Source of the DNA: an uncultured Candidatus Poseidoniales archaeon
Lineage (GTDB): Archaea; Thermoplasmatota; Poseidoniia; Poseidoniales; Poseidoniaceae
Direction of reading: 5' to 3'
Assembly: GCA_905182125.1 (NCBI GenBank)
Contig: CAJJAV010000027.1
Span: 24,607 to 88,606, forward strand
Length of the DNA: 64,000 bases
This document shows, one piece after another, positions 1 through 64,000 of this stretch; the stretch's first letter is position 1; every line of letters begins with the position of its first letter. Under the pieces are notes generated by a model, which was not told the DNA's origin, made no database searches, and saw nothing but the letters and a program-made list of their open reading frames with translations. The position numbers and the translations under genes were made by a program.

Positions 1-3000
1 CCTTCGCTTCCAAGCATCTCAATGATTTTGACTCGCATTGCTTCATGTGGGTCGCCAAGACTCTGACTTTCCCATGTCGTTGGTTTGCGCTCATCAAAGG
101 CTGTGGCAATTGTATAGGACAAATCTCGAATGTGGAGTTCCCGCAAATCAGTCACGTCTTTACCGCCGTTCATTGCTAAGCAACCGAGCGTACCGTGGAT
201 TTCCGCCATGAAGGACGAGAACCATTTTCCATCGAGTTGTTCAGATCCTGTGCCATCGAGTTTGGTAATTTTACCCTCATTGCTGAGTTCAGTGACCCAG
301 CCACGAATCTTATCAAGGTCAATGCCTGCGAGTTTTTCCTTGTAGAGTGGGTTGTGGAATTCCGGATCAAGGCCACCCCCGTGAGACATCAAGGTCAGCA
401 ATTCCTTTGAGTTCTTTGGAATCGGAGCTTTATCGAGGTAGAACTTGTCCAGTTGATCGGCACTGAGCTCTGTTGCCAGACTTCGAGTACCAAGCAACCG
501 CCTTAGGATGGCTGGGTCGATGTCCTTGACCAAATAAGCCCGAGTCTTCATCGCCATCAAATCTTCAAAGGCAGACATAAAGAGGGACATTCCAAGCCTT
601 GATGGCACAGTGACCCTGTTGTGCACGATTCGCGCCTCACCTGTAACACATGATTGTAGGAACACTTCCAAACTTTTCATATCAATGTCACCAAACATAA
701 TTTCGTTCTTTGCCTCACGCATCAACAAACTGTCATCGGTGGTTCGGTGCTTGTTCAGCAAAGCTTCTGCCTTTTGTTGGAATTGTTGGGGGGTGATTTC
801 TTCTGAGCCGATTCGCTTTGGAATAATCATTGAGCGTCCGGCAACTTCCCTGAACCTCTTGGCAAAGATCTGTGTATTGACCACATAGCGTTCGATCACT
901 TCGGTGTGGTTGTTGTCTCTAAACGCTTGATACATTTGGCCAGGATCGACTTCTTCAGAAGTTCGAATCAGCAACCCATTTTCATCAAAGGACATTTCAA
1001 TCACAGCAATGTTGTTTGATTCTGCTAAACCGGCCATGAAGTAACCTAGAGCGGTGTTGAACCCTCTGCCTCGACATGTTGTGATCATGTACGTCGGGTG
1101 ACCCCCGCTGATCACTTGCTCCACAAGGATGCGGTTTGGATCAGGTACTTGGAACGAATCAATGCTGTGTTCCTCTAGGTGGCGAGCAATGGCGTTTGCG
1201 ACATCATTGGAGAGCCCGTAAGCGTCCTTTAGCACCACGCGTGGGTCTTCTTCGCGTCGCAACGAAACGATGCAGTGCCCGATAAGATCCAACAAGGCAT
1301 TGGAGAGTTCCCTTGACCGGGAGCGTGCTTCACCGGACCACGAAGGAACGGTTGGACGATGGCCAGTTACCGAAGCAACATTCACCCGCGTTCCTTGGAT
1401 GTTGGTCACCCTGTATGTCGAACCACCGAGCAAGATGACATCGCCACCGCGTAAATTGGAGACGAAGGAACCAGAGAGTTGGCCCAAAATGGAACCTTCT
1501 GCATTGAACACGAGGTAGGAATTGTCCGGGGCGATGGTACCGATGTTGGTGTAGTAAATCATTCTCGAATAACCTCGTTTTCCGTAGAGGTTTTCTTCCC
1601 AATCAACCCAAACACGTCGTTCTTCTTCAAGCATGTCGAGCACTTCGATGAAATCATCGTATTTGAAATTCCGATACGACCAAGCATTGACGATGATTTC
1701 GTAGGCTTCATCGATGTCAATTGGATTGATGATGACCAAGCCGATCATAAATTGAGCCACAACATCTAAACAATTTTCTGGGAAATCAAGTCGATCCATA
1801 TCGCCTGTTTGAATCGCAGCTTGGAGGGCTGCGAGTTCCAGTAAATCATCAACGCTTGTCGGTAAGAAACGTGCTCTTGGAATTCCGCCTACATGGTGAC
1901 CAGCACGCCCAATTCGTTGGAGTGCGGTCGCAATATCTCCTGGGCTGCCAATTTGGAGGACAAGGTCCACTGAACCGATATCGATTCCCATTTCGAGGGA
2001 GGAAGAGGTGACGACTGCGCGCAAATGGCCATGCTTGAGTTTCTTTTCAACATCCAGCCGGATTTTCTTATCCATCGAACCGTGGTGACCTGCGACAAGG
2101 TCGCCCAAATATGGACGAAGTTTCAAAACAATATTTTCAGTCATTTTTCTGGTGTTTGCAAACACCAAGGTGGTGTTGTGAGCCGCGATAAAATCAGCGA
2201 TAGCCTCGATGTTTTTATCGAAGACTTTCATGACGGATAGGTCACTAAACTTAGGGTCTGTGATCAAGATGTCCAAGTCCAGTTCCCGAGAGCCAGACAC
2301 CTTCGCAATGCATACTTTGGTAGCTTCTTTGCGACTTTCCTGATCATCACTTGCAACTAAAAATTCTGCAACTGTTTCCAGTGGTTCCATGGTGGCAGAG
2401 ATTCCAATTCGCTGTACTGGTCGTGTCAGCAGCGTGTCAAGGTACGACAAAGTGAGGGCCAAATGAACGCCACGCTTGGTTGGGACCAAGGAGTGCAGTT
2501 CATCGATGATCATGTATTCTACATCGCTCACAATTGGTTGGAACCGGGGTGAAGTGATGGCGATGGCCAGGCTCTCTGGTGTCGTGATCAAGATATGAGG
2601 TGGCTTTCGTAGCATCTTCTGCCGTTCGCTCTGTGGGGTGTCACCTGTTCGTAGCCCAACCCTGATTTCTTGTGTCTTGTCGGGCAGGTAACGTTCTGAT
2701 ATTTCCTTTAGCGGACCTAACAGGTTTCTTTGAATGTCATTTGCGAGGGCTTTGATCGGTGAAATGTAGACACAATACACTCTTTTCTCCAATTCACCAT
2801 CGAGTGCATGGCGAACCAGTTTGTCGATGATGGTTAGGAAAGCAGTCAACGTCTTACCAGACCCAGTTGGTGAACAGAGTAAGAGATGCTCTTGGCTTAC
2901 AATTGCAGGAATCGCTAGTTTTTGTGGCCGAGTGAAGTCTGGAAACTTGTCTTTGAACCAGTTGCGAACGGGTGGACATAGCAACTCCAACAAGGCCTCC

Positions 3001-3038
3001 GTTTCCAGAGGTTTGTCAAGATAATGAATATCTGCCAT
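1..3038 (-). CDS. lhr: Lhr-type SF2 ATP-dependent helicase (C-terminus beyond window)
   Basis: Missing from the ORF track because it runs off the left edge; I translated it by hand. It starts MADIHYLDKPLETEA and stays open for about 1012 codons. Helicase motifs are clear: Walker A SPTGSGKT near residue 57, DELH Walker B near 177, GISAT motif III near 210, and motif VI QRIGRAGHHVGGIPRAR near 373. The QRxGRAGH form is characteristic of Lhr (large helicase-related) proteins. These are 3'-5' DNA or RNA:DNA helicases linked to repair and replication restart. The known part is already longer than a minimal Lhr core, so the missing end may hold the rest of the Lhr-specific C-terminal domain. It is the last gene of a leftward unit, 92 bp from the ferredoxin. 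Confidence 0.92.
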   Translation of the reverse strand, partial: MADIHYLDKPLETEALLELLCPPVRNWFKDKFPDFTRPQKLAIPAIVSQEHLLLCSPTGSGKTLTAFLTIIDKLVRHALDGELEKRVYCVYISPIKALANDIQRNLLGPLKEISERYLPDKTQEIRVGLRTGDTPQSERQKMLRKPPHILITTPESLAIAITSPRFQPIVSDVEYMIIDELHSLVPTKRGVHLALTLSYLDTLLTRPVQRIGISATMEPLETVAEFLVASDDQESRKEATKVCIAKVSGSRELDLDILITDPKFSDLSVMKVFDKNIEAIADFIAAHNTTLVFANTRKMTENIVLKLRPYLGDLVAGHHGSMDKKIRLDVEKKLKHGHLRAVVTSSSLEMGIDIGSVDLVLQIGSPGDIATALQRIGRAGHHVGGIPRARFLPTSVDDLLELAALQAAIQTGDMDRLDFPENCLDVVAQFMIGLVIINPIDIDEAYEIIVNAWSYRNFKYDDFIEVLDMLEEERRVWVDWEENLYGKRGYSRMIYYTNIGTIAPDNSYLVFNAEGSILGQLSGSFVSNLRGGDVILLGGSTYRVTNIQGTRVNVASVTGHRPTVPSWSGEARSRSRELSNALLDLIGHCIVSLRREEDPRVVLKDAYGLSNDVANAIARHLEEHSIDSFQVPDPNRILVEQVISGGHPTYMITTCRGRGFNTALGYFMAGLAESNNIAVIEMSFDENGLLIRTSEEVDPGQMYQAFRDNNHTEVIERYVVNTQIFAKRFREVAGRSMIIPKRIGSEEITPQQFQQKAEALLNKHRTTDDSLLMREAKNEIMFGDIDMKSLEVFLQSCVTGEARIVHNRVTVPSRLGMSLFMSAFEDLMAMKTRAYLVKDIDPAILRRLLGTRSLATELSADQLDKFYLDKAPIPKNSKELLTLMSHGGGLDPEFHNPLYKEKLAGIDLDKIRGWVTELSNEGKITKLDGTGSEQLDGKWFSSFMAEIHGTLGCLAMNGGKDVTDLRELHIRDLSYTIATAFDERKPTTWESQSLGDPHEAMRVKIIEMLGSE

Positions 3039-3130
3039 TTTTTTCTCACGTGCCCGTGAGTTGGAGTGCTAGGAACGAGTAATTGAACTTGTTGTTCTAG
3101 GCCCTCGCTATCGAACGAGAATCGCACAGG

Positions 3131-3433
3131 TTATGCCCATCGTAATCCGCCCTTTTTCCACCTGTTGACTGGCTCTGTTTGTGGTGGTTTAGGTGGGTTG
3201 AGAAGTGGGGATTTTGCAGCGCTTGGAGGGGTTATGAGTTCGTGGAGTGCTTGAGTGGGGCACGACCCGATGCATGAAAGACAGCCGACACACTGAGATT
3301 CAACAACCACCACTGGGCGTTTGGCTTTTGTTCGATTTGGAGGGGATTCAAGGAGCGGAAGCAAAGCCTCGAACGGGCAGTGTGGAATGCACAAATCACA
3401 ACCAGTGCAATCCGATTCGATGATTGCTACCAT
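3131..3433 (-). CDS. Dicluster 4Fe-4S ferredoxin
   Basis: A small iron-sulfur electron carrier of about 100 residues. Two complete cluster motifs are visible, CTGCDLCIPHCP and CVGCLSCIGSCP, separated by a proline- and basic-rich linker of about 30 residues. This is the 2[4Fe-4S] ferredoxin fold. A Pro-rich, Trp/Arg-containing tail follows the second cluster. I chose the second Met (MVAIIESDCTGC) because cluster I normally lies close to the N-terminus; the track start is four codons upstream. It is divergent from glyS and upstream of the helicase on the same strand. The redox partner cannot be told from the context. Confidence 0.85.
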   Translation of the reverse strand: MVAIIESDCTGCDLCIPHCPFEALLPLLESPPNRTKAKRPVVVVESQCVGCLSCIGSCPTQALHELITPPSAAKSPLLNPPKPPQTEPVNRWKKGGLRWA

Positions 3434-3555
3434 GGATTGTCCCATGTTTTTGGCAAGTCGCCATGCTTCTTAACGCTACGCTTAGGGGTTTTATCCACGA
3501 ATTGAACGGAGAGGTTGAAAGGCGGCTTGCGTTACGAGGGTTGAGCGTGGAATCA

Positions 3556-5226
3556 ATGACACATGACGCTGAACGACTCGAGCGAATGTCTGGAATGCTA
3601 AAGCGCAGAGGCATCATCTTGCCAGCGTTTGAAATTCACGGCGGTGCAAAAGGCCTCTATGATTTCGGTCCAGTCGGTGGCCGGTTGCGAAACCGAGTCA
3701 ATCAAACATGGATCAATCATTGGCTTGCGCTTGGGAATGTTGTTGAACTTTCATGCCCTACAGTCACTCCATATGCCGTTTTGGAAGCATCTGGCCACGT
3801 TGGTGAATTTTCGGATTTTATGACCGTATGCACGGCGTGTGAAGAAGCAAGTAGGGCAGACACTCTTCTAGAAGCGTCGCACCCCAACCCCGATGCTTTG
3901 ACTCAATCAGAGTTGCAATCCCTTTTGTTTGAAGTCAATCCATCCTGTCCCAATTGCAACGAGCAATCTTGGAGTGAAGTTACAGCTCAAAATTTGATGT
4001 TCAACACCACCATTGGGGCTGGTTCTTCTGGTCGCCCCGGTTTTCTACGCCCAGAAACAGCCCAAGGTATGTTCACTTCCTTTTCTGCTCTTCTGCGGCA
4101 CAATCGCGACCGCTTACCATTTGGGGCAATCCAAGTTGGAAAAGGCTATAGAAATGAAATTTCACCTCGTCAGGGTATGATTCGCCTTCGAGAATTTAAC
4201 ATGGCCGAACTTGAATATTTCATCAACCCGCATGAACAACAACTCCATGATTTCAGTCAATGGGCTGAAATTGATATGTGCTTGGTGCCTGATGGACAAG
4301 ACGAAGTGAACATGTCCATCGCAGACGCAGTCTCCTCAAACACCGTACGACACTCAACGGTTGGGTTCTTCATGGCAGAAACCTACGATTTCCTTGTCAA
4401 AGTTGGCATCGATCCTGCACGACTGCGATTCCGCCAGCACGAAGCCGATGAAATGGCTCACTACGCAAAAGACTGTTGGGATGCTGAAATTCTCGGATCC
4501 TATGGTTGGGTCGAATGCGTTGGCATTGCTCACAGAGGGTGTTATGATCTGGAAGCACACGAGAAAGCAACTGGAAAAACCCTGAGGGCTCGACGTGAGT
4601 TTTCTGAACCACAAGTTGTCGAAATTGATGGCTGGACCACGAATGGCGCCACTGCTGGGCCTGCATTTAGAGCCCTAGCAGGTGCTGTGAAGAAGGCGGT
4701 AGAAGCACTTGAGGTCACCACTCCATTCCCGACCCTCATCACCTTAGCATCTGGTGAAGAAGTCGAAGTGGCGCCTGAGCACGTAAAGCGTGTTCAGCGA
4801 ACTGAAACGATCACTGGGGAATGGTACATTCCACACGTTGTTGAACCAGCGTTTGGGATTGACCGTATCATCTGGCATATCCTCGATCACGCCTACGATG
4901 ACGCTGGGAAAGACGGTGATGATTACACCGTTTTGCGATTAAAAAACACCATTGCTCCCGTCGATTACTGTGTTTTCCCTCTGTTCGAAAAGGATGGCAT
5001 GGGCGAAATGGCACGGACCCTGCATCGTACGCTTTGTGCCGCCCCTGGCATCGTCTCTGTGTACGACAGCAGCGGTTCGATCGGACGGCGCTATGCTCGC
5101 GCTGATGAAATTGGGGTTCCTCACTGCTTGACCGTCGATCATCAATCCATCGAAGACGGCACGGTCACGGTCCGCAACCGAGACACAGGCGAGCAACATC
5201 GTGTTCACACAGATGATCTCCTTTGA
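3556..5226 (+). CDS. glyS: Glycyl-tRNA synthetase, archaeal/eukaryotic alpha2 type
   Basis: A class II synthetase that charges tRNA-Gly. Diagnostic stretches are GRPGFLRPETAQGMF, FGAIQVGKGYRNEISPRQGM, REFNMAELEYF, and motif 3 around VVEPAFGIDRIIWHIL. The anticodon-binding domain occupies the last 110 residues. Cys pairs (CTAC, CPNC) in the insertion suggest zinc binding. From MTHDAERLERM the protein is 556 aa, normal for archaeal GlyRS. The track ORF adds 44 unconvincing residues that run back into the divergent ferredoxin start. A TTTTATCC element about 60 bp upstream of this Met could be BoxA. The rfcL frame opens inside its 3' end, though the likely rfcL Met is 68 bp downstream. Confidence 0.95.
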   Translation: MTHDAERLERMSGMLKRRGIILPAFEIHGGAKGLYDFGPVGGRLRNRVNQTWINHWLALGNVVELSCPTVTPYAVLEASGHVGEFSDFMTVCTACEEASRADTLLEASHPNPDALTQSELQSLLFEVNPSCPNCNEQSWSEVTAQNLMFNTTIGAGSSGRPGFLRPETAQGMFTSFSALLRHNRDRLPFGAIQVGKGYRNEISPRQGMIRLREFNMAELEYFINPHEQQLHDFSQWAEIDMCLVPDGQDEVNMSIADAVSSNTVRHSTVGFFMAETYDFLVKVGIDPARLRFRQHEADEMAHYAKDCWDAEILGSYGWVECVGIAHRGCYDLEAHEKATGKTLRARREFSEPQVVEIDGWTTNGATAGPAFRALAGAVKKAVEALEVTTPFPTLITLASGEEVEVAPEHVKRVQRTETITGEWYIPHVVEPAFGIDRIIWHILDHAYDDAGKDGDDYTVLRLKNTIAPVDYCVFPLFEKDGMGEMARTLHRTLCAAPGIVSVYDSSGSIGRRYARADEIGVPHCLTVDHQSIEDGTVTVRNRDTGEQHRVHTDDLL

Positions 5227-5293
5227 GATCAGACCTCGTTCGTTAGCCGATTTGACCATCAATGTTGAAGAACCCTCGGAAGAAGGTAGGCCT

Positions 5294-6838
5294 ATGGCTG
5301 AGGTGAGTGATTGGACTGAACGCCATCGTCCCACTTCAGAGCGCGATCTCGAGGGCAATGAAGTCCAGAGACGAAAAATCAGAGCGTGGTTGGATGATTG
5401 GCAAAACAACACGCCCAAAAAGAAATCCATTCTTTTGGTAGGTCCTCCAGGAGTCGGTAAGACATCCGTTGCTCGAGCCATCGCCAACGACCTTGGCTGG
5501 AACGTCATCGAACTCAATGCATCAGACGCTCGAAATGCCGCTGCAATTCGAAAAGCAGCGACGCACGGTAGCACCCATCGTTCACTGTTTCACGATCCGA
5601 AGGCGAAGAAACAACGAACCCTCATCCTGCTGGATGAAGTCGATCACATTTCGGGTGGGCTTCGTGCAGTCAGTCAGGACCGTATCGACCGAGCAATGCA
5701 AGGGAATGATGAATCTGGCCCGGATGTGAAACTCTCCGGTGATTCTGGTGGGAAAGCAGAACTGCTCAATCTCTTGGCCAACACCAAGCAGCCAGTCATT
5801 TTAGCTTGCAATGAAGTCATGGGTTTGTGGGGTAAAGGCTCGAGTTGGCGTTCAACCCGGGACCGCTTCAAACCTCACGTGGAAATTATCACCTTCGAAA
5901 GGGCAAGCAATGAAGCCTTACGACGCATTGCTAAGCGAGTTCTTCGAGATGAGGAATTGGGTTTTGATGAAGCAGCCGTTCAAGCATTGGTTGACCACAA
6001 CCCCGGTGATTTGAGAGCATTGGTCCGAGATTTGCAAGTGCTTTCTTCAACCGCTAATGGTGAGATCACCAAAGCCATGGTCGAAGCCCAAGCCCTCTCG
6101 GGTCAACGTGATTCCACCCTCGAAGTCTTTCCAGGGCTCGATGCGCTCTACAGATCGACTGAAGCAGCCAAGGCTGTTGCTGTGGGTCGAACCATCGATA
6201 AACCACCGAGTGAATTGATCAACTGGGTTCATTGGAACAATGCTTCTCTGTTTCCTGAAAAGCAATCCATCGAACGGGGCAATCAGACCCTCGCCATTGC
6301 TGCTCGCATGTTGATGGGCCAATATCAGAACACAGCCCACCGCTCGTGGTATTGGAGCGGTCAATTAGCCAGCCTCTCAGCCTCGGTTCCAAATAAAGTT
6401 CCCTTCCGCGAACGAATTTATTCCTCCTACCCCACGTTCTTGCGACGCCAAGCATCGTGGGTCCGTCCTGCCATCGTGGACCGACTGTCACAATTTTCTG
6501 GATCAAGCAAGGCGACAGTCCGAGATGAAATGATGCCACTTCTGGCAGCGATGGTCAAGGACACGCCAAGCATCGGTGATTCGAATGAATTTGATTTATC
6601 CATTCGATTGGGCTTTTCGGGTGAAGAACATGCCTCAATGGCAGGATTACCTCTTTCAAGGCGTTCGACCAAGGACCTGATCAAGGCCTACAATCTCAAA
6701 CTCGATGCTTTCATTGAAGCTCAAGAATCAATACCTCTACCAATCGTTGAGGAGCCTCTCGAAGCGGATGTAGGCGGTGTGGAGGATCAGTCTGGTAAAG
6801 ACGAGCCATCTTCCCCTGGTCAAATGAAGTTATTTTGA
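5294..6838 (+). CDS. rfcL: Replication factor C large subunit (clamp loader)
   Basis: An AAA+ ATPase that loads the PCNA sliding clamp together with RfcS. Walker A VGPPGVGKTSVA lies near residue 50 and Walker B LILLDEVDH near 108; sensor 1 is in the PVILACNE region. The RfcL collar domain follows. The protein ends in GQMKLF, which fits the Q-x-x-L-F core of a PIP box placed at the extreme C-terminus, but it lacks the aromatic/basic continuation seen in many archaeal RfcLs. Start at MAEVSDWTERHRP, which matches the family N-terminus; the track start adds 31 residues. Length is 514 aa. Its stop lies 4 bp from the convergent trkH stop. No RfcS gene is in the window. Confidence 0.93.
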   Translation: MAEVSDWTERHRPTSERDLEGNEVQRRKIRAWLDDWQNNTPKKKSILLVGPPGVGKTSVARAIANDLGWNVIELNASDARNAAAIRKAATHGSTHRSLFHDPKAKKQRTLILLDEVDHISGGLRAVSQDRIDRAMQGNDESGPDVKLSGDSGGKAELLNLLANTKQPVILACNEVMGLWGKGSSWRSTRDRFKPHVEIITFERASNEALRRIAKRVLRDEELGFDEAAVQALVDHNPGDLRALVRDLQVLSSTANGEITKAMVEAQALSGQRDSTLEVFPGLDALYRSTEAAKAVAVGRTIDKPPSELINWVHWNNASLFPEKQSIERGNQTLAIAARMLMGQYQNTAHRSWYWSGQLASLSASVPNKVPFRERIYSSYPTFLRRQASWVRPAIVDRLSQFSGSSKATVRDEMMPLLAAMVKDTPSIGDSNEFDLSIRLGFSGEEHASMAGLPLSRRSTKDLIKAYNLKLDAFIEAQESIPLPIVEEPLEADVGGVEDQSGKDEPSSPGQMKLF

Positions 6839-6842
6839 ACGG

Positions 6843-8468
6843 TTAGGGTTTTTCCTCATCTTCCATAATTCGTCGGAAGAGAGCGATAGCACGTCGATCA
6901 GACTGTACTTTTTCTTCCCTTCGCCACGTGTGTGGATGAATCAAGATAACCGCTGTAAGCAATTCCAGTCGTCCAAACCACATCAGAATCGATGTGATGA
7001 TGAGGGCACCAGAGTTCATACCCGCCCAAGTGGAACTTGGCCCATAATCACCTAATGTCGGCCCCGTATTACCAAGAGAAGATGCAACGACCATTGTGAC
7101 ACTCTCAAACGTATCTCCCGGCATGAAAATTGCTAAAATTAGACTTGATATGAAAAACAGGCCAACCCAAACAAATAACATTCCGATAATGAGGCCGATC
7201 TGGTTTTGTTCGACAACTTCACCGTTCATTCGGATTTGCTCAATCTTTCTCGGTTGCGCAATTTTGACCAGTTCTCTCATCGCTACTTTGAACGCCAAAT
7301 TGACCCGTAAAAGTTTCAGTCCACCACTGGTTGAACCTGCACTCGCACCGACGACCATGAGAATGAACAGAATCAAATGCGTAACCAAGGGCCAAGAAGC
7401 ATCCATGTAGTCTGTTGATGTGTACCCCGTACTGGTACCAATCGAAACGACTTGGAACATGCTGTCCCGCAATGATGTTCCGACAGATGTCCCAGAAGCA
7501 ATCAGAGCTCCAAATATTGCGATAATAGCAACGGTGAGGTAAACCAGATAGTTACGAAACTCTTCATCTCCAAAGGCTCTCTTGAAATCCCCGTCGCGGA
7601 TAAACCAAAGGAGGGTGAAATTGACACCTGCTAAGAACATGAATACAATAATTATTGATTCCACTAAAACAGAGTCATAGAATCCTATGCTTGCATCTCG
7701 GGTGGAAAAACCTCCAGATGGCATCGTGGTCAAAGCGTGATTGATCGAGTCAAACAGGTCCATTGCCCCAGTAAAGTAGAGCAGCAAGAATTCAACGAAG
7801 GTCAAGAAAAGATACAATCCCCATAAAGCGAACGCAGTTTGTTTTAGTTTTGGACGCAGACGATGCAACGACGGTCCAGTAAGTTCAGCTCGAGCCAGTG
7901 CCATCCCACCCCCAATGATTCGTGAGAGCACCATCATTCCGAGCATGATGATTCCCATTCCCCCGAACCATTGAGTGAGGGAACGCCAAAGGAGCAGTCC
8001 ACGAGGTTGAGCGTTGATACAATCGGCGGTCGTGCCTGGAATGCAATTTGGGCTCATGTTATGTGAAATCACAGTAGCCCCAGTGGTGGTGAATCCTGAC
8101 ATCGATTCGAACCAAGAATTAACACCACCTCTTGCCATGTCCATAAGCGATGCATCGACTGTGAATGGGCCGACAAAAACTCCACCGAGCCACAATGGCA
8201 GGGCACCAATCAAGACCGCTATAGGCCAAACAAGAGCGACGCCTGCGAATGCTTCCCTGTCCCTCAGCCGCTCGCTCGTGTTGGTATGTGTTCCAAAACT
8301 CAACATCATGAGCCCTGCAAACAAAGAGATGAGGCAAGGGATGGCGAACGCCTTGATTGCAAGCTCGATGGAATCAATGCTTGCAGTGATCAAACCACAA
8401 AAAAACAATGGAAAGACAAGGGCAATCAATGTCCAACCCAAGATAAGATACAACACGTCAGAACGCAT
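6843..8468 (-). CDS. trkH: Trk-type potassium uptake channel subunit TrkH/KtrB
   Basis: An integral membrane K+ translocating subunit of 541 aa with at least ten hydrophobic helices. Pore-loop segments with the selectivity-filter glycine recur: TTTGATVI, TMPSGGFST, SIGTSTGYTSTDY and SSLGNTGPTLGDYGP. This is the four-fold M1-P-M2 design of the Trk/Ktr/HKT superfamily. It lies 3 bp downstream of trkA on the same strand, so the two are almost certainly co-transcribed. The C-terminal tail is short and charged. It acts in the cytoplasmic membrane and is gated by the TrkA RCK ring. Confidence 0.95.
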   Translation of the reverse strand: MRSDVLYLILGWTLIALVFPLFFCGLITASIDSIELAIKAFAIPCLISLFAGLMMLSFGTHTNTSERLRDREAFAGVALVWPIAVLIGALPLWLGGVFVGPFTVDASLMDMARGGVNSWFESMSGFTTTGATVISHNMSPNCIPGTTADCINAQPRGLLLWRSLTQWFGGMGIIMLGMMVLSRIIGGGMALARAELTGPSLHRLRPKLKQTAFALWGLYLFLTFVEFLLLYFTGAMDLFDSINHALTTMPSGGFSTRDASIGFYDSVLVESIIIVFMFLAGVNFTLLWFIRDGDFKRAFGDEEFRNYLVYLTVAIIAIFGALIASGTSVGTSLRDSMFQVVSIGTSTGYTSTDYMDASWPLVTHLILFILMVVGASAGSTSGGLKLLRVNLAFKVAMRELVKIAQPRKIEQIRMNGEVVEQNQIGLIIGMLFVWVGLFFISSLILAIFMPGDTFESVTMVVASSLGNTGPTLGDYGPSSTWAGMNSGALIITSILMWFGRLELLTAVILIHPHTWRREEKVQSDRRAIALFRRIMEDEEKP

Positions 8469-8471
8469 GGA

Positions 8472-9890
8472 TCACACCTTGAATCGTTTCTCGATATCAG
8501 TAATTCTGTCAGGGCTGCTAAAGATGATCAATCGATCGCCATTCAGCAAAGTTTTGTCAGGTGATGGTCGCAATGATTCCCACATGCCATTGGTGTTGCG
8601 TCGTTGAATAAAGGCAATTCTCAACCAGTCCGGTAAGTTTGCTTCAACAATTCTTTTGCCTGAGAATTTAGCACGTTCATTGACTTCCATGCTGACACCG
8701 ATGATGTTTGGTATGTTGGTCAGAAGGGCATAAGAACCAGCGGTTTTGGTGTGGATTTGAGCCAGCATGTTGTCCACTGCCACACGTTTTCGGTCAACTG
8801 CGAACGTGATTCCCATACGTTGAGTCACCTTGACCAAGTCTGCATCATTGAGCAACAAACCCGTTCGATCTACGCCCATATCACTGGCGAGAAGCGCAGC
8901 TGCAATGCTTGCCAAATCGTCGGGAAGTGCGGCGATGGCAATGTGATGGTCTGGTATGCCGATCTCGGTCAGTATGTCACGGTCAAGATGGTCACCATGA
9001 ATGACCTCGAGGTTTGGGTGAGCTCCGGTTCGAGAACCAGACAGTTCGTTCGCAAGTTGCAGGTCGCGTTCAATCACAGTCACCTCAGCACCGGATTGCA
9101 GCCAATCATCAGCAATTCTTCGACCAATCGTGTTGGCGCCGATCACAGCAACCCTTGGGCTCACTGGGAAATCAGTTGCAACGTGGCCAAAGATGTTGAG
9201 GATTCGATTGAAACTTGTGAGGCCTGTTGTCGCCACTGCGATTCTGTCATTTGGCATGAGCATGAAGTCACCATCGGGTACGATGCTTTTCTCACCCTCA
9301 CGCTTTAATCCAACGATAAGGGGCATGCCTCCTTCGATGTGGTTCGATGCTTCACGGAGGGTTTGGAACACGACCGTCGTGGCTTGATTGGTGATGTCCA
9401 ATTCAATGATGTATGCTTCATGCCCGAAAGGTATGACTTCCTCGATGGCTGAGGAACGAAGTCCGGAGTGGAGCCTTTGAATGGCGCCTTCCAGTGGATT
9501 GATCACGTGGTTTACTTTTGCCCACTGACTCAAGTATCCATTCTTTTGTTCTTCGATGAAGTTGGTATCATGGACACGACAAATGGACAGGAGAGGTTCT
9601 GCATTTTCGGGAGCAAGTTCCTTATGAGCATGGTTCGCCAAAGCGCATGCGAGAAGATTCCGTTCATCTGAATTCGTTGCGGCAACAAACACCGATGAGG
9701 TACCAATTCCTGCTTCGTGCAACTTATCCCTTTTTGTCAGGTCACCATGAATTACAAGAACATCGAGGTTTTGGGCATTTTTGACAGCTCGAGAATCTGA
9801 ATCCATTAGGACAACATCGATGTCTTCTGCTCGCAATGCTTTCGCAAGATCAGTACCGACCCTACCTGCGCCTCCGATAATAATTCTCAT
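8472..9890 (-). CDS. trkA: Trk potassium transport regulatory subunit TrkA (double RCK)
   Basis: A cytosolic NAD(H)/nucleotide-binding gating subunit for TrkH. It contains two tandem RCK units. The first starts MRIIIGGAGRVGTDLAKAL, a Rossmann GxGxxG; the second has VAVIGANTIGRRIADDW near residue 235. Each is followed by a TrkA-C-like segment. The 472-aa length fits full-length TrkA rather than single-RCK KtrA. I chose the internal ATG because the family begins M-[KR]-I-I-I; the track's GTG start adds only three residues and overlaps the stop of the upstream transglutaminase gene. Tight spacing on both sides suggests a three-gene transcript. Confidence 0.94.
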   Translation of the reverse strand: MRIIIGGAGRVGTDLAKALRAEDIDVVLMDSDSRAVKNAQNLDVLVIHGDLTKRDKLHEAGIGTSSVFVAATNSDERNLLACALANHAHKELAPENAEPLLSICRVHDTNFIEEQKNGYLSQWAKVNHVINPLEGAIQRLHSGLRSSAIEEVIPFGHEAYIIELDITNQATTVVFQTLREASNHIEGGMPLIVGLKREGEKSIVPDGDFMLMPNDRIAVATTGLTSFNRILNIFGHVATDFPVSPRVAVIGANTIGRRIADDWLQSGAEVTVIERDLQLANELSGSRTGAHPNLEVIHGDHLDRDILTEIGIPDHHIAIAALPDDLASIAAALLASDMGVDRTGLLLNDADLVKVTQRMGITFAVDRKRVAVDNMLAQIHTKTAGSYALLTNIPNIIGVSMEVNERAKFSGKRIVEANLPDWLRIAFIQRRNTNGMWESLRPSPDKTLLNGDRLIIFSSPDRITDIEKRFKV

Positions 9891-9895
9891 GATTG

Positions 9896-11503
9896 TCACC
9901 CGAGGTATTCTTCGAACTTAGGCACCTTGAACTCTCCACCATTAAATTCAGGTTCATCCACTGTTTCGTGGACAGGCGGTGTTCGGGCAATGGAACTTTG
10001 TTTTAGGTTTGGGTGATAGTAGGAATAGACAAGATCACCACTGGAATCTGGTTGCTCAATCCATTCAATGAAGGCTGTTGGTGTGTGAAGCAGCCATTTA
10101 TTGTTGACCACATCAACTTGGCCTTGGACGAAACATTTAGACAGAACTATATTGTTTTCATTGCACCAACTTTCACTCATTGGTAGTTGGATGTAACCCC
10201 ATGCGTGCGCTTCCCATTCCCAGTTCGGTTTTGCAAGTGCACCAAAGACATACCAGCCAGGTATTTTATTGACACGGAGGAGTGCTAAGAAGGCATTTGT
10301 TTGTTCATCACAATCACCTGTTCCTGCTTCGAGGCATTCAGCACCACTTCGAGCTTCGCCATAGAGTGGTGCACTCCCGGGCGCATCGCTGTCATATGTT
10401 GCGGAAACGTGAAGATAGTCGAAGGCAGCACGTGCGTAAGCGTAGGCGTTTTGGCTCTCTCCCTCTGGAAGATTTTGTGATATGATATTTGATGCTTCGA
10501 CCACTTTTTCATGTTGGGAATCAATCGCCCATCCGCCAAGCGATCTTGGATCCTTCGTGCTTGGTCCCCTGTCGTACCATTTTATCCCTTTGAATTGTTG
10601 TGAATCACCGGTAGGGTCCCGTGAGGCAATATCTTCGAACGTACCACTGTTCTCCATGTTGATCCCATACTCAACGCCTTCGACGCGTGAATCAACACGG
10701 CTGGAATCCCACCAAGAGTGGGCGTTGCTTGTGAGGGAAATTGAATATTTGATCTTCGAACTTTCCCCGACTCCTAAGTTGGTCTTGACTTTGACACAGA
10801 CCCCCACACCGCAGAAGTTGTTCCCGTTGCCGTGTCCTGGCCACCAGATTTCGTGGCCGTTGGAAGTGGTAATTTTTTCTTCGAATGAACGTTCCGGTAC
10901 TCCGTTAAGAGGTATGTCAATTGGTTCTCCACCGTCGATGGACATTGTTATTTGATTAATTTTTTGGATGGTTGCAGTGGGATGGGCAGCACTACCATCT
11001 GTGTAGGTGAATTGCGTTAGCGAACCGTTGAAGGACTGAACATCCGAGGGGATGATGAAGTTTTCAATCGAATAACCTCCCTGCGTACTGCTCGCCTGGA
11101 CATCGATGCTCTTGGCAATCGTGTAGGTTGATTCGAAGGGGTAGATGTGGTGTGCTGCGGTTTTCATGAGGATGTTCTCCTTGACTGCTGCGTAATTGGC
11201 GATGGTGGCTTCTTGAATTGTAGGGGAAGTAAAAACGAACGCAATAAAAACGACCATAATCAACATCCTTGAACGGTTCCTTGTTCGTTTCATGATGTTC
11301 TTAGATCGCCCTGTGTGCGTTTGAATGACTCCTCGTCCGGTTGGTCTCTTGGTCATTTTGTATGCGGTGTCAGCCGTTCCCTGGTTGAACTGTTGTTCCA
11401 TGGCGAAGCTTTTCGAGCGGATATTTGCTAGAACGCGCCCGCAAGAATAGCAAATGGTATCACCCGTTTGAGTGAGACTCTGGCAATAAGGGCAGGAACC
11501 CAT
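9896..11503 (-). CDS. Membrane-anchored transglutaminase-like protein with N-terminal zinc ribbon
   Basis: A 535-aa multidomain protein. Residues 4-22 form a zinc ribbon (CPYC...CYSC). A basic stretch precedes one hydrophobic helix near residues 78-96 (MLIMVVFIAFVFTS). An extracellular region of about 430 aa follows. A transglutaminase-like core is seen at SGAECLEAGTGDCDEQTNAFLALLR (candidate nucleophile Cys) and WEAHAWGYIQLP (candidate His). The usual third acidic residue in the W-x-x-D-P-T motif is replaced: the sequence reads WLLHTPTAF. Activity is therefore uncertain. It is first in a probable unit with trkA and trkH, and a BoxA-like TTATACA lies 23-29 bp before the ATG. The substrate is unknown. 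Confidence 0.72.
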   Translation of the reverse strand: MGSCPYCQSLTQTGDTICYSCGRVLANIRSKSFAMEQQFNQGTADTAYKMTKRPTGRGVIQTHTGRSKNIMKRTRNRSRMLIMVVFIAFVFTSPTIQEATIANYAAVKENILMKTAAHHIYPFESTYTIAKSIDVQASSTQGGYSIENFIIPSDVQSFNGSLTQFTYTDGSAAHPTATIQKINQITMSIDGGEPIDIPLNGVPERSFEEKITTSNGHEIWWPGHGNGNNFCGVGVCVKVKTNLGVGESSKIKYSISLTSNAHSWWDSSRVDSRVEGVEYGINMENSGTFEDIASRDPTGDSQQFKGIKWYDRGPSTKDPRSLGGWAIDSQHEKVVEASNIISQNLPEGESQNAYAYARAAFDYLHVSATYDSDAPGSAPLYGEARSGAECLEAGTGDCDEQTNAFLALLRVNKIPGWYVFGALAKPNWEWEAHAWGYIQLPMSESWCNENNIVLSKCFVQGQVDVVNNKWLLHTPTAFIEWIEQPDSSGDLVYSYYHPNLKQSSIARTPPVHETVDEPEFNGGEFKVPKFEEYLG

Positions 11504-11525
11504 GCTTGTTTGGCTGGGCGGGCGT

Positions 11526-11532
11526 TGTATAA
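11526..11532 (-). promoter_or_regulatory. Candidate BoxA/TATA for the transglutaminase-trkA-trkH unit
   Basis: On the minus strand, TTATACA lies 23-29 bp before the ATG of the zinc-ribbon/transglutaminase gene. That spacing would place transcription initiation at or next to the start codon, giving a leaderless mRNA, a common arrangement in archaea. No Shine-Dalgarno motif precedes this ATG, which fits. A second AT-rich element (TTTATC) lies about 25 bp further upstream. Confidence 0.4.
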
Positions 11533-11633
11533 CCGTTGTGTGCGGTACGCCCGATAAATGCTTATTTCAGATGAGGGGAGTTTTCGAAGGTTAAAGGGCG
11601 TACTGCTGTGAAGTAGGTGTAACCTTACCTATC

Positions 11634-12398
11634 TTAATTGATTTGTTCTGCCGGTTCAGGCACAAGACGGCCTTCTCTGATCTGCCGCGCCCACATTTTT
11701 CGGAGACGCTTTTTGCCTTCACTTGGGATTGAATCCCAAATCCATTCGTTCGCTCTTCTGTTGATCAAAAGCGAGAACGGTACGATGAACACCCAAGCCA
11801 GGGGGTCGACAACAGCAAATGCAAACATGACAAGATAAGCGCAGCGCCAAAATGTGGTCCGGAGCACAGCACCCCAGCGTTTCCCTTCCAGCATCAAATG
11901 GCCATGAAAACAACAAATCAGGGCTTCTGTTCTCGGTGCAAAGATGGCAAAACCAAGGACGGTAATGATAAGTCTGAAACTAAAAACAGTCTCTGTTATT
12001 TCGTAAACACGGTACAAGTGCAGCATACCAACCATGGCTCCAATGGCCAAGCCAAGGGCCCAGCCACTGGTTGGCTGAGAGGATCCCGAACGAACACGTT
12101 CTCTTCGCAGCAGCAAATGTGCTGCAACCGACGCCACAAGACAAACAAAGAGTAAATTGATTGGATTCACCACTGCTGCATCTTGGTTCTGAACCATGCC
12201 GAGGTAGGGGACGAGAATGAAATTATGCGATACTGAAGCATAGACCCCACCAACCAAGATCCCCCAAAATACGTTGCTCCATGCAGTTGGCAAATCATAG
12301 AAACCGGAATACTTTGTCATCACACCGCGCCAGCCAAGCGTCATTCCAATCAATGAGGTGACCGCCGCTGCCTGAAACAGAAGGAAGGATGTGGCCAT
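11634..12398 (-). CDS. Polytopic membrane protein of unknown function
   Basis: A 254-aa protein with about six or seven hydrophobic helices, starting MATSFLLFQAAAVTSLIGMTLGWRG. Loops are short, and a basic tail (KKRLRKMWARQIREGR) predicts a cytoplasmic C-terminus. The His-rich stretch CCFHGHLMLEGKRWG lies between helices. I do not recognise the family; a CAAX/PrsW-like membrane protease was considered, but no clear catalytic motif is visible. I chose the internal Met because the 48 residues before it are polar, Cys/Arg-rich and cross the divergent promoter region of arsA. It is divergent from arsA, with about 90 bp between the two starts. Confidence 0.6.
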   Translation of the reverse strand: MATSFLLFQAAAVTSLIGMTLGWRGVMTKYSGFYDLPTAWSNVFWGILVGGVYASVSHNFILVPYLGMVQNQDAAVVNPINLLFVCLVASVAAHLLLRRERVRSGSSQPTSGWALGLAIGAMVGMLHLYRVYEITETVFSFRLIITVLGFAIFAPRTEALICCFHGHLMLEGKRWGAVLRTTFWRCAYLVMFAFAVVDPLAWVFIVPFSLLINRRANEWIWDSIPSEGKKRLRKMWARQIREGRLVPEPAEQIN

Positions 12399-12487
12399 GG
12401 TTGTTGGTACGCATCGCCCTTCATCAAAGCGTTGCCTCGTCTTTGCCCCATCGTTGGATTCAAAGACCCCGATGCTTTGGTTGGAAC

Positions 12488-13747
12488 ATGGCACGACTGT
12501 TGTTGTTCGGTGGAAAAGGTGGCGTTGGCAAGACGACCACATCGGCAGCTACTGCTGTATGGCTCGCAGATTCAGGTCTTCGTGTCCTTCTTGTTTCCAG
12601 TGATCCGGCTCACTCCACTTCGGACTCTTTAGGGGTGGAATTGGGCTCCGAGCCCAGCGAAGTCGCCGGTGTGAAGGGACTCTTCGGATTGGAAATGGAT
12701 CCTGAATCTAAAATCTCTTCAATTCTTCCTAAAATGGGTGAAATGATGAATGGTATGAATGGAAAAGGGGGCCTCGGCGGGCTTGGTGGATTGAGCATGA
12801 TGCTTGATCCAAACGCCAAGGAGGAAATGGAATCTGTACGAGATGAGGTGAAAACTTCGGACATGGTGATTCCTGGCCTCGATGAAGCGTTGGCGTTTGA
12901 TGAATTGCTGCGTCATGTGGAAGATCCTTCTTGGGATGTCATCGTCTTTGACACCGCCCCAACCGGTCACACACTACGGTTCTTATCGCTCCCTGAACTT
13001 ATCGAATCTTGGTCTGAACGCCTTATTCGGATGATGAGGGTTTCGGGCGGTTTGCGGTCGATGTTGTTTGGTCGTAAGGAAAGTGATGCAATGAAAGACG
13101 AACTTGAACGTTTTCGACGTCGAGTGCTCCATGTTCGTCGAGTTCTCTCAAATGAAGACATCACATCGTTTACGCTTGTTACCATCCCTGAGCGGATGGG
13201 GATTAACGAGACCTTACGAGCCCACACTTCATTGCGTGAATATCAACTTCCTGTCCCCAATTGCCTCGTGAATCGTTTGACACCAGAATTTGATCACCCT
13301 TTCCTTGCTCACCGTCGCGCTGCGGAACTTGGCCGTGTTGAAGAATTAACCACAAGCATGCCAGATGTCAACATAGCGACAATGGAATTGCTTGACGATG
13401 AAGTCGTGGGGCTCGATTCCCTTCGGGCTGTTGGTGTTCGCCTCTACGGCGAAGTTCAACCCCACCCAGCTGACCTCGGACCTCACACGATTGGGAGTGC
13501 GCTAAAACATTCTATACACCGAGGTATGACGAGGGAGATAGACGGTGAATTCGAGCGTATATCACTTCACTATCCAGGCATTGATCGTGATGATCTTTCC
13601 TTGCGAAGTGAAGATGGAATCCTGTTCGTAGGATTGAATGGTCGTGAGCGAGAAGTAGTCACCAGTGTCCCGACGAAAGCAAGCAGAGTAAAGGCCAAAC
13701 TCGACGGCGATGTTCTTCACCTCGATGTGCCACTGGACCAAGAATAG
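12488..13747 (+). CDS. ArsA/Get3-family ATPase with C-terminal HSP20-like domain
   Basis: A 419-aa SIMIBI-class ATPase. The deviant Walker A FGGKGGVGKTTTSAAT begins near residue 6, DPAHSTSDSLG (A-loop/switch region) follows near 38, and IVFDTAPTGHTLRFL is the Walker B/switch II region. A Gly/Met-rich loop (NGMNGKGGLGGLGGLSMM) lies near residue 100. The last 70 residues (ISLHYPGIDRDDL ... LHLDVPL) resemble the alpha-crystallin-like domain found at the end of many ArsA homologues. No eukaryotic Get3 zinc CxxC is seen. Prokaryotic relatives are proposed to target tail-anchored proteins or to handle metalloids; with no ars genes nearby and srp54 next door, a membrane-protein targeting role is the better inference. 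Confidence 0.88.
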   Translation: MARLLLFGGKGGVGKTTTSAATAVWLADSGLRVLLVSSDPAHSTSDSLGVELGSEPSEVAGVKGLFGLEMDPESKISSILPKMGEMMNGMNGKGGLGGLGGLSMMLDPNAKEEMESVRDEVKTSDMVIPGLDEALAFDELLRHVEDPSWDVIVFDTAPTGHTLRFLSLPELIESWSERLIRMMRVSGGLRSMLFGRKESDAMKDELERFRRRVLHVRRVLSNEDITSFTLVTIPERMGINETLRAHTSLREYQLPVPNCLVNRLTPEFDHPFLAHRRAAELGRVEELTTSMPDVNIATMELLDDEVVGLDSLRAVGVRLYGEVQPHPADLGPHTIGSALKHSIHRGMTREIDGEFERISLHYPGIDRDDLSLRSEDGILFVGLNGREREVVTSVPTKASRVKAKLDGDVLHLDVPLDQE

Positions 13748-13798
13748 TCCACCAGTGTCCATGAATGCATTCAAATGGGGAAGCCGCTAGGCCATCAC

Positions 13799-15169
13799 AT
13801 GGCACTTGAAGGACTTTCTCGTGGCATTTTCCGCTCCATTGGCTTGCTCAAGAATAAGCGTAAGTTGGATGATGAAGAATTGCGTGAGATGACTCGCAGT
13901 CTTCGACGTGCCCTCCAAGAAGCTGATTTCAACGTCCGCCAAACAAAAGAAATTGTAGAGCGTATGGAAACCCGCCTCCTCGAAGAAGAACCAAGGCGTG
14001 GCATTACACTCCAAACTCATGCAATGAACATTCTCTACACAGAACTGGTCCGACTTCTCGGTCCGGGCCATGAATTCCAACCACATGGAGCCACCTTACT
14101 TCTCGTCGGTCTTTACGGACAAGGAAAAACAACGACCACTGCAAAGCTTGCAGAATGGTACCGTAAAAAACACGGCTTGCGTGTCGCCGTGATCGAAGCT
14201 GACGTTCACAGACCTGGGGCGTATGCTCAACTGACTCAATTATTGGAAGACACCAATGTCCAAGTCTATGGGGAACCAGAAACCAAGGATGCACCAACCA
14301 TTGTTCGCAACGGTCTGAAGGCTTGTGCTGCGGCCGATCTCGTGATTGTTGACACCGCAGGGCGACACCAACTCGATCAAGAACTGGTCGATGAACTTGA
14401 GCAAATTTCCGGATTGACACGAGCGAACGAACGCTGGCTTGTCATCGATGCACAGGTTGGACAAGCAGCTGGTCCCGTCGCCGCGTCATTCCACACACTC
14501 GCAGGGGTAACCGGCATTGTCATCACCAAACTCGACGGTACAGCACGCGGTGGTGGGGCCCTTTCAGCGGTGGCTGCGACAGGTGCACCGATTGTTCACA
14601 TTGGTGTGGGTGAAAACATTGGAGATCTTGAAAAGTTCGAGTCCGATCGTTTCATCTCTCGTTTGCTCGGAATGGGCGATATTCAGGGTCTCATTGATTT
14701 GGCACCAGAGGACATGGACGAAGAAGAAGCCATGCGACTCACTCAACGTTTGATGAGCGGCCGATTTACCCTCAATGACATGTACAAACAAATGGAAATG
14801 ATGGCCAAAGTCGGCACCATTGACAAACTTATGTCCTTCCTTCCAGGCAGCATGCTCGGTGGAATGGGTGCTATGTCAAAGGGCCAAAAGGAAGCCATGC
14901 AAGGGAACCTTGACCGCTACCGAACCATCATGGACAGCATGACGGCATGGGAAAAGAACGAACCAGCGAAAATTAAAGCTGACCGTATTCGAAGGGTTGC
15001 CCGCGGTTCTGGTGTCCGAGAGAAGGATGTCCGAGAATTGATTGCGCAGTGGAACCGCTCACGTAAAATGATGAAGGGCATGGGCGGAAATCGTAAACTC
15101 AACAAACAAATGCGGAAGATGATGAAGGATGGAGAGATGGACATGGACCCGTCTTCCTTCGGCATGTGA
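13799..15169 (+). CDS. srp54: Signal recognition particle GTPase SRP54
   Basis: The SRP protein that binds signal peptides and 7S RNA for co-translational membrane targeting. The N domain starts MALEGLSRGIFRSIG. The G domain has GLYGQGKTTTTAKLAEWY (G1), ADVHRPGAYAQL (G2), DTAGRHQLD (G3), TKLDGTARGGGAL (G4) and VGEN (G5). The M domain ends in the Met-rich helix MMKGMGGNRKLNKQMRKMMKDG. The 456-aa length is typical. The track ORF begins eight codons earlier; the chosen Met matches the family. It follows arsA by about 50 bp, so the two membrane-targeting ATP/GTPases may be co-expressed. No SRP RNA gene was recognised in the window. Confidence 0.96.
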   Translation: MALEGLSRGIFRSIGLLKNKRKLDDEELREMTRSLRRALQEADFNVRQTKEIVERMETRLLEEEPRRGITLQTHAMNILYTELVRLLGPGHEFQPHGATLLLVGLYGQGKTTTTAKLAEWYRKKHGLRVAVIEADVHRPGAYAQLTQLLEDTNVQVYGEPETKDAPTIVRNGLKACAAADLVIVDTAGRHQLDQELVDELEQISGLTRANERWLVIDAQVGQAAGPVAASFHTLAGVTGIVITKLDGTARGGGALSAVAATGAPIVHIGVGENIGDLEKFESDRFISRLLGMGDIQGLIDLAPEDMDEEEAMRLTQRLMSGRFTLNDMYKQMEMMAKVGTIDKLMSFLPGSMLGGMGAMSKGQKEAMQGNLDRYRTIMDSMTAWEKNEPAKIKADRIRRVARGSGVREKDVRELIAQWNRSRKMMKGMGGNRKLNKQMRKMMKDGEMDMDPSSFGM

Positions 15170-15259
15170 CCAAAACAACCCTGAATCAAACTCAGATTCA
15201 CTTGCCCGTAGCATCAGTTGGATGGAGATGTTTTTACCCTGTTCTCCTGACCGTTGGTT

Positions 15260-18200
15260 ATGCGTCTCTCTGTGTTTTTGGTTACAGTCGTGTTACTCGT
15301 GGTCTCATGTTCGCCCATGATGCAATTCGGTGATGTCCCAATTTCCAATCAAGAACTCGTTATCGACGAAGTCCAACACAGCGCCAAAAACAGCGCGAAC
15401 TTCACAATCTCGCCCAGCAGCGGCTGGACAACGGGTGGCGAGGAAATCACGATTACTGGAACTGGCTTCCTTGACATGGCATACAAGAACGTCACCAGCG
15501 ATGGCGAAGCCTACACGTGGACAACGACAACAGCGAACTATGTTTCATCCAGCGGCTGGAATCCTTCTATTGGCGTCGACTCAAATGGAACAGTTCACAT
15601 TGTCCATGTCATTTTGGATAGCGATGAATTATGGCACAGCACCTATGATGGTTCCACATGGAGTCATGCGAAAATCAGGAATTGTGATTGTAGAAATATT
15701 GATCTCGTTATTGACAGCAATGACAATGTTCATATCGCTCATTACAACAATGGTTACCTACTCTATTCCATGTATGATGGAACATCATGGACAAATGATT
15801 GGAGTAAGTCCGGTGTGGAGAACGACCAAATCTCCATAGCCCTGGATGCGAATGACCAGCCACATATTTCCTACTCAAGGGATGGATACATCTGTAACGC
15901 GGCGTTGCTCTCCTACTATGATGGGTCATCATGGTCCACCGTCACTTTGGATGACTCGACCACATACATTGGTTGTGACTCTTCACTTGCGATTGACTCC
16001 AACGGCTTTGTCCATGTTGCATACAGGCACCATGGCAACATGGACATGAAGATTGCTTCGAACATCAGTGGTTCATGGCAACGGTACACCGTCGATAACG
16101 GCAATGGTGTGGGCTATCACAGCGCTATGGCTGTCGACTCAAACGATGAACTTCATGTTGTTTATGCCTCCAATGCTGCCGGAAATACCGCATACTTTGC
16201 AGACGGTGCCTCCGGTTCGGCTTGGGCAGTTTCAAGCCAGGGCAACTCAAGAAACACGTTTAGCATGTACATTGACCAATTTGACATCGTTCACATTTCG
16301 GAATACAATGGGGGCTCAAACCTTGGTTACAGTATGGTGGCTTCAGGGGCCTCACGCCAATCGATGACTGTCGACAACGTTGGAGACGTAGGCTATGGGA
16401 ATGATATTGTTGTTGATGACAATAACATGGTTCACATCGCCTATTATGATTCTTCAAACAAGGTCCTAAAGTACGCCAACCGCTCCACTGGGATGTACCT
16501 TAATCATGAAATCACGGTCCAATTCGGCTCTTATGGTTCCGTGACAGGAACCGTCGTGAACGACACCACCATTCGAGTCACAACGCCAAGTGCGGGCTCA
16601 GTGGCGGAACAAGTTGATTTGAAGCTCTTCGGCGACCAAGGGTCGTCGCTTGATTTGGGCCTTGTGTTCCAGTATGTATCCCCTGATGATGTCGACATGG
16701 ACGGTGTGCTTAACGATCAAGACGATTGTCCAAATCTGGCTGGGACTTCGGCAGTTGACCTCACTGGCTGCCCCGATAGCGACGGTGATGGCTACAGCGA
16801 CACAGGCGATGCATTCCCGAACAATGCTGGGGAATGGATGGACAGCGATGGAGATGGTGTTGGTGACAACAGCGATGTGTTCCCAACGGATGCCACTGAA
16901 TCGATGGATTCTGACGGCGACGGTGTGGGCGATAACAGCGATGCGTTCCCGTATGATGCCAACGAAACATCCGACTCAGACAGCGATGGTGTTGGGGACA
17001 ACACAGATGTGTTCCCGCTTGATTACTTCGAATACCAAGACAGCGATGGCGATGGCGTTGGCGACAATGGCGATGCGTTCCCATTCGATGGCAACGAAAC
17101 GATGGATTCCGATGGCGATGGTGTTGGCGACAACGCCGATGCGTTCCCGAACGATGCCTCGGAAACGACGGACACGGACGGTGACGGAATTGGTGACAAT
17201 GCCGATCAATACCCCCTCATCGACAACTTCCTCGACACCGATGGCGACACGATCGTCGACTTACTCGATGTGTTCCCGACAGATCAAACTCAATGGATGG
17301 ATGCTGATGGCGACGGCTACGGCGACAACACCACAGGAAACAACCCGGATGCCTTCCCATCACTTTCCTCTCAATGGTCGGATGTCGATGGCGATGGGTA
17401 CGGCGATAATTGGGGCAATGCTTCATGGAACACAACGGCCGGATTCACCGGGGTTGGCCAGTACGTTGAGGGCGCACTTATGTCGGATTTCTGTCCTCAA
17501 ATAGCCGGCACATCAACTGCCAGCGGGTTCTTTGGATGCGCTGATGATGACGGGGATGGTATCCCTAACATGTTTGAGATCGTTGAAGTTATTGAAGTGG
17601 ATACAGATGGAGACGGCGTCCAAGACGCGAGCGATCGTTGCCCAGGTACAGACCCAGGCGCAACGGTCGACAGCGATGGTTGCGAACTGGTCGTCAAGTC
17701 CGATGAACCCCTCCAAACCTCAAACGATGCCTTCTTTTCTGGAGAGGTCGCTCAAAGCGTTGGTATGGGTGCCATTTTAGTAGCCATCTTTTCACTCTTA
17801 CAAACAAATCTTGTCGCAGCAATGCTCCCAGATGCGTTCCGCTGGGTTCAGGTCTTTAGACAATCAAACAAACTCACCAAAGAGGAAAAGAACGAACTCA
17901 CCTACCTTCAATCCCTCGTTCGAGGGTATGCGGACGATGTTGAAACCCTACGAGAGGAGCTGCAGCAGATGAAATCAGACCTCACTTCGAGATTTATGAA
18001 CAATGAAATCAAGAAAGACACTCGAGAAAAGATCCTTCTGGTGATTGATGAACTCATTGCAGCCCCCGCTGAACAAATCCAAATCATTGCACTTGACCAT
18101 GGTTATTTTGGACTTGAAGGGACCATTGATTCGAGTGAACGATATGCTTTGCTCGAGGAAGAAATGGCCATGCGAGACTCCGATATGAGCCCCGATTCCA

Positions 18201-18328
18201 ACCCCTCCATGGATCTTCAAGGGAGCGTTGCAGAAGATGGATATGAGTACGTAGAATTCCCAGCAAACAGCGGTGTTTGGTTCATCCGAGATTCAACCAC
18301 TCGTCAATGGATGGTATGGGAACAATGA
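15260..18328 (+). CDS. Large surface protein: IPT/TIG, propeller-like repeats, calcium-binding (TSP3-like) array, TM helix, coiled coil
   Basis: A 1022-aa protein. The N-terminus MRLSVFLVTVVLLVVSCSP is a signal peptide with a possible lipobox (VVSC). An IPT/TIG start (SPSSGWTTGGEEITITGTGF) lies at about 50-75. Six or more repeats of the type 'DSNxxVHIxHY...YDGxxW' occupy about 100-410 and look like a beta-propeller. A TIG-like end (VQFGSYGSVTGT...VTTPSAG) follows. From residue 505 comes a DxDGDGxxD array with seven 22-residue units, then more degenerate units. One hydrophobic helix (SVGMGAILVAIFSLLQTNLVAAML) lies near 837, with a charged cytoplasmic coiled coil after it. Start ATG chosen over TTG two codons upstream. 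Ligand unknown; a calcium-stabilised surface or adhesion role is inferred. Confidence 0.8.
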   Translation: MRLSVFLVTVVLLVVSCSPMMQFGDVPISNQELVIDEVQHSAKNSANFTISPSSGWTTGGEEITITGTGFLDMAYKNVTSDGEAYTWTTTTANYVSSSGWNPSIGVDSNGTVHIVHVILDSDELWHSTYDGSTWSHAKIRNCDCRNIDLVIDSNDNVHIAHYNNGYLLYSMYDGTSWTNDWSKSGVENDQISIALDANDQPHISYSRDGYICNAALLSYYDGSSWSTVTLDDSTTYIGCDSSLAIDSNGFVHVAYRHHGNMDMKIASNISGSWQRYTVDNGNGVGYHSAMAVDSNDELHVVYASNAAGNTAYFADGASGSAWAVSSQGNSRNTFSMYIDQFDIVHISEYNGGSNLGYSMVASGASRQSMTVDNVGDVGYGNDIVVDDNNMVHIAYYDSSNKVLKYANRSTGMYLNHEITVQFGSYGSVTGTVVNDTTIRVTTPSAGSVAEQVDLKLFGDQGSSLDLGLVFQYVSPDDVDMDGVLNDQDDCPNLAGTSAVDLTGCPDSDGDGYSDTGDAFPNNAGEWMDSDGDGVGDNSDVFPTDATESMDSDGDGVGDNSDAFPYDANETSDSDSDGVGDNTDVFPLDYFEYQDSDGDGVGDNGDAFPFDGNETMDSDGDGVGDNADAFPNDASETTDTDGDGIGDNADQYPLIDNFLDTDGDTIVDLLDVFPTDQTQWMDADGDGYGDNTTGNNPDAFPSLSSQWSDVDGDGYGDNWGNASWNTTAGFTGVGQYVEGALMSDFCPQIAGTSTASGFFGCADDDGDGIPNMFEIVEVIEVDTDGDGVQDASDRCPGTDPGATVDSDGCELVVKSDEPLQTSNDAFFSGEVAQSVGMGAILVAIFSLLQTNLVAAMLPDAFRWVQVFRQSNKLTKEEKNELTYLQSLVRGYADDVETLREELQQMKSDLTSRFMNNEIKKDTREKILLVIDELIAAPAEQIQIIALDHGYFGLEGTIDSSERYALLEEEMAMRDSDMSPDSNPSMDLQGSVAEDGYEYVEFPANSGVWFIRDSTTRQWMVWEQ
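16772..17233 (+). repeat. Seven tandem 66-bp units inside the surface-protein gene
   Basis: Seven consecutive in-frame units of 66 bp encode 22-residue modules of the form DSDGDGVGDNxDxFPxDxxExx. The DNA is conserved as well (recurrent gatggcgatggtgttggcgac and gatgcgttcccg), so the repeats probably arose by duplication and are kept similar. Each unit carries a DxDGDGxxDxxD calcium-binding loop of the thrombospondin type 3 kind. Less regular units continue downstream of the array. Confidence 0.85.
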
Positions 18329-18391
18329 TTCAATTTCAATTTAGAGTCCCACTTCGACACCATTGAATGGTTCTGAGCGCTGGTTGTGTCC

Positions 18392-19008
18392 ATGGCACAG
18401 ATGCGAACAATCCTCGCACTCGCGCTTGTGGTCTTGCTCACGTTGTCTTTGGGCGTGCGAAGAAGAAGGCCTTTTCGGCTCACTGGCCTACGTTGAACAC
18501 TTGCCCGAAAACATCTCTGTCCGCGCCTAGATGAACTTCGACATGGTGTCCCTCAACTATCCCATTATTCCACTGTCAGATCCACTGATTGGACCGGGTG
18601 GCGAAGTGTTTTCTGCAGCCAAGTACGATTGGACCATCAGCATCGCTGGAGCGAATCAGGAAAACATGGAGCGAATGCATGAGTGGATCGGCACCATCAT
18701 CAATGATGATTTAGATTACAAACCAACCGAAGCAAACCCAATCACGTGGGAGATCGCTGAATCATGCGCTTCGGACCACTGGGCATTCTTTTCAGAAGGT
18801 TATCCAACCTTCAACTTCTTCAGCCCCGGGGGGATATATCCTTCAGGCAAGAATGGCATTCCCCTTCCGATACCTTGGAGTTCATGACCGCTAAAGCAGG
18901 CGGCCAAGAAGGAATGGAAAGTGGATTCAACAGTTTGGTCTGGGTTCACTTGACCTCTTTGTTCGAGTTGACAACGCTGAAGATTTCCACGGCACGTGGA
19001 CAGAGTGA
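18392..19008 (+). pseudogene. Decayed M28-family zinc aminopeptidase gene
   Basis: Fragments of one M28 peptidase are spread over different frames. A signal peptide (MAQMRTILALALVVLLTLSLG) is followed at once, in another frame, by EEEGLFGSLAYVEHLPENISV, the metal-binding Glu region normally found well into the catalytic domain. An in-frame TAG then precedes MNFDMVSLNYP. SDHWAFFSEGYPTFNF follows, and after a further -1 shift WHSPSDTLEFMTAKAGG, with a final piece in the third frame. I infer a large internal deletion plus at least two frame disruptions and one stop. The track ORFs of 118 and 112 aa here are pieces of this relic. It converges with proS. Confidence 0.78.
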
Positions 19009-19047
19009 ACTTGGATTCGTTTCCGCTTCCCGTTTTGAGCGACCGGC

Positions 19048-20577
19048 TCAATATGTCTTGGCTAGCAACACTCTTCGCGTTGTTGGCTTTCCACTCATAT
19101 GACATGGTTTTGGCTCTGAATAATCATCGGTTGCATCACCTAGGAACGTGAATCCTGTGGCCCTCTCAATGGCTTCGGCATGAGCGTCAGTGCCATCGAA
19201 TGGAATTTCGTATATTCGACCATCTTCGACTTCACCTTGCATTTTGAAATCACCGTCAACTTCGAGGAATGGAGGGAGAGGTTGAATGACATCCGCCATA
19301 TGTGCCTGCGATCTGTTTCGTAACTCTGTAGCAATTTCTTCGAGCACCGTTAGGCATGCCTCTGCAATCCCCTCGAGTGGGATTGGCTCTTTGCCACCTG
19401 TACGTCGAGCTGCGAAGGCCGTGCCTTGTGCAATATCTCGTGGACCTATGTCGAGTCGGAGCGGGACACCTTTGATTTCCCAATCGTAATACTTCTGTCC
19501 TGCTCGAATATCCCTGGCATCGACCTTGACCCGCAATCCATGTCGGCGAAGTTTCGTAGCGATCTCTTCGGCTGCTGCAACCGTGTCAACATCTGAGTTT
19601 TTCTTGATCATTGGGCAGACGACCACTTGGAACGGGGCGACCGCTGGTGGCAAGATGAGACCATTTTCATCACCGTGCATACCAACCACAGCGCCGAGCA
19701 ATCGCTCGGACATTCCATAGGTGGTTTGGTGGCAATGTTGTTGTTGTGCGTCGAGATTTTCATAGGTGATGTCGAAGGCTTTGGCCCATTGATCTTGGTA
19801 ATGATGGCACGACGCGACTTGCAATGTTCGCCCGTTTGGCATAACGGCATCAATTCCAATGGTGTACCATGCACCAGGGAATGTGTCCCAAAGTGGTCGC
19901 TTTGCTTTGATCACTGGAAGGCATAAATCGTGCATGATGTTGTCAACCATTTCTAAATCCTGTTCAATTTGACGTGTTGCTCCTGCCTCATCAGCGTGAG
20001 CAGTGTGGGCTTCAAAGAAATGAATTTCACGAACTCGAATGAACGAGCGGGTTTGCTTCGTTTCGTAGCGGAATGTGTTGACCATTTGGTAGACTTTCAA
20101 AGGAAGGTCCTTGTGAGAACGAACCCAGAGTGGGAACATAGTGTACATTGCCGTTTCGGAAGTCGGTCGAAGGAACATTGGCACATCGAGTTCATTTTCG
20201 CCAGCGTGCTTAACCCAGTACACTTCTTTCTTGAAGCCAGCCTCCTCGTCTTCATCTCGCAGGTCATCAGGGTTCACACCTTCTTCACGGGCTCGCTTGA
20301 GTCGTGCAACCAATGCGTTTTCACGGTCGAGTAAATGTTCTGGAATCAAAAGAGGGAAATTGACTTCTTCGTGATCTGTGCGTTCCATTTCGTGGTGTGT
20401 GAGGGCGTCGATGAGCTTCATCGTTTTCCAGCCATAGGGTCGCCAAACATCCATACCCTTGATCGGGTAACGCTTGTCGACCAATTCAGCCGCCTCGATG
20501 ATGAAGGGGTACCATTCATTGAAGTTCTCTTCTTTCGAAGGGATGCCTCGCTTTGCCTTGCCTGGACCTTGGCTCAT
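19048..20577 (-). CDS. proS: Prolyl-tRNA synthetase, archaeal/eukaryotic type
   Basis: A class II synthetase of 509 aa that charges tRNA-Pro. The N-terminal region has NFNEWYPFIIEAAELVDKRYPIKGM. Motif 2 is FRYETKQTRSFIRVREIHFFEAH, and motif 3 is MHGDENGLILPPAVAPFQVVV. An anticodon-binding domain follows. The C-terminus ends in GKPTTRRVLLAKTY, matching the terminal Tyr conserved in this type. Only one Cys is visible in the last 60 residues, so the usual structural zinc site of the C-terminal domain appears reduced or lost. Two small membrane-protein genes lie upstream on the same strand. Confidence 0.95.
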   Translation of the reverse strand: MSQGPGKAKRGIPSKEENFNEWYPFIIEAAELVDKRYPIKGMDVWRPYGWKTMKLIDALTHHEMERTDHEEVNFPLLIPEHLLDRENALVARLKRAREEGVNPDDLRDEDEEAGFKKEVYWVKHAGENELDVPMFLRPTSETAMYTMFPLWVRSHKDLPLKVYQMVNTFRYETKQTRSFIRVREIHFFEAHTAHADEAGATRQIEQDLEMVDNIMHDLCLPVIKAKRPLWDTFPGAWYTIGIDAVMPNGRTLQVASCHHYQDQWAKAFDITYENLDAQQQHCHQTTYGMSERLLGAVVGMHGDENGLILPPAVAPFQVVVCPMIKKNSDVDTVAAAEEIATKLRRHGLRVKVDARDIRAGQKYYDWEIKGVPLRLDIGPRDIAQGTAFAARRTGGKEPIPLEGIAEACLTVLEEIATELRNRSQAHMADVIQPLPPFLEVDGDFKMQGEVEDGRIYEIPFDGTDAHAEAIERATGFTFLGDATDDYSEPKPCHMSGKPTTRRVLLAKTY

Positions 20578-20603
20578 GATTGGCTTCGGTCATCCCCTGC
20601 TCA

Positions 20604-20885
20604 TCAAGATGACGCTTCATCATTGGTGCTAGGGGGTACTTGTCGCGTGTGAATGTAAGCCACGACAGCTGCCAAGCACCAAGCTGCTTCAAGGATTAAA
20701 AAAGCCCATTCTTCGATTAAGTAAGCACGAATTCCAAGCAAGGCTGATCCAACTGCCATGAGGGCGAGGTAAACTGTTTGCTTGCTGGTGACAATGTTTC
20801 GAGTCTCTAGAACGAAAGCAAGAAGGATTGAAACCATCCCGATGTAGGAGAGAACTTCAGTCCATGCCTCGACCGTCATGTGCAT
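20604..20885 (-). CDS. Small membrane protein, CBU_0592-like
   Basis: A 93-aa protein with three hydrophobic helices: YIGMVSILLAFVLE, TVYLALMAVGSALLGIRAYL, and WAFLILEAAWCLAAVVAYI. The pattern of a Gly-Ser pair in helix 2 and a Glu-x-x-Trp in helix 3 resembles the CBU_0592-like domain of unknown function; this is from memory and not a search. Its ATG overlaps the stop of the upstream gene as TGATG, so translation is probably coupled. An ATG two codons later is also possible. The 33 residues that the track adds before this Met are Arg/His-rich and come from the upstream gene in another frame. Confidence 0.65.
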   Translation of the reverse strand: MHMTVEAWTEVLSYIGMVSILLAFVLETRNIVTSKQTVYLALMAVGSALLGIRAYLIEEWAFLILEAAWCLAAVVAYIHTRQVPPSTNDEASS

Positions 20886-21448
20886 CACTTTCGGCGCATG
20901 AACATGACGAGGGTGACCGTCAGAACGGCGACCGCCACAATGTCTGGGAGACCATAGCCACCGTCTTGCAACGGAAGGGACCATCCATAGCCCGTGTCGA
21001 GGTTATGAACGTCCAACCAGTTGATGCGAGTGGAACCAGTCGTCGGGCACAAATCGCCTTCGAGGCAGTTTCCACCGAGGAGGCCAGACAGCAAACCGAA
21101 GAGGTTTGAAAGGACCACTATAAGACCAAGGCCGACAACATAGATGGCTGGATGTCGCCCAGAGGAAGGTACGGCTGCCAGTGGTGGAAGCGTTAGTGGT
21201 TCGATCAGTGGTGCAGCCGGGGCGAGGTCGCCAATGACTTCGATCAACATGTCTGTTGGGGGGGCGACTTCGGTGATGCTCCCAACTTGGGCGTCAACCA
21301 TGTCACGGGCCTTTACTGGACGCGCAGGAGTAATTTTGATGCCGTAGAGACGATCGGCCAAAGTCACCAAAGCTGGATCGTCTGCAATGTCTTCAGGAGA
21401 CAAGTCTCCATCCAACAGTTGTTGCAATCGGTCGCGTGATGATTTCAT
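20885..21448 (-). CDS. Hypothetical membrane protein with N-terminal cytoplasmic domain
   Basis: A 187-aa protein of unknown function. The first 30 residues (MKSSRDRLQQLLDGDLSPEDIADDPALVTLADRLYG) are helical and acidic. A Pro/Ala-rich linker follows. Two hydrophobic helices (IYVVGLGLIVVLSNLFGLLSGLL and IVAVAVLTVTLVMFM) flank a loop of about 45 residues containing Cys-x5-Cys (CLEGDLC), possibly disulfide bonded outside the cell. It ends in the basic anchor RRK. Start MKSSRDRL is preferred over the track Met seven codons upstream. It is coupled to the next small membrane protein through a 1-bp overlap, so the two may form a complex. Confidence 0.6.
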   Translation of the reverse strand: MKSSRDRLQQLLDGDLSPEDIADDPALVTLADRLYGIKITPARPVKARDMVDAQVGSITEVAPPTDMLIEVIGDLAPAAPLIEPLTLPPLAAVPSSGRHPAIYVVGLGLIVVLSNLFGLLSGLLGGNCLEGDLCPTTGSTRINWLDVHNLDTGYGWSLPLQDGGYGLPDIVAVAVLTVTLVMFMRRK

Positions 21449-21528
21449 GGAATGCCCTCTGTAGTTCAAGCGGGGAGGACTTCATTGAAGAAGCCTCCTT
21501 CTGAGAAAGGAAGGTCAGAACAAGTGGT

Positions 21529-22191
21529 TCAAGCGTTTCCTGCCTTCTCGACTTCGGCCCAGTCTCGCATGAACCCTTCAAGACCTTTATCGGTGAGTGG
21601 ATGGGTCATTAATTGACGGAAGATTTTGGCAGGCATGGTCGCTGTATGAGCGCCAAGCTGGATGCATTGGAGGACGTGGGTTGGGTGTCGAATTGAGGCT
21701 GCAAGGACTTTTGTCGTGATCCAAGGATAATTATTCCATGTGTCCATGATTTCAGCGATGAGATTCATTCCATCGTGGCCAGTGTCATCGATTCGTCCAA
21801 TGAATGGCGAGACATAGGTTGCTCCTGCCTTCGCAGCCATGAGCGCTTGAGAGGCAGAAAAGATCAGTGTAACGTTGGTGCTGATTCCTTCGCTTGTAAG
21901 GATTTTAGTTGCTGCCAAACCTTCAGGGGTGCATGGAATCTTGATGATGACGTTCTCGGGTAGGCTTGCTTTCAATGCCAGACCTTGTTCGACCATACCT
22001 GCTGTATCCATTGCAGTGACTTCTGCAGAGATTGGACCATCACAAATGGATGCAATTTCTGCAACAACTTGTTTGAAGTCTCGTCCACTCTTCTTGATCA
22101 AAGAGGGGTTCGTGGTCACACCATCTAGGATGCCCCATGCAGCAATTTCTCGTATTTCATCTACGTCAGCGGTGTCTAGGAAGAACTCCAT
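21529..22191 (-). CDS. tal: Transaldolase / fructose-6-phosphate aldolase family protein
   Basis: A Schiff-base aldolase of the small transaldolase class, 220 aa from [16 protein letters not shown]. Landmarks are [16 protein letters not shown], the catalytic Lys in [33 protein letters not shown], and [11 protein letters not shown]. It probably moves dihydroxyacetone units between sugar phosphates in the non-oxidative pentose phosphate pathway, working with the two transketolase subunits nearby; an F6P-aldolase activity cannot be excluded. An ATG 60 bp upstream overlaps the mazG-like stop (ATGA) and would add 20 residues that the family lacks. Confidence 0.9.
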
Positions 22192-22247
22192 GTTGGTTGG
22201 TTGTGCCACGCACTCCTTCAAGTATCCGCTCAGGGCTTGCGGTGCAT

Positions 22248-22610
22248 TCATTGGTAAGTCGTGTATTTTGCAGATGATCCCCTAACCAATTCGGCAGGGT
22301 ATTTTTGTTCATTGATTTCGAATTTTTGGTTCATAATTGTGATGGGATCGAGGCCTAATACACTGCACAAACGCAGGCAGTACATCATGACGTCAGCAGT
22401 CTCATGGGCTATTTTTTGAGTCAACGCACTGTCCTCAAGAACTTCTTCGACGCTTGGATTTACCCATTGGACTGTTTCGGAGAGTTCTGCAGATTCGATG
22501 CTGATTGACGCAACGAGGTTTTTGACGCTATGAAATTGATTCCAGTCTCTTTGTTTGACAAAGGCATCCAAGCGAGTGTTCAGCTCTTTCAGGGGGTCAT
22601 TGGTCTCCAT
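22248..22610 (-). CDS. MazG-like nucleotide pyrophosphohydrolase
   Basis: A 120-aa all-alpha NTP pyrophosphatase of the MazG/RS21-C6 (dCTPase) type. The metal-binding pattern is visible: [11 protein letters not shown] (E-x-x-E) and then [18 protein letters not shown] (E-x-x-D). The N-terminal [17 protein letters not shown] matches the usual W-x-x-xH-x-P/V-K-N-L motif of this group. It probably removes non-canonical or excess (d)NTPs. Its stop overlaps a possible ATG of the transaldolase ORF. Transketolase subunit genes lie upstream on the same strand, about 40 bp away. Confidence 0.82.
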
Positions 22611-22650
22611 AACCGTTGTTCGTCCGTGACCCTAATGGTTGTTGGCTTGT

Positions 22651-23586
22651 TCACTTTCGCTGAATTGCTTTCTCTGCAGCCGCTGCAATGTGAGGTGCAG
22701 AAAGTTGCATGACTTCGAGCATTTCATCCGCTTGACCAGATTCACCAAAGCGGTCAGGAACGCCAACTCGTTCGAGTGGAGCCGGTTGGTTTGAGACAAG
22801 ATGCTCTGCGACGGCCCCGCCGAGTCCACCGATGATGTTGTGGTCTTCAGCAGTCACAACGGCACCACATTGTGCCACCAGTCGGTCGATAAGGGCTCCA
22901 TCAAGTGGCTTGAGTGTGTGCATATCTACGACGCAAGCGTTCACGCCTTTTCCAGATAGGGTTTCTGCTGCTTTGAGTGCTTCAGAAACCAAGACTCCAC
23001 AGGCAATGATCGCGACGTCTATTCCTTCCTTGAGAACGATCCCTTTTCCGATTTGAATTTCATCTTCACGACCATCGTACAACACAGGTGTCTTATTTCG
23101 GGCTGTTCGCATGTATGATGGCTGACCCAATGCTGGCAATTGCATTGTGAGAACACGGGTGCTTACATCATCACATGGGTGCATGACCACGACGTTTGGT
23201 AGCGTGCGGAAAATAGCCAAATCTTCGATTGATTGAGCCGATGAACCATCGGTTCCTGTGTGCGTTCCACCGTGGCTGCCACACAGATGAACGGGAAGGT
23301 TGGGCCGAGCCACACCGTTGCGCATTTGTTCAAATGCACGTTCGGTAAAGATTGCAAATGTACTGGCAAAGGGTATGTATCCAGCAGAGGCCAGTCCTGC
23401 TCCAACGAGCAACATGTTTTGTTCACCAATTCCACAGGACACAGTTCGATCCGGGTAGGCCTTTCTGAAATGGAGGGATTTGGTTGATTTACCAAGATCT
23501 GCTTCAAGGACGACAACTTTGGGATTGTCTGCCAATTCGAGCAAGGCTTGGCCGTAGCCGTCGCGGGTTGCTGCCATTCGTGTCAT
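22651..23586 (-). CDS. Transketolase, C-terminal (pyrimidine-binding) subunit
   Basis: The second half of a two-polypeptide transketolase, 311 aa. It contains the Pyr domain with the conserved Glu region SCGIGEQNMLLVGAGLA, which activates thiamine diphosphate. FASTFAIFTERAFEQMRN and SHGGTHTGTDGSSAQSIEDLA follow, and the transketolase C domain begins around IACGVLVSEALKAAETL. Its start overlaps the stop of the N-terminal subunit gene by ATGA, so translation is coupled and stoichiometric assembly is expected. A 1-deoxyxylulose-5-phosphate synthase is less likely because the protein is split in the archaeal transketolase manner and archaea use mevalonate. Confidence 0.92.
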   Translation of the reverse strand: MTRMAATRDGYGQALLELADNPKVVVLEADLGKSTKSLHFRKAYPDRTVSCGIGEQNMLLVGAGLASAGYIPFASTFAIFTERAFEQMRNGVARPNLPVHLCGSHGGTHTGTDGSSAQSIEDLAIFRTLPNVVVMHPCDDVSTRVLTMQLPALGQPSYMRTARNKTPVLYDGREDEIQIGKGIVLKEGIDVAIIACGVLVSEALKAAETLSGKGVNACVVDMHTLKPLDGALIDRLVAQCGAVVTAEDHNIIGGLGGAVAEHLVSNQPAPLERVGVPDRFGESGQADEMLEVMQLSAPHIAAAAEKAIQRK

Positions 23587-24416
23587 GCTTCCACCTCACC
23601 GAGTTCAATCATAGCTTGTTTGAATTGCTCATCGTTTGGTGCAGCCCCATGGAACGATGGGTTGTTTTCCATGTACGAGATTCCACCACCTTTGATGGTG
23701 TGTGCAATAAGAATTGATGGGCCATTTGAGTTTTCTTCGGCTTCGAGGAAATCCAAACCTTCCATGACTTCTGTCATGTTGTGGCCATCGATTTCCTTGA
23801 CGTTCCAGCCAAACGAACGCCACTTTGCTGGTATGTCGAACATTCGCATTTGCTCTTCGCAGAAATCGTCGTTTTGGATTCGATTTCGATCGAGAATAAC
23901 TTTCAAGTTGCCAAGCTCATGGTGGGCTGCTGCCATTGCTGCTTCCCAAACGCTTCCTTCCTGCATTTCCCCATCACCGATCATCACAAAGGCACGGCGC
24001 TCGCTTTTATCGAGGCGCGCTGCGATTGCACAACCCATGCCAAAGGAGAGACCCATACCGAGGGACCCAGCTGAGAAGTCCACTCCGGGGCACCACTTGC
24101 TATCGACGTGTCCTTGACAGACACCGCCAAGAACACGGTACGATTTGAGATCTTCATGAGAGATGAAACCCATCTCGGCAAGAACTGCGTACATACCGGG
24201 AGAAGCGTGTCCCTTGGAAAGAATAAATCGGTCACGGTCAGCCCATTTTGGTTCGTCAGGTCGGATGCGCATTCGCGTTGCATATAGCGCTGATATCAAA
24301 TCGATTTCAGAAAGTGAACCACCAGGGTGACCTGCTTGAGCGCGGTACACCATCTTGATAATCTCGACCCTGCACTTTCGTGCCATTTCTTCAATTTCTT
24401 CGATGCTTGTTGACAT
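23583..24416 (-). CDS. Transketolase, N-terminal (ThDP diphosphate-binding) subunit
   Basis: The first half of the split transketolase. The family start (MSTSIEEIEEMARKCRVEIIKMVYRAQAGHPGGSLSEID) gives 277 aa. The ThDP motif is MIGDGEMQEGSVWEAAMAAAHHELGNLKVILDRN (GDG...N pattern). RFILSKGHASPGMYAVLAEMG and SLGMGLSFGMGCA are also typical. An upstream ATG at 24494 overlaps the OPT stop as ATGA and would add 26 residues, so an extended N-terminus cannot be excluded; AGGGG precedes the chosen Met by a few bases. The subunits carry out non-oxidative pentose phosphate exchange. Confidence 0.92.
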   Translation of the reverse strand: MSTSIEEIEEMARKCRVEIIKMVYRAQAGHPGGSLSEIDLISALYATRMRIRPDEPKWADRDRFILSKGHASPGMYAVLAEMGFISHEDLKSYRVLGGVCQGHVDSKWCPGVDFSAGSLGMGLSFGMGCAIAARLDKSERRAFVMIGDGEMQEGSVWEAAMAAAHHELGNLKVILDRNRIQNDDFCEEQMRMFDIPAKWRSFGWNVKEIDGHNMTEVMEGLDFLEAEENSNGPSILIAHTIKGGGISYMENNPSFHGAAPNDEQFKQAMIELGEVEA

Positions 24417-24490
24417 ACGTTCCCCTACAGCCCTACGGCCTTCACGGGCGACCTTTGATGCTTGTGCAAACAATCGGCGGTCGTAGGTTC

Positions 24491-26551
24491 TCATTTTTTG
24501 GGTGGTGGAAGCAATGCATTGTAGAATTTTATCAACACGTCACCGGCCACGACCATGGCATCAGTCAGCAAGTTTCCACCCTTCGGTAGAGCGCGTGTAG
24601 CCAGCCAAATGAACACAGCCACGAACCATCCAAAGAAGGCCAAGGACAGGAGGCTGTTGAGGGTGACGACACCAAATATTTCGGGCAGGTTGATGTCGAG
24701 TACGATCAGGACTGCAATGAGCACACCAAGGATTGATTCTCCAGCAATGAAACCCGCACCGATTAAGACACCACGGTTTTCCACTTCCTTGGCAGCGGTA
24801 GCTGCTTCTTTGGAAGGTATTCGATTGAGCGTTCCATCCACTCGGAAGTGAGCGGTTCGCAAAGCAAAGTAGGAGATGATACCGCCAAGCATGATTGGGA
24901 CTGAAAGTCCGAGAGGGAGGTAAATACCAATAGCAACCGACATCACCGGCATTCGCAGGTAAATGAGGACCACGGCAATGAGTGCTCCGAGTGTGACCAT
25001 TTGTAGGTTGAGATCGCCACCAAAAGCACCTTGGATGATGGCACCAATAAGTTCAGCTTGCGGCGCAAACAGGGCATTGCTGCAATCGTATTGGTCCGCT
25101 GCGGCCAGATTTAGATTCGTATTGGCGCATGCTGTCTTCGAAATTTGAAATGCATCGTGGAGAAGGGCTAATGTTGGACCGATGACAATAGCACCGGTGA
25201 TGACACCAATGATTTCTGCTACTTGTTGTCGCCAAGGCGTTGCACCAACCATATGTCCGGTTTTCAGGTCCTGCATGACATCGCCAGCAATCGCAGCAGA
25301 TGAAGCCACAACTGCAGCAATCAGGAGGGTTGCAAGCATCAATTCCTCTCGTCCAAGGCCGAGGAGTAAATCACCTACGACCCACACGAGTGCAACGGTG
25401 AACAAAAGCGTAGCAATGGTCATGCCCGATACAGGTGAATTGGATGAACCAACCACGCCTGCAATGTAGCCAGCAACAGCAGCAAAGAAGAAGGAAACCA
25501 CGGCTAGGAAGAGTGCTCCAGCCAAAGCAAGACCAAAGGAGCCTGTTGATTTCCAGTAGAAGAGGAATGTTAGGACAACCAGAACGCCACAGAACATGAT
25601 CACCTTATCGAGTGGTAGATCAATTTCAGTTCGCAATGGCTCAACATCATCATCATCTGTTTTAATCAGCGCTTTGGACAGACCGGTAATGATGGTTTTT
25701 CGCATTGACCAGAGGGTGTACACACCACCGACGACCATTGCACCAACACCGACGTAACGAATTTGTTCCGCCCAAATACCATAGAAACCGTCGACCAAGG
25801 AATCTGATGTTGGCCATCCGTGAATGAGCCCATACATTGGGACAAGCAAACCAAAACCGATCACGCCCCCTAGGAAAATATACGAGGCAATTCGAACGCC
25901 TACAATGTAGCCGACCGAAAGCAGAGCAATGGACAAGTCCATACCTGCATAGAGCCGGGTTCCAAGGAAACCAACTGCGGATTCAACGGTGTGTTGCGTG
26001 ACTTCGAAACCTTTGACCATGAGACCATAGATGGCGCCGATACCTAGAGCATAGAGAATGGCTAAGGCACCTTCGCCACCTTCTTCTCCGGCGACAAGGA
26101 CTTCTCTGCATGCGACACCTTCTGGATATGGCAAGGCTTCTTCGACGATGAAAAGTCGGCGCAGTGCAATTGTAAACATGGTTCCTAACAGGCCACCAAG
26201 GGTTGCAATGATGAGGGTGTCAAGCCATTGAATATCATCCCAAAGTCCGATGACAAGCATTGCTGGGACGGTGAAAATAATTCCAGCAGCAAGCGATTCA
26301 CCGGCACTCGCCATGGTTTGAACAGAGTTGTTTTCGAGGATGCTGACATCATTAAACAACGAGCGTAGGATGATCATGGACATCACAGCTGCAGGAATAC
26401 TCGCAGAAACGGTCATTCCAGCATACAACCCCAAATAGGCATTTGCTGCCGTCATTAGGATCCCCAGAAGAATACCAACGACAACAACGCGTAAGGTCAA
26501 CTCAGGGGGTGATTCTGTTGCCGGGATGTACGGGTCATGGACGGCGCTCAT
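24491..26551 (-). CDS. OPT-family oligopeptide/metal-chelate transporter
   Basis: A polytopic membrane protein of 686 aa with about 14-16 hydrophobic helices. Signature stretches of the OPT family are TAANAYLGLYAGMTVSASIPAAVMSM near the N-terminus, ENNSVQTMASAGESLAAGIIFTVPA, and LPYPEGVACREVLVAGEEGGEGA. The later IAGDVMQDLKTGHMVGATPWRQQV is also typical. It probably imports di/oligopeptides or metal chelates using the proton gradient. An 18-bp palindrome lies just before this ATG; the track start 11 codons upstream lies across it. The gene is divergent from the P-type ATPase. Confidence 0.9.
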   Translation of the reverse strand: MSAVHDPYIPATESPPELTLRVVVVGILLGILMTAANAYLGLYAGMTVSASIPAAVMSMIILRSLFNDVSILENNSVQTMASAGESLAAGIIFTVPAMLVIGLWDDIQWLDTLIIATLGGLLGTMFTIALRRLFIVEEALPYPEGVACREVLVAGEEGGEGALAILYALGIGAIYGLMVKGFEVTQHTVESAVGFLGTRLYAGMDLSIALLSVGYIVGVRIASYIFLGGVIGFGLLVPMYGLIHGWPTSDSLVDGFYGIWAEQIRYVGVGAMVVGGVYTLWSMRKTIITGLSKALIKTDDDDVEPLRTEIDLPLDKVIMFCGVLVVLTFLFYWKSTGSFGLALAGALFLAVVSFFFAAVAGYIAGVVGSSNSPVSGMTIATLLFTVALVWVVGDLLLGLGREELMLATLLIAAVVASSAAIAGDVMQDLKTGHMVGATPWRQQVAEIIGVITGAIVIGPTLALLHDAFQISKTACANTNLNLAAADQYDCSNALFAPQAELIGAIIQGAFGGDLNLQMVTLGALIAVVLIYLRMPVMSVAIGIYLPLGLSVPIMLGGIISYFALRTAHFRVDGTLNRIPSKEAATAAKEVENRGVLIGAGFIAGESILGVLIAVLIVLDINLPEIFGVVTLNSLLSLAFFGWFVAVFIWLATRALPKGGNLLTDAMVVAGDVLIKFYNALLPPPKK

Positions 26552-26554
26552 CCG

Positions 26555-26572
26555 TTGTTCCACATGGAACAA
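26555..26572. promoter_or_regulatory. 18-bp inverted repeat upstream of the OPT start codon
   Basis: TTGTTCCA-CA-TGGAACAA has perfect 8-bp arms around a 2-bp centre, ending 3 bp before the OPT ATG on the minus strand. It could be a repressor operator or an RNA hairpin covering the initiation region. Alternatively it is coding, if translation starts at the upstream ATG (MLNNLFHVEQRM). Confidence 0.4.
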
Positions 26573-26676
26573 GTTGTTCAACACATCGCAGTACCAAGAT
26601 TGGGAAATCCTCCATTATTATCATAAGTCATCCATGAAACCGGAGCATGAAGGGTGACCCCCTTTGGGTGACGAAC

Positions 26677-29598
26677 ATGATTCAAGAACATTGGCACGAT
26701 ATTAGCCCTGAAGATACTTTCGCGAAGTTGGAAACCCAATCTGAAGGACTCACAAACAGCGAAGTTGTCACCCGTCGAGAACGCTATGGGGAAAACAAAC
26801 TCCAAGAACCAAAAAAGACACCCGGATGGCTCCGTTTCCTCTCTCAATACCACGACCCTTTGAATTATTTATTGATTGGTGCGGCCTTGGTTGCGCTTTC
26901 CATCGACCCCGACCATCCAGGTGATGCTATTTTCATCTTCTCCGTTCTCACAGCCAATGCCATCTTCGGCTATTGGCAAGAAGGTCAGGCAGAGCAAGCC
27001 ATGGATGCTCTCAAACAAATGGCAGTATCCACGTGCATCGTTGTACGAGATGGCGTGGAGCAGGAAGTACCTACGCCCCTGCTCGTACCCGGCGATGTGG
27101 TCCGCCTTGAGGAAGGCCTCAATGTACCGGCTGACGTGAGAATCGTCGAATCTTATCAGTGCAAAGTGGACGAGTCATCCCTAACGGGAGAATCAAACAG
27201 CATAAAAAAAACCGTCGGTGTTTTACCTACGGAATCATTGCTGGCTGATCGAAACAACATGGCCTACATGGGCACAACTGTAGCGAGCGGTCGTTCGGTT
27301 GGGATTGTGGTCAATATTGGAATGGAGACCGAACTTGGTCGCATTGCAAGTGATATCGTTGGTGCAGAATCTCCGAAAACACCCCTCGAAAACAAACTAG
27401 AATCCCTAGGTAAATTCTTGGGAATGGTGGCACTTGTTGTCGCCGTTTTGATGGTTGCCATCAAGATGATGATCGCTTATGGTGATGAATCAGCGGATCT
27501 GAAGGAAGTTGCTATTGAACAATTCATTGTCGCCATTGCCATCTTCGTAGCAATCGTTCCAGAGGGTTTACCAATTATTTTGGTCATCACCTTGGCCCTC
27601 GGTATGCGGAACATGGCGAAGCACAAAGCGATCATTCGACGCATGAAAGCCGTTGAAACACTCGGTTCAACCACCGTGATTTGCTCAGATAAAACTGGCA
27701 CATTGACGAAGAATCAAATGACAGCGCGTCAACTCACCACCACTGAAGGTACGTTCACCATCTCTGGTGAAGGGTTCAAACCCAAAGGGGACCTTTCGTA
27801 CAACGACGAAGTTGTTACAGAGGCAGAACTGTCAGGATTGCAAAGCGATCTGGGTTTCCGTTTGTCTGCTGCTTGCTTGAGCCTTTGTCACAATTCTCAA
27901 GTCTCAAAGGTTGATGGGCAATGGCAAGCCTTGGGCGACCCAACCGACTCAGCCTGTGCAGTCCTTGGCTGGAAAATTAATGGTGATGTTCGTAAGTTTG
28001 CACAACGTCATTCTCGAATTCATGAGTTCTTCTTTGATGCAACCCGCAAGAGAATGTCAGTCATTCATGATTACGAAGGTGAGCGCTGGGTGTTCTCGAA
28101 AGGTGGAGCGGGTGGCTACGTACCTCTTGTTAAATGGAAAATTTTGGATGGAGAAATCGTTCCAATTGAACAGAAGGATTTCGATTTGGCTTCAATTGCC
28201 AACAAAGAAATGGCGAGCCGTGCTATGCGCGTGATTGCTCTTTGTGCTCGACGCCTTGACGATGACGAGAACATCGAAGACATCAAAACCGTAGAATCAA
28301 GTTTCATCTTCCTCGGCCTGGTTGGAATCATGGATCCTCCGCGTGCTGAAGTCAAAGAAGCGATTGAAATTTGTCAACGTGCAGGTATCCGGGTCAAAAT
28401 GATCACCGGCGACCAGCAATACACGGCAGAGGCAATCGGTCGAGAACTCAACATTACCGAAGGTGGAATCCCTCCAGTCAACGGTCATGCACTCTCTCAA
28501 TTCGATGATGAAGCTCTGAATGAGGCATCCGCTAAAGCCTCGATTTTCTCGCGTGTCACACCGGAACAAAAAATGCGAATTGTATCCTCGCTTCAAAGCC
28601 AAGGCGAAATTGTCGCCATGACTGGCGATGGTGTGAACGATGCACCTGCCCTTTCACGTGCCAACATTGGTATTGCCATGGGTATAGCAGGCACTGACGT
28701 AGCCAAAGACGCAGCAGACATGGTCCTTCAGGATGACAATTTCGCCAACATTGTTCACGCAGTTGAAGAAGGAAGAAAAATCTATCAAAACATCCGGAAC
28801 TTTGTCCGTTACCAAGTATCGACTAACGTTGCTGCTGTTGCATTGATTCTCATATCGACCTTCTTATTTGGTTGGAATCTTCCACTGACAGCAACTCAAA
28901 TTTTGGTGATCAACATCCTCATGGATGGACCACCTGCCGTAGCCCTCGGCGTGGAGAAAAACCATGGAGAGGTCATGAACCAACCGCCGCGTCCTGTGGA
29001 TGAAGGTATGCCGAATTTCAGGGATATCACGCTCATTTTCTACCTCGGTGCAGTCATGGTAACTGGAACCCTCATTGTGTTCTTCCTCGCAGGCGGAGGT
29101 GTTGGAACATGTGAATTGCACCCACTCCAAACAGAGGACGATGCACCCTTTGATGTCGCCATGTGCAACCTCGGTATCGGCTCTGGAGCAGATTCTTCCA
29201 ACGCAGAGCAAGTTGCTGCGGTCGAAGCATCTGAGCAGTACAGCAGTGACCTTTTCGAGCATGCCCAAACAATGACATTCTCGGTTTTCATTGTCTATCA
29301 GTTGTTTAACGTCATGAATTGCCGAAGCAATCGAGAAAGTGCGTTTAAACTTGGTCTCTTTTCCAATCAATGGATCAATTATGCCTTCTTGTTCTCGCTT
29401 GGCTTGTTAATCTTCTTTGTTCAACTGGCCGAACATCAAGTTCCATTCACCTCACTTTACATCGGTGAACTGATGTCCACGACGGTACTGAGTTCGACCG
29501 ATTGGGTGATTATATTTGCAGTTTCAGCCTCTGTGTTCGTCATTGACGAGTTCAGAAAGTTTATTGTTAATTCCAAGTTTTTCACCCCCGGCCGATGA
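26677..29598 (+). CDS. P-type cation ATPase, Ca2+-type (P2)
   Basis: A membrane pump of 973 aa. The N-terminal cation-ATPase domain has L-x-x-xGLTNSEVVTRRERYGENKL. TGES is the A-domain loop, and AIVPEGLPIILVITLALGM is the M4 ion-binding motif, closest to Ca/Mn-type PEGLP. DKTGTLTKNQM carries the phosphorylated Asp near residue 340. ITGDQQYTA and MTGDGVNDAPALSRANIGIAMG follow. Ten TM helices are expected, with an unusually long acidic loop containing two Cys (GGGVGTCELHPLQTEDD...VAMCNLG) between late helices. I chose the Met preceded by GGGTGA; the track Met ten codons upstream is also possible. Confidence 0.92.
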   Translation: MIQEHWHDISPEDTFAKLETQSEGLTNSEVVTRRERYGENKLQEPKKTPGWLRFLSQYHDPLNYLLIGAALVALSIDPDHPGDAIFIFSVLTANAIFGYWQEGQAEQAMDALKQMAVSTCIVVRDGVEQEVPTPLLVPGDVVRLEEGLNVPADVRIVESYQCKVDESSLTGESNSIKKTVGVLPTESLLADRNNMAYMGTTVASGRSVGIVVNIGMETELGRIASDIVGAESPKTPLENKLESLGKFLGMVALVVAVLMVAIKMMIAYGDESADLKEVAIEQFIVAIAIFVAIVPEGLPIILVITLALGMRNMAKHKAIIRRMKAVETLGSTTVICSDKTGTLTKNQMTARQLTTTEGTFTISGEGFKPKGDLSYNDEVVTEAELSGLQSDLGFRLSAACLSLCHNSQVSKVDGQWQALGDPTDSACAVLGWKINGDVRKFAQRHSRIHEFFFDATRKRMSVIHDYEGERWVFSKGGAGGYVPLVKWKILDGEIVPIEQKDFDLASIANKEMASRAMRVIALCARRLDDDENIEDIKTVESSFIFLGLVGIMDPPRAEVKEAIEICQRAGIRVKMITGDQQYTAEAIGRELNITEGGIPPVNGHALSQFDDEALNEASAKASIFSRVTPEQKMRIVSSLQSQGEIVAMTGDGVNDAPALSRANIGIAMGIAGTDVAKDAADMVLQDDNFANIVHAVEEGRKIYQNIRNFVRYQVSTNVAAVALILISTFLFGWNLPLTATQILVINILMDGPPAVALGVEKNHGEVMNQPPRPVDEGMPNFRDITLIFYLGAVMVTGTLIVFFLAGGGVGTCELHPLQTEDDAPFDVAMCNLGIGSGADSSNAEQVAAVEASEQYSSDLFEHAQTMTFSVFIVYQLFNVMNCRSNRESAFKLGLFSNQWINYAFLFSLGLLIFFVQLAEHQVPFTSLYIGELMSTTVLSSTDWVIIFAVSASVFVIDEFRKFIVNSKFFTPGR

Positions 29599-29656
29599 TG
29601 GTTTAGCCTCACGGGGCCAACCACATCTTCAAGAAGAAAACTCGGTAGCAGAGACC

Positions 29657-30871
29657 ATGTCAGTGTGGACTTCGTCGAGAGTCAATGCTGGTTCGAATGA
29701 AGATTGGCAACAAAGGATTGTCGTTCTCCTCGATGATATGGATGGATGGAGCGAGGCACTCAGCCCGCTTGTTGCCAAACTCCGCCTCGGTGAAAGGTTC
29801 TCCCGAGACGACGGGATGATCCTGTATACACACCCGAATCTGAACGAGGTTGGGCGTCTCGCACATGTGGTTCGAACCGCTCGGTTTGGCGATAAAGCAT
29901 TTTTTAACAGCAATGTTCACGTCAACCAAACCAATGTTTGCATCCTTGCGTGCAAGTTTTGCGCCTTCCGTCGTAGTAAGAAAGCAAAAGATGCCTATGC
30001 TCTTGACATCGCTGCTTACCTTGAAGACCTCGAACAATATTCTGAGTATGTTGATGAGGTCCATTCCGTGGGCGGACTTCATCCTGATTGGGGCGTCGAA
30101 CACTACGAGGCATTGTTCCGTGCCACCCGCTCTAAATTCCCACACATTACCATCAAAGCCCTCACAGCTGTAGAAATCAAACATCTCTCCCAACTTTCCA
30201 ACCTCACCTACACCGAGACACTCACGAAATTGAAGGACGCTGGGTTGGGCTCCTTACCTGGCGGCGGAGCTGAAATCCTCGATGATGATGTACGTGCGAT
30301 TATCTGTAATGGGAAAGAGAGTTCACAAGAGTATCTTGACATTCATCGATCCGCCCATGGTGTAGGTCTTTCAACCAACTGCACCATGTTGTTTGGTACA
30401 ATCGAGACATTAGAACAGCGCCTGAACCACATGATATCGCTCAGGGAGTTAGCGGATGAAACACATGGATTCCAATGCTTTGTCCCCTACCCCTACCTCC
30501 CTGACCATAGCCGCCTTCCCGAAGCGCAGCTGGCTACTGGGAGCGAAATTTTGAGAACAATCGCTGTTTCGCGCTTGATGCTTGATTCGATCCCTCACCT
30601 GAAGGCATACAGAATGAATATTGGAGATGAACTGGCTGAATTGGCTTTGCAATTTGGTGCTGATGACATCGACGGAACCGTTCAGAAAGAGTCGATCATG
30701 CATCTTGCTGGTTCGACCACACCACTCGACCATGACCGCTTCCAACTTGCGCGACTGATCAAAGATGCAGGATGCGTGCCGATTCAACGCAACACGACCT
30801 ACGAACGTTTCGAAACGTACGTTCCACCCGAACCAAAACGGGTACGCAGACTCAATGTTGTACAGGAATGA
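29657..30871 (+). CDS. mqnE: Aminodeoxyfutalosine synthase (radical SAM)
   Basis: A radical SAM enzyme of 404 aa that joins 3-enolpyruvyl-benzoate (from MqnA) to SAM to make aminofutalosine in the futalosine menaquinone pathway. The cluster motif is NQTNVCILACKFCAFRR (CxxxCxxC) near residue 98, preceded by FFNSNVHVNQTN as in the MqnE/MqnC/CofH group. EVHSVGGLHPDWG and LPGGGAEILDDDVR are also typical. I prefer MqnE over MqnC because of the FNSNxHVNxTNxC form and the direct link to mqnA. The 47 residues the track adds upstream overlap the P-ATPase 3' end. mqnA starts 9 bp downstream. Confidence 0.88.
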   Translation: MSVWTSSRVNAGSNEDWQQRIVVLLDDMDGWSEALSPLVAKLRLGERFSRDDGMILYTHPNLNEVGRLAHVVRTARFGDKAFFNSNVHVNQTNVCILACKFCAFRRSKKAKDAYALDIAAYLEDLEQYSEYVDEVHSVGGLHPDWGVEHYEALFRATRSKFPHITIKALTAVEIKHLSQLSNLTYTETLTKLKDAGLGSLPGGGAEILDDDVRAIICNGKESSQEYLDIHRSAHGVGLSTNCTMLFGTIETLEQRLNHMISLRELADETHGFQCFVPYPYLPDHSRLPEAQLATGSEILRTIAVSRLMLDSIPHLKAYRMNIGDELAELALQFGADDIDGTVQKESIMHLAGSTTPLDHDRFQLARLIKDAGCVPIQRNTTYERFETYVPPEPKRVRRLNVVQE

Positions 30872-30880
30872 GGTGATCTT

Positions 30881-31684
30881 ATGAGCAACGAACAACAGCA
30901 ATGGAAAAAAATTATTGGACGGGTTGCTTTCCTCAATTGTGATCCACTGTTTCACGGTCTTGACCCTCAATGGAGTGTTCTTCCTGCTCCACCTTCTTGG
31001 CTCACTGGCCATCTGTTGCGAAGGGATTGTGTCCTCGCGCCAATACCTGCTGCTGACTACGCACGTAACTCAGATGAGTTGGTCCTCGTACCTGAAATTG
31101 GAATATGCAGCAAAGGTGAGGTCGGGAGTGTTCTTGTTTTCGGGGACATGCCGATTAAAGACATGAAGACACTTGCTCTACCGACGGACTCTCAGACCTC
31201 TGTGGCTCTTTTGATGTACATTCTAAAGCAGGATGGACTCAACCCAGAAACACGCCTCATGGGGCCTGATTTAGACTCCATGCTCGCTTCTTGTGACGGG
31301 GCACTGTTGATTGGAGATCGAGCGCTTGAAGGTGCAAAACTCCGCCCAGAGTCAGTGCAATTGGATTTGGGTACCGCATGGTTGGAACGTACGTCGAAAC
31401 CAATGGTATTCGGTGTGTTCGCAGCACGCAAAGACACACCAGTAGCAGATGTAAAGGCAGCCCAAACAGCCCTTCTTGAACGGCTGAACCTGTTCGAACA
31501 AGATCCAGGTCAAAGGCAAGCCGTTATTGAATGGTCAATGACTCGATCTGATTTAGAATACGATCGTTTGAATCGGTATTTCGGAGAAGTCTTCAACCGC
31601 CTCGACGGTGAACACATGGAAGGTTTGGAACAGTTCCTCGTAGATGCGTGCGGACTCGAAGAAGGCTCAATCTTCGCTTGGTGA
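30881..31684 (+). CDS. mqnA: Chorismate dehydratase
   Basis: A 267-aa enzyme of the MqnA/MqnD periplasmic-binding-protein fold that dehydrates chorismate to 3-enolpyruvyl-benzoate, the first futalosine step. It has GRVAFLNCDPLFHGL at the start, LAPIPAADYARNSDELVLVPEIGICSKGEVGSV (the usual substrate-binding Ser/Asn region), LALPTDSQTSVALLMYIL, and GALLIGDRAL. GAGGTGATCTT lies before the ATG, giving a good Shine-Dalgarno. It follows mqnE by 9 bp and its 3' end overlaps the convergent WD40-like gene by 18 bp. Confidence 0.9.
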   Translation: MSNEQQQWKKIIGRVAFLNCDPLFHGLDPQWSVLPAPPSWLTGHLLRRDCVLAPIPAADYARNSDELVLVPEIGICSKGEVGSVLVFGDMPIKDMKTLALPTDSQTSVALLMYILKQDGLNPETRLMGPDLDSMLASCDGALLIGDRALEGAKLRPESVQLDLGTAWLERTSKPMVFGVFAARKDTPVADVKAAQTALLERLNLFEQDPGQRQAVIEWSMTRSDLEYDRLNRYFGEVFNRLDGEHMEGLEQFLVDACGLEEGSIFAW

Positions 31685-33898
31685 TTCATCTTCCGCTTTG
31701 TCCGATTGGGTGACCACCCTTCGCGTTTTCCTGACAGGGGCATCCGATACCTTGGCTTTCTTTTTCACAGCCGTCCGCTTTTTTGGGGCTTTTTCAACAT
31801 CCGAACCATCAAGGCGTTTACGCTTGACTGTTGTGATTGGGCCTTCCTTCGATTCAGTCGAAACACGCGTTCGTCGGCTTGTCTGTTGGGAGGTGGGTTC
31901 ATTTGATGCTTCATCTTTTCCAGCAATCCTGGACCGCGTTGGAGATTGGATGTCTTCATCCTCGTCATCTTCAGGCTCCTCCTCAACCGTGCTTTGGTTG
32001 CCGCTGGATTGAGTCTCTGAATCACTGGTTGGTTTCCGTTGTGCTAGAGGTTCAACAGGGTCGGCTGGTTCATCATCAAAGATATCCAAATCCATCCCAC
32101 GATTGTTCTTGGCTCGTAGCACTGCGATGCTCGCAAGGCCAACAAGTCCGATAATTGGAAGGAAAAGGATGGGGTAATCAGCGAACAGTTGCACGCCTTT
32201 TTCGGTTAACGTGAGCTCAATGATCGTCTCTTTCTCGAGGGTCAGAACCAGAGGTGATTCTGTAATCCACCATGGGGATAATTGCACTGAATCAGCACCT
32301 TCCCCGAAAATTTCAATGTTGATTGGGTGCATTTCTACCAAATGAGTGAGGGATGCATCAGTAGCTTCCGGTTGTTCTTCCAAGGTCACAATGAGAGGAT
32401 AGGACAGCGAAGACGAACGATTGAACGTTACTTCGAACTCCAAACTGATCATTGAGAGGTAATCATTCCTTGCTTTAAATGTCATTCCATCTGTGACGCT
32501 GCAGCTGACTTCCCCGCCTGTCAGTTGACCTTCGGATAGGACAATATTGTCACCCCATTCCTCGATGAACCTTACTTTGTTGAGATTTGAACAGACACTT
32601 TGTGCAAATAAATCCGCTTCTGCTGGACTGAGTTGCAGGTCTTGGATGAGTGATGTTCTTGACATGTTGCGGATGGAGGAAGAAAGAACGCTGTCTAATT
32701 TCACACGGTCTACGATGATGACGTGGGTATCATTGAATCGCATGTGGACCGATCGAATGTTGTTTAGATCTGGTGATCGGCTGCAATCTTCAACACCCTC
32801 CTGGCAATTGTTGTCCCATTGGTCGGATGTAGCATCGCCATCATCGTCATCATCATGGGTGTCGGGAATACCGTCACCGTCTAAATCTGCTCCTGCGATG
32901 CCAAACCCATCGGCCAATTGATGGTGGCCATAGGATGCAATATGAAGAGAGTTCGTGGCCACGTAGAGTTGCGTAATCATTCCGTAGAGGTTGTCCACAA
33001 AGGCCATGTCCTTGACTTCGTGCGCCATTGAAGTTGTTTCAACAATATCAAACGTTGTTGAGTCCACTGAGATGACCATTGGCGATGTTCCGGGCACAGT
33101 AAGATGGAGGTAATTCCCAAGGGCAGACCATTCCATTGAACCGCCGGATTCAAATTTGGCGTTGAGCAGTGAACCGCCTGCAAAAGACATGGTGTTGAGG
33201 TCACCTTCAATGGTGAGTGTAGCAATTCGAGTTTCCATAGGATCGAATTCACACGATGTAAGTTCGTTGACCAATTCCCACTTTTTGGTGGTTGGTGTTC
33301 CGTCGAAGTTCCACATCACCACACGACCTGAAGCATCGCCTGTCAACAAATGTCCACCGTTGGGAGAGAAGGAAACACAGGTCACATCGGTGTTGTGTTC
33401 ACCAGTGAGGCTCCGTTCGAGGCCCATGTCTTCAACACGGATGAGGTTCACCCCATTATCGCTGTTGGGCACCGCTAAAAAATCCCCATCAGGCGACCAT
33501 GCAACATCGACTGGGCGGGCATTTGCAGCCTGTACCTTCCCAGTTAGAGTCATTGAGTCCATGTCATAAATGCGGATGGAATCCATGTCCAGTTCTGATC
33601 CAGAAGTGGCGATGGCAATTGTCGATCCATCTGGCGAGAATTCGAGGGTTTGGACGGGCCGCGCAATATCAACGACATCGATCAGCGTCATGTTCGCCAA
33701 CCACATAATGGCAAGGTGATCGTCATAGCCACTGGCCAGGTACATCGCATCTCCATCAATGGCTACGGAGGCTGAACCGTCCGCTTCTGGGAGTGTGCTG
33801 ACGCCTGTGAAGGAGATTTCAGATGAGGCAGAGGCCGTTGGGAGCGTGGTGAACACCAGCATCGCCAAAACGATGATTGCAGCTGTCTCGGCCTTCAA
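31667..33898 (-). CDS. Exported WD40-like beta-propeller protein with TM anchor and charged tail
   Basis: A 743-aa protein. A signal peptide MKAETAAIIVLAMLVFTTLPTASA is followed by WD40/YVTN-like blades over about 30-320 (FSPDGSTIAIATSGSELDMDSIRIYDM, VAWSPDGDFLAVPNSDNGVNLIRV, VSFSPNGGHLLTGDASGRVVMWN). A calcium-loop patch DLDGDGIPDTHDDDDDGD lies near 345, then a second extracellular domain. One TM helix near 580 (YPILFLPIIGLVGLASIAVL) is followed by a cytoplasmic tail of about 140 aa rich in Glu/Asp and then Lys/Arg (KRKRLDGSDVEKAPKKRTAVKKKAK). Function unknown. It sits opposite mqnA and mqnD and interrupts that plus-strand group. Confidence 0.75.
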   Translation of the reverse strand: MKAETAAIIVLAMLVFTTLPTASASSEISFTGVSTLPEADGSASVAIDGDAMYLASGYDDHLAIMWLANMTLIDVVDIARPVQTLEFSPDGSTIAIATSGSELDMDSIRIYDMDSMTLTGKVQAANARPVDVAWSPDGDFLAVPNSDNGVNLIRVEDMGLERSLTGEHNTDVTCVSFSPNGGHLLTGDASGRVVMWNFDGTPTTKKWELVNELTSCEFDPMETRIATLTIEGDLNTMSFAGGSLLNAKFESGGSMEWSALGNYLHLTVPGTSPMVISVDSTTFDIVETTSMAHEVKDMAFVDNLYGMITQLYVATNSLHIASYGHHQLADGFGIAGADLDGDGIPDTHDDDDDGDATSDQWDNNCQEGVEDCSRSPDLNNIRSVHMRFNDTHVIIVDRVKLDSVLSSSIRNMSRTSLIQDLQLSPAEADLFAQSVCSNLNKVRFIEEWGDNIVLSEGQLTGGEVSCSVTDGMTFKARNDYLSMISLEFEVTFNRSSSLSYPLIVTLEEQPEATDASLTHLVEMHPINIEIFGEGADSVQLSPWWITESPLVLTLEKETIIELTLTEKGVQLFADYPILFLPIIGLVGLASIAVLRAKNNRGMDLDIFDDEPADPVEPLAQRKPTSDSETQSSGNQSTVEEEPEDDEDEDIQSPTRSRIAGKDEASNEPTSQQTSRRTRVSTESKEGPITTVKRKRLDGSDVEKAPKKRTAVKKKAKVSDAPVRKTRRVVTQSDKAEDESPSED

Positions 33899-34030
33899 TC
33901 GCAGTCCCCTTGTTCAGCCATGGGCCGACCACCATTGAAAACACATCGGTTTGAGGATGCCCATCCACTTCCAAAATTATTGATGGAAAAAGAGCGGTTG
34001 GTTCATCAAGGTCGCTCATGTCGAACTGAC

Positions 34031-34933
34031 ATGGTAGCACAGTTACCCCTCGACGAAAACGGCAATAAAATCGTGCGAATTGGCCACTCTCCCGACCCAG
34101 ACGATGCCTTCATGTTCCATGCTATGACCACAGGGGCATTCCCAACACCGGGTTACAACTTTGTCCATGAATTACAGGACATCGAGACCCTCAACCACCG
34201 TGCTATGAATTCGGACCTCGAAGTCTCAGCGGTTTCCATTCATGCCTATCCAAAAATTTCTGATGACTATGCCTTGATGAACTGTGGAGCATCCATGGGA
34301 GAAGGGTACGGTCCAATGGTCGTGTCCATGCAAGGAGCGACCGAGGAACAAGTTCGTAGCAACATCATCGCCGTACCAGGACTCAAAACCAGTGCCTACA
34401 TGGGTCTGCGTTTGGCATGGGGCGACTGCGAAGTGGCGGTCGTACCTTTCGACGAAATCATTCCAAGGATTCTCGACGGCACCTACTTGAGCGGATTGAT
34501 CATCCACGAAGGTCAATTGACCTATGTAAAAGATAACCTTCATGTCCACATCGACCTCGGTGTTTGGTGGAACGATCGAACCGATGGCTGGCCTATGCCC
34601 CTCGGTGGCAACGTTGTCCGACGGGACCTTGGCCAGCAAGCCATGGAAGACATCACCCTCTACACAAAAATGAGCATCGAGTATGCGCTTGAATCACCCG
34701 AAGATGCACTTGCTTTTGCCAAGAAATGGGGTCGCGGAATTGATGATGCAACCAACAAAGAATTTGTTGGAATGTATGTCAATGACCGAACCATCGACTA
34801 CAAACCAGAAGGGCGAGCATCGGTTCGTCAATTCATCAGCGAAGGCCAAGAACTGGGTCTCATTCGGAAGGACTTTGATGTTACAACAATGGCTTTCATT
34901 GGTTCTGATGAAGAAGATCGCACACAACTTTAA
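34031..34933 (+). CDS. mqnD: 1,4-dihydroxy-6-naphthoate synthase
   Basis: A 300-aa enzyme of the futalosine pathway that converts cyclic dehypoxanthine futalosine to 1,4-dihydroxy-6-naphthoate. It starts MVAQLPLDENGNKIVRIGHSPDPDDAFMFHAMTTG; the GHSPDPDDAFMF motif is characteristic. EVSAVSIHAYPKISDDYALMNCGASMGEGYGPMVV carries the catalytic-site His region, and LISGLIIHEGQLTY follows. The track ORF starts 37 codons upstream in the region divergent from the WD40-like gene; the chosen ATG fits the family. With mqnE and mqnA about 2.3 kb upstream, it supports menaquinone synthesis from chorismate. Confidence 0.9.
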   Translation: MVAQLPLDENGNKIVRIGHSPDPDDAFMFHAMTTGAFPTPGYNFVHELQDIETLNHRAMNSDLEVSAVSIHAYPKISDDYALMNCGASMGEGYGPMVVSMQGATEEQVRSNIIAVPGLKTSAYMGLRLAWGDCEVAVVPFDEIIPRILDGTYLSGLIIHEGQLTYVKDNLHVHIDLGVWWNDRTDGWPMPLGGNVVRRDLGQQAMEDITLYTKMSIEYALESPEDALAFAKKWGRGIDDATNKEFVGMYVNDRTIDYKPEGRASVRQFISEGQELGLIRKDFDVTTMAFIGSDEEDRTQL

Positions 34934-35043
34934 CGGAACTCGATTGGTCCTTTTTAGCCACAATGAGAACAAAGGACTTGGTTCACTTTCGATGCCCAAG
35001 TTCAAAGACTGGACCACTTTCAACCAAAACAAGGGGAACATGC

Positions 35044-35253
35044 ATGCCACACGAACACATCACCCTCGCACAAGCCCCGAACGGCGAAATTGGACCACGC
35101 TGTGAAAAGTGTGGCACACGTTTGACCTTCGGTAGCGCCATGGTCGTGGGCAAGTTCTACTTGTGCTGGGATCATTATGTCGAAGCGACCGGTGCAGACA
35201 CTGCAACATCCATTGGCGAAGCCGAAGACCGCTTCTGGATGCCAACCGAGTGA
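35044..35253 (+). CDS. Small Cys/His protein of unknown function
   Basis: A 69-residue protein, MPHEHITLAQAPNGEIGPRCEKCGTRLTFGS..., with one CxxC (CEKC) and later Cys/His residues (YLCWDHY) that could complete a zinc site. The C-terminus is acidic (EAEDRFWMPTE). I do not recognise the family. It lies between mqnD and priS on the same strand, about 110 bp after mqnD and 53 bp before priS. The track start 27 codons upstream reads through mixed intergenic sequence; the ATG chosen is preceded by AAGGGGAACATGC. Coding status is supported by its zinc-ribbon-like composition and placement. Confidence 0.55.
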   Translation: MPHEHITLAQAPNGEIGPRCEKCGTRLTFGSAMVVGKFYLCWDHYVEATGADTATSIGEAEDRFWMPTE

Positions 35254-35306
35254 TTATCCTAGGTGTTCAAGAACCCTCGGCTCTCCCTCTCGCTGAGGGC
35301 GTTTGA

Positions 35307-36509
35307 ATGGCAACAGGTTGGGCGCGTTTTGCACACCGGTTTGGGGCCTACTATCGGACTTCAGAATTTTGGACCCCTCCACGCATGAAAACCAGAGAAT
35401 GGATGTTCATCCCTTTCGGCGGTGCACCACCCATTCGCCACAAAGGCTTCAGCGACATGCAGGGCGTACGACAATTCCTCACCGATCGTGCCATGCATTC
35501 TTGCTTCTATTCAACGGCTTATTGGGAACGCCCATTTGAGATGAAAATGGCCGATAAAAATTGGCTCGGTGCAGATCTAATCTTTGATTTAGATGGCGAC
35601 CACCTTCCTGGCGTGACGGATCGAGATTTCCCAGGTATGCTGGAAGTGATTCATGAACAAGCTTGGACACTTTGGAATGATTTCTTGGAACCAGAGTTTG
35701 GTTTCGATGAGAAGTACCTTCAAGTTACATTCTCCGGGCACCGGGGGTTCCATTTGCATTACCGCGACCCAGCATTGTTCCACTTAGATTCTGAAGCTCG
35801 CCGTGAAATCGTATCCTACATTCGTGGCGAGGGCGTCGATGTGAAAGGTGGTCTCGCTAGGTATCACGACCTATCCAGCGAGGGTTGGACACGACGAATA
35901 CGGGATGGTATGGGTGGCATGGTGACGAAACTCCAAGGCATTGCAGCCAAAGATGGTGGGTACCGCAAGGAACTAAAATCACTCCATGATGGTCTGAAAT
36001 CACAATCGCAACGTGAAGGTCGTAAGAGCACCAAAGGCCAAGGGTCCATCGAACAATTAGCTTCGATTGTAAACCACCCCGATCGTGCAAAACGTTTGAA
36101 AGATGGGAACTTCGGAGTTCTTGAAAAACATCAGTCTTTGTTTTTGGATTTACTGAAAACAGACACATCAGTGGTTCTCGGCTCTGCAGGCGAAACTGAT
36201 GAAGTGGTTACCATCGACGTACGGAGGCAAATACGCTGGCCGACATCCCTTCATGGTAAAACTGGTATGCGGGTAAGTGAATTTCCACTTTCGCGATTGG
36301 ATCCCGATGGGTCGAATCCTTATTCACCACTCCATGAAGGTTTGGCACTTTCAACTCAAGACATGCTCCGAGTGGAGATGACCGTCGACGATTCTATCGC
36401 TCAATTTGGGGACAAGGTCTACGACAAATCCACTGGAGACCAATTTGAAATTCACGAAGCAGGAGCAACTTTCCTTGTCCTCAAGGGATGGGCGAAAGTT
36501 ATTGTTTGA
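35307..36509 (+). CDS. priS: DNA primase small (catalytic) subunit PriS
   Basis: Archaeal/eukaryotic-type primase catalytic subunit of 400 aa that makes RNA/DNA primers together with PriL. The metal-binding motif is LIFDLDGDHL near residues 91-100, and the second conserved motif is VTFSGHRGFHLHYRDP, equivalent to SGxRGxHxW-type motifs. A further Asp-containing segment and the C-terminal motif region (LDPDGSNPYSPLHEGL) are present. The length is slightly above the roughly 350 aa of many PriS proteins. The start ATGGCAACAGGTTGG lies near a GAGGGCG stretch. No priL is in the window. Downstream are genes of unknown function. Confidence 0.92.
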   Translation: MATGWARFAHRFGAYYRTSEFWTPPRMKTREWMFIPFGGAPPIRHKGFSDMQGVRQFLTDRAMHSCFYSTAYWERPFEMKMADKNWLGADLIFDLDGDHLPGVTDRDFPGMLEVIHEQAWTLWNDFLEPEFGFDEKYLQVTFSGHRGFHLHYRDPALFHLDSEARREIVSYIRGEGVDVKGGLARYHDLSSEGWTRRIRDGMGGMVTKLQGIAAKDGGYRKELKSLHDGLKSQSQREGRKSTKGQGSIEQLASIVNHPDRAKRLKDGNFGVLEKHQSLFLDLLKTDTSVVLGSAGETDEVVTIDVRRQIRWPTSLHGKTGMRVSEFPLSRLDPDGSNPYSPLHEGLALSTQDMLRVEMTVDDSIAQFGDKVYDKSTGDQFEIHEAGATFLVLKGWAKVIV

Positions 36510-36605
36510 CGCTTCTACGTGGGTTCGCAATTGGTTTGATTCAGACCCATTCGTGAGGTAAGGTTCAAGACCGCGCCACCATCCACGGGATTAGAGGTGA
36601 ACCAC

Positions 36606-37583
36606 ATGGGCATGAGGAAAGGCAAGAAAAACAAGGCTCCAGCTCCCCCCGCACTCGGCCTCCCATTGCCGCCGTTGCCCGGTATGCCACCTATGCCAGC
36701 CCCACCTGGCGCTGCTCCACTCGATCTTCCAATGCCGCTTCCAGCAGCACCGGCGCCATTGCCCGCAATGCCATTGCCAGCCGCCCCTGAACCGGATACC
36801 TCGGTTTGGGACACAGCCCAAACTCCCGCTGCTAGCGAACCAAGCAAAGATGACAAGTACGGCGATTTGTGGGCAAAGCGCTCAGAGAAACCACTCCCTC
36901 AGATTTACGGTCACATCGATCGAATTTCTTCCGCCGATGCTGGCTCTCTTCTCGATCGCTATGCTGATCGCTTTGGGCATGCTTTGGACCGCGACATTAT
37001 CGTACTGCGCAAAAAAGAACATGAGGATAAAGTCTCAGAAGTACGAGATGCGCCTGTTATCGAGTTGCTCGAATCAGCAACAGAAGAAAATGAACTCTCA
37101 GTTCAACTTTCTACGATTGAAGATGAACTGCGTTCTTTGAAACCTGAATACCAAGCAGCCAAACAATCAGGGGACGCCCAAGTACTCAGCGAACTTCGAC
37201 CTATGCTCGAGGCCCTCATGGTCGAACGCAAGTCCATTCAGGCAGCGATAGCGGGCGAGGATGCTGGAACGACTACAGCTCAGCCTGTTTCAGATGAAGA
37301 TCAAGCAGAGGATGACTTGTTCGTGACCTTTGTCGGTATCGTCGATGAATTGCTTGGCTCAAACCTCTCAGCAGAAGTCGTAGAGGCTTTTGTTGCGAGT
37401 GAAGATTTCAGCACCTACGAGGCAGTTGGCAGCGATCCAAACAACGCAGGTGATGAAATGCGGTCAGCATTCTTCACCATTGTCGATGGTCAACTCGGCA
37501 ACATGGCACAGCAAGACATCGACGAATTCGTTGGTTCTGCAAACTTTGAAATTTACAGCGCTATCGGCGCCCAATACCAATGA
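36606..37583 (+). CDS. Hypothetical protein with Pro-rich N-terminus and coiled coil
   Basis: A 325-aa soluble protein I do not recognise. Residues 10-75 are Pro/Ala/Leu-rich (PPLPGMPPMPAPPGAAPLDLPMPLPAAP). The central part (about 130-220) is charged and coiled-coil-like (LESATEENELSVQLSTIEDELRSLKPEYQAAK). The C-terminal 90 residues contain two similar acidic helical segments: FVTFVGIVDELLGSNLSAEVVEAFVASEDFSTYEAV and FFTIVDGQLGNMAQQDIDEFVGSANFEIYSAI. These look like an internal duplication. A strong GAGGTGA Shine-Dalgarno sits 5 bp before this ATG, which decides the start. Its stop overlaps the next gene's ATG (ATGA). Confidence 0.7.
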   Translation: MGMRKGKKNKAPAPPALGLPLPPLPGMPPMPAPPGAAPLDLPMPLPAAPAPLPAMPLPAAPEPDTSVWDTAQTPAASEPSKDDKYGDLWAKRSEKPLPQIYGHIDRISSADAGSLLDRYADRFGHALDRDIIVLRKKEHEDKVSEVRDAPVIELLESATEENELSVQLSTIEDELRSLKPEYQAAKQSGDAQVLSELRPMLEALMVERKSIQAAIAGEDAGTTTAQPVSDEDQAEDDLFVTFVGIVDELLGSNLSAEVVEAFVASEDFSTYEAVGSDPNNAGDEMRSAFFTIVDGQLGNMAQQDIDEFVGSANFEIYSAIGAQYQ

Positions 37584-38500
37584 GTGTGAGCAACATGGGA
37601 TTATTAGACAAGGCAAGCGATTCAGGAACAAAAGCAGCAGCACCTAAGGCGGCAAAAGCAGTGCCAAAGGCTGTTGCATTAGCCAAGCCTGTGAAAGCAG
37701 CAAAGGCAGTAAAGGCAGTAAAGTCGCCAAAGGCAGCAAAAGTGGCAAAGGCAACAAAGGTTCGCAAACCAATCCTCAGCACGGCTGGATTGCCAGAGGG
37801 TTATGAAATTGCCACGCAAAACTCACGTTTCTTAGCCTGGTTGATGAATTTCATCTGGAACTTTGGTGTGCTCTTTGGAGCCCTTTTCCTCTCAGTTATG
37901 GGTTCAACACCTACGATTCCCGCAGTTATTGCATTGATCATGCTGATCACCAATCTCATCGTCATACCAATCATGACCGGTCGCACATTGGGTAACTTCA
38001 TGTCACGCACTCGATACGTCACATCAGCTGAAGCCAAACCTAACTTCATTCATGGTCTTCTTGTTAACTCCGTCGGGCTCATGGCGCTCGTCGGTGTCTC
38101 ATTGATCATCTTCAACATGGGACAAATCACCAATGATACTGGGAAGGTCCAAGGCCTCAATGTAGCAATCTTAGTCCTCGGAATTATCTTGGTAGGCGTT
38201 CGAATGGTTGACGGTCGTTTCAAGAAGAACAGTGACCAGAACCAAGGTTTGTATGACATGCTGTTCGGTGCGTACCTCGTTAAGTACGTCCCTCAAGAAG
38301 GCGAGGAACTCACTGGAATTGCCGCACGCCTCGAGCGCATGGCAAATTATGGCGACTCATTCACCCAAGCGCGTGAGGCTTCACGACTTAAGAAAGTTGA
38401 AAAAGAAGCCATGAAGGCTGAAGAAAATCAGGCTGGAGAAAAAGAGTCTGAAGACAAAGAAAATACCGGCGACGATTCCAAAAAAGAATCAAAAAAGTGA
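37580..38500 (+). CDS. RDD-like membrane protein with histone-H1-like Lys/Ala tail
   Basis: A 306-aa protein. Residues 12-65 are an almost pure Lys/Ala/Val/Pro sequence (KAAAPKAAKAVPKAVALAKPVKAAKAVKAV...), like the tail of histone H1. A membrane domain of four hydrophobic helices follows, with RFLAWLMNFIWNFGVLFG and a later GRTLGNFMSRTRYV that resembles the GxTxGK-x-x-x-x-RV motif of RDD proteins; the Asp pair of RDD is not conserved. The C-terminal 60 residues are Lys/Glu-rich and probably disordered. It is coupled to the upstream gene by ATGA, so the two may work together. Function unknown. Confidence 0.68.
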   Translation: MSVSNMGLLDKASDSGTKAAAPKAAKAVPKAVALAKPVKAAKAVKAVKSPKAAKVAKATKVRKPILSTAGLPEGYEIATQNSRFLAWLMNFIWNFGVLFGALFLSVMGSTPTIPAVIALIMLITNLIVIPIMTGRTLGNFMSRTRYVTSAEAKPNFIHGLLVNSVGLMALVGVSLIIFNMGQITNDTGKVQGLNVAILVLGIILVGVRMVDGRFKKNSDQNQGLYDMLFGAYLVKYVPQEGEELTGIAARLERMANYGDSFTQAREASRLKKVEKEAMKAEENQAGEKESEDKENTGDDSKKESKK

Positions 38501-38520
38501 TTGAATCTTGATCGATTGCC

Positions 38521-39501
38521 ATGTTCAGCCAGCGGAGGATTCGTCCAATCTTTTGGTCGACGGCCATGGTCTCTGTAGGTATTTTAACAGCCGTGAAGTT
38601 CCTACCATTGGCCTTTGGTATTGCTTTGGTCATCATGTGCCTTTACAACTTCATCATTGAAGTCTATGTCAGCCTTAGTTTTCTCAAGCCAGGCAGACGG
38701 AAGCAAACCTTCCAAGGCCAGAATTGGCAATCGCATCAAGTGGAGCATGATGATCGAAAAGTGCAACTTGTGACGTACACGCAAAAAGAACCTTCACCGC
38801 TTCTTATCCTTGTTCATGGGTGGCGCGCATCCACCTCTTCGGTTTCTGACCGTGGACAATGGTTTGTTGATCGGGGATGGCATGTCGTGATGGTGGAATT
38901 GCCAAGCCATGGGTCCTCAGACGACTTACCCCTGTGGACTGCATACGGTTCCATGCAAGCGGTACAGCTGGCATGCGCTAAGATTGAAGAATTCTATACC
39001 GATGGCTCGATTACTGGGGTGACCTACTACGGTCATAGCATGGGTGGATTCATCGGGTTGCGTTTGGCTTCTGATGAAGGATTGAGGATAGCGGGTAAAC
39101 CTCTGTCCAACATGATCCTCGAATCGCCAATGACCATGTACAGTCCAATCCTTGTGGAAATATCGACCAGGCTAAAGATACCCTCGGTCATACACAGCCC
39201 ATACATGAAGCGGATGATTGCCAGGGTCAACACTGCCATACAATGGGAGCAGACATTCACGTCCGTTGAGGAGTTTGATATGCCGTTGTGGGGTCTACCA
39301 AAGATTCCGATGCTGTGCGTTCAAGCAGCACGAGATGAACGGCTTGGGATGAAACACTATGACCGACTCAACACCTGCTACCAATCTGAGGAATTGGGAA
39401 CCATGCTGACGAGCACACGTCTCGAAACACTCACCCATAGTGGGGCACGAATCAATGCAGAGCGGAATCAAACAATTGCTGATTGGCTTCTGAGCCAGTG
39501 A
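38521..39501 (+). CDS. Membrane-anchored alpha/beta hydrolase
   Basis: A 326-aa hydrolase. Two N-terminal hydrophobic segments (IFWSTAMVSVGILTAVKFLPLAFG and ALVIMCLYNFIIEVYVSL) anchor it. The alpha/beta-hydrolase core begins with LLILVHGWRAST (oxyanion HG). The nucleophile elbow is YGHSMGGFIGLRLAS (G-H-S-M-G). A late Asp (RDERLG) and a His in LETLTHSGARIN could complete the triad. The substrate cannot be inferred; an esterase/lipase-like or acylglycerol role is possible. It follows the RDD-like gene by 20 bp, and its TGA directly abuts the convergent stop of the CNNM-like gene. Confidence 0.82.
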   Translation: MFSQRRIRPIFWSTAMVSVGILTAVKFLPLAFGIALVIMCLYNFIIEVYVSLSFLKPGRRKQTFQGQNWQSHQVEHDDRKVQLVTYTQKEPSPLLILVHGWRASTSSVSDRGQWFVDRGWHVVMVELPSHGSSDDLPLWTAYGSMQAVQLACAKIEEFYTDGSITGVTYYGHSMGGFIGLRLASDEGLRIAGKPLSNMILESPMTMYSPILVEISTRLKIPSVIHSPYMKRMIARVNTAIQWEQTFTSVEEFDMPLWGLPKIPMLCVQAARDERLGMKHYDRLNTCYQSEELGTMLTSTRLETLTHSGARINAERNQTIADWLLSQ

Positions 39502-40536
39502 TCATTCCTGTTCTTGGCTGTCGGCTTGTTCCCGTGCGAGTTCACGCATGTCGTCAACTTCGTCGAGCTCGTCCACTATTTCTTCACCAAGAAGCGTTTC
39601 AAGTACATCTTCCATAGTGACGATTCCGGCAGTTCCCCCGAATTCATCTCGAACAACAGCGAACTGTTGGCGCTGACCTAGGAACATGTCCAAGGCTTGG
39701 TCGACTGACGTTTCTGTGTCCAAAAACATGACATCTTTTCGAAGATCTGTCATGGTCTTATCCCATTCATCACGGCTTGCAGCCATTAATAATTCTGATC
39801 GAATCACAATGCCCGATATATCATCTATTGTGTCTTCATAGACCGGTATTCGTGAAACGCGGATAATTTTATGCTCATCGAGGACCGCCTTGATGGTGTC
39901 ATTCATGTGGAATGCAGTCATGACAACACGAGGCGTCATGATGTCGACGACACGCATTTCCCTAAGTTTGAGGAGGTTATGGATGACGGTTTCTTCATCC
40001 TTCTCGATGATGCCTTCTTCTTCCCCGAGGTCGGCCAGTGCAGCCATGTCATCGCGGGTCACCAACGTGTGGTCTCCCTTTGGTAAAATGGATTTGAGGA
40101 TTTGAATCGGTCCGATAAAGATACTCAGGCTGAAGGTGATCCAGTGAAGAACATGGCCCGTGGGCTTGGCTAATTGCTTCCAATAAGCAGTCCCCAAGGT
40201 CTTTGGAATGATCTCTGATAAAAACAGCACCAAGAGCGTTAGAACTACCGAGGCAGCCGTCAGGTATTCATGGCCGAACACCTTGTTGACTTGAGCACCA
40301 ACTCCAGCAGCCCCCATCGTGTGGGCAATGGTGTTTAGTGTGAGGATAGCGGTCAACGGTCGAACCGCATCATCGGATTTGAGGTTCGCCCACATCTTTC
40401 CCATCTTGGTTCCATTGCGCTCCCACATAGCAATCTGGGTGTGGGGAATTGAAAGAACAACTGCTTCTAAAATAGAGCAAAGAAATGAGACGCCAAGCGC
40501 CAACGTACCGTAGAGAATGAGGATGGTGTAGTCCAT
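39502..40536 (-). CDS. CNNM/CorC-family transporter-associated protein (DUF21 + CBS pair)
   Basis: A 344-aa membrane protein. The DUF21 (CNNM) transmembrane domain covers about residues 1-175, with four helices and the typical LSEIIPKTLGTAYWKQLAKP. A tandem CBS (Bateman) domain follows: MRVVDIMTPRVVMTAFHMNDTIKAVLDEHKIIRVSRIPVYED and VDQALDMFLGQRQQFAVVRDEFGGTAGIVTMEDVLETLLGEEIVDE. The acidic tail ends the protein without an obvious CorC_HlyC domain. Family members are implicated in Mg2+ or Co2+ efflux/homeostasis. The start lies about 180 bp from the divergent metG ATG. Confidence 0.88.
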   Translation of the reverse strand: MDYTILILYGTLALGVSFLCSILEAVVLSIPHTQIAMWERNGTKMGKMWANLKSDDAVRPLTAILTLNTIAHTMGAAGVGAQVNKVFGHEYLTAASVVLTLLVLFLSEIIPKTLGTAYWKQLAKPTGHVLHWITFSLSIFIGPIQILKSILPKGDHTLVTRDDMAALADLGEEEGIIEKDEETVIHNLLKLREMRVVDIMTPRVVMTAFHMNDTIKAVLDEHKIIRVSRIPVYEDTIDDISGIVIRSELLMAASRDEWDKTMTDLRKDVMFLDTETSVDQALDMFLGQRQQFAVVRDEFGGTAGIVTMEDVLETLLGEEIVDELDEVDDMRELAREQADSQEQE

Positions 40537-40612
40537 GCTGTTTCTGTGGCTCCTAGCCGGGTGCTAAATTTAGCGACGAACTCGTAGTTATTGAAAATGA
40601 CGCATGGGCAAC

Positions 40613-40723
40613 ATGATGAAAGGCATGCGAAGCATCGTTCTCTTTGCATCAAGAATCACGGTTTATGGAGCAGTGGCTGATGATGAATTTAAAGACAAGT
40701 CGCGCACCGAACAACTTGCATGA
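40613..40723 (+). CDS. Possible small ORF translationally coupled to metG
   Basis: A 36-codon ORF, MMKGMRSIVLFASRITVYGAVADDEFKDKSRTEQLA, too short for the track, whose TGA overlaps the metG ATG as ATGA. That is the same coupling geometry used by real gene pairs in this window. The gap between metG and the divergent CNNM-like gene is otherwise empty. It could be a real small protein, a leader peptide controlling metG, or chance. No Met-rich or tandem regulatory codons are seen beyond three Met near the start. Confidence 0.25.
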   Translation: MMKGMRSIVLFASRITVYGAVADDEFKDKSRTEQLA

Positions 40724-42999
40724 CCTCCGAACATGTCCTAATTTGTGTGGCTTGGCCCTATGCCAACGGCCCGCTTCATCTTGGCCATGTTGCCGGCTGT
40801 TACCTCCCACCTGACATACAAGCCCGATTCGAGCGTGCTCGTGGAAACCGTGTTCTCATCGTGTCTGGGTCTGACGAACATGGAACACCAATCACTGTTT
40901 CCGCAGAACAAAATGGAGTGACACCCCAAGACATTGTCGACACATACCATGCAATGAACAGCAAGGCCTTGTTAGATTTAGGCTGCGTTTGGGAACCTAA
41001 AGTAGATCCAAGAGGCGTCGAATATGGTGGTGCCCTGTTCAACAGAACTTCCGATGAACGTCACAAAAAGATGGTCCAAGATAATTTTTCCTCATTGTAT
41101 GAAGCTGGATTCTTTGAAGCCAAGACAATGAAACAATACTATGAAACAAATGCAGACGGTACGGGCCGATTCTTACCTGATCGCTACGTTGAGGGAATCT
41201 GCCCTTCTTGCGAAGCAGACGGAGCACGGGGCGACCAGTGTGATGCATGCGGTGCAACCTATGAGGCCGAGGAACTCAACGAACCAGTTTCCAAAATGAA
41301 CCCCTCAGCCTCGATTGAAGTAAGAGATACCGAGCATTTGTTTTACCGATTGGATGTGTTCCAATCTGCATTGGAGCAGCATGCCGCCTCCCAACAAGGT
41401 GTTTGGAAATCAAACGTGCGAGCCATGACCAAACAGTGGCTCGATATGGGTTTGCGCCCTCGAGCAGTGACCAGAGATCTCTCCTGGGGCATCCCTCTTC
41501 CTTTGGAAGGAAAGAACTGGGATGGTAAATGCGTTTATGTCTGGTTTGAAGCAGTTCAGGGCTATTCCACATGTGCGAAAATTTGGGCGGATTCCGTAGC
41601 CAAACCCGCCGGGCATCCAAGCGGGTCCGAGGCATGGAAAGACTGGTGGTGCGTTGGAGAGAATGGCGAAAAGCCTCGACATTTGTACTTCTTAGGCAAG
41701 GATAACATTCCTTTCCACACCGTGATCTGGCCGGCATTAATCCTCGGAATGAACCATGCGAATAAGGGACTGTCCGTCGAGGATAAGATCGAATTACCAG
41801 GTCCTGGAGAAATGGCTCTTGAATCCAATGTCCCAGCAATGGAATACCTCATGCTCGCAGGTGGACAATTTTCTAAATCGAGGAAGCACGCTGTCTGGTT
41901 GCCATCTTTTTTGGAAAGATTCGACCCCGATACCCTCCGATATTATCTCAGCATTAACATGCCTGAAAACCATGATACGGATTTTAATTGGCCCGACTTT
42001 GTTGGTAAAATCAACACGGAATTAATCGCCGCTTATGGCAACTTCGTCCACCGCGTCCTCACATTGGGTCAACGCCTACCAACTGGCGAGAATGGACCTT
42101 TGGCCGGAGTGGAACATGCCGAACTCACAGTCGGACACCAATCAAAATTAGAGGAATTACATGCATCAATCACCCTTTCATTGGAGAAGCACCGGTACAA
42201 GGAAGCATTGAGAACGGTGATGAATGCATCACAATATGGCAATCAAATGTTGCAGGGAGCCACACCGTGGAAGTTCCTAAAAGACGACACACCGTCACCA
42301 GAACGTACGCAATCCTTGTCAGATCTAGCCTTTGGTTGGAGAATCGCTCGTTTCTTAGCAATTACAACACAACCATTCATGCCTTTCAGCGCCCAACGCC
42401 TTTGGCAGGCACTCGGACAAACGGGCGAAGTATCGAATGCCCATTGGGATGCTGCTGTTGATTGGGCAGATCCGATGACGTGGAATCCAGAGGAACCTAT
42501 ACCGCTGTTCAAGCGATTGGAATTGGATGAAATTTTAGAATCCGAACAAGCCCTAGCAGATCCTGAAGAATCCTCGAAAACTGACCCAGGTCATGGCGTC
42601 AAGGGTGGAAAGAAAAAGAAGGGTAAATCAAAGGAGAAGAAGACAATGACAGAAGCACCTGAAGGAATCACATACCTCGAATTTGACACATTCATGAAAG
42701 TCGACTTAAGGGTGGGTAAAATCACAGCAGTCGAGGACCATCCGAATGCAGACAGACTCTTTGTCGTTACACTTGATGACGGTTCAGAAACAGCAAGGAC
42801 AATTTGCGCCGGTCTCAAAGCCTATTATTCAATTGAAGAAATGGTTGGCAAGTCAGTGGTTTTCGTCGCCAACCTCAAACCGCGCCCCCTCCGTGGAGTG
42901 AATTCAGAAGGCATGATGCTCGCAGCAGATGATGGACAAGACAATGTTCGTTTGATCACCATCGATGGTGACATCGCAACGGGATCACAAGTTCGTTGA
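40720..42999 (+). CDS. metG: Methionyl-tRNA synthetase with C-terminal tRNA-binding domain
   Basis: A class I synthetase of 759 aa that charges initiator and elongator tRNA-Met. The HIGH-type motif is ANGPLHLGHVAG near residue 15. A zinc knuckle CPSCEADGARGDQCDACG is near 160. KMSKS is the archaeal form GQFSKSRKHAVW near 388. The anticodon domain follows. A Lys/Gly-rich linker (GGKKKKGKSKEKK) leads to a Trbp111/EMAP-II-like OB-fold (FMKVDLRVGKITAVEDHPNADRL...GVNSEGMMLAA) that dimerises or binds tRNA. Its TGA directly abuts the convergent fchA stop. Confidence 0.96.
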   Translation: MTSEHVLICVAWPYANGPLHLGHVAGCYLPPDIQARFERARGNRVLIVSGSDEHGTPITVSAEQNGVTPQDIVDTYHAMNSKALLDLGCVWEPKVDPRGVEYGGALFNRTSDERHKKMVQDNFSSLYEAGFFEAKTMKQYYETNADGTGRFLPDRYVEGICPSCEADGARGDQCDACGATYEAEELNEPVSKMNPSASIEVRDTEHLFYRLDVFQSALEQHAASQQGVWKSNVRAMTKQWLDMGLRPRAVTRDLSWGIPLPLEGKNWDGKCVYVWFEAVQGYSTCAKIWADSVAKPAGHPSGSEAWKDWWCVGENGEKPRHLYFLGKDNIPFHTVIWPALILGMNHANKGLSVEDKIELPGPGEMALESNVPAMEYLMLAGGQFSKSRKHAVWLPSFLERFDPDTLRYYLSINMPENHDTDFNWPDFVGKINTELIAAYGNFVHRVLTLGQRLPTGENGPLAGVEHAELTVGHQSKLEELHASITLSLEKHRYKEALRTVMNASQYGNQMLQGATPWKFLKDDTPSPERTQSLSDLAFGWRIARFLAITTQPFMPFSAQRLWQALGQTGEVSNAHWDAAVDWADPMTWNPEEPIPLFKRLELDEILESEQALADPEESSKTDPGHGVKGGKKKKGKSKEKKTMTEAPEGITYLEFDTFMKVDLRVGKITAVEDHPNADRLFVVTLDDGSETARTICAGLKAYYSIEEMVGKSVVFVANLKPRPLRGVNSEGMMLAADDGQDNVRLITIDGDIATGSQVR

Positions 43000-43629
43000 T
43001 CATAGACTGATACGATCGTGCACGGCATGCATAACCTTGCGTGAGACTTCACTGCAGCGTTCCCGTAAGCCTGCAGAATCAGCAACTACGTTCGAAGCCA
43101 TTGCTTCTGGCAAAGAAGCAACGTTGATTTCGACATTGAACAGGGCCCCTTTGACAGCAGCGCTAGCAAGGAGAGATGCAACACCGATGTCAGAAGCCGC
43201 ATTGGCATTCCCATCCGTGGCCAATCCTTCCAATACGGTCAGTAATTCCATTGCTAACAAGGCGGTTTCCAAGGGAACTTCAGCCGCACGTAGGGTTCCT
43301 GCGCGAATTGCATTCCGTCGTACTTCTTTTTCGTCATCGTTTGACTTCGGTAGTCTAAATCCTGAAACGACCAAATTGAATGCATCGCTGTCTTCTTGGG
43401 CCAATGCCCCAGATCGAGTCATCACATTGAGGGCAATGGAGCGAGCGTGTTCTGCAGCACCCCATCCGTCCTGCCATTTTTCGTTGCCAAGTGTGAGGGC
43501 GCATACCATTTCAGTGAGACCGGCGGCTTGTCCCAATGCGACAGCTGCTGCCGTGCCACCACCTGGCGTGGGTTGTTTCGAAGCAAGGGCAGATTGAAAT
43601 TCTTCCATTGTCATCTCCATCCAATTCAT
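43000..43629 (-). CDS. fchA: Formimidoyl-tetrahydrofolate cyclodeaminase
   Basis: A 209-aa helical enzyme that converts 5-formimino-THF to 5,10-methenyl-THF and ammonia, the step after FtcD in histidine catabolism. The signature QPTPGGGTAAAVALGQAAGLTEMVCALTLGNEKW lies near residues 18-50. In animals it is fused to the formiminotransferase as one chain; here it is a separate gene whose ATG overlaps the ftcD stop (ATGA), so the pair is translated together. Its own stop abuts the metG stop with no intergenic base. Confidence 0.92.
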   Translation of the reverse strand: MNWMEMTMEEFQSALASKQPTPGGGTAAAVALGQAAGLTEMVCALTLGNEKWQDGWGAAEHARSIALNVMTRSGALAQEDSDAFNLVVSGFRLPKSNDDEKEVRRNAIRAGTLRAAEVPLETALLAMELLTVLEGLATDGNANAASDIGVASLLASAAVKGALFNVEINVASLPEAMASNVVADSAGLRERCSEVSRKVMHAVHDRISL

Positions 43630-44672
43630 TTTTTCATAGCCTCCTTCAATGCATATTCAATGATTCGCTCATTTGGTAGAAATGGTTCGAGATCACTCAG
43701 CCCTAGCCCTTGTATTGCGGCATCGACCAATGATGGCTCATCGGTCGTACCCTCGGGGGCATACCACGTACCGGATTCGAGCATGGCTGCTAATGGCACC
43801 AAACCAACCAGTTCACTGCCAGTGGCAACGACACCATGGTCTGCTGCGATGCTTTTGCATGCTTCAAAGGCTACATGCATTGGGCACTGCGCTACATCGC
43901 GTAGGTTCATGGACACTTGACTGATTCCGTGTGATTCAAGGGTTACACCCATGCCCTGGACGAGTGGAAGCATACCGGGAAAGCGCATTTTCCTTCCATC
44001 TTCTTGCTTGATAAGGCGGCCAGTTGAGCGGACAAGAGAACCGACCATTTTGGAGACCTTTGCATCGGGTTCATCAATGGTCACATTGTAAGCAACAAGA
44101 ATTTCTCGAGCACCGAAGGTCAACCCTCCCGAGCGTGCGATAACTGCGTCCCACGTTCGTGGTCCAAAATCCGGGTAGCGAGTGGCAAATGAATGGATCG
44201 ATTCACCATCGGTTAATCTGGCTTCTAACCCCTCATATTGGCCCTTGCGTATCGTTGATAGGAGTGATTTTTCTTGATTCGTAGCCGATGCCCCATAGAG
44301 AAAGGTTGGAACCGAACACTCTGTTGCAACACGTTGAGCCAGATCCGTAGCCAATCGGGCACAATCAGCCATCGTTGTGCCATTTAATGGAATGAAGGGG
44401 CACACATCCACCGCTCCAAGGCGTGGGTGTTCGCCGGTATGGTCTCGCATATCGATTTCCTTAACCGCAGCTTGGACCAGCAAAAAGGCAGCCTCTGAGA
44501 CATCTTTCGGGTGCCCTGCAAGCGTAATGACTGTCCGATTATAATCTGCGTCAGGCTCAACACCCAACACAGCACATCCCTCGACACGAGAGGCAGCAGC
44601 AATAATTCGATTTATTTTCTCAAGGTCACGGCCCTCTGAGATGTTTGGGACGCATTCAACCGTTTCCTGCAT
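43626..44672 (-). CDS. ftcD: Glutamate formimidoyltransferase
   Basis: Transfers the formimino group of N-formimino-L-glutamate to tetrahydrofolate, giving glutamate. The family start VECVPNISEGRDLEKINRIIAAA is followed by LGVEPDADYNRTVITLAGHP and HTGEHPRLGAVDVCPFIPL, which carries the catalytic His region. At about 348 aa it is a single N-terminal FTCD unit, with both formiminotransferase subdomains. I chose MQETVECVPN; an ATG six codons upstream is possible. It lies about 50 bp downstream of PAN and overlaps fchA. With HutH, HutU and HutI elsewhere in the window it completes the route from histidine to glutamate. Confidence 0.93.
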   Translation of the reverse strand: MQETVECVPNISEGRDLEKINRIIAAASRVEGCAVLGVEPDADYNRTVITLAGHPKDVSEAAFLLVQAAVKEIDMRDHTGEHPRLGAVDVCPFIPLNGTTMADCARLATDLAQRVATECSVPTFLYGASATNQEKSLLSTIRKGQYEGLEARLTDGESIHSFATRYPDFGPRTWDAVIARSGGLTFGAREILVAYNVTIDEPDAKVSKMVGSLVRSTGRLIKQEDGRKMRFPGMLPLVQGMGVTLESHGISQVSMNLRDVAQCPMHVAFEACKSIAADHGVVATGSELVGLVPLAAMLESGTWYAPEGTTDEPSLVDAAIQGLGLSDLEPFLPNERIIEYALKEAMKK

Positions 44673-44726
44673 AATGACTGTTGATGCCACACGGACTTTG
44701 AATGTTGACCGGAAAGATGGATGAAA

Positions 44727-45947
44727 TCAACTGTATAACGCGTCCGGTGATGATCCCCGGCCGCTGTTGGATTTCTTTTCATTAAGTCGGGCCACAGCGA
44801 GCATGAAGTCATCGTTTGTTATCGAGGTGCGCTTCTCCCGAATGGCAATCATTCCTGCTTCAACACATGTTGCCTTTAGTTCAGCGCCAGAATAGCCTTC
44901 AGTCTTCTCAACTATTCTCTGGATGTTGATCCTCTTGGTAGACATTTTTGATGTGTGAAGTTCCAAAATGGCCTTTCGAGCTTTTTCTTCTGGCAATGGA
45001 ATCGTGATGATTCGATCAAAGCGCCCGGGCCTCAACAATGCATCATCGAGGATGTCCGGTCTGTTTGTAGCAGCAATAATTTTCACATCTTCTAATGCGT
45101 CAAATCCATCCAGTTCTGCCAACAATTGCATAAGTGTTCTTTGCACTTCACGATCCCCACTCGTTGAGCCATCGAGTCGCTTGGCACCGATGGCATCGAT
45201 TTCGTCTAAGAAGATAATAGATGGTGATTTGTCTTTTGCTAGGGCAAACAGTTCGCGCACCATTCGACCGCCTTCACCGATGTATTTTTGTGCCAATTCA
45301 CTGCCAACCATGCGAATGAATGTGGCCTCGGTTTGGTTCGCTACAGCCTTTGCTAGGAGGGTTTTTCCACAACCTGGCGGCCCGACCAGGAGGATTCCTT
45401 TTGGGGGCGTAATGCCAACTTTCTTGAACAGTTCCGGGGAGATGAGGGGGAGTTCAATGGCTTCTCTTACCGATTTTACTTGTTCATCCAAACCAGCAAC
45501 TTCTGCATATGTGATGTCGGGTTTGTCCACCATTTCTGCTCCGCTCACCATTGGATCCCATGCATCATGAAGCACTTCGATAACCGCAAGTGTGTCTTGA
45601 TTTAATGCCACTCTGGTGCCGGGCTTGAGGGTTTTCGGTTCAAGGCGTTGATTCAGTGAGACTTGAAAAACGGTTCCATTGGAAGATCGAACAATCGCAG
45701 TTCTGTCATCCAATATATCTTGTAGGTGTCCGATGATCAGTGGAGGTGATTTAAGCAAACGTACCTCGTCATCAAGCCGTTGAGTTCGCTTTTTCAGGTT
45801 GCGCAAGTCCGACTCCATTTGGGATCGTTCATTGATCAGGTTTTGAGCTTGGTCTTGTAAACTCGAATAGGCATCTTCGAGGTTTTTAATTTCATCATCA
45901 GGTGCTAATGACCTTGAAGAAGCGGATTGTTCGACCTCTGTACCCAT
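44727..45947 (-). CDS. pan: Proteasome-activating nucleotidase (PAN)
   Basis: A hexameric AAA+ unfoldase of 406 aa that feeds the 20S proteasome. The N-terminal coiled coil spans about 15-75 (NLEDAYSSLQDQAQNLINERSQMESDL), and an OB-fold (GHLQDILDDRTAIVRSSNG) follows. The AAA module has GPPGCGKTLLAKAVANQT (Walker A), IIFLDEIDAIGAKR (Walker B), AATNRPDILDDALLRPGRFDR (sensor 1/Arg finger) and EGYSGAELKATCVEA. The C-terminus ends in ALYS, a hydrophobic-Tyr-any (HbYX) motif used to dock into and open the proteasome. A TATAAA element 27-32 bp before the ATG suggests a leaderless message. Confidence 0.93.
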   Translation of the reverse strand: MGTEVEQSASSRSLAPDDEIKNLEDAYSSLQDQAQNLINERSQMESDLRNLKKRTQRLDDEVRLLKSPPLIIGHLQDILDDRTAIVRSSNGTVFQVSLNQRLEPKTLKPGTRVALNQDTLAVIEVLHDAWDPMVSGAEMVDKPDITYAEVAGLDEQVKSVREAIELPLISPELFKKVGITPPKGILLVGPPGCGKTLLAKAVANQTEATFIRMVGSELAQKYIGEGGRMVRELFALAKDKSPSIIFLDEIDAIGAKRLDGSTSGDREVQRTLMQLLAELDGFDALEDVKIIAATNRPDILDDALLRPGRFDRIITIPLPEEKARKAILELHTSKMSTKRINIQRIVEKTEGYSGAELKATCVEAGMIAIREKRTSITNDDFMLAVARLNEKKSNSGRGSSPDALYS

Positions 45948-45973
45948 GGTGCTCGTTCAACCCAGACACTCAG

Positions 45974-45979
45974 TTTATA
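45974..45979 (-). promoter_or_regulatory. Candidate BoxA/TATA for pan
   Basis: Read on the minus strand, TATAAA (within TTGATATAAACTG) lies 27-32 bp before the PAN ATG. Transcription would start at or within a few bases of the start codon. The element is close to symmetric, so it could also serve the divergent aMBF1 gene, but that would leave a leader of about 65 nt. Confidence 0.45.
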
Positions 45980-46067
45980 TCAATAAAGCGGAGACTCCTC
46001 GTGGCAAGAATGGAATACGAAGGCTTCAAATGATGCCGGCACAAGCACCAACCGGAGTCTGATTCTT

Positions 46068-46571
46068 ATGGCTGATTGCGAACTATGTGGTGCTATGAAA
46101 GTAGGCGTAAAGAGAGTCAAAACAGGCAAAACCGAAGTAGCAGCATGCGCTCGATGTATTGAAAAAATGAACCTCGGTCCAAAGGAAACCGCTCCGGGAC
46201 TGGCAAAGGCTCAATCAGGGCACGCTCGAGCAGGTACTTCCTCTACATACGCCGCACGCGGAAAGAAAGGAAAAGACATCATGCTCAAGACAGAAAAGGA
46301 ACTTGCACCAGATTTTGGCAAGAGAATTTCAGCCGCACGTACCGCAAAAGGTTGGAACCACGCCACCCTCGGCAAGCGAATGGCAGAGACAGTGAACATC
46401 ATCAAAGCGACAGAATCGGGGAAACGTCCGACAGATGGCGTGCTGAAAAAGTTTGAACGGGTGCTCGGCATCTCGCTTTGGATCATGTCGACTGCGGAAG
46501 CAACGACACCGCTCGACCGGTCCGGGAACCGCGGAATGACACTGGGCGATTACTTCGAAAACAAAGGGTGA
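46068..46571 (+). CDS. mbf1: Archaeal multiprotein bridging factor aMBF1
   Basis: A 167-aa regulator or ribosome-associated factor. The N-terminal zinc ribbon is CELCG...CARC (residues 4-29). A flexible middle follows, then a Cro/C1-type HTH at about 80-135 (FGKRISAARTAKGWNHATLGKRMAETVNIIKATESGKRPTDGVLKKFERVLGISL). This zinc-ribbon plus HTH architecture is the archaeal MBF1 form. It heads a rightward gene series with tsr3 4 bp behind it. It is divergent from pan, across about 120 bp holding a TATA-like element. Archaeal MBF1 has been tied to translation rather than to transcription activation alone. Confidence 0.92.
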   Translation: MADCELCGAMKVGVKRVKTGKTEVAACARCIEKMNLGPKETAPGLAKAQSGHARAGTSSTYAARGKKGKDIMLKTEKELAPDFGKRISAARTAKGWNHATLGKRMAETVNIIKATESGKRPTDGVLKKFERVLGISLWIMSTAEATTPLDRSGNRGMTLGDYFENKG

Positions 46572-46575
46572 TGTT

Positions 46576-47136
46576 GTGTCCGATGTTCGGGTTCATGCAC
46601 TTTGGCTCGCCCAAGATGACCCAAAGAAAAATACCGCAGTTCTCGCATCAAAACGTGGCGACCTTAAGTTGCATAAACGGTTCAACACTCTTCCTCGTCG
46701 CGGTATTATTCTGGAACCACTGTGTGGAAAGGTGTTTGGCCCAGAAGACCATGCATTGATTCTCCAACAAGGCGGCGCTGTGGTAGGTTTAGACTGCAGT
46801 TGGGCTCACATTGAATCCAGCGTCGAACAGGTCATGAAACGAACCAAGTTACAACCGAGAATGCTCCCTTTGTTGCTCGCTGCCAACCCCGTTAACTGGG
46901 GCAAACCAGGACGTTTAACTACCGCTGAAGCCATTGCCACCATTTTGTACTTGCTCGGTAAAAAGGAACAGGCAGAGCAAGTGCTCGGGGCATTCCGCTG
47001 GGGTCCGCGATTTTTTGAACTCAATAAAGAACCCCTTGAAGCCTATGCGGCCGCAACATCAAGTTCCGAACTGGTCGCTCTTCAGTTTGAGTTCTTTGAT
47101 CTTGGACACCTGAAGGAGGAGGACGAAGAACCGTGA
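46576..47136 (+). CDS. tsr3: rRNA aminocarboxypropyltransferase Tsr3
   Basis: A 186-aa SPOUT-like enzyme that transfers the aminocarboxypropyl group of SAM to N1-methylpseudouridine in small-subunit rRNA (acp3 modification). It starts at GTG (MSDVRVHALWLAQDDPKKNTAVLASKRGDLKLHKRF). GIILEPLCGKVFGPEDHALILQQGGAVVGLDCSWAHIE and RMLPLLLAANPVNWGKPGRLTTAEAIA are typical of the Tsr3/DUF367 family. The acidic C-terminus ends EEDEEP. It lies 4 bp after aMBF1, and its stop overlaps the fdhD GTG (GTGA), so the group is probably one transcript. Confidence 0.92.
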   Translation: MSDVRVHALWLAQDDPKKNTAVLASKRGDLKLHKRFNTLPRRGIILEPLCGKVFGPEDHALILQQGGAVVGLDCSWAHIESSVEQVMKRTKLQPRMLPLLLAANPVNWGKPGRLTTAEAIATILYLLGKKEQAEQVLGAFRWGPRFFELNKEPLEAYAAATSSSELVALQFEFFDLGHLKEEDEEP

Positions 47137-47933
47137 ACGACCTTTTTCGACCAACCGGGATTCAACGTATGAGCCTCGAGGGGAATGCTCTAGAAGCAGA
47201 CCATCTGGCAAAAGAAACTCTCCTGCACCTCCAAGACAACGCTGGTACATTTGTCTCCTTGCTTGGTACGCCGAGTGATCTTGAACCCCTGTTCTTTGGC
47301 CACTGCATTAGCGAAGGTATTGGTGTCCCAGAGGCTGTTGCCTTGACCATCACCTCTACGTTGGAAGGGGGGTACTACGTACAGAGCAAAGAACACCTCG
47401 TAGAACGCTCTGAAGCCTCCAATACCAATCGGATCGTGACCACTTCTTGTGGTGCCTGTGATGCACCAGGCCTTGACGATTTAATCGAAGGTTTACCTCT
47501 CTTTGATGGCGGCTTCCAACATGTTGATCTGCAAGTATTGGCAACGGGGTTCGAACAAATGAAAGCCCAGCAACTTGGGTTTACAGCCACCGGAGGTATG
47601 CACGGTGCTGCCCTCTACACCGCCACCGATGGAATCGTTCACCTCGCTGAAGACATTGGACGTCACAATGCCGTCGATAAGGTGGTTGGAATGGATTGGA
47701 TGGCTGAGGAACCTTCGCTGAATCCCATTCTCTTCCTCTCCGGCAGATGTGGCTGGGATATCGTCGCAAAAGCAGCACGCGCAGGCATCGGGACCATCGC
47801 CTGTGTCGGAGCATGCTCGACATTGGCAGCAGATACGGCGAGGTCCCTCCACATGAGGGTTTTCAGTTTTGTGAAGCGTGACACTTGTGTTGCAATTGGC
47901 CGTATTGAAGCGCCTCGTGACGGCAAGGCTTGA
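47133..47933 (+). CDS. fdhD: Formate dehydrogenase accessory sulfurtransferase FdhD
   Basis: A 266-aa sulfur-carrier protein that sulfurates the molybdenum cofactor for formate-dehydrogenase-type enzymes. The Cys pair is in VTTSCGACDAPG near residue 107 (the CxxC loop). FTATGGMHGAALYTATDG, EDIGRHNAVDKVVG, and FLSGRCGWDIVAKAARAGI are family signatures. It starts at GTG overlapping the tsr3 stop. The next gene, 36 bp downstream, encodes a molybdopterin oxidoreductase, its natural client. Confidence 0.93.
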   Translation: MNDLFRPTGIQRMSLEGNALEADHLAKETLLHLQDNAGTFVSLLGTPSDLEPLFFGHCISEGIGVPEAVALTITSTLEGGYYVQSKEHLVERSEASNTNRIVTTSCGACDAPGLDDLIEGLPLFDGGFQHVDLQVLATGFEQMKAQQLGFTATGGMHGAALYTATDGIVHLAEDIGRHNAVDKVVGMDWMAEEPSLNPILFLSGRCGWDIVAKAARAGIGTIACVGACSTLAADTARSLHMRVFSFVKRDTCVAIGRIEAPRDGKA

Positions 47934-47969
47934 GAACCCATTGCGGCCCGTTAGGGTTGAGGCTTGGAT

Positions 47970-50267
47970 ATGCGGGACCATCTTTCACCCGAAACGCCCC
48001 CCGACAAGCTCCGTCTTCGCCTTGGTAAGCCCAAGAAATCTGCAGCTGGAATCCCCGCCGCGTTGTCTTCAATGAAACATGGCATCAAAAAAATGGGACT
48101 TGTCAAAACTGTTCGCACATTGACCATGGTCAATCAAAAAGCGGGATTTGATTGCCCTGGTTGTGCGTGGCCAGACCCAGAGCACAGGACCTCCTTTGAA
48201 TTCTGCGAAAATGGAGCCAAGGCCGTTGCAGATGAAGCCATGAAAGCCAATGTGAATCCGAAATTTTTTGAGAAGTACGGCGTTGCAGAATTGTCTCAAA
48301 AAAGCGATCATTGGCTTAACAAACAAGGTCGAATTTCTCACCCAATGGTCCTCGAGCCCGGCGCCACTCACTACACTAAATGTACCTGGGATGAAGCATT
48401 CGAACGTATTTCCATCGCAATCAAAGAACTTGATACACCCGAAGAGGCTGTCTTCTACACCTCGGGAAGGACATCGAATGAAGCCGCTTTTCTCTATCAG
48501 GCCTTTGTCCGTGCACTTGGTACCAATAACATGCCAGATTGTTCCAACATGTGCCATGAATCAAGCGGTAAAGGCCTAGGTCCAACCATCGGTATTGGAA
48601 AGGGCACAGTTCGATTGGAGGATTTTAATCATGCAGATGTGATCCTTGTGATCGGGCAAAACCCTGGCACGAACCATCCGCGAATGCTCACTGCCCTGCG
48701 AGACGCTAAACACAACGGTTCGACAATCATCAACGTCAACCCACTTCCAGAAGCAGGTCTCGAACGGTTCAAACACCCTCAGGATTACATGAAATTAAAT
48801 TTCAAGACCACTCAACTCTCTGACCATCATCTGCAGGTAAAGATTGGAGGTGATGCTGCACTTGTCAAGGGGTTCATAAAAACTCATCTTGAGGTGGGTG
48901 GCATCGATGATGAATTCATCGAAGCTTCGACCGAGGGTTACCTCGAAATGTGCTCAGCTGCCATAGCAACACCATGGTCAGAGATCACACGCGATTCCGG
49001 TATTGACCAAGCAACCATTGTCGCCGTTGGTTCCTTGTTGGCTACATCCAAAGCCACCATAGCATGCTGGGCCATGGGTCTGACTCAACAACCAAATGGA
49101 GTTGCAGTGATCCAAGAACTTGTCAATTTGCTCCTCATGGGAGGGCATGTTGGCAGGCAAGGTGCAGGATTCTGCCCCGTCCGGGGGCATTCCAATGTCC
49201 AAGGAGACCGAACCGTAGGCATTTGGGAGGCCCCAAGTGATTCTTTCCTCGACCACATGGAGTCTGGCCTCGGATTCCCAATGCCACGTCACCATGGGTA
49301 CGATGTTGTCAATGCTATTCGCGCCATGATTGAGGGGAAGGTCGGTGTGTTCTTCTGCATGGGTGGTAATTTCCATTCTGCTACGCCGGACACCAACGCA
49401 ACTGCAGAAGGCATGACTCGCATACCTATGACCGTACAGGTTTCAACCAAACTCAACCGTTCTCACCTCATAACAGGAGAAACAGCATTCATCCTTCCAT
49501 GCCTTGGTCGCACCGAACTCGACGAACAATCCGCAGGCCCACAATTCGTGACCGTTGAGAATTCAATGGGCATCGTCCATCGTTCAAATGGTGGTTTAGC
49601 ACCTGCTTCACCACATTTGCTTAGTGAGCCGGATATTGTTGGTCGTCTGGCAATGGCCACACTTGGAAATAGTCCACTCGATTGGAAAACACTCGCCTCA
49701 AATTACGATCTTATACGCGACCTAATGCAAAACAGCCTCGCAGGGTTTGACAACTACAACGAACGAGTCCGGCAAGAGAATGGATTTGAGCTCCCGAATC
49801 CTCCCCGGGACACCAGAACATTCGCAACGCCGGATGGCAAAGCACACTTCACGGACCATCGGTTGCCTGATGTGTCGGTTCCAATGGACAAATATGTCAT
49901 GATGACACTCCGTTCACACGACCAGTATAACACGACAATTTACGATGTCCATGACCGGTACAGGGGCATTCATGGGAACCGAAGAGTTGTGCTCATGAAT
50001 GCGCAAGACATGGCTGCCCGTGGTTGGAAAAACCGACAAAAAGTCGACCTCACGAGTCACTTCAACGGGGTCGAACGTTCGTCTGCCGGATGGCAGTTGG
50101 TCGCATATGATATTCCAAAAGGGAACATTGCGACATATTTCCCGGAAGCGAACAGCCTTGTTCCTCTTGATTCTACCGCTGCTGTTTCCAATACACCTAC
50201 TTCGAAATGGATTGTCGTTTCAGTCAAGGGTAGCGGCGAAGTGCCATTGAGGGGCGAAGAGGAATGA
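47970..50267 (+). CDS. FdhF/YdeP-type molybdopterin oxidoreductase
   Basis: A 765-aa bis-MGD oxidoreductase of the YdeP/FdhF-like group. The N-terminus has FDCPGCAWPDPEHRTSFEFCENG in place of the canonical CxxCxxxC(n)C 4Fe-4S motif, as in the YdeP subgroup. NMPDCSNMCHESSGKGLGPTIGIGKG carries the Mo-ligand Cys (no selenocysteine). VILVIGQNPGTNHPRM, GQGAGFCPVRGHSNVQGDR-like and CMGGNFHSATPDT segments bind the pterins. The substrate is not proven; formate dehydrogenase is an inference from fdhD next door. ATG chosen over the TTG two codons upstream. Its end overlaps the MFS gene (ATGA). Confidence 0.88.
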   Translation: MRDHLSPETPPDKLRLRLGKPKKSAAGIPAALSSMKHGIKKMGLVKTVRTLTMVNQKAGFDCPGCAWPDPEHRTSFEFCENGAKAVADEAMKANVNPKFFEKYGVAELSQKSDHWLNKQGRISHPMVLEPGATHYTKCTWDEAFERISIAIKELDTPEEAVFYTSGRTSNEAAFLYQAFVRALGTNNMPDCSNMCHESSGKGLGPTIGIGKGTVRLEDFNHADVILVIGQNPGTNHPRMLTALRDAKHNGSTIINVNPLPEAGLERFKHPQDYMKLNFKTTQLSDHHLQVKIGGDAALVKGFIKTHLEVGGIDDEFIEASTEGYLEMCSAAIATPWSEITRDSGIDQATIVAVGSLLATSKATIACWAMGLTQQPNGVAVIQELVNLLLMGGHVGRQGAGFCPVRGHSNVQGDRTVGIWEAPSDSFLDHMESGLGFPMPRHHGYDVVNAIRAMIEGKVGVFFCMGGNFHSATPDTNATAEGMTRIPMTVQVSTKLNRSHLITGETAFILPCLGRTELDEQSAGPQFVTVENSMGIVHRSNGGLAPASPHLLSEPDIVGRLAMATLGNSPLDWKTLASNYDLIRDLMQNSLAGFDNYNERVRQENGFELPNPPRDTRTFATPDGKAHFTDHRLPDVSVPMDKYVMMTLRSHDQYNTTIYDVHDRYRGIHGNRRVVLMNAQDMAARGWKNRQKVDLTSHFNGVERSSAGWQLVAYDIPKGNIATYFPEANSLVPLDSTAAVSNTPTSKWIVVSVKGSGEVPLRGEEE

Positions 50268-51505
50268 GTCAGATCGGTTACATCGAATTGGTCCGAACGA
50301 ACCACGCCTTTCGTCGGTTGTGGTCTGCATCGGTGATCTCAATGCTTGGTGAGTGGTTCAACACCATCGCCCTTTTCCTGATTATTTTTGAATACACGGA
50401 ATCGGAATTTTTCCTTGGCTTACTGTTTACCATGCGGATGATTTGTTTTGCCGCCTTCCAACCTTTTGGTGGACTTTTGGCAGACCGGATCAATCGAAAA
50501 CAAATTATGGTGTGGACGAATATCATCCAAGCAGGCCTGGCCCTTTGCTTTCTGTTCATCAAAGGACCAGAAGACATTGTTTGGATTTATATCCTGACCG
50601 GGATCATGATGGTCATGCACGGCTTGTATGTCACTGCAGAACGCGCTGCATTACCTAACATTGTACCACCTGAACATCTTGCAACAGCCAATGCCTTGGA
50701 TGCAGCAAGTTGGTCCACTGCGTTGTGCATCGGCGCAATGATGGGTGGTATCGTTGTCAACTACTACGGGACAGACGCAGCATTCATCATCGATGGGGCA
50801 ACATTTGCCTTCGGTGCATTCTTACTTCGAAGGGTAACGATTCCCCAGAAAATCGATGATGACATGAAAGGTCCTCTCTTTTCCACTGCGATCAGCAACA
50901 TACGCAAAGGTTGGGCTCGTATTTCAGGAGAAAAAAGATTGCAACGGATCGTCTTCGCGAAATCCTCATGGAACATTGCTGGCGGTGGACTGGCTGGTGT
51001 GTTCCTCGTCGTTGCCGGTTCGGATGTCGATGGTTTGACCATGGCGCTTGGGTTTGGTGTCTTTTTCTTTGCAAGAGGAGTTGGCACCGGTGTCGGCCCA
51101 ATCGCAGCGCGCACGTTTCTAAAAAATGAAGAGAAATGGCCAATGCTTGTTGGGGTTTTAGTGATGATTTCGGGCTTCTTTTACTTCCTCGTCGGTTGGA
51201 CTTTGGGTCAAAGCCTCTACCTCACCATGGCTTTGGTGATGTTGGCCCACGCTGCATCGGGAGCGAACTGGGTGCTATCGACCATTCTCACTCAAAAATG
51301 GGTTGAGGATGAGGTTAGGGGCAGGGTGTTCTCAATGGATATGCTCCTGATGTCATTGGCGTTTTCAGTTTCAAGTTTAGGAGCCGGTTACCTTTTGGAA
51401 AACAATTATTTCAGCCTTCAGAATGGATTTTTGATCTTTGCAGTTATCATGATTATTTCAGGTGCGTTCTTCACATTATGGCGGGCTGAAGAAGCACCCG
51501 TCTGA
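50264..51505 (+). CDS. MFS transporter (MFS_3/EntS-like)
   Basis: A 413-aa permease with about 12 hydrophobic helices. It starts MSQIGYIELVRTNHAFRRLWSASVISMLGEWFNTIALFLIIFEYT, typical of the EntS/MFS_3 group. FQPFGGLLADRINRKQIMVWTNI is the MFS loop 2-3 motif (G-x-L-a-D-r-x-x-R). A central basic loop and VFFFARGVGTGVGPIAA follow. The substrate is unknown. It is translationally coupled to the oxidoreductase gene and lies about 50 bp before hutU, so it could move a substrate of either (formate, histidine or urocanate are guesses). Confidence 0.85.
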   Translation: MSQIGYIELVRTNHAFRRLWSASVISMLGEWFNTIALFLIIFEYTESEFFLGLLFTMRMICFAAFQPFGGLLADRINRKQIMVWTNIIQAGLALCFLFIKGPEDIVWIYILTGIMMVMHGLYVTAERAALPNIVPPEHLATANALDAASWSTALCIGAMMGGIVVNYYGTDAAFIIDGATFAFGAFLLRRVTIPQKIDDDMKGPLFSTAISNIRKGWARISGEKRLQRIVFAKSSWNIAGGGLAGVFLVVAGSDVDGLTMALGFGVFFFARGVGTGVGPIAARTFLKNEEKWPMLVGVLVMISGFFYFLVGWTLGQSLYLTMALVMLAHAASGANWVLSTILTQKWVEDEVRGRVFSMDMLLMSLAFSVSSLGAGYLLENNYFSLQNGFLIFAVIMIISGAFFTLWRAEEAPV

Positions 51506-51553
51506 TGTGCTACAATACGAATGCTCAAGGATGGGGCGTGGTTTCGTGTGGTC

Positions 51554-52183
51554 ATGGGGGATGATTACACCGCGCTTAGGACTCACCTCGCTGAAGGAAT
51601 CCCCTCCGTTATTCCTCAACATCCAGGCACCGATTCCTCGGTCGACCATGCGCCTAAAAGAAGGCAAATTTTGACACCTGATGAGAAAAAATTAGCATTA
51701 CGCAACGCATTAAGGTACTTTCCAACAAACCAACACTCGATCCTAGCGCCCGAATTTGCTGAGGAATTGAATTCCTTTGGCCGAATCATCATGTGGCGAT
51801 ACCGTCCAACTGAGTATGAAATGAGAGCCCACCCGATCGATGCATATCCGGCGAAGAGCAAACATGCTGCCTCGGTCATGTTGATGATTCAGAACAATCT
51901 GGACCCGGCTGTTGCACAATTCCCCCATGAATTGATCACCTACGGGGGAAATGGTTCGGTGTTCCAAAATTGGGCTCAGTACCGACTCACCATGCATTAC
52001 CTCTCCAAGATGGATGATGAACAAACGTTGGTCATGTATTCTGGCCACCCAATGGGGCTTTTTCCTTCCCACTCAAACGCCCCACGTGTGGTCGTGACAA
52101 ACGGGATGATGATCCCGAGTGAATCGACACCTGAGAATTATGAACGGCTCAACGCCTTGGGGTCACTCAATACGGCCAAATGA
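51554..52183 (+). CDS. hutU: Urocanate hydratase, N-terminal part (frame disrupted)
   Basis: The first 209 residues of an animal-type (long) urocanase. It has KKLALRNALRYFP, LAPEFAEELNSFGRI, LMIQNNLDPAVAQFPHELITYGGNGSVFQNWAQYRL (NAD+ region) and LVMYSGHPMGLFPSHSNAPRVVVTNGM. The frame then ends LNALGSLNTAK-stop. In the -1 frame the same DNA reads LGVTQYGQMTAGS, which is the conserved continuation. One G is missing from a G run (GGGG where GGGGG would restore the frame), or a -1 ribosomal slip occurs there. The start is uncertain: the track Met is 11 codons upstream. Confidence 0.88.
   Translation: MGDDYTALRTHLAEGIPSVIPQHPGTDSSVDHAPKRRQILTPDEKKLALRNALRYFPTNQHSILAPEFAEELNSFGRIIMWRYRPTEYEMRAHPIDAYPAKSKHAASVMLMIQNNLDPAVAQFPHELITYGGNGSVFQNWAQYRLTMHYLSKMDDEQTLVMYSGHPMGLFPSHSNAPRVVVTNGMMIPSESTPENYERLNALGSLNTAK
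52159..52162 (+). other. GGGG run: frame-change point within hutU
   Basis: Upstream codons read GCC TTG GGG TCA (ALGS); homology requires GCC TTG GGG GTC ACT CAA TAC GGC CAA ATG (ALGVTQYGQM). A single extra G restores one ORF. A tRNA-Gly on GGG can also slip -1 and re-pair perfectly with GGG. The disruption is therefore placed to within the four Gs. Confidence 0.85.
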
Positions 52184-53589
52184 CGGCTGGGTCCTATATG
52201 TATATTGGCCCTCAAGGTATTGTTCACGGCACAACGATCACCCTGCTGAATGCCGCACGGAATCACTTAGGCCTCTCAGGCGACGTTGGTCTTGGTGGTG
52301 TGACGTTCGTCACCTCTGGACTTGGCGGCATGTCTGGCGCTCAAGCCAAAGCTGCTGTAATTGCCGGAGCCTCATGTATTGTTGCAGAATCCAACGCTCA
52401 CGCAGCTCATAAACGCCATCAACAAGGCTGGCTGAGTGAGGTTACGGACAACATCGACGTGGCCATTGACAGGATGGTCTATTGTGCGAAGAACAAGACC
52501 GCAATTTCGATCGGATACATTGGAAACATCGTTGATTTATGGGAACGTTTGGTCGAGCGGGAGGTACGCGTCGATATGGGTTCTGATCAAACCAGCCTTC
52601 ACAACCCCTACCAAGGTGGATATTTCCCCGCAGGCTACGCATACGAAGATGCTGCCACGATGTTGTCAGATGAACCGGAACGCTTTGCGAGTGAAGTACG
52701 TTCAACACTGAAGCGTCACGCACATGCCATCAACAGAATGTCATCGAATGGGATGTATTTCTGGGATTATGGCAACGCCTTTTTGTTGGAAGCAAGCCGG
52801 GCTGGTGCTGATGTCCTCAAGGATGATGGTTCATTTCGTTACCCCAGCTATGTCGAAGATATCATGGGCCCGATGTGCTTTGATTACGGATTTGGACCAT
52901 ACCGTTGGGTCTGTGCCTCTGGCGACCCACAGGATCTCAAGATCACCGACCGGATTGCCATGGATGTTCTCATTGGAATGATGGATTCTGCTCCGGTGGA
53001 AATCCAGCAACAAATGAAGGATAACATTCGTTGGATCAAAGAAGCGGGTGAGAATCAAATGGTTGTTGGTTCCCAAGCACGTATCCTCTATGCAGACGAT
53101 GAAGGCCGTCGGAAAATCGCCTCAGCCATGAACAAAGCGATCAGGTCAGGAGAACTCTCCGGGCCAATTATACTGGGCCGCGATCATCATGATGTTTCGG
53201 GCACAGACAGCCCTTACCGGGAAACTGCGAACATCCGCGACGGATCGATATGGACTGCCGATATGGCGGTTCAGAACTTCGTAGGGGATTCGTTTCGTGG
53301 TGCGACATGGGTCAGCCTCCACAATGGCGGCGGAGTCGGCTGGGGACAAGTCATCAACGGTGGGTTTGGCATGCTCCTCGACGGCAGCGATGAATGTGAG
53401 CGACGTTTGCAATCCATGCTGCACTGGGATGTAAACAACGGCGTTGCTCGAAGAGCATGGGCTCGGAACTCTGGGGCCAACTTTGCTATCAAGAGGGCTA
53501 TGGAGGCAGAACCACGCTTGAGCGTAACGCTTCCATTCTCAGCAACCGATGAAACAATCAATTCCGCTTTCCCACGAGGTGAACAATGA
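52180..53589 (+). CDS. hutU: Urocanate hydratase, C-terminal part (frame disrupted)
   Basis: The remaining 469 residues of urocanase, opening at the conserved Met of GQMTAGSYMYIGPQGIVHGT. Catalytic and NAD-binding signatures include VTSGLGGMSGAQAKAA, VDMGSDQTSLHNPYQGGYFPAG, FWDYGNAFLLEASRAGADV, RWVCASGDPQDL, SRDHHDVSGTDSP-like GRDHHDVSGTDSPYRETANI, and LHNGGGVGWGQVINGGFG. Together with the upstream piece the length is about 675 aa, matching the long urocanase type. The ATG overlaps the upstream stop (ATGA), so reinitiation could yield a two-chain enzyme. It converts urocanate to imidazolonepropionate. Its stop overlaps hutH (ATGA). Confidence 0.93.
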   Translation: MTAGSYMYIGPQGIVHGTTITLLNAARNHLGLSGDVGLGGVTFVTSGLGGMSGAQAKAAVIAGASCIVAESNAHAAHKRHQQGWLSEVTDNIDVAIDRMVYCAKNKTAISIGYIGNIVDLWERLVEREVRVDMGSDQTSLHNPYQGGYFPAGYAYEDAATMLSDEPERFASEVRSTLKRHAHAINRMSSNGMYFWDYGNAFLLEASRAGADVLKDDGSFRYPSYVEDIMGPMCFDYGFGPYRWVCASGDPQDLKITDRIAMDVLIGMMDSAPVEIQQQMKDNIRWIKEAGENQMVVGSQARILYADDEGRRKIASAMNKAIRSGELSGPIILGRDHHDVSGTDSPYRETANIRDGSIWTADMAVQNFVGDSFRGATWVSLHNGGGVGWGQVINGGFGMLLDGSDECERRLQSMLHWDVNNGVARRAWARNSGANFAIKRAMEAEPRLSVTLPFSATDETINSAFPRGEQ

Positions 53590-55139
53590 TGCGTCCAACA
53601 GTTTCTTTTGATGGTACAACCCTTACGCCTGCTGAAGTTGAACGGGTTGCCACAAATAACGCAGATGTTAAGATTTCAGAAGATGCGTGGCAGAAAGTGC
53701 ACGTTGCTCGGAATGTTGTCGACGGAATTCTCTCGAGAGGCGAGACCGTTTACGGCATCAATACGGGATTCGGGGCCTTGGTTCACCAACGAATATCTCC
53801 TGACGATTTGGCACAACTCCAAACCAACCTCGTACGCTCTCACGCAACGGGTTTGGGTGATGCAATGTCCCGATCCTCTGTTCGGGCAATGATGGCGGTC
53901 CGAATCAATTCTCTCGTCAAAGGTCACTCAGGTGTTCATCCGGATGTCCTTGAACAGTTGCTGAACTTCCTCAACAACGACATCATCCCTCATGTCCCGA
54001 GAATTGGCAGCCTCGGTGCCAGCGGCGATCTTGCGCCATTGTCCCACATGGCGCTCTCATTGCTCGGTGAAGGAATGGTGCTGGACGACCAGAATAATCC
54101 GATTCCAACCCAAGAAGCATTGGTTCAGCACGGCTTGATTGGCATCAAACTTCGGGCCAAAGATGGATTATCCCTCATCAATGGGACAAGTCAAATGCTG
54201 GCTTTCATGACTTTAGCTGAACGGCGCCTAAGCGCATTGCTGCCACTCGCTGATTTGATTTTGTGCACCTCAATGGAGGCACGTAAAGCGAGCGTCCAAC
54301 CATCGGATCAAAGGGTCCATGATGCTCGCCCCCACCCTGGACAAGGTTTGGTAGCACGACGGATACGGACAATGATGGAACATTCCCTCATCGTTGAATC
54401 TCATTCAGACTGTGAGCGCGTTCAGGATGCGTACTCCTTCCGATGTGCTCCGCAAGTGCACGGAGCCGTTCTCCAACGTTACAACGCCATGCTTGAGACA
54501 CTGGAGATTGAATTGAACAGTGCCACAGACAATCCTCTCATTTTCCCTGATCCGAAAAACCCTGGACCTCATGAAGTCATTTCTCAAGGAAATTTTCATG
54601 GCGAAGTAATTGCCTTAGCTGCGGATGCCATGTCCGCCGCTCTTTTTGAAATTGGTTCTATTTCTGAGCGTAGAATTGATCAGATGCTCGATCCAGCACG
54701 AAGTGAACTGCCACCGTTTCTGGCCCGAAATTCTGGACTTGAGTCCGGTTTGATGATCGTCCAGTACGTCGCAGGTGCCTCATTGGCTGAGTTACACGGT
54801 CATGCCACGCCACGCGCTGCATTTTCCACCACGACGTCGGCAGGGCAAGAAGATCACGTGAGTATGGGTGCTACGGCCGCATGGAATCTCCTTGAAGCAA
54901 CGCAACGCCTGTCTGAAGTGCTCGCCTGCGAACTCTTTGTTGCTTGCGAAGCGCTGGAGTTTGAATCCATCCCACCTGCTCCATATGTCCTCGCACTCAA
55001 GCAGCGCGTCCGTACCATTGCCAAACCGCTCGATGGCGACCGCAGTACCAGCAGAGAATTGATTGATATTGCGGTAGCACTCTCCGATGGTGCTTGGTTG
55101 GCTCGTATTGAAGCCGAACTCGGTCGAATTCCACGTTAA
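53586..55139 (+). CDS. hutH: Histidine ammonia-lyase
   Basis: A 517-aa enzyme of the MIO-cofactor aromatic ammonia-lyase family that deaminates histidine to urocanate. The self-cyclising Ala-Ser-Gly is in GSLGASGDLAPLSHMAL near residue 146. YGINTGFGALVHQRI near 57, LINGTSQMLAF, and QDAYSFRCAPQVHGA are active-site landmarks; NSATDNPLIFPD and FHGEVIALAADAMSAAL complete the pattern. The CxPQVxG and His-specific residues favour HAL over PAL/TAL. It overlaps hutU by ATGA, so translation is coupled. Its TAA overlaps the convergent DUF835 gene stop (TTAA). Confidence 0.95.
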   Translation: MMRPTVSFDGTTLTPAEVERVATNNADVKISEDAWQKVHVARNVVDGILSRGETVYGINTGFGALVHQRISPDDLAQLQTNLVRSHATGLGDAMSRSSVRAMMAVRINSLVKGHSGVHPDVLEQLLNFLNNDIIPHVPRIGSLGASGDLAPLSHMALSLLGEGMVLDDQNNPIPTQEALVQHGLIGIKLRAKDGLSLINGTSQMLAFMTLAERRLSALLPLADLILCTSMEARKASVQPSDQRVHDARPHPGQGLVARRIRTMMEHSLIVESHSDCERVQDAYSFRCAPQVHGAVLQRYNAMLETLEIELNSATDNPLIFPDPKNPGPHEVISQGNFHGEVIALAADAMSAALFEIGSISERRIDQMLDPARSELPPFLARNSGLESGLMIVQYVAGASLAELHGHATPRAAFSTTTSAGQEDHVSMGATAAWNLLEATQRLSEVLACELFVACEALEFESIPPAPYVLALKQRVRTIAKPLDGDRSTSRELIDIAVALSDGAWLARIEAELGRIPR

Positions 55140-55993
55140 TTTGTAAACATCAACGATTCAAGCTCGTCGAGTCCCGTAAGTTGCCTGATACGGAATTTTG
55201 AAGTTGTCAACTCACTCGCACTGAGATCAGACTTCATCGTGTCAATCCGCCGTTCTAATTCGACAGCCCGCCGGACTTTTTCTTCAACCTTTGAGTACAA
55301 TGCGTGGGCTTCACTGTCTTCAAAGTGGAGTGCTGGTTCTACTTCGGAAACATCGAGACCCATGCGACGCCATTGCAAGATTCTTTTTCTTAGGATCTGT
55401 TTGGTGAAACCGGTTTCTGGTAACCGGGTTAGCATGACGAGGTGTGGCAATCCTTCCTCGGTCGAACCTCGCTCCTCGAAGATTGGCTCTACCGTTGATT
55501 CTTCCACGACCGATTCCGACTCGAGCGATTCTGTTTTTGGACCAGATAGTTCCAGCAATGGTGCTTCCCTGTGCAGCCTTGCAACCCAAATGGAATTGAA
55601 AGCGAGGGGGTTGATTGGGAGCAACAAGGACCATTGGGTCCGATGAAGATCATCCCTTAAACCTCGAATAAAATTGAGCACTGTTGTTTCACCATGCAGT
55701 GTGACAAGCCATTCCAATCCTTCCAATATGATCAGCCCACGGTGATTGTTGACGCGTGCTAGAATCAATGAGTGAACCTGTGCTAAGTCAGGAGCGATGT
55801 GCCCTTGGCCGACTCGATCGGTGAGCCAATACGTTTCCACCTTTGTTATGTCCAGTTGATCAATCAGCCTTCGATGCGGTAATCTCGAGAAAAAGACAAC
55901 ATGATCGTCAGAGGACTGGACCGCACGGTCAATCCATTCGAGCATGGGTACTTTAGAATCAAGTTCACAACAATAAAGTTGACCTTTTTCCAT
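55136..55993 (-). CDS. DUF835-domain protein
   Basis: A 285-aa archaeal protein. Residues about 1-150 fit the DUF835 pattern: WLTDRVGQGHIAPDLAQVHSLILARVNNHRGLIILEGLEWLVTLHGETTVLNFIRGLRDDLHRTQWSLLLPINPLAF. An acidic Ser/Glu linker follows, then a basic helical C-terminus with a coiled coil (SKVEEKVRRAVELERRIDTMKSDL). GGAGGTGAAAAC directly before the chosen ATG is a strong Shine-Dalgarno and decides the start against the track Met 13 codons upstream. DUF835 proteins are often linked to sensing or signalling in archaea, but no function is established here. It lies back-to-back with the EF-hand gene. Confidence 0.75.
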   Translation of the reverse strand: MEKGQLYCCELDSKVPMLEWIDRAVQSSDDHVVFFSRLPHRRLIDQLDITKVETYWLTDRVGQGHIAPDLAQVHSLILARVNNHRGLIILEGLEWLVTLHGETTVLNFIRGLRDDLHRTQWSLLLPINPLAFNSIWVARLHREAPLLELSGPKTESLESESVVEESTVEPIFEERGSTEEGLPHLVMLTRLPETGFTKQILRKRILQWRRMGLDVSEVEPALHFEDSEAHALYSKVEEKVRRAVELERRIDTMKSDLSASELTTSKFRIRQLTGLDELESLMFTN

Positions 55994-56103
55994 GTTTTCA
56001 CCTCCATTGATACCCACATTCAACCGCTCCATTGGTACGGGTAGACGTGGAAAGACTATGAATCATTATATCCGTTGATGTTGTCGGTAGAATAGGTGTG
56101 CCA

Positions 56104-57891
56104 ATGACTGAAGAGAAGACAGATGACGTTTCCACTGGTGAATGCGGTGCGTGTCGCGCCGTTATTCCGCTTGATTCTGACCAATGCCCTGAATGCAATA
56201 TCTCCTTCTCCGGCATATCTGAAGATGCCCTCGGGGAGTGCGGTTCCTGCCACGGTCTTGTCCCACTTGATTCCACCAAATGCACTCACTGCGGCACGGT
56301 CTTCATTGCAGATGACGTCGTTGATGTCCTACGGAATTGGCTAGCAACGACCGGAATTACAATCCCCATGCTGTTCCAGAAATTCGACACGGATGGTGAC
56401 GGGCAAATTGATTCAGCGGAATTGAAAACTGGTTTACTCAGTCTCAATCTGGCAGATCTCCCTCCTTCGCAGGTTGAACGTCTTATCGAAACCATCGATG
56501 CAGACGGCGACGGCCGGCTTGACCTGGGCGAACTCCATGCCACCATCACCGGTGAGGCTTTGCCTTCCGAAGATACTGCAACAAAGAATTCTGACGATAC
56601 ATCCGAAGAGGGCATTGACGAAACCAAATCCGAAGAAGAATCCATCGACGAAGAAGAAGAAGTTGAAGATTCAGCGGATGAGGTTGAATCGGAATCAGAA
56701 GAAAGTGACGCCGAAGATGAGGCAGAGGACGAAATCGAAGAGGAGTCGTCTGAATCCAAGGACGACGAAGACGATGCAACTGAAGAAGAACCTGAGGATG
56801 ATCCCGAAGAAGTAAATCTCAATGAACCCGAAGATGCCGAGGAAGCAACATCTCTCATCCGACGAATTGCGGATGCAATGGATGAACAAGGCTCATCACC
56901 AAACCGGTTCTTCAGCACCCTCGACAAGGACGCCGATGGAGGCGTAGATGTCTCTGAACTGACCAATGCTCTCTCTGAACTTTTGGGAAGTGAGGTTTCT
57001 TACGATGATGTTGAAGACTTCCTTTCGGAAGTTGACGGTGATGGTGACCGAAACATCGACATGATCGAATTCATCACCGCGCTCGAAACTCTTGATGATG
57101 CTGATGACTCAACCGATGTTGATGCCATGGTGAGCAAACCGTTCCCTACAAACCTGCAAAAGCAAATGATGGGGAAGCAATGGAATGATATTGTCTGGCC
57201 ATTGATTCACATGGGATTCGCACTTTTCATCGCTGTTTGGGTGCTCAATGCCTTTGGCGGCATCGGGCCGCTCGCCGTTGATGGGACTGGTGGTCCAGTC
57301 GAACTCGACATGAAAGGTCAATTATTGCATCCTGATGGATTGGTGAACGGAGACAGTTATTCCTGCAATCCAGAATACCAGGTTGGTGATTGTAAAAACT
57401 CACTTACACCGCTTGCTGGTGATTCCAGTTCCATGCCAGCCGGATTCTATTGGGATGGTATATTGTTCATGGTTTTGGGTGTGATTGGCCTCGCTGGCTC
57501 TCTCTTTGCCCACCTTGCCATCATGAGCTCATGGAGATCACGTGCCAAGGCAATGAAGGAAGTCGAGGATGACGCGACAGATGCGTCCTCCGAAGCTGAA
57601 GCAGATGAAGTCACATCTGAGTCAGAAGATGACGACTTGGAGGAAGAAATGGATGAGGCACTCGGTGATGATATCGATGAAGAGTCCCTGGATTCTGAAA
57701 TCGATGAAGATACTGAACAGGAAGCAGATGAATCAATTGATGTTGGATCGCACGTCGGCTTGACATTGGATGATGAAGAAGTCTATGGTACAATCATCGA
57801 ATTTGATGATGATGATGAAACGGTCACCATCGAAGAAGATAAATCTGGTGATATCATCACTGGCTACCAATCCGATATGTTCCTGGAGTGA
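56104..57891 (+). CDS. Zinc-ribbon / EF-hand membrane protein with acidic linkers
   Basis: A 595-aa protein. Two zinc ribbons open it (CGACRAVIPLDSDQCPEC and CGSCHGLVPLDSTKCTHCG). An EF-hand pair follows at about 95-155 (FDTDGDGQIDSAEL and IDADGDGRLDLGEL), then an acidic linker of about 85 residues. A second EF pair has LDKDADGGVDVSEL and VDGDGDRNIDMIEF. Two TM helices (about 365-385 and 455-480) flank a loop with CNPEYQVGDC, possibly a disulfide. An acidic cytoplasmic tail ends in a small beta-rich domain (VGLTLDDEEVYGTIIEFDDDDETVTI). I infer calcium sensing at the membrane; partner unknown. ATG chosen over GTG two codons upstream. Confidence 0.8.
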   Translation: MTEEKTDDVSTGECGACRAVIPLDSDQCPECNISFSGISEDALGECGSCHGLVPLDSTKCTHCGTVFIADDVVDVLRNWLATTGITIPMLFQKFDTDGDGQIDSAELKTGLLSLNLADLPPSQVERLIETIDADGDGRLDLGELHATITGEALPSEDTATKNSDDTSEEGIDETKSEEESIDEEEEVEDSADEVESESEESDAEDEAEDEIEEESSESKDDEDDATEEEPEDDPEEVNLNEPEDAEEATSLIRRIADAMDEQGSSPNRFFSTLDKDADGGVDVSELTNALSELLGSEVSYDDVEDFLSEVDGDGDRNIDMIEFITALETLDDADDSTDVDAMVSKPFPTNLQKQMMGKQWNDIVWPLIHMGFALFIAVWVLNAFGGIGPLAVDGTGGPVELDMKGQLLHPDGLVNGDSYSCNPEYQVGDCKNSLTPLAGDSSSMPAGFYWDGILFMVLGVIGLAGSLFAHLAIMSSWRSRAKAMKEVEDDATDASSEAEADEVTSESEDDDLEEEMDEALGDDIDEESLDSEIDEDTEQEADESIDVGSHVGLTLDDEEVYGTIIEFDDDDETVTIEEDKSGDIITGYQSDMFLE

Positions 57892-57895
57892 TCCA

Positions 57896-58264
57896 ATGAG
57901 CAAGGACCCGCTGCTAGCGTACGCGGACCTCGCTGCCTGCCCAACATGTGGTTGTTTGGAACGACGCGGGGCTGTCCGGTGTGGCGAATGCGGCACCTTT
58001 CATGCCGGCGTCGTGATGGAGGAGCGTCAGGCCCCTGATACCTCAATGGTTGTCGATAGAGCCCCCATCGATCCAGCAGCATATTCCCTTTCAGGTTCCC
58101 AACCAGTCCCTGATGAAACATTCGAAGAGAGTGAAGAAATCGTGAATTGGGAAGGTGGCTCCTCCGACTTTACAATGGAAGATGTCGAAGAAGCTCCTCT
58201 TGGAAGAATTGACCCTGATGATTTGGAATTACCCAAGCCGGAAGATTTGTCTTCGATTGAATAG
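57896..58264 (+). CDS. Small zinc-ribbon protein
   Basis: A 122-aa protein beginning MSKDPLLAYADLAACPTCGCLERRGAVRCGECGTFHAG, a four-Cys zinc ribbon (CPTC...CGEC). The remaining 80 residues are acidic and low-complexity (FEESEEIVNWEGGSSDFTMEDVEEAPLGRIDPDDLELPKPEDLSSIE). It starts 4 bp after the EF-hand gene stop, so the two are co-transcribed and share zinc-ribbon plus acidic-tail design. The track ORF adds 42 residues from another frame of the EF-hand gene. I do not recognise a named family. Confidence 0.72.
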   Translation: MSKDPLLAYADLAACPTCGCLERRGAVRCGECGTFHAGVVMEERQAPDTSMVVDRAPIDPAAYSLSGSQPVPDETFEESEEIVNWEGGSSDFTMEDVEEAPLGRIDPDDLELPKPEDLSSIE

Positions 58265-58294
58265 GTGTTAATCGCCAGCCCTTGGGCATAAATA

Positions 58295-58309
58295 CTAATT
58301 ATCTATTAG
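58295..58309. repeat. Inverted repeat CTAAT-TATCT-ATTAG
   Basis: Five-bp arms around a 5-bp loop in the 87-bp gap between the convergent zinc-ribbon gene and tRNA-Val. AT-rich; possibly a terminator element for the plus-strand gene. Confidence 0.3.
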
Positions 58310-58325
58310 GATGCAAGTAACTAAT

Positions 58326-58343
58326 AATCACAAGGTTGTGATT
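58326..58343. repeat. Inverted repeat AATCACAA-GG-TTGTGATT
   Basis: Perfect 8-bp arms with a 2-bp centre, 8 bp beyond the encoded CCA of tRNA-Val. It could act as a terminator/processing element or a protein-binding site; no flanking T-run typical of a bacterial terminator is seen. Confidence 0.4.
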
Positions 58344-58351
58344 GAAGAGTT

Positions 58352-58427
58352 TGGTGGGCTCGGAGAGAATTGAACTCTCGATCTTCGCCATGTCAAGGCG
58401 ACGTCATAACCCCTAGACCACGAGCCC
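58352..58427 (-). tRNA. tRNA-Val (anticodon GAC)
   Basis: The minus strand folds as a complete cloverleaf. The acceptor stem is GGGCTCG/CGAGCCC, the D arm is GTC...GAC, and the anticodon stem TCGCC/GGCGA carries the loop TTGACAT (anticodon GAC, reading GUC/GUU). The T arm is GAGAG TTCAATT CTCTC. The discriminator is A, and the 3' CCA is encoded. No intron is visible. A TTTAATA BoxA lies about 30 bp before the 5' end. Confidence 0.95.
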
Positions 58428-58454
58428 CTAGGTAATTTGGCCACCGAACCGGTG

Positions 58455-58461
58455 TATTAAA
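58455..58461 (-). promoter_or_regulatory. Candidate BoxA/TATA for tRNA-Val
   Basis: TTTAATA on the minus strand, about 28-34 bp upstream of the tRNA 5' end. This is the distance expected if transcription begins within a few bases of the mature tRNA. Confidence 0.5.
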
Positions 58462-58485
58462 CCGCATCGGTCAAATTGGTCTGGT

Positions 58486-58686
58486 TCAACTAACGATCTT
58501 AGAAATTTTACCAGTGCAACCAGGTTGGGAGCAAAAACCACCCATACGCGTCCGGCCGTTTTTCATTTTGATGAGCTGGCCATCTTTGATCGGCCCGTAA
58601 GTTTTGCATTTCAAACAAAATCCCTCTACCGTCTTCATGTCGCTCATGCTGTCGTGAGTTGCACATTTCTTAGTTTCTTCGTTCAT
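58486..58686 (-). CDS. DUF5679-like small zinc protein
   Basis: A protein of up to 66 aa. The core VEGFCLKCKTYGPIKDGQLIKMKNGRTRMGGFCSQPGCTGKISKIVS has two Cys pairs (CLKC and CSQPGC) in the order C-x2-C, basic K/R-rich strand, G-x-C-x4-C. This matches my recollection of the DUF5679 pattern (YCxKCK...NGRxxxxGxCxxCG). A later Met (MSDMKTVEGF) could be the true start and would remove 13 residues. Function unknown; such mini zinc proteins are often nucleic-acid associated. It lies upstream of tRNA-Val on the same strand. Confidence 0.68.
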   Translation of the reverse strand: MNEETKKCATHDSMSDMKTVEGFCLKCKTYGPIKDGQLIKMKNGRTRMGGFCSQPGCTGKISKIVS

Positions 58687-58921
58687 TCCAAACCCAAACC
58701 GAGTCTATGTTCAAAAAATCGGACATTCCACCCACTGCCCCCTTGCTCGAAGGGTGATGTTTCATATTCCTTCGACAAAAAACAAGCACCTTGGGCTCTA
58801 AATGGGCTACTGCGGGTCAATTTATTTTTGATGCCCCATTCTTTGCACCGCCCGTTTGTGGCCATTGTCGTATAACATACATTATGCGACACGAAGGGGT
58901 GTGCCAAATGGCAGTTTAGCA

Positions 58922-59257
58922 TCAGGATTTGACAACCAGGTCATCCGAGTCAATTTCGAACATGCCAATCAGAGGTGGTCCAGCCACAACAGATTCCAAA
59001 CCACCATCTTTTGCATCGAGTACCTTGATCACTTCATCTGAGATCTTCTTCCATGCTTGGCGATCCACAAAGACACTTTGCACCAAAATCATTCCTTGAC
59101 CTTCAATTGATTCACCAATCCATGCACCAAGGCATCCATCCTGTCGACGTTTGTATGCTTGGCGCGTTTCGACCATTCTCAGGAACCGAGCGCCTTTCCC
59201 AGGAGCCCCGGCGCACACGACAGTTTCGACAAGAACTTTGTTGATTTTAGAATTCAT
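58922..59257 (-). CDS. Hypothetical protein (possible dimeric alpha/beta barrel)
   Basis: A 111-aa soluble protein, MNSKINKVLVETVVCAGAPGKGARFLRMVETRQAYKRRQDGCLGAWIGESIEG..., not confidently recognised. The order strand - long helix - DGCLGAW - strand with paired hydrophobics (GMILVQSVFVDRQAWKKIS) resembles ABM-type dimeric alpha/beta-barrel proteins (antibiotic-biosynthesis monooxygenase-like), but this rests on pattern only. It lies about 55 bp downstream of hutI on the same strand; TTTAAAA in that gap may be its own BoxA. The 235 bp following its stop hold no convincing gene. Confidence 0.55.
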   Translation of the reverse strand: MNSKINKVLVETVVCAGAPGKGARFLRMVETRQAYKRRQDGCLGAWIGESIEGQGMILVQSVFVDRQAWKKISDEVIKVLDAKDGGLESVVAGPPLIGMFEIDSDDLVVKS

Positions 59258-59311
59258 ACTATCACTACGGGTTTTCGATTAATTGGCGCTGAGAAAAGTT
59301 TTAAAGGTTTT

Positions 59312-60577
59312 TCAGTGATGGAATAAGGTTCCATTCAGCATGGTTGATTTGAACGGCGAGGTACCAGGTCGATTGCACCACGATTGCCATTGGCCACCAT
59401 CGACAATGTTCAGGTTCGCAGCAGCCCCGACCTGAATACGTCCATGGACCAGGCCATCGGGATGGATGGTTGTTTCAGATGGGTTTCGACTTGCAGCCAC
59501 AAGCGCGGCCAAGGGATCCACTTTGTTTCGATGGACGAGCAACGAGCCAATGAATGGCAAACTGAGGATGTTGCAATTGGGATTGAAATCTGTGGCAATC
59601 GACCATCGGTAGTTTTGTTCGACCGCTTCGTTGAACGAAGGCCAAGCCTCACCCATTGTGTAAGGCGTTCCAGGGAGGAATCCGGTATTGACACCAGCCT
59701 CTTCCATCCGTTGGCGACTTCCTGCCGGCGTGTAGTGGGCATGATCGGCCGTGACCACTCCTAATTCTGCTGCTAAATCACCTCCGCCTCCGTCAGAGAA
59801 TTCATCGATGTGAATTCTTTGGCGCAATCCACCCTTTTTCGATGCCATGAGAATTTCTTCACTTTCTTCTACCGTGAACCATCCTGGTTCACAAAAAACA
59901 TCTGCTGCTTGGGCGTATCCTTGGTTCAAGATTTGAGGCAACTGGTCTGAAAGAATTTCTTCGACATACTGCGAACGATCTTTTCCTGGTGGTGTGTCGT
60001 GGGCACCGAGCCACGTGAGTTCCATTGTTGGCAGATGAGCAATCCCCTTGAGTTCATGTGCCACATCGAGAAGCTGCAATTCAGATTCGGTTGTTAAACC
60101 GTAACCGCTTTTCGCTTCAAGGTGGGTTGTTCCGTTTGACAATGCAGCCCGCATCCGTTGATACCCTAACTTGAGGAGGTCTTCCTTGGAGGATTGGGCT
60201 GTGGATCGAACAGTATGTTGGATGCCGCCGCCTGATGCTGCGATATCTTGGTACGACATACCTTGTAGTTTCATAGAAAGTTCATTCGAACGGTCGCCCG
60301 ACCAAATGAGGTGATTATGCCCATCAACCAGCCCCGGCACCACCGCATTGCCACCGACTGAAACAATGGTCGTATCTTCGTTTGATTGCTCAGGGCCACC
60401 GAAGTGCTCATGAAGTTCATTTGAATCTTCAATAGATGTAATGACACCGCCTTCCACAACAATCCCCTTTCCAGCAGGAGATGTTAGTGCTTCATAATCG
60501 GACATTGACGCTCCACTCAACGATCCTTGCCCACCGAGGTGTGCAAGAGGCCCGAGGTCGAGGAAAACGGTCCGCAT
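59312..60577 (-). CDS. hutI: Imidazolonepropionase
   Basis: A 421-aa metal-dependent amidohydrolase that opens 4-imidazolone-5-propionate to N-formimino-L-glutamate, the third step of histidine degradation. GLVDGHNHLIWSGDRSNEL carries the metal-binding HxH. LEAKSGYGLTTESEL is the HutI signature, and IHIDEFSDGGGGDLAAELGVVTADHAHY and IATDFNPNCN supply the other metal and substrate ligands. It is slightly longer than many HutI proteins because of an N-terminal region around residues 10-40. It is divergent from kae1, with 51 bp between starts. It is about 4 kb from hutUH and on the opposite strand. Confidence 0.95.
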   Translation of the reverse strand: MRTVFLDLGPLAHLGGQGSLSGASMSDYEALTSPAGKGIVVEGGVITSIEDSNELHEHFGGPEQSNEDTTIVSVGGNAVVPGLVDGHNHLIWSGDRSNELSMKLQGMSYQDIAASGGGIQHTVRSTAQSSKEDLLKLGYQRMRAALSNGTTHLEAKSGYGLTTESELQLLDVAHELKGIAHLPTMELTWLGAHDTPPGKDRSQYVEEILSDQLPQILNQGYAQAADVFCEPGWFTVEESEEILMASKKGGLRQRIHIDEFSDGGGGDLAAELGVVTADHAHYTPAGSRQRMEEAGVNTGFLPGTPYTMGEAWPSFNEAVEQNYRWSIATDFNPNCNILSLPFIGSLLVHRNKVDPLAALVAASRNPSETTIHPDGLVHGRIQVGAAANLNIVDGGQWQSWCNRPGTSPFKSTMLNGTLFHH

Positions 60578-60628
60578 ATTTCACCGGTGAGGCTGAGGGT
60601 TGAAGAACAATGGCTCTCACCGTCAACC

Positions 60629-61645
60629 ATGCCAGAAGCATGGACACTCGGGATAGAGTCCACGGCTCATACCCTTTCCTTCGGGTTGGTTGATCCGAGC
60701 GGCACACCTTATCCCGCGATGTCTTCAACGGTTCGACCTGACGAGGGGGGAATTCATCCACGGGAGGCCGCAGATCACCACAAAGATGCCGCTGCAAACC
60801 TCCTCGGTAAATTGTTGCTCCAAACTGGAATCTCCCTTTCAGAGATTGGCGCAGTGGCTTTTTCACAGGGACCTGGGCTTGGGCCTTGTTTGAGAATTGG
60901 AGCAGCCCTTGCACGGGGTATCTCGAGCCGCTTGAACATACCTTTGATTGGCGTGAACCACTGTGTCGCACACATCGAAATAGGACGCCAACAGTGTGGG
61001 TGTCAGGATCCGATTTTGCTCTACGTTTCTGGTGGGAACACACAGGTCATTGCCCATTTGGATGGACGTTATCGAGTCCTTGGGGAAACTTTGGACATCG
61101 GTATTGGAAACATGTTGGATAAATTTGCTCGTGGCCAAGGCATACCCTTCCCTGGTGGGCCTGTGATTGAAAAAAGAGCATCAGAATGGTTGGAGTCGAA
61201 TCCCAATCCAAGCCTCGTTGGTCTCGAATTACCCTTTGCAGTACGGGGTATGGATCTTGCTTTTTCTGGCGTGATGACAGCCGCACAACGTCTGTTGGAC
61301 AACGGTGCCGAACTGGGTGCAGTCTGCTGGTCCCTGCAGGAACATGCGTTTGCGGCATGTGTGGAGATAGCTGAACGCGCATTAGCCCATACTGGCAAAT
61401 CAGAACTTCTTCTTGGCGGCGGTGTCGCATGCAACACCCGACTCCGTGAAATGTGCACGATGATGGCAACCGAGAGGGAGGCTACATCCCATGCGCCACC
61501 ACGAATGTATTGCATCGATAACGGCTCCATGATTGCCCTTCTCGGGCATATTGAGTTGGACCATGGTCGGACGACAAGCCTCGATAAAAGTGGTGTTGAT
61601 CAGTACCTGCGGACAGACCAAACTCCCGTCACATGGGCGGTATAA
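60629..61645 (+). CDS. kae1: tRNA threonylcarbamoyladenosine synthase subunit Kae1
   Basis: The 338-aa catalytic KEOPS subunit that places threonylcarbamoyl on A37 of ANN-decoding tRNAs. It starts LGIESTAHTLSFGLVD; the metal ligands lie in GVNHCVAHIEIGR (HxxxH), with LYVSGGNTQVIAHLDGRYRVLGETLDIGIGNMLDKFARGQGIPFPGGP and LLGGGVACNTRLREM following. The ASKHA fold and archaeal VNHCVAHIEIG form exclude bacterial TsaD. No Bud32 kinase is fused or adjacent, unlike in many archaea. The track start adds 34 residues from the hutI side. The next ORF opens within its last codons. Confidence 0.95.
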   Translation: MPEAWTLGIESTAHTLSFGLVDPSGTPYPAMSSTVRPDEGGIHPREAADHHKDAAANLLGKLLLQTGISLSEIGAVAFSQGPGLGPCLRIGAALARGISSRLNIPLIGVNHCVAHIEIGRQQCGCQDPILLYVSGGNTQVIAHLDGRYRVLGETLDIGIGNMLDKFARGQGIPFPGGPVIEKRASEWLESNPNPSLVGLELPFAVRGMDLAFSGVMTAAQRLLDNGAELGAVCWSLQEHAFAACVEIAERALAHTGKSELLLGGGVACNTRLREMCTMMATEREATSHAPPRMYCIDNGSMIALLGHIELDHGRTTSLDKSGVDQYLRTDQTPVTWAV

Positions 61646-62589
61646 GGGCGGCGAGTCACACTCATTGTTTTTATACGGTCACAATCGGGAACAAACTGGG
61701 GGCCTCAATCATCAGCGAGCGCGGAGCAAAGAAAAGGGACGAACCATTTAACCCGTTCGCGCCCAATGCCTCTGCTCAACGAAACAAGCGCCAAAGTGAG
61801 AGGAAGGTTGTCGAACGACGCCCAACGAACGCACGGCCTGCACCCGTCCAACCCGAAGTTACGGTAGGAATGTCCGAACTGGCCAAGAAGCAAAGGGACG
61901 CAATGGAGCGTATGAAGCGGCAACCAGGCGGATCAAAGAGTTCCCGATCAACAAAAACTGCCCCAAACACCTCGAAAATTACCAGTTCTGTTGAGAAAAC
62001 AGCATCCGCTCAGCCTCAAGTTTCACATGAAGACCGGATTGCTGAATTGAGAAGGAAGTCCGAACTTTCCCGACAAAATGCCAAAGCCAATGCAAAACCA
62101 ACCGCAGAAACCATCGTGGAAGTGGTCGCCTCTCAACCTTCAACACTCACAGCAGCCATCGACCCGTCTGTCCAAGCAGCTGGCTCAGCCACATCTGAAG
62201 CAGCAGTGACAAATCCTGCAACTGAAGTTAACCAATCCTCGAATGTCTTCAAAACCATCGCAACAACCGTCGCTAAACCGAGCGCTGATCGTCGTAGAAA
62301 ACGTCGACGCCATGACAAAAAAGGTGGCGGCCGACAGAAGCAAGAAAAGAAACTAAATCGCCAAAAGTACTTGGAATACAAGTATGCAGCAAGGGCTATT
62401 CTGGACAATCCGGATATCCCAGAAGAACACCGATCCAACGTGCTTGGCCAAGTGTGGGCGAAAGGTGAACGAATGGGTGTCACAGATTCCCTTGAGTTCA
62501 TCGACCAAAAGGTGGTAGAAGAGATTCTACCCGAAGGAGTAGCCCAAAAGCTCCGTGATCTCGTCAATAAAATGACAACAAGAAGGTGA
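61633..62589 (+). CDS. Basic, low-complexity hypothetical protein
   Basis: Up to 318 aa. The first 190 residues are Ala/Ser/Lys/Gln-rich and likely disordered. A Lys/Arg patch (DRRRKRRRHDKKGGGRQKQEKKLNRQKYLEYKYAARAIL) leads to a folded helical C-terminus of about 80 residues (EYKYAARAILDNPDIPEEHRSNVLGQVWAKGERMGVTDSLEFIDQKVVEEILPEGVAQKLRDLV). I do not recognise it; the basic patch suggests nucleic-acid or ribosome binding. The start is uncertain. The only early Met lies inside the kae1 3' end, a TTTATA element sits about 40 bp after it, and the next in-frame Met is MSELAKKQRD at 61869. Confidence 0.6.
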   Translation: MGGIRAASHTHCFYTVTIGNKLGASIISERGAKKRDEPFNPFAPNASAQRNKRQSERKVVERRPTNARPAPVQPEVTVGMSELAKKQRDAMERMKRQPGGSKSSRSTKTAPNTSKITSSVEKTASAQPQVSHEDRIAELRRKSELSRQNAKANAKPTAETIVEVVASQPSTLTAAIDPSVQAAGSATSEAAVTNPATEVNQSSNVFKTIATTVAKPSADRRRKRRRHDKKGGGRQKQEKKLNRQKYLEYKYAARAILDNPDIPEEHRSNVLGQVWAKGERMGVTDSLEFIDQKVVEEILPEGVAQKLRDLVNKMTTRR

Positions 62590-62593
62590 ACAT

Positions 62594-63100
62594 ATGACCG
62601 AACATACACTCAGCGAAAACATGGTAGCAAGCGTACATTATACCGGGACCCTCCCAGAGAACGGCGAAGTCTTTGACAGCAGCGAAGGTCGAGACCCATT
62701 GACCTTCCTCGTAGGGCACAAGCAAATGATCCCAGGATTCGAAGAAGAAATGATGGGTGCCGCCGTTGGTGAGCGTCGCGAATTTACCTTGTCCTCAGAA
62801 CGCGCCTATGGTGACCGTGACACAGAAGCAGTTATGGAGATCCCACGAGAACAATTCAAGCAACTTGAAGAAGAAGCAAGTTTGGAAACTGGTATGCAAC
62901 TTGTGGCACAAATGCCACACGGCCCATCGCCCTTCACGATCACCAACCTGACCGAAGACACTGTCACTGCTGACTTCAATCACGCTTTGGCTGGACAATC
63001 TCTGAAATTCTCGGTCGAAGTTGTTGAACTACGGCCTGCCTCAGAAGAAGAGTTGACCCACGGTCACGCTCACGGTCCAGATGGACACCACGACCACTGA
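62594..63100 (+). CDS. SlyD-like FKBP peptidyl-prolyl isomerase
   Basis: A 168-aa prolyl isomerase/chaperone. The FKBP core begins MVASVHYTGTLPENGEVFDSSEGRDPLTFLVGHKQMIPGFEEEMMGAAVGERREFTL. An IF (insert-in-flap) domain follows: AYGDRDTEAVMEIPREQF...GMQLVAQMPHGPSPFTITNLTEDTVTADFNHALAGQSLKFSVEVVEL. The His-rich tail HGHAHGPDGHHDH is a SlyD-style metal-binding extension, so nickel or other metal handling is possible. It starts 4 bp after the basic hypothetical gene, with GAAGGTGAAC as a Shine-Dalgarno. Confidence 0.93.
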   Translation: MTEHTLSENMVASVHYTGTLPENGEVFDSSEGRDPLTFLVGHKQMIPGFEEEMMGAAVGERREFTLSSERAYGDRDTEAVMEIPREQFKQLEEEASLETGMQLVAQMPHGPSPFTITNLTEDTVTADFNHALAGQSLKFSVEVVELRPASEEELTHGHAHGPDGHHDH

Positions 63101-63142
63101 TTCTAAGCGAGTCTTGATGAAGCCCATCCTCTTGGGCAAAGC

Positions 63143-64000
63143 ATGGTCACTCAGCGTAAGGACGAGTGGAACACCTTGAGCGGACTGGATTTGCCATTGC
63201 AAAGCAATCCTGAAACCTTGGTTGACCACAATGTTCGACTCGAGAATTTGGGTGATGCGGGGTCGCCTCCTTACACACGTGGCATTCACACCACCATGTA
63301 CAGGTCGCGATTGTGGACCATGAGGCAATATGCTGGATTTTCCAGCGCAAAAGAAACGAATAAGCGATTTAAGTTGTTATTGGAACGTGGTCAAAAAGGC
63401 CTCTCCGTTGCATTTGACCTCCCTACACAACTCGGTCTTGATGCTGATGACGACATGTCGTACGGTGAAGTTGGCAAAGTTGGCGTGTCCATTTCCCAAC
63501 TGGATGATATGCGGGAATTGCTGGCGGGGATCCCTCTCGACAAAGTGAGCACCTCGATGACCATCAATGCCCCTGCAATGATCCTTCTCGCCATGTACAT
63601 TGCAGTGGCGGAAGAACAGGGTGTATCGTCTGACCAAGTGCTTGGTACCATCCAGAATGACATTTTGAAGGAGTACATCGCTCGTGGGACTTACGTCTTT
63701 CCACCCAAACCAAGCATGCGGTTGATCACTGATATTTTCGAATATTGTGCTAAGGAAGTACCGCGTTGGAACACGATTTCGATATCTGGCTACCATATCA
63801 GGGAGGCGGGTTCCACTGCCGTCCAAGAGGTAGCATTTACCCTCGCTAATGCCCTCGAATACGTTGAGGCTGCTCTTGCATCTGGGCTCGACATCGACAC
63901 CTTTGGTCCTCGCCTATCCTTCTTTTTCAATTGCCATAACGATTTCTTCGAAGAGGCATCCAAATTCAGAGCAGCACGTACACTGTGGTATGAATTGATC
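63143..64000 (+). CDS. Methylmalonyl-CoA mutase large/catalytic subunit (C-terminus beyond window)
   Basis: Missing from the ORF track because it runs off the right edge; translated by hand. It opens [20 protein letters not shown] and stays open for 286 codons. Signature segments are [108 protein letters not shown] and [31 protein letters not shown]. The TIM-barrel half of a B12-dependent acyl-CoA mutase is certain. Whether it carries the B12-binding domain, or is a one-domain alpha subunit as is usual in archaea, cannot be seen. Confidence 0.94.

Follow-up and report, generated by a model that had tools for sequence, protein, structure and literature searches.

The hutU gene (urocanate hydratase) at 51554-53589 of a Poseidoniales (marine group II) MAG is read in two frames, and the break between them is most probably an indel of the consensus or assembly, as judged from the orthologous genes of relatives and from similar slips elsewhere in the same genome. 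The gene lies in a window of 64,000 nucleotides (contig C27, bases 24607-88606). The assembly comprises 1.85 Mb in 31 contigs and is 82% complete, and the named genomes closest to it are MAGs of the Poseidoniales (marine group II euryarchaea).

The two frames of hutU and its neighbours

Base-level comparison with 109 loci of relatives showed that hutU is split by the net loss of one base near 52153-52163. A split caused by a one-base change had been proposed from the sequence alone, and this was confirmed: ORF1 stops at 52183, while the -1 frame runs to 53589. The features of the gene and of the histidine pathway genes in the window are as follows.

51554-52183, plus strand: hutU 5' part, frame 0, N-terminal domain (PF17391, E=5.7e-47)
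52153-52163, plus strand: hutU missing-base interval, one base short compared with all relatives; takes in GGGG 52159-52162
52180-52183, plus strand: ATGA overlap of the ORF1 stop and the ORF2 Met; by-product of conserved Met-Thr codons (109/109 relatives)
52162-53589, plus strand: hutU 3' part, -1 frame, Rossmann and C-terminal domains (PF01175, PF17392; TIGR01228, 333 bits)
53586-55139, plus strand: hutH, histidine ammonia-lyase, intact (TIGR01225, 566 bits, over the cut-off)
59312-60577, minus strand: hutI, imidazolonepropionase, intact (TIGR01224, 305.7 bits, over the cut-off; C27:83933-85072, that is, window 59327-60466)
43653-44102, minus strand: FTCD, formiminotransferase domain, within an intact 366-aa frame (PF02971, 129 bits; C27:68259-68708)

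ORF1 may start at ATG 51554 or at an upstream, in-frame ATG at 51521, and it ends with NALGSLNTAK at an out-of-frame TGA (52181-52183). From 52159, the -1 frame reads GVTQYGQMTAGS and is open to the natural stop at 53587-53589. The Pfam domains keep the order of urocanases, with Urocanase_N (PF17391) in ORF1 and both Urocanase (PF01175) and Urocanase_C (PF17392) in ORF2, so the break falls at the junction of the N-terminal and Rossmann-like domains. Since the frame is broken in the assembly, the two halves score 83.7 and 333.2 against TIGR01228, each below the cut-off of 375. In domain order, in the length of the joined frame and in its invariant residues, the gene resembles the long form of urocanate hydratase (TIGR01228; PDB 6uek, 681 aa); unlike the known enzyme, its frame is interrupted by one base in the assembly.

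The gene directly 3' of hutU, hutH, had been described as intact, in agreement with its score over the TIGR01225 cut-off. The remaining pathway genes of the window (hutH, hutI and FTCD, the last of which encodes the last step) are likewise intact.

Orthologous genes and the position of the missing base

The sequence-only reading had proposed a comparison with orthologous hutU genes, and in that comparison every one of them was unbroken. The frame continues upstream through the break point in all 53 relatives with a match, and the motif stands in a single frame at all 109 loci when these are read base by base; a split hutU frame was found in 0 of 53 genomes and at 0 of 109 loci. Where the gene is whole, the open frames of the relatives measure about 540-740 aa, and the matches in fragmented genomes, though partial, run upstream too. 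When the same species was sought in GTDB contigs, viral contigs and species genomes, nothing nearer than 83% identity in the urocanase protein was found. At the level of species, and on the sequences compared, this genome alone has the split; its nearest relative is 83% identical, a distance at which breaks within the same species are invisible.

Several flags raised among the relatives were rejected. In-frame TGA flags in G001 and G016 belong to frames that are open to a natural TGA stop, and the stops flagged in L017, L019 and L032 lie upstream of the real start. In one relative (G024, C62:730-2455), the segments of the hutU match that correspond to query residues 36 and 58 are separated by about 330 additional bases, a little beyond the break position, which may be a gap, an insertion or a misassembly.

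Apart from the break, hutU appears ordinary. None of the 213 residues that are invariant across the 109 relatives is changed in either half of the window urocanase. Of 267 nearly invariant columns, two carry a different residue (I to V and E to Q); both changes are conservative and common to three relatives. In both halves, the nearest relatives stand at a dN of 0.11-0.15 from this gene, similar to their distances from one another. These results support the earlier statement that the remainder of both ORFs is intact, and indicate that hutU either still functions or did so until very recently. A real and recent frameshift mutation that inactivated hutU in the strain, or in part of its population, is the main rival to a consensus error. 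The perfect conservation elsewhere in the gene would fit a very recent event, spontaneous mutation commonly removes a single base beside short runs of C and G, and many organisms can do without histidine degradation. The intact state of the other hut genes, however, counts against such a loss.

The sequence-only reading had placed the shift at the GGGG of 52159-52162, where five Gs would restore a single frame. The run is indeed present in the missing interval, but the shift is not pinned to it, because losses from neighbouring codons give the same string. Frame-aware alignment sets the shift at 52156, and the observed GCC-TTG-GGG-TC also results if the adjacent Ala and Leu codons, or the Gly codon at its third position, lose a base. 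At this site, one relative (L016) has GCCCTTGGGGTA and another (L004) has GCTTTGGGTGTC; within the LGV conserved among relatives, the third base of the Gly codon differs, and the preceding Leu codon varies as well. An identical string results whether the base is lost from a G run, the C run or the third base of Gly, so the lost base cannot be placed. Among the four Gly codons, GGG is used least often near the break (33/252), so a five-G original is not the likeliest. Runs of four Gs are common, with 98 in the 64-kb window.

Recoding and two-chain readings of the break

The G run had also been read as a possible -1 slippage site. Programmed -1 ribosomal frameshifting there would yield a full-length urocanase, and a slip on GGG would produce precisely the ALG-VTQ junction that is conserved. 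An established archaeal cellular case exists in fucA of Saccharolobus solfataricus (PMC8211752), in which, as in hutU here, two overlapping frames in a -1 relation jointly encode one enzyme. In fucA, which encodes an archaeal alpha-L-fucosidase, the shift comes with the heptamer A-AAA-AAT, rare codons and a putative stem-loop, and two strains have the break in common (PMC8211752), whereas hutU here has no heptamer, no notable structure and no relative that shares its break. The zero-frame codons at the frame change of hutU are GCC TTG GGG TCA, and no slippery heptamer of the form X-XXY-YYZ (as defined in PMC8211752) was found there. Both C-TTG-GGG and G-GGG-TCA fail to fit, so only one tRNA would re-pair well. 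A stimulatory RNA structure was sought downstream in folds without pseudoknots, and none better than in shuffled sequences was seen (z +1.07 for 100 nt and +0.22 for 70 nt).

Furthermore, the G run is not the sole possible site of the change, and the split occurs in none of the relatives. Programmed frameshifting would be a lineage-specific recoding, with the four-G form real and a -1 slip on GGG giving full-length urocanase without a classical heptamer or structure, which we consider highly improbable. Having neither a tandem heptamer nor a notable fold, and with the split private to this genome, the proposed slippage site did not hold up.

A two-chain urocanase, produced by stopping and restarting at the ATGA, had been suggested as well. 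The break does separate the Pfam N-terminal domain from the Rossmann-like one, and overlaps of the ATGA type are a usual mark of translational coupling. The overlap of stop and start at the conserved Met is present as described (52180-52183), but it proved uninformative. The conserved Met-Thr pair is encoded by ATG-ACN in 109/109 relatives, all of which have ATGA at the same place inside an unbroken gene, and in 64 of the 109 this ATGA is the first stop reached after a shift into that frame. The overlap is thus automatic, no start-stop overlap specific to the split gene was found among these relatives, and reinitiation loses its main clue. In addition, the last six residues of ORF1 (SLNTAK) are out of frame, and two chains are encoded in no relative. 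We regard a two-chain enzyme as scarcely credible. Altogether, both programmed frameshifting and a two-chain enzyme are very unlikely, with no positive support for either.

Frame slips elsewhere in the assembly

To survey frame slips, 592 kb of this genome were compared with the proteins of a nearly complete relative (G003), and candidates were re-aligned in a frame-aware manner. Besides hutU, this sample contained 19 slips of one or two bases in nine genes, often with several per gene. A motif shared by the slips was sought as a sign of genome-wide recoding and none was seen; the slips occur in both directions, at sequences unrelated to one another, which also argues against programmed frameshifting at hutU.

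On C27, outside the window, a UbiD-family decarboxylase gene (C27:2053-3335) carries three slips and an Rrp4-like exosome gene (C27:9502-10231) carries one. No second close copy of either exists in this genome, and congeneric relatives have both genes whole except where a contig end interrupts them. ATP synthase subunit A is encoded by a single gene (C10:341-2096), which shares 96% identity with its G003 counterpart and slips frame near the C-terminus, not far from the end of the contig. Also broken in this assembly is a PurP-family gene. With apparent frameshifts in ATP synthase subunit A and Rrp4, this genome is read most simply as one that contains consensus errors. In the reverse comparison, used as a control, about six slip-like genes were found in G003 as well, so that the excess here is moderate and the difference one of degree. 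Gene-fragmenting indels are a well-documented kind of error in long-read assemblies (PMC12007338), where single-base slips likewise split conserved genes at several places per assembly; the slips here are judged from the assembled sequence alone, and the platform may differ.

The hutU break is the same in character as these slips, and sequence error is its best reading. Of the four explanations offered earlier, an assembly or homopolymer error is the best supported, given the similar slips in other conserved, single-copy genes of the assembly. These slips also bear on inactivation by real mutation: the same type of slip is seen in ATP synthase subunit A and Rrp4, which are single-copy and presumably indispensable, and a null allele is unlikely. 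Under a consensus error, one base would have been dropped in or beside the GCC-TTG-GGG stretch of the consensus, and the real organism would degrade histidine with hutH, hutI, FTCD and an ordinary urocanase, a single chain of about 678 residues. In an assembly with slips even in genes that a cell can hardly spare, caution is advisable: before recoding or loss is proposed for an apparently split or frameshifted MAG gene, relatives and the other genes of the same assembly need to be consulted.

Several further slip candidates, on C9 and C11, were excluded as likely non-coding or contaminating stretches. On C11 (C11:1360-6136), a broken second copy of deoxyhypusine synthase lies with frame-broken neighbours. 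Since this gene is broken on C11 yet intact on C12 (C12:65228-66238), a relative may have contributed part of C11 as contamination.

Follow-up and report, generated by a model that had tools for sequence, protein, structure and literature searches.

Whether any prokaryote runs coordinated cytosolic calcium signalling is the question raised by a locus in the genome of a member of the Poseidoniales, the abundant, uncultured archaea of the surface ocean. The window analysed here (the whole stretch of DNA, 64,000 nucleotides) contains two adjoining genes that a first-pass annotation had described as a zinc-ribbon protein with four EF-hand loops and two transmembrane helices, followed by a second zinc-ribbon protein with an acidic tail, and had suggested to be a membrane-bound calcium sensor should the EF pairs lie in the cytosol. 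The reading we favor, with confidence evenly balanced for and against, is that the larger gene encodes a calcium-responsive adaptor, anchored in the membrane and facing the cytosol, and the smaller one its zinc-ribbon client or partner. Knowing the function of the cassette to which these genes belong would explain an order-specific protein family that carries no annotation.

EF-hand membrane proteins are already a known kind. Prokaryotic EF dyads fused to membrane or redox proteins have been surveyed (PMC7016017), and the placement of EF dyads on membrane-associated proteins is common to that survey and to the present locus. In the available sections of the survey, the examples are bacterial, neither the architecture nor the archaeal fusions reported here are among them, and the survey reports no evidence of joint action by such components in any clade of bacteria. 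Within the main texts of the open literature searched, EF-hands in combination with Poseidoniales or Marine Group II led to a single study (PMC9258230). Its accessible text describes modules that are specific to the families Poseidoniaceae and Thalassarchaeaceae and contain calcium-binding domains, and it suggests signalling; individual proteins, an architecture, a gene pair or an insertion in ATP synthase are not given there. EF-hands, A-type ATP synthase and archaea were not described jointly in the open literature searched, and the present architecture and pairing are not described in the main texts covered.

Domain architecture of the gene pair

The larger gene is an open reading frame of 595 codons on the forward strand (ATG at 56104, stop at 57891), followed after a gap of 4 bp by an open reading frame of 122 codons (ATG at 57896, stop at 58264). 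The features of the locus are as follows.

55136..56032, minus strand: divergent DUF835 (inactivated KaiC-like) gene, third cassette member (PF05763)
56058..56071, plus strand: conserved box ATGAATCATTATAT, 33-46 nt ahead of the start codon and shared by the upstream regions of many relatives
56104..57891, plus strand: EF-hand, zinc-ribbon, two-TM, Tudor-like membrane protein (ORF and translation, Pfam, 31-member alignment A1, AlphaFold)
56143..56196, plus strand: zinc ribbon 1, residues 14-31, CxxC-x10-CxxC, its four Cys invariant across all 31 members
56239..56292, plus strand: zinc ribbon 2, residues 46-63, CxxC-x10-CxxC, its four Cys invariant across all 31 members
56386..56532, plus strand: EF pair 1, with loops spanning residues 95-106 and 132-143 and an extra helix (69-83) before them (Pfam, AlphaFold, loop motif)
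56572..56847, plus strand: acidic linker, residues 157-248 (~90 residues), predicted disordered (AlphaFold pLDDT <50)
56923..57069, plus strand: EF pair 2, with loops spanning residues 274-285 and 311-322, the latter with Arg at position 6 (Pfam, AlphaFold, loop motif)
57190..57528, plus strand: predicted membrane hairpin, TM1 about 363-383, two-Cys extracellular loop, TM2 about 453-475 (hydropathy and charge bias, 31 members)
57730..57888, plus strand: Tudor/KOW-like SH3 barrel, residues 543-595 (AlphaFold and Foldseek)
57896..58264, plus strand: 122-aa zinc-ribbon partner with a conserved DPxxYSL...WxGGSTDF segment and acidic tail (alignment A3, adjacency)

From N to C terminus, the 595-residue protein consists of the two ribbons, the extra helix with EF pair 1, an acidic segment, EF pair 2, TM1, a loop of ~70 residues, TM2 continuing into a long helix, a second acidic segment and a five-strand barrel. 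Both N-terminal ribbons occur in all 53 full-length members; the double zinc ribbon family (DZR, PF12773) scores 21 bits against a gathering cut-off of 27.3, below the Pfam threshold, though the cysteine pattern remains invariant. The AlphaFold model reaches a mean pLDDT of only 66.5 because the linkers are disordered, with values of about 75-89 for the EF pairs and about 90 for the barrel. The sequence and length of the linker at residues 157-248 differ among species. Composition, low pLDDT and two TM segments bear out the acidic linker and membrane hairpin of the first-pass annotation.

Three canonical EF-hand loops and one variant form two pairs

Each loop was compared with the pattern D-x-[DNS]-x-[DNS]-G-x-[ILV]-x3-E, for which loops of a pair are expected 36-37 residues apart. 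Inspection of the loops starting at residues 95 (DTDGDGQIDSAE), 132 (DADGDGRLDLGE), 274 (DKDADGGVDVSE) and 311 (DGDGDRNIDMIE) indicates a spacing of 37 residues in both pairs, and the AlphaFold model depicts each pair as helix-loop-helix units. The two pairs thus agree with the initial description of four canonical loops, whereas strictly only three of the four are canonical, the fourth having Arg for Gly at position 6. Pfam searches return four EF-hand_1 stretches (joint E 1e-17, over the cut-off) and two EF-hand_7 pairs; with PF00036, PF13499, PF13405 and PF13202 all above cut-off, the protein belongs to the EF-hand superfamily. An NCBIfam match to XopAW was rejected, as its score is far below cut-off and reflects the EF-hands only. 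Among 20,000 composition-preserving shuffles of the protein, none reached three strict or four loose loops, so acidic composition does not explain them. Across the 31 relatives of alignment A1 the ligand positions are largely invariant or nearly so, which speaks against the concern that the loops might lack chelating geometry.

The likeness to calmodulin that had been proposed extends to architecture only. Calmodulins likewise have canonical loops, 36-37 residues apart, in two EF pairs, and they are the top Foldseek matches to the whole model (E about 3e-7). In contrast, superposing both pairs together gives a poor fit (an rmsd of about 14 Å and a target TM of 0.4), and from this low global TM and high rmsd the EF pairs are not placed as in calmodulin. 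Calmodulin is small and soluble, with two lobes and a short linker, whereas the 595-residue protein is membrane-anchored, carries zinc ribbons and a Tudor-like barrel, separates its pairs by ~130 mostly acidic residues and has relatives with anywhere from zero to three pairs.

The modelled C-terminal barrel is nearest to Tudor and KOW folds

Modelled alone, the barrel yields five strands at a pLDDT of 89. Its nearest Foldseek neighbours are the SMN Tudor, Agenet and MjSpt5 KOW domains, at a TM of about 0.8, so the earlier call of a KOW/SH3-like domain is reasonable at the level of fold; E-values of only 4e-3 to 8e-3 and the lack of any Pfam family above cut-off stop it there. Searched by sequence, the hairpin, the barrel and the partner have no match above cut-off among the families of Pfam, NCBIfam and PHROGs, and none in the PDB that is significant. 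In the partner, C15, C18, C29 and C32 are invariant (alignment A3, 35 members), and its resemblance to the zinc ribbons of eL40, eL43 and Rpb12 is weak and below significance.

These neighbours raise the idea of a docking platform at the membrane, with the ribbons and the barrel binding RNA polymerase, the ribosome or nucleic acid. The nearest folds of the barrel and the faint ribosomal and polymerase likeness of the partner point this way, but all such matches are at fold level or at E above 0.05, and both proteins are strongly acidic, which is unfavourable to nucleic acid binding; we regard this platform as very improbable.

Charge bias predicts cytosolic EF pairs

The calcium-responsive adaptor that we favor depends on the side of the membrane that the EF pairs face. 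The TM segments start at residues 363 and 453, and mean Lys+Arg counts over the 31 members are 3.6 before TM1, 1.5 in the ~70-residue loop and 4.4 after TM2. By the positive-inside rule, this bias predicts that both termini, and hence the ribbons, EF pairs and barrel, are cytosolic. The loop between the segments contains exactly two Cys in 31 of 31 members and ranks among the most conserved parts of the protein (C...C-NSLTP...SMPAGFYWDG). The condition attached to the sensor proposal, that the EF pairs be inside the cell, is therefore supported by charge bias and the two-Cys loop.

The gene pair is conserved within one order

A genome scan recovered 44 related loci, every one of them from a MAG titled as Poseidoniales, Poseidoniaceae or marine Euryarchaeota. 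The hairpin and barrel, combined into one profile, match 89 of 194 genomes of the order Poseidoniales; in a 293-genome sample of the phylum this profile finds only Poseidoniales members, plus one marginal match in genome G225 (E 1.7e-4), which was judged to be chance. The partner profile has strong matches in 89 genomes, and its weak matches in family f2 (E 1e-3 to 1e-5) were set aside as zinc-ribbon similarity only. Of the genomes searched, 87 contain both genes, which lie side by side in every one. Another four gave a match to a single member of the pair, and three of these four matches sit at a contig start. The pair is present in most genomes of family f1, where its absence is soft evidence because many genomes are incomplete, and in four genera only of family f2. 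Judged from these profiles, the pair is specific to the order Poseidoniales (MGII), and coordinates, invariant cysteines and tail confirm the second gene as the acidic zinc-ribbon neighbour first noticed. In some assemblies (loci L031 and L041) the EF gene is split into two frames, either by sequencing error or by a real break.

The notion that such EF-hands are rare in archaea holds for the phylum outside the order and fails inside it: EF-hand_7 matches with an E of 1e-6 or lower turn up in 79 of the 82 Poseidoniales genomes examined versus 3 of 211 other genomes of the phylum.

EF number varies on a constant core

Among the 53 full-length members, 16 have three EF pairs, 28 have two, eight have one and one has none, while the zinc ribbons, hairpin and barrel are constant. 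Members from family f2 carry one to three pairs. In genus g4, a single pair is present and its Gly6 is replaced in most members with retention of the acidic ligands; in genus g9, member L076 has the core without an EF pair, with DVDGDGAVDLVA as a possible remnant. The four loops seen here are therefore one state of a variable module, and predicted calcium binding behaves as a plug-in on the scaffold, such that the EF pairs are, from comparison of members, an added and usually retained input on a conserved membrane scaffold. With ribbons, hairpin, Tudor-like barrel and partner forming the conserved core, calcium is probably an input to this core and not its whole purpose, and L076 together with the single altered pair of g4 indicates that calcium is not essential for core function. 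It is in this respect that the sensor proposal, otherwise in line with predicted topology, conserved ligands and consistent adjacency, needs to be narrowed; it also predates sight of the third cassette gene, DUF835, and of further EF-hand proteins encoded elsewhere in the genome.

Variable EF number also bears on a simpler role as a membrane-tethered calcium buffer, whose EF pairs and long Asp/Glu-rich linkers would hold Ca2+ at the inner face without a specific signalling output. The 595-residue protein has a pI of 4.05 and 28% Asp+Glu, and acidic linkers with a changing number of EF pairs fit capacity better than a precise switch. A buffer would nonetheless have no need of the ribbons, barrel, extracellular loop and partner, which are far more conserved than the acidic segments, and we consider it quite unlikely.

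Alternatively, the EF-hands could be structural, permanently loaded with Ca2+ or Mg2+ for stability only, in a protein that serves as a scaffold or as a receptor for an extracellular signal through its conserved loop. That this loop is among the most conserved parts and that EF pairs can be lost, as in L076, would both be expected of such a protein, which we hold to be unlikely: pairs at 36-37 spacing in 52 of 53 members, fused also to unrelated membrane proteins, look regulatory.

A divergent DUF835 gene travels with the pair

The gene divergent from the EF gene is assigned to DUF835 by PF05763 (E 6.6e-12, 45.8 bits against a cut-off of 33.1). It neighbours the EF gene in about 56 of 61 loci, and wherever the two lie on one contig they are adjacent (75 of 75 cases). 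About 97 genomes of family f2 were searched, in which the pair occurs in 13, DUF835 in 16 and both in 11, an overlap with a hypergeometric P of 3e-9 when genomes are treated as unrelated. The pair and DUF835 share the same four of 11 f2 genera, whereas hutH is found in all 11, including the seven without the cassette, which argues that the three genes travel as a unit. Among the output domains of archaeal response regulators, DUF835 has been listed as an inactivated KaiC-like one (PMC5847659), a record that would suit a signalling role for the cassette.

Histidine-degradation genes (hutH, hutI and neighbours; window 52180-60577) flank the cassette, and this order is kept in other loci, including those of f2 that bear it. 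Gene order might imply a link of the cassette to histidine catabolism; as genera lacking the cassette still keep hutH, the cassette is not a necessary companion of that gene. A functional tie may still exist where both occur.

The box ATGAATCATTATAT has its sole match within the window at this position. Its core, AATCATTATAT, occurs in 44 of 167 loci, once in each, and the box could be a promoter.

A possible mechanism for the calcium-responsive adaptor

The adaptor reading draws on observed gene structure, domain order, conservation, pairing and cassette co-distribution, and on predicted topology and fold; from these we infer Ca2+ binding, conformational switching, partner binding and signalling. 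It is supported by ligands conserved in 31 members and a loop number far above chance, by predicted cytosolic topology, calmodulin-like Foldseek matches and invariable adjacency of the partner, by the movement of the cassette with DUF835 as a unit in f2, and by related EF modules on other membrane proteins together with a candidate Ca-type P-ATPase in the window, both described below. The two-helix hairpin would anchor the protein in the membrane, with the conserved Cys pair of the extracellular loop probably disulfide-bonded and the ribbons, EF pairs and Tudor-like barrel on the inner side. Upon a putative rise in cytosolic Ca2+, the EF pairs would load Ca2+ and shift conformation, which may alter docking of the 122-residue partner or other clients at the ribbons, barrel or EF pairs. 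Interaction with the partner is suggested by gene adjacency. The acidic linkers would give the modules reach and may buffer Ca2+, and a role in this pathway is probable for the divergent DUF835 gene too.

Related EF pairs occur on other membrane proteins

In three genomes of the genus, EF pairs are also carried by A-type ATP synthase subunit I, a 658-residue polytopic protein, amino-acid permeases, a zinc-ribbon Pro-rich protein, a ZnuA-like lipoprotein and others. Three further genes are relevant.

L002 337-2700, minus strand (also G000:C10:4448-6808): 787-aa subunit I of the A-type ATP synthase, carrying the EF insert (alignments)
L143 1498-3474, minus strand (also G000:C6): 658-aa polytopic membrane protein with C-terminal EF pair, no family found
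Window 26647-29598: candidate Ca-type P-ATPase (NCBIfam, PDB match)

EF pair 1 of the 595-residue protein is 40-46% identical to the ATP synthase and polytopic modules, gap-free over 58-74 residues apart from one shorter polytopic match, and is more distant from the permease pair. The ATP synthase and polytopic modules of the source genome are 65-67% identical to each other. The insert in subunit I spans ~92 residues (about 317-408 of 787) between the cytosolic and membrane halves, directly before the first membrane segment and on the expected cytosolic side, given what is established on the topology of subunit a/I. Alignments run through the insert in 47 genomes of the genus sample and fall into two pieces without it in six; the insert was not seen in the other genera searched, where alignments typically cover 1-316 plus 409-787, and the insert-less frames of closer genera measure about 675-690 aa. 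The polytopic protein has its EF pair in nearly all f1 genera tested, and the simplest reading of these sequences is that the module was copied from it into subunit I. A GTPase gene adjoins the polytopic gene. Assignment of the polytopic protein as a heme-copper oxidase subunit was dropped, as Pfam, NCBIfam and PDB searches gave no support.

The calcium-regulated mitochondrial carriers aralar and SCaMC carry N-terminal EF-hands fused to a transporter. The Poseidoniaceae permeases likewise fuse EF-hands to a transporter, but at the C terminus and on an unrelated transporter fold, such that the likeness is analogy only. Four such genes (L088, L086, L089 and L096) encode APC-family amino-acid permeases; the EF-hand pair at their C terminus has a degenerate first loop.

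A conserved, order-specific EF cassette and EF modules on ATP synthase and permease hint that internal calcium may be a signal. A broader, doubtful proposal, which we offer tentatively, is that a shared, protein-hopping EF-pair module underlies a coordinated regulatory network for cytosolic Ca2+ in Poseidoniaceae. Its members would be subunit I (one genus), the polytopic protein (family-wide), the permeases (distant) and the adaptor with its partner and DUF835. Were this so, a calcium-signalling system would act on energy metabolism and nutrient uptake in a prokaryote. Since subunit I has the insert in one genus and lacks it in close relatives, the two form a natural pair that makes the calcium question testable.

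The candidate Ca-type P-ATPase pointed out alongside the sensor proposal is indeed in the window, although it lies about 27 kb from the EF gene. Its best NCBIfam model is PMR1-type, at 668 bits below the cut-off of 798, and its nearest solved chain is the Ca ATPase lmo0841 (E 4e-163).

Several other candidate calcium-binding proteins were seen. Genome G002 encodes a small calmodulin-like protein with one EF pair in an open frame of 191 aa (L087 1126-1698, plus strand). Loci L104 and L105 encode ZnuA-like metal-binding proteins, probably lipoproteins and presumably extracellular, with several EF loops and His/Asp-rich segments. For a multi-EF protein, the matches on contigs C9 and C28 of genome G000 are identical, so part of that assembly may be redundant. 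The window also holds a predicted surface protein (15254-18328, plus strand) with tandem DxDGDGVGDNxDxFP repeats, thrombospondin type 3-like by eye, and a second predicted surface protein (31667-33898, minus strand) with one acidic stretch similar to these repeats.
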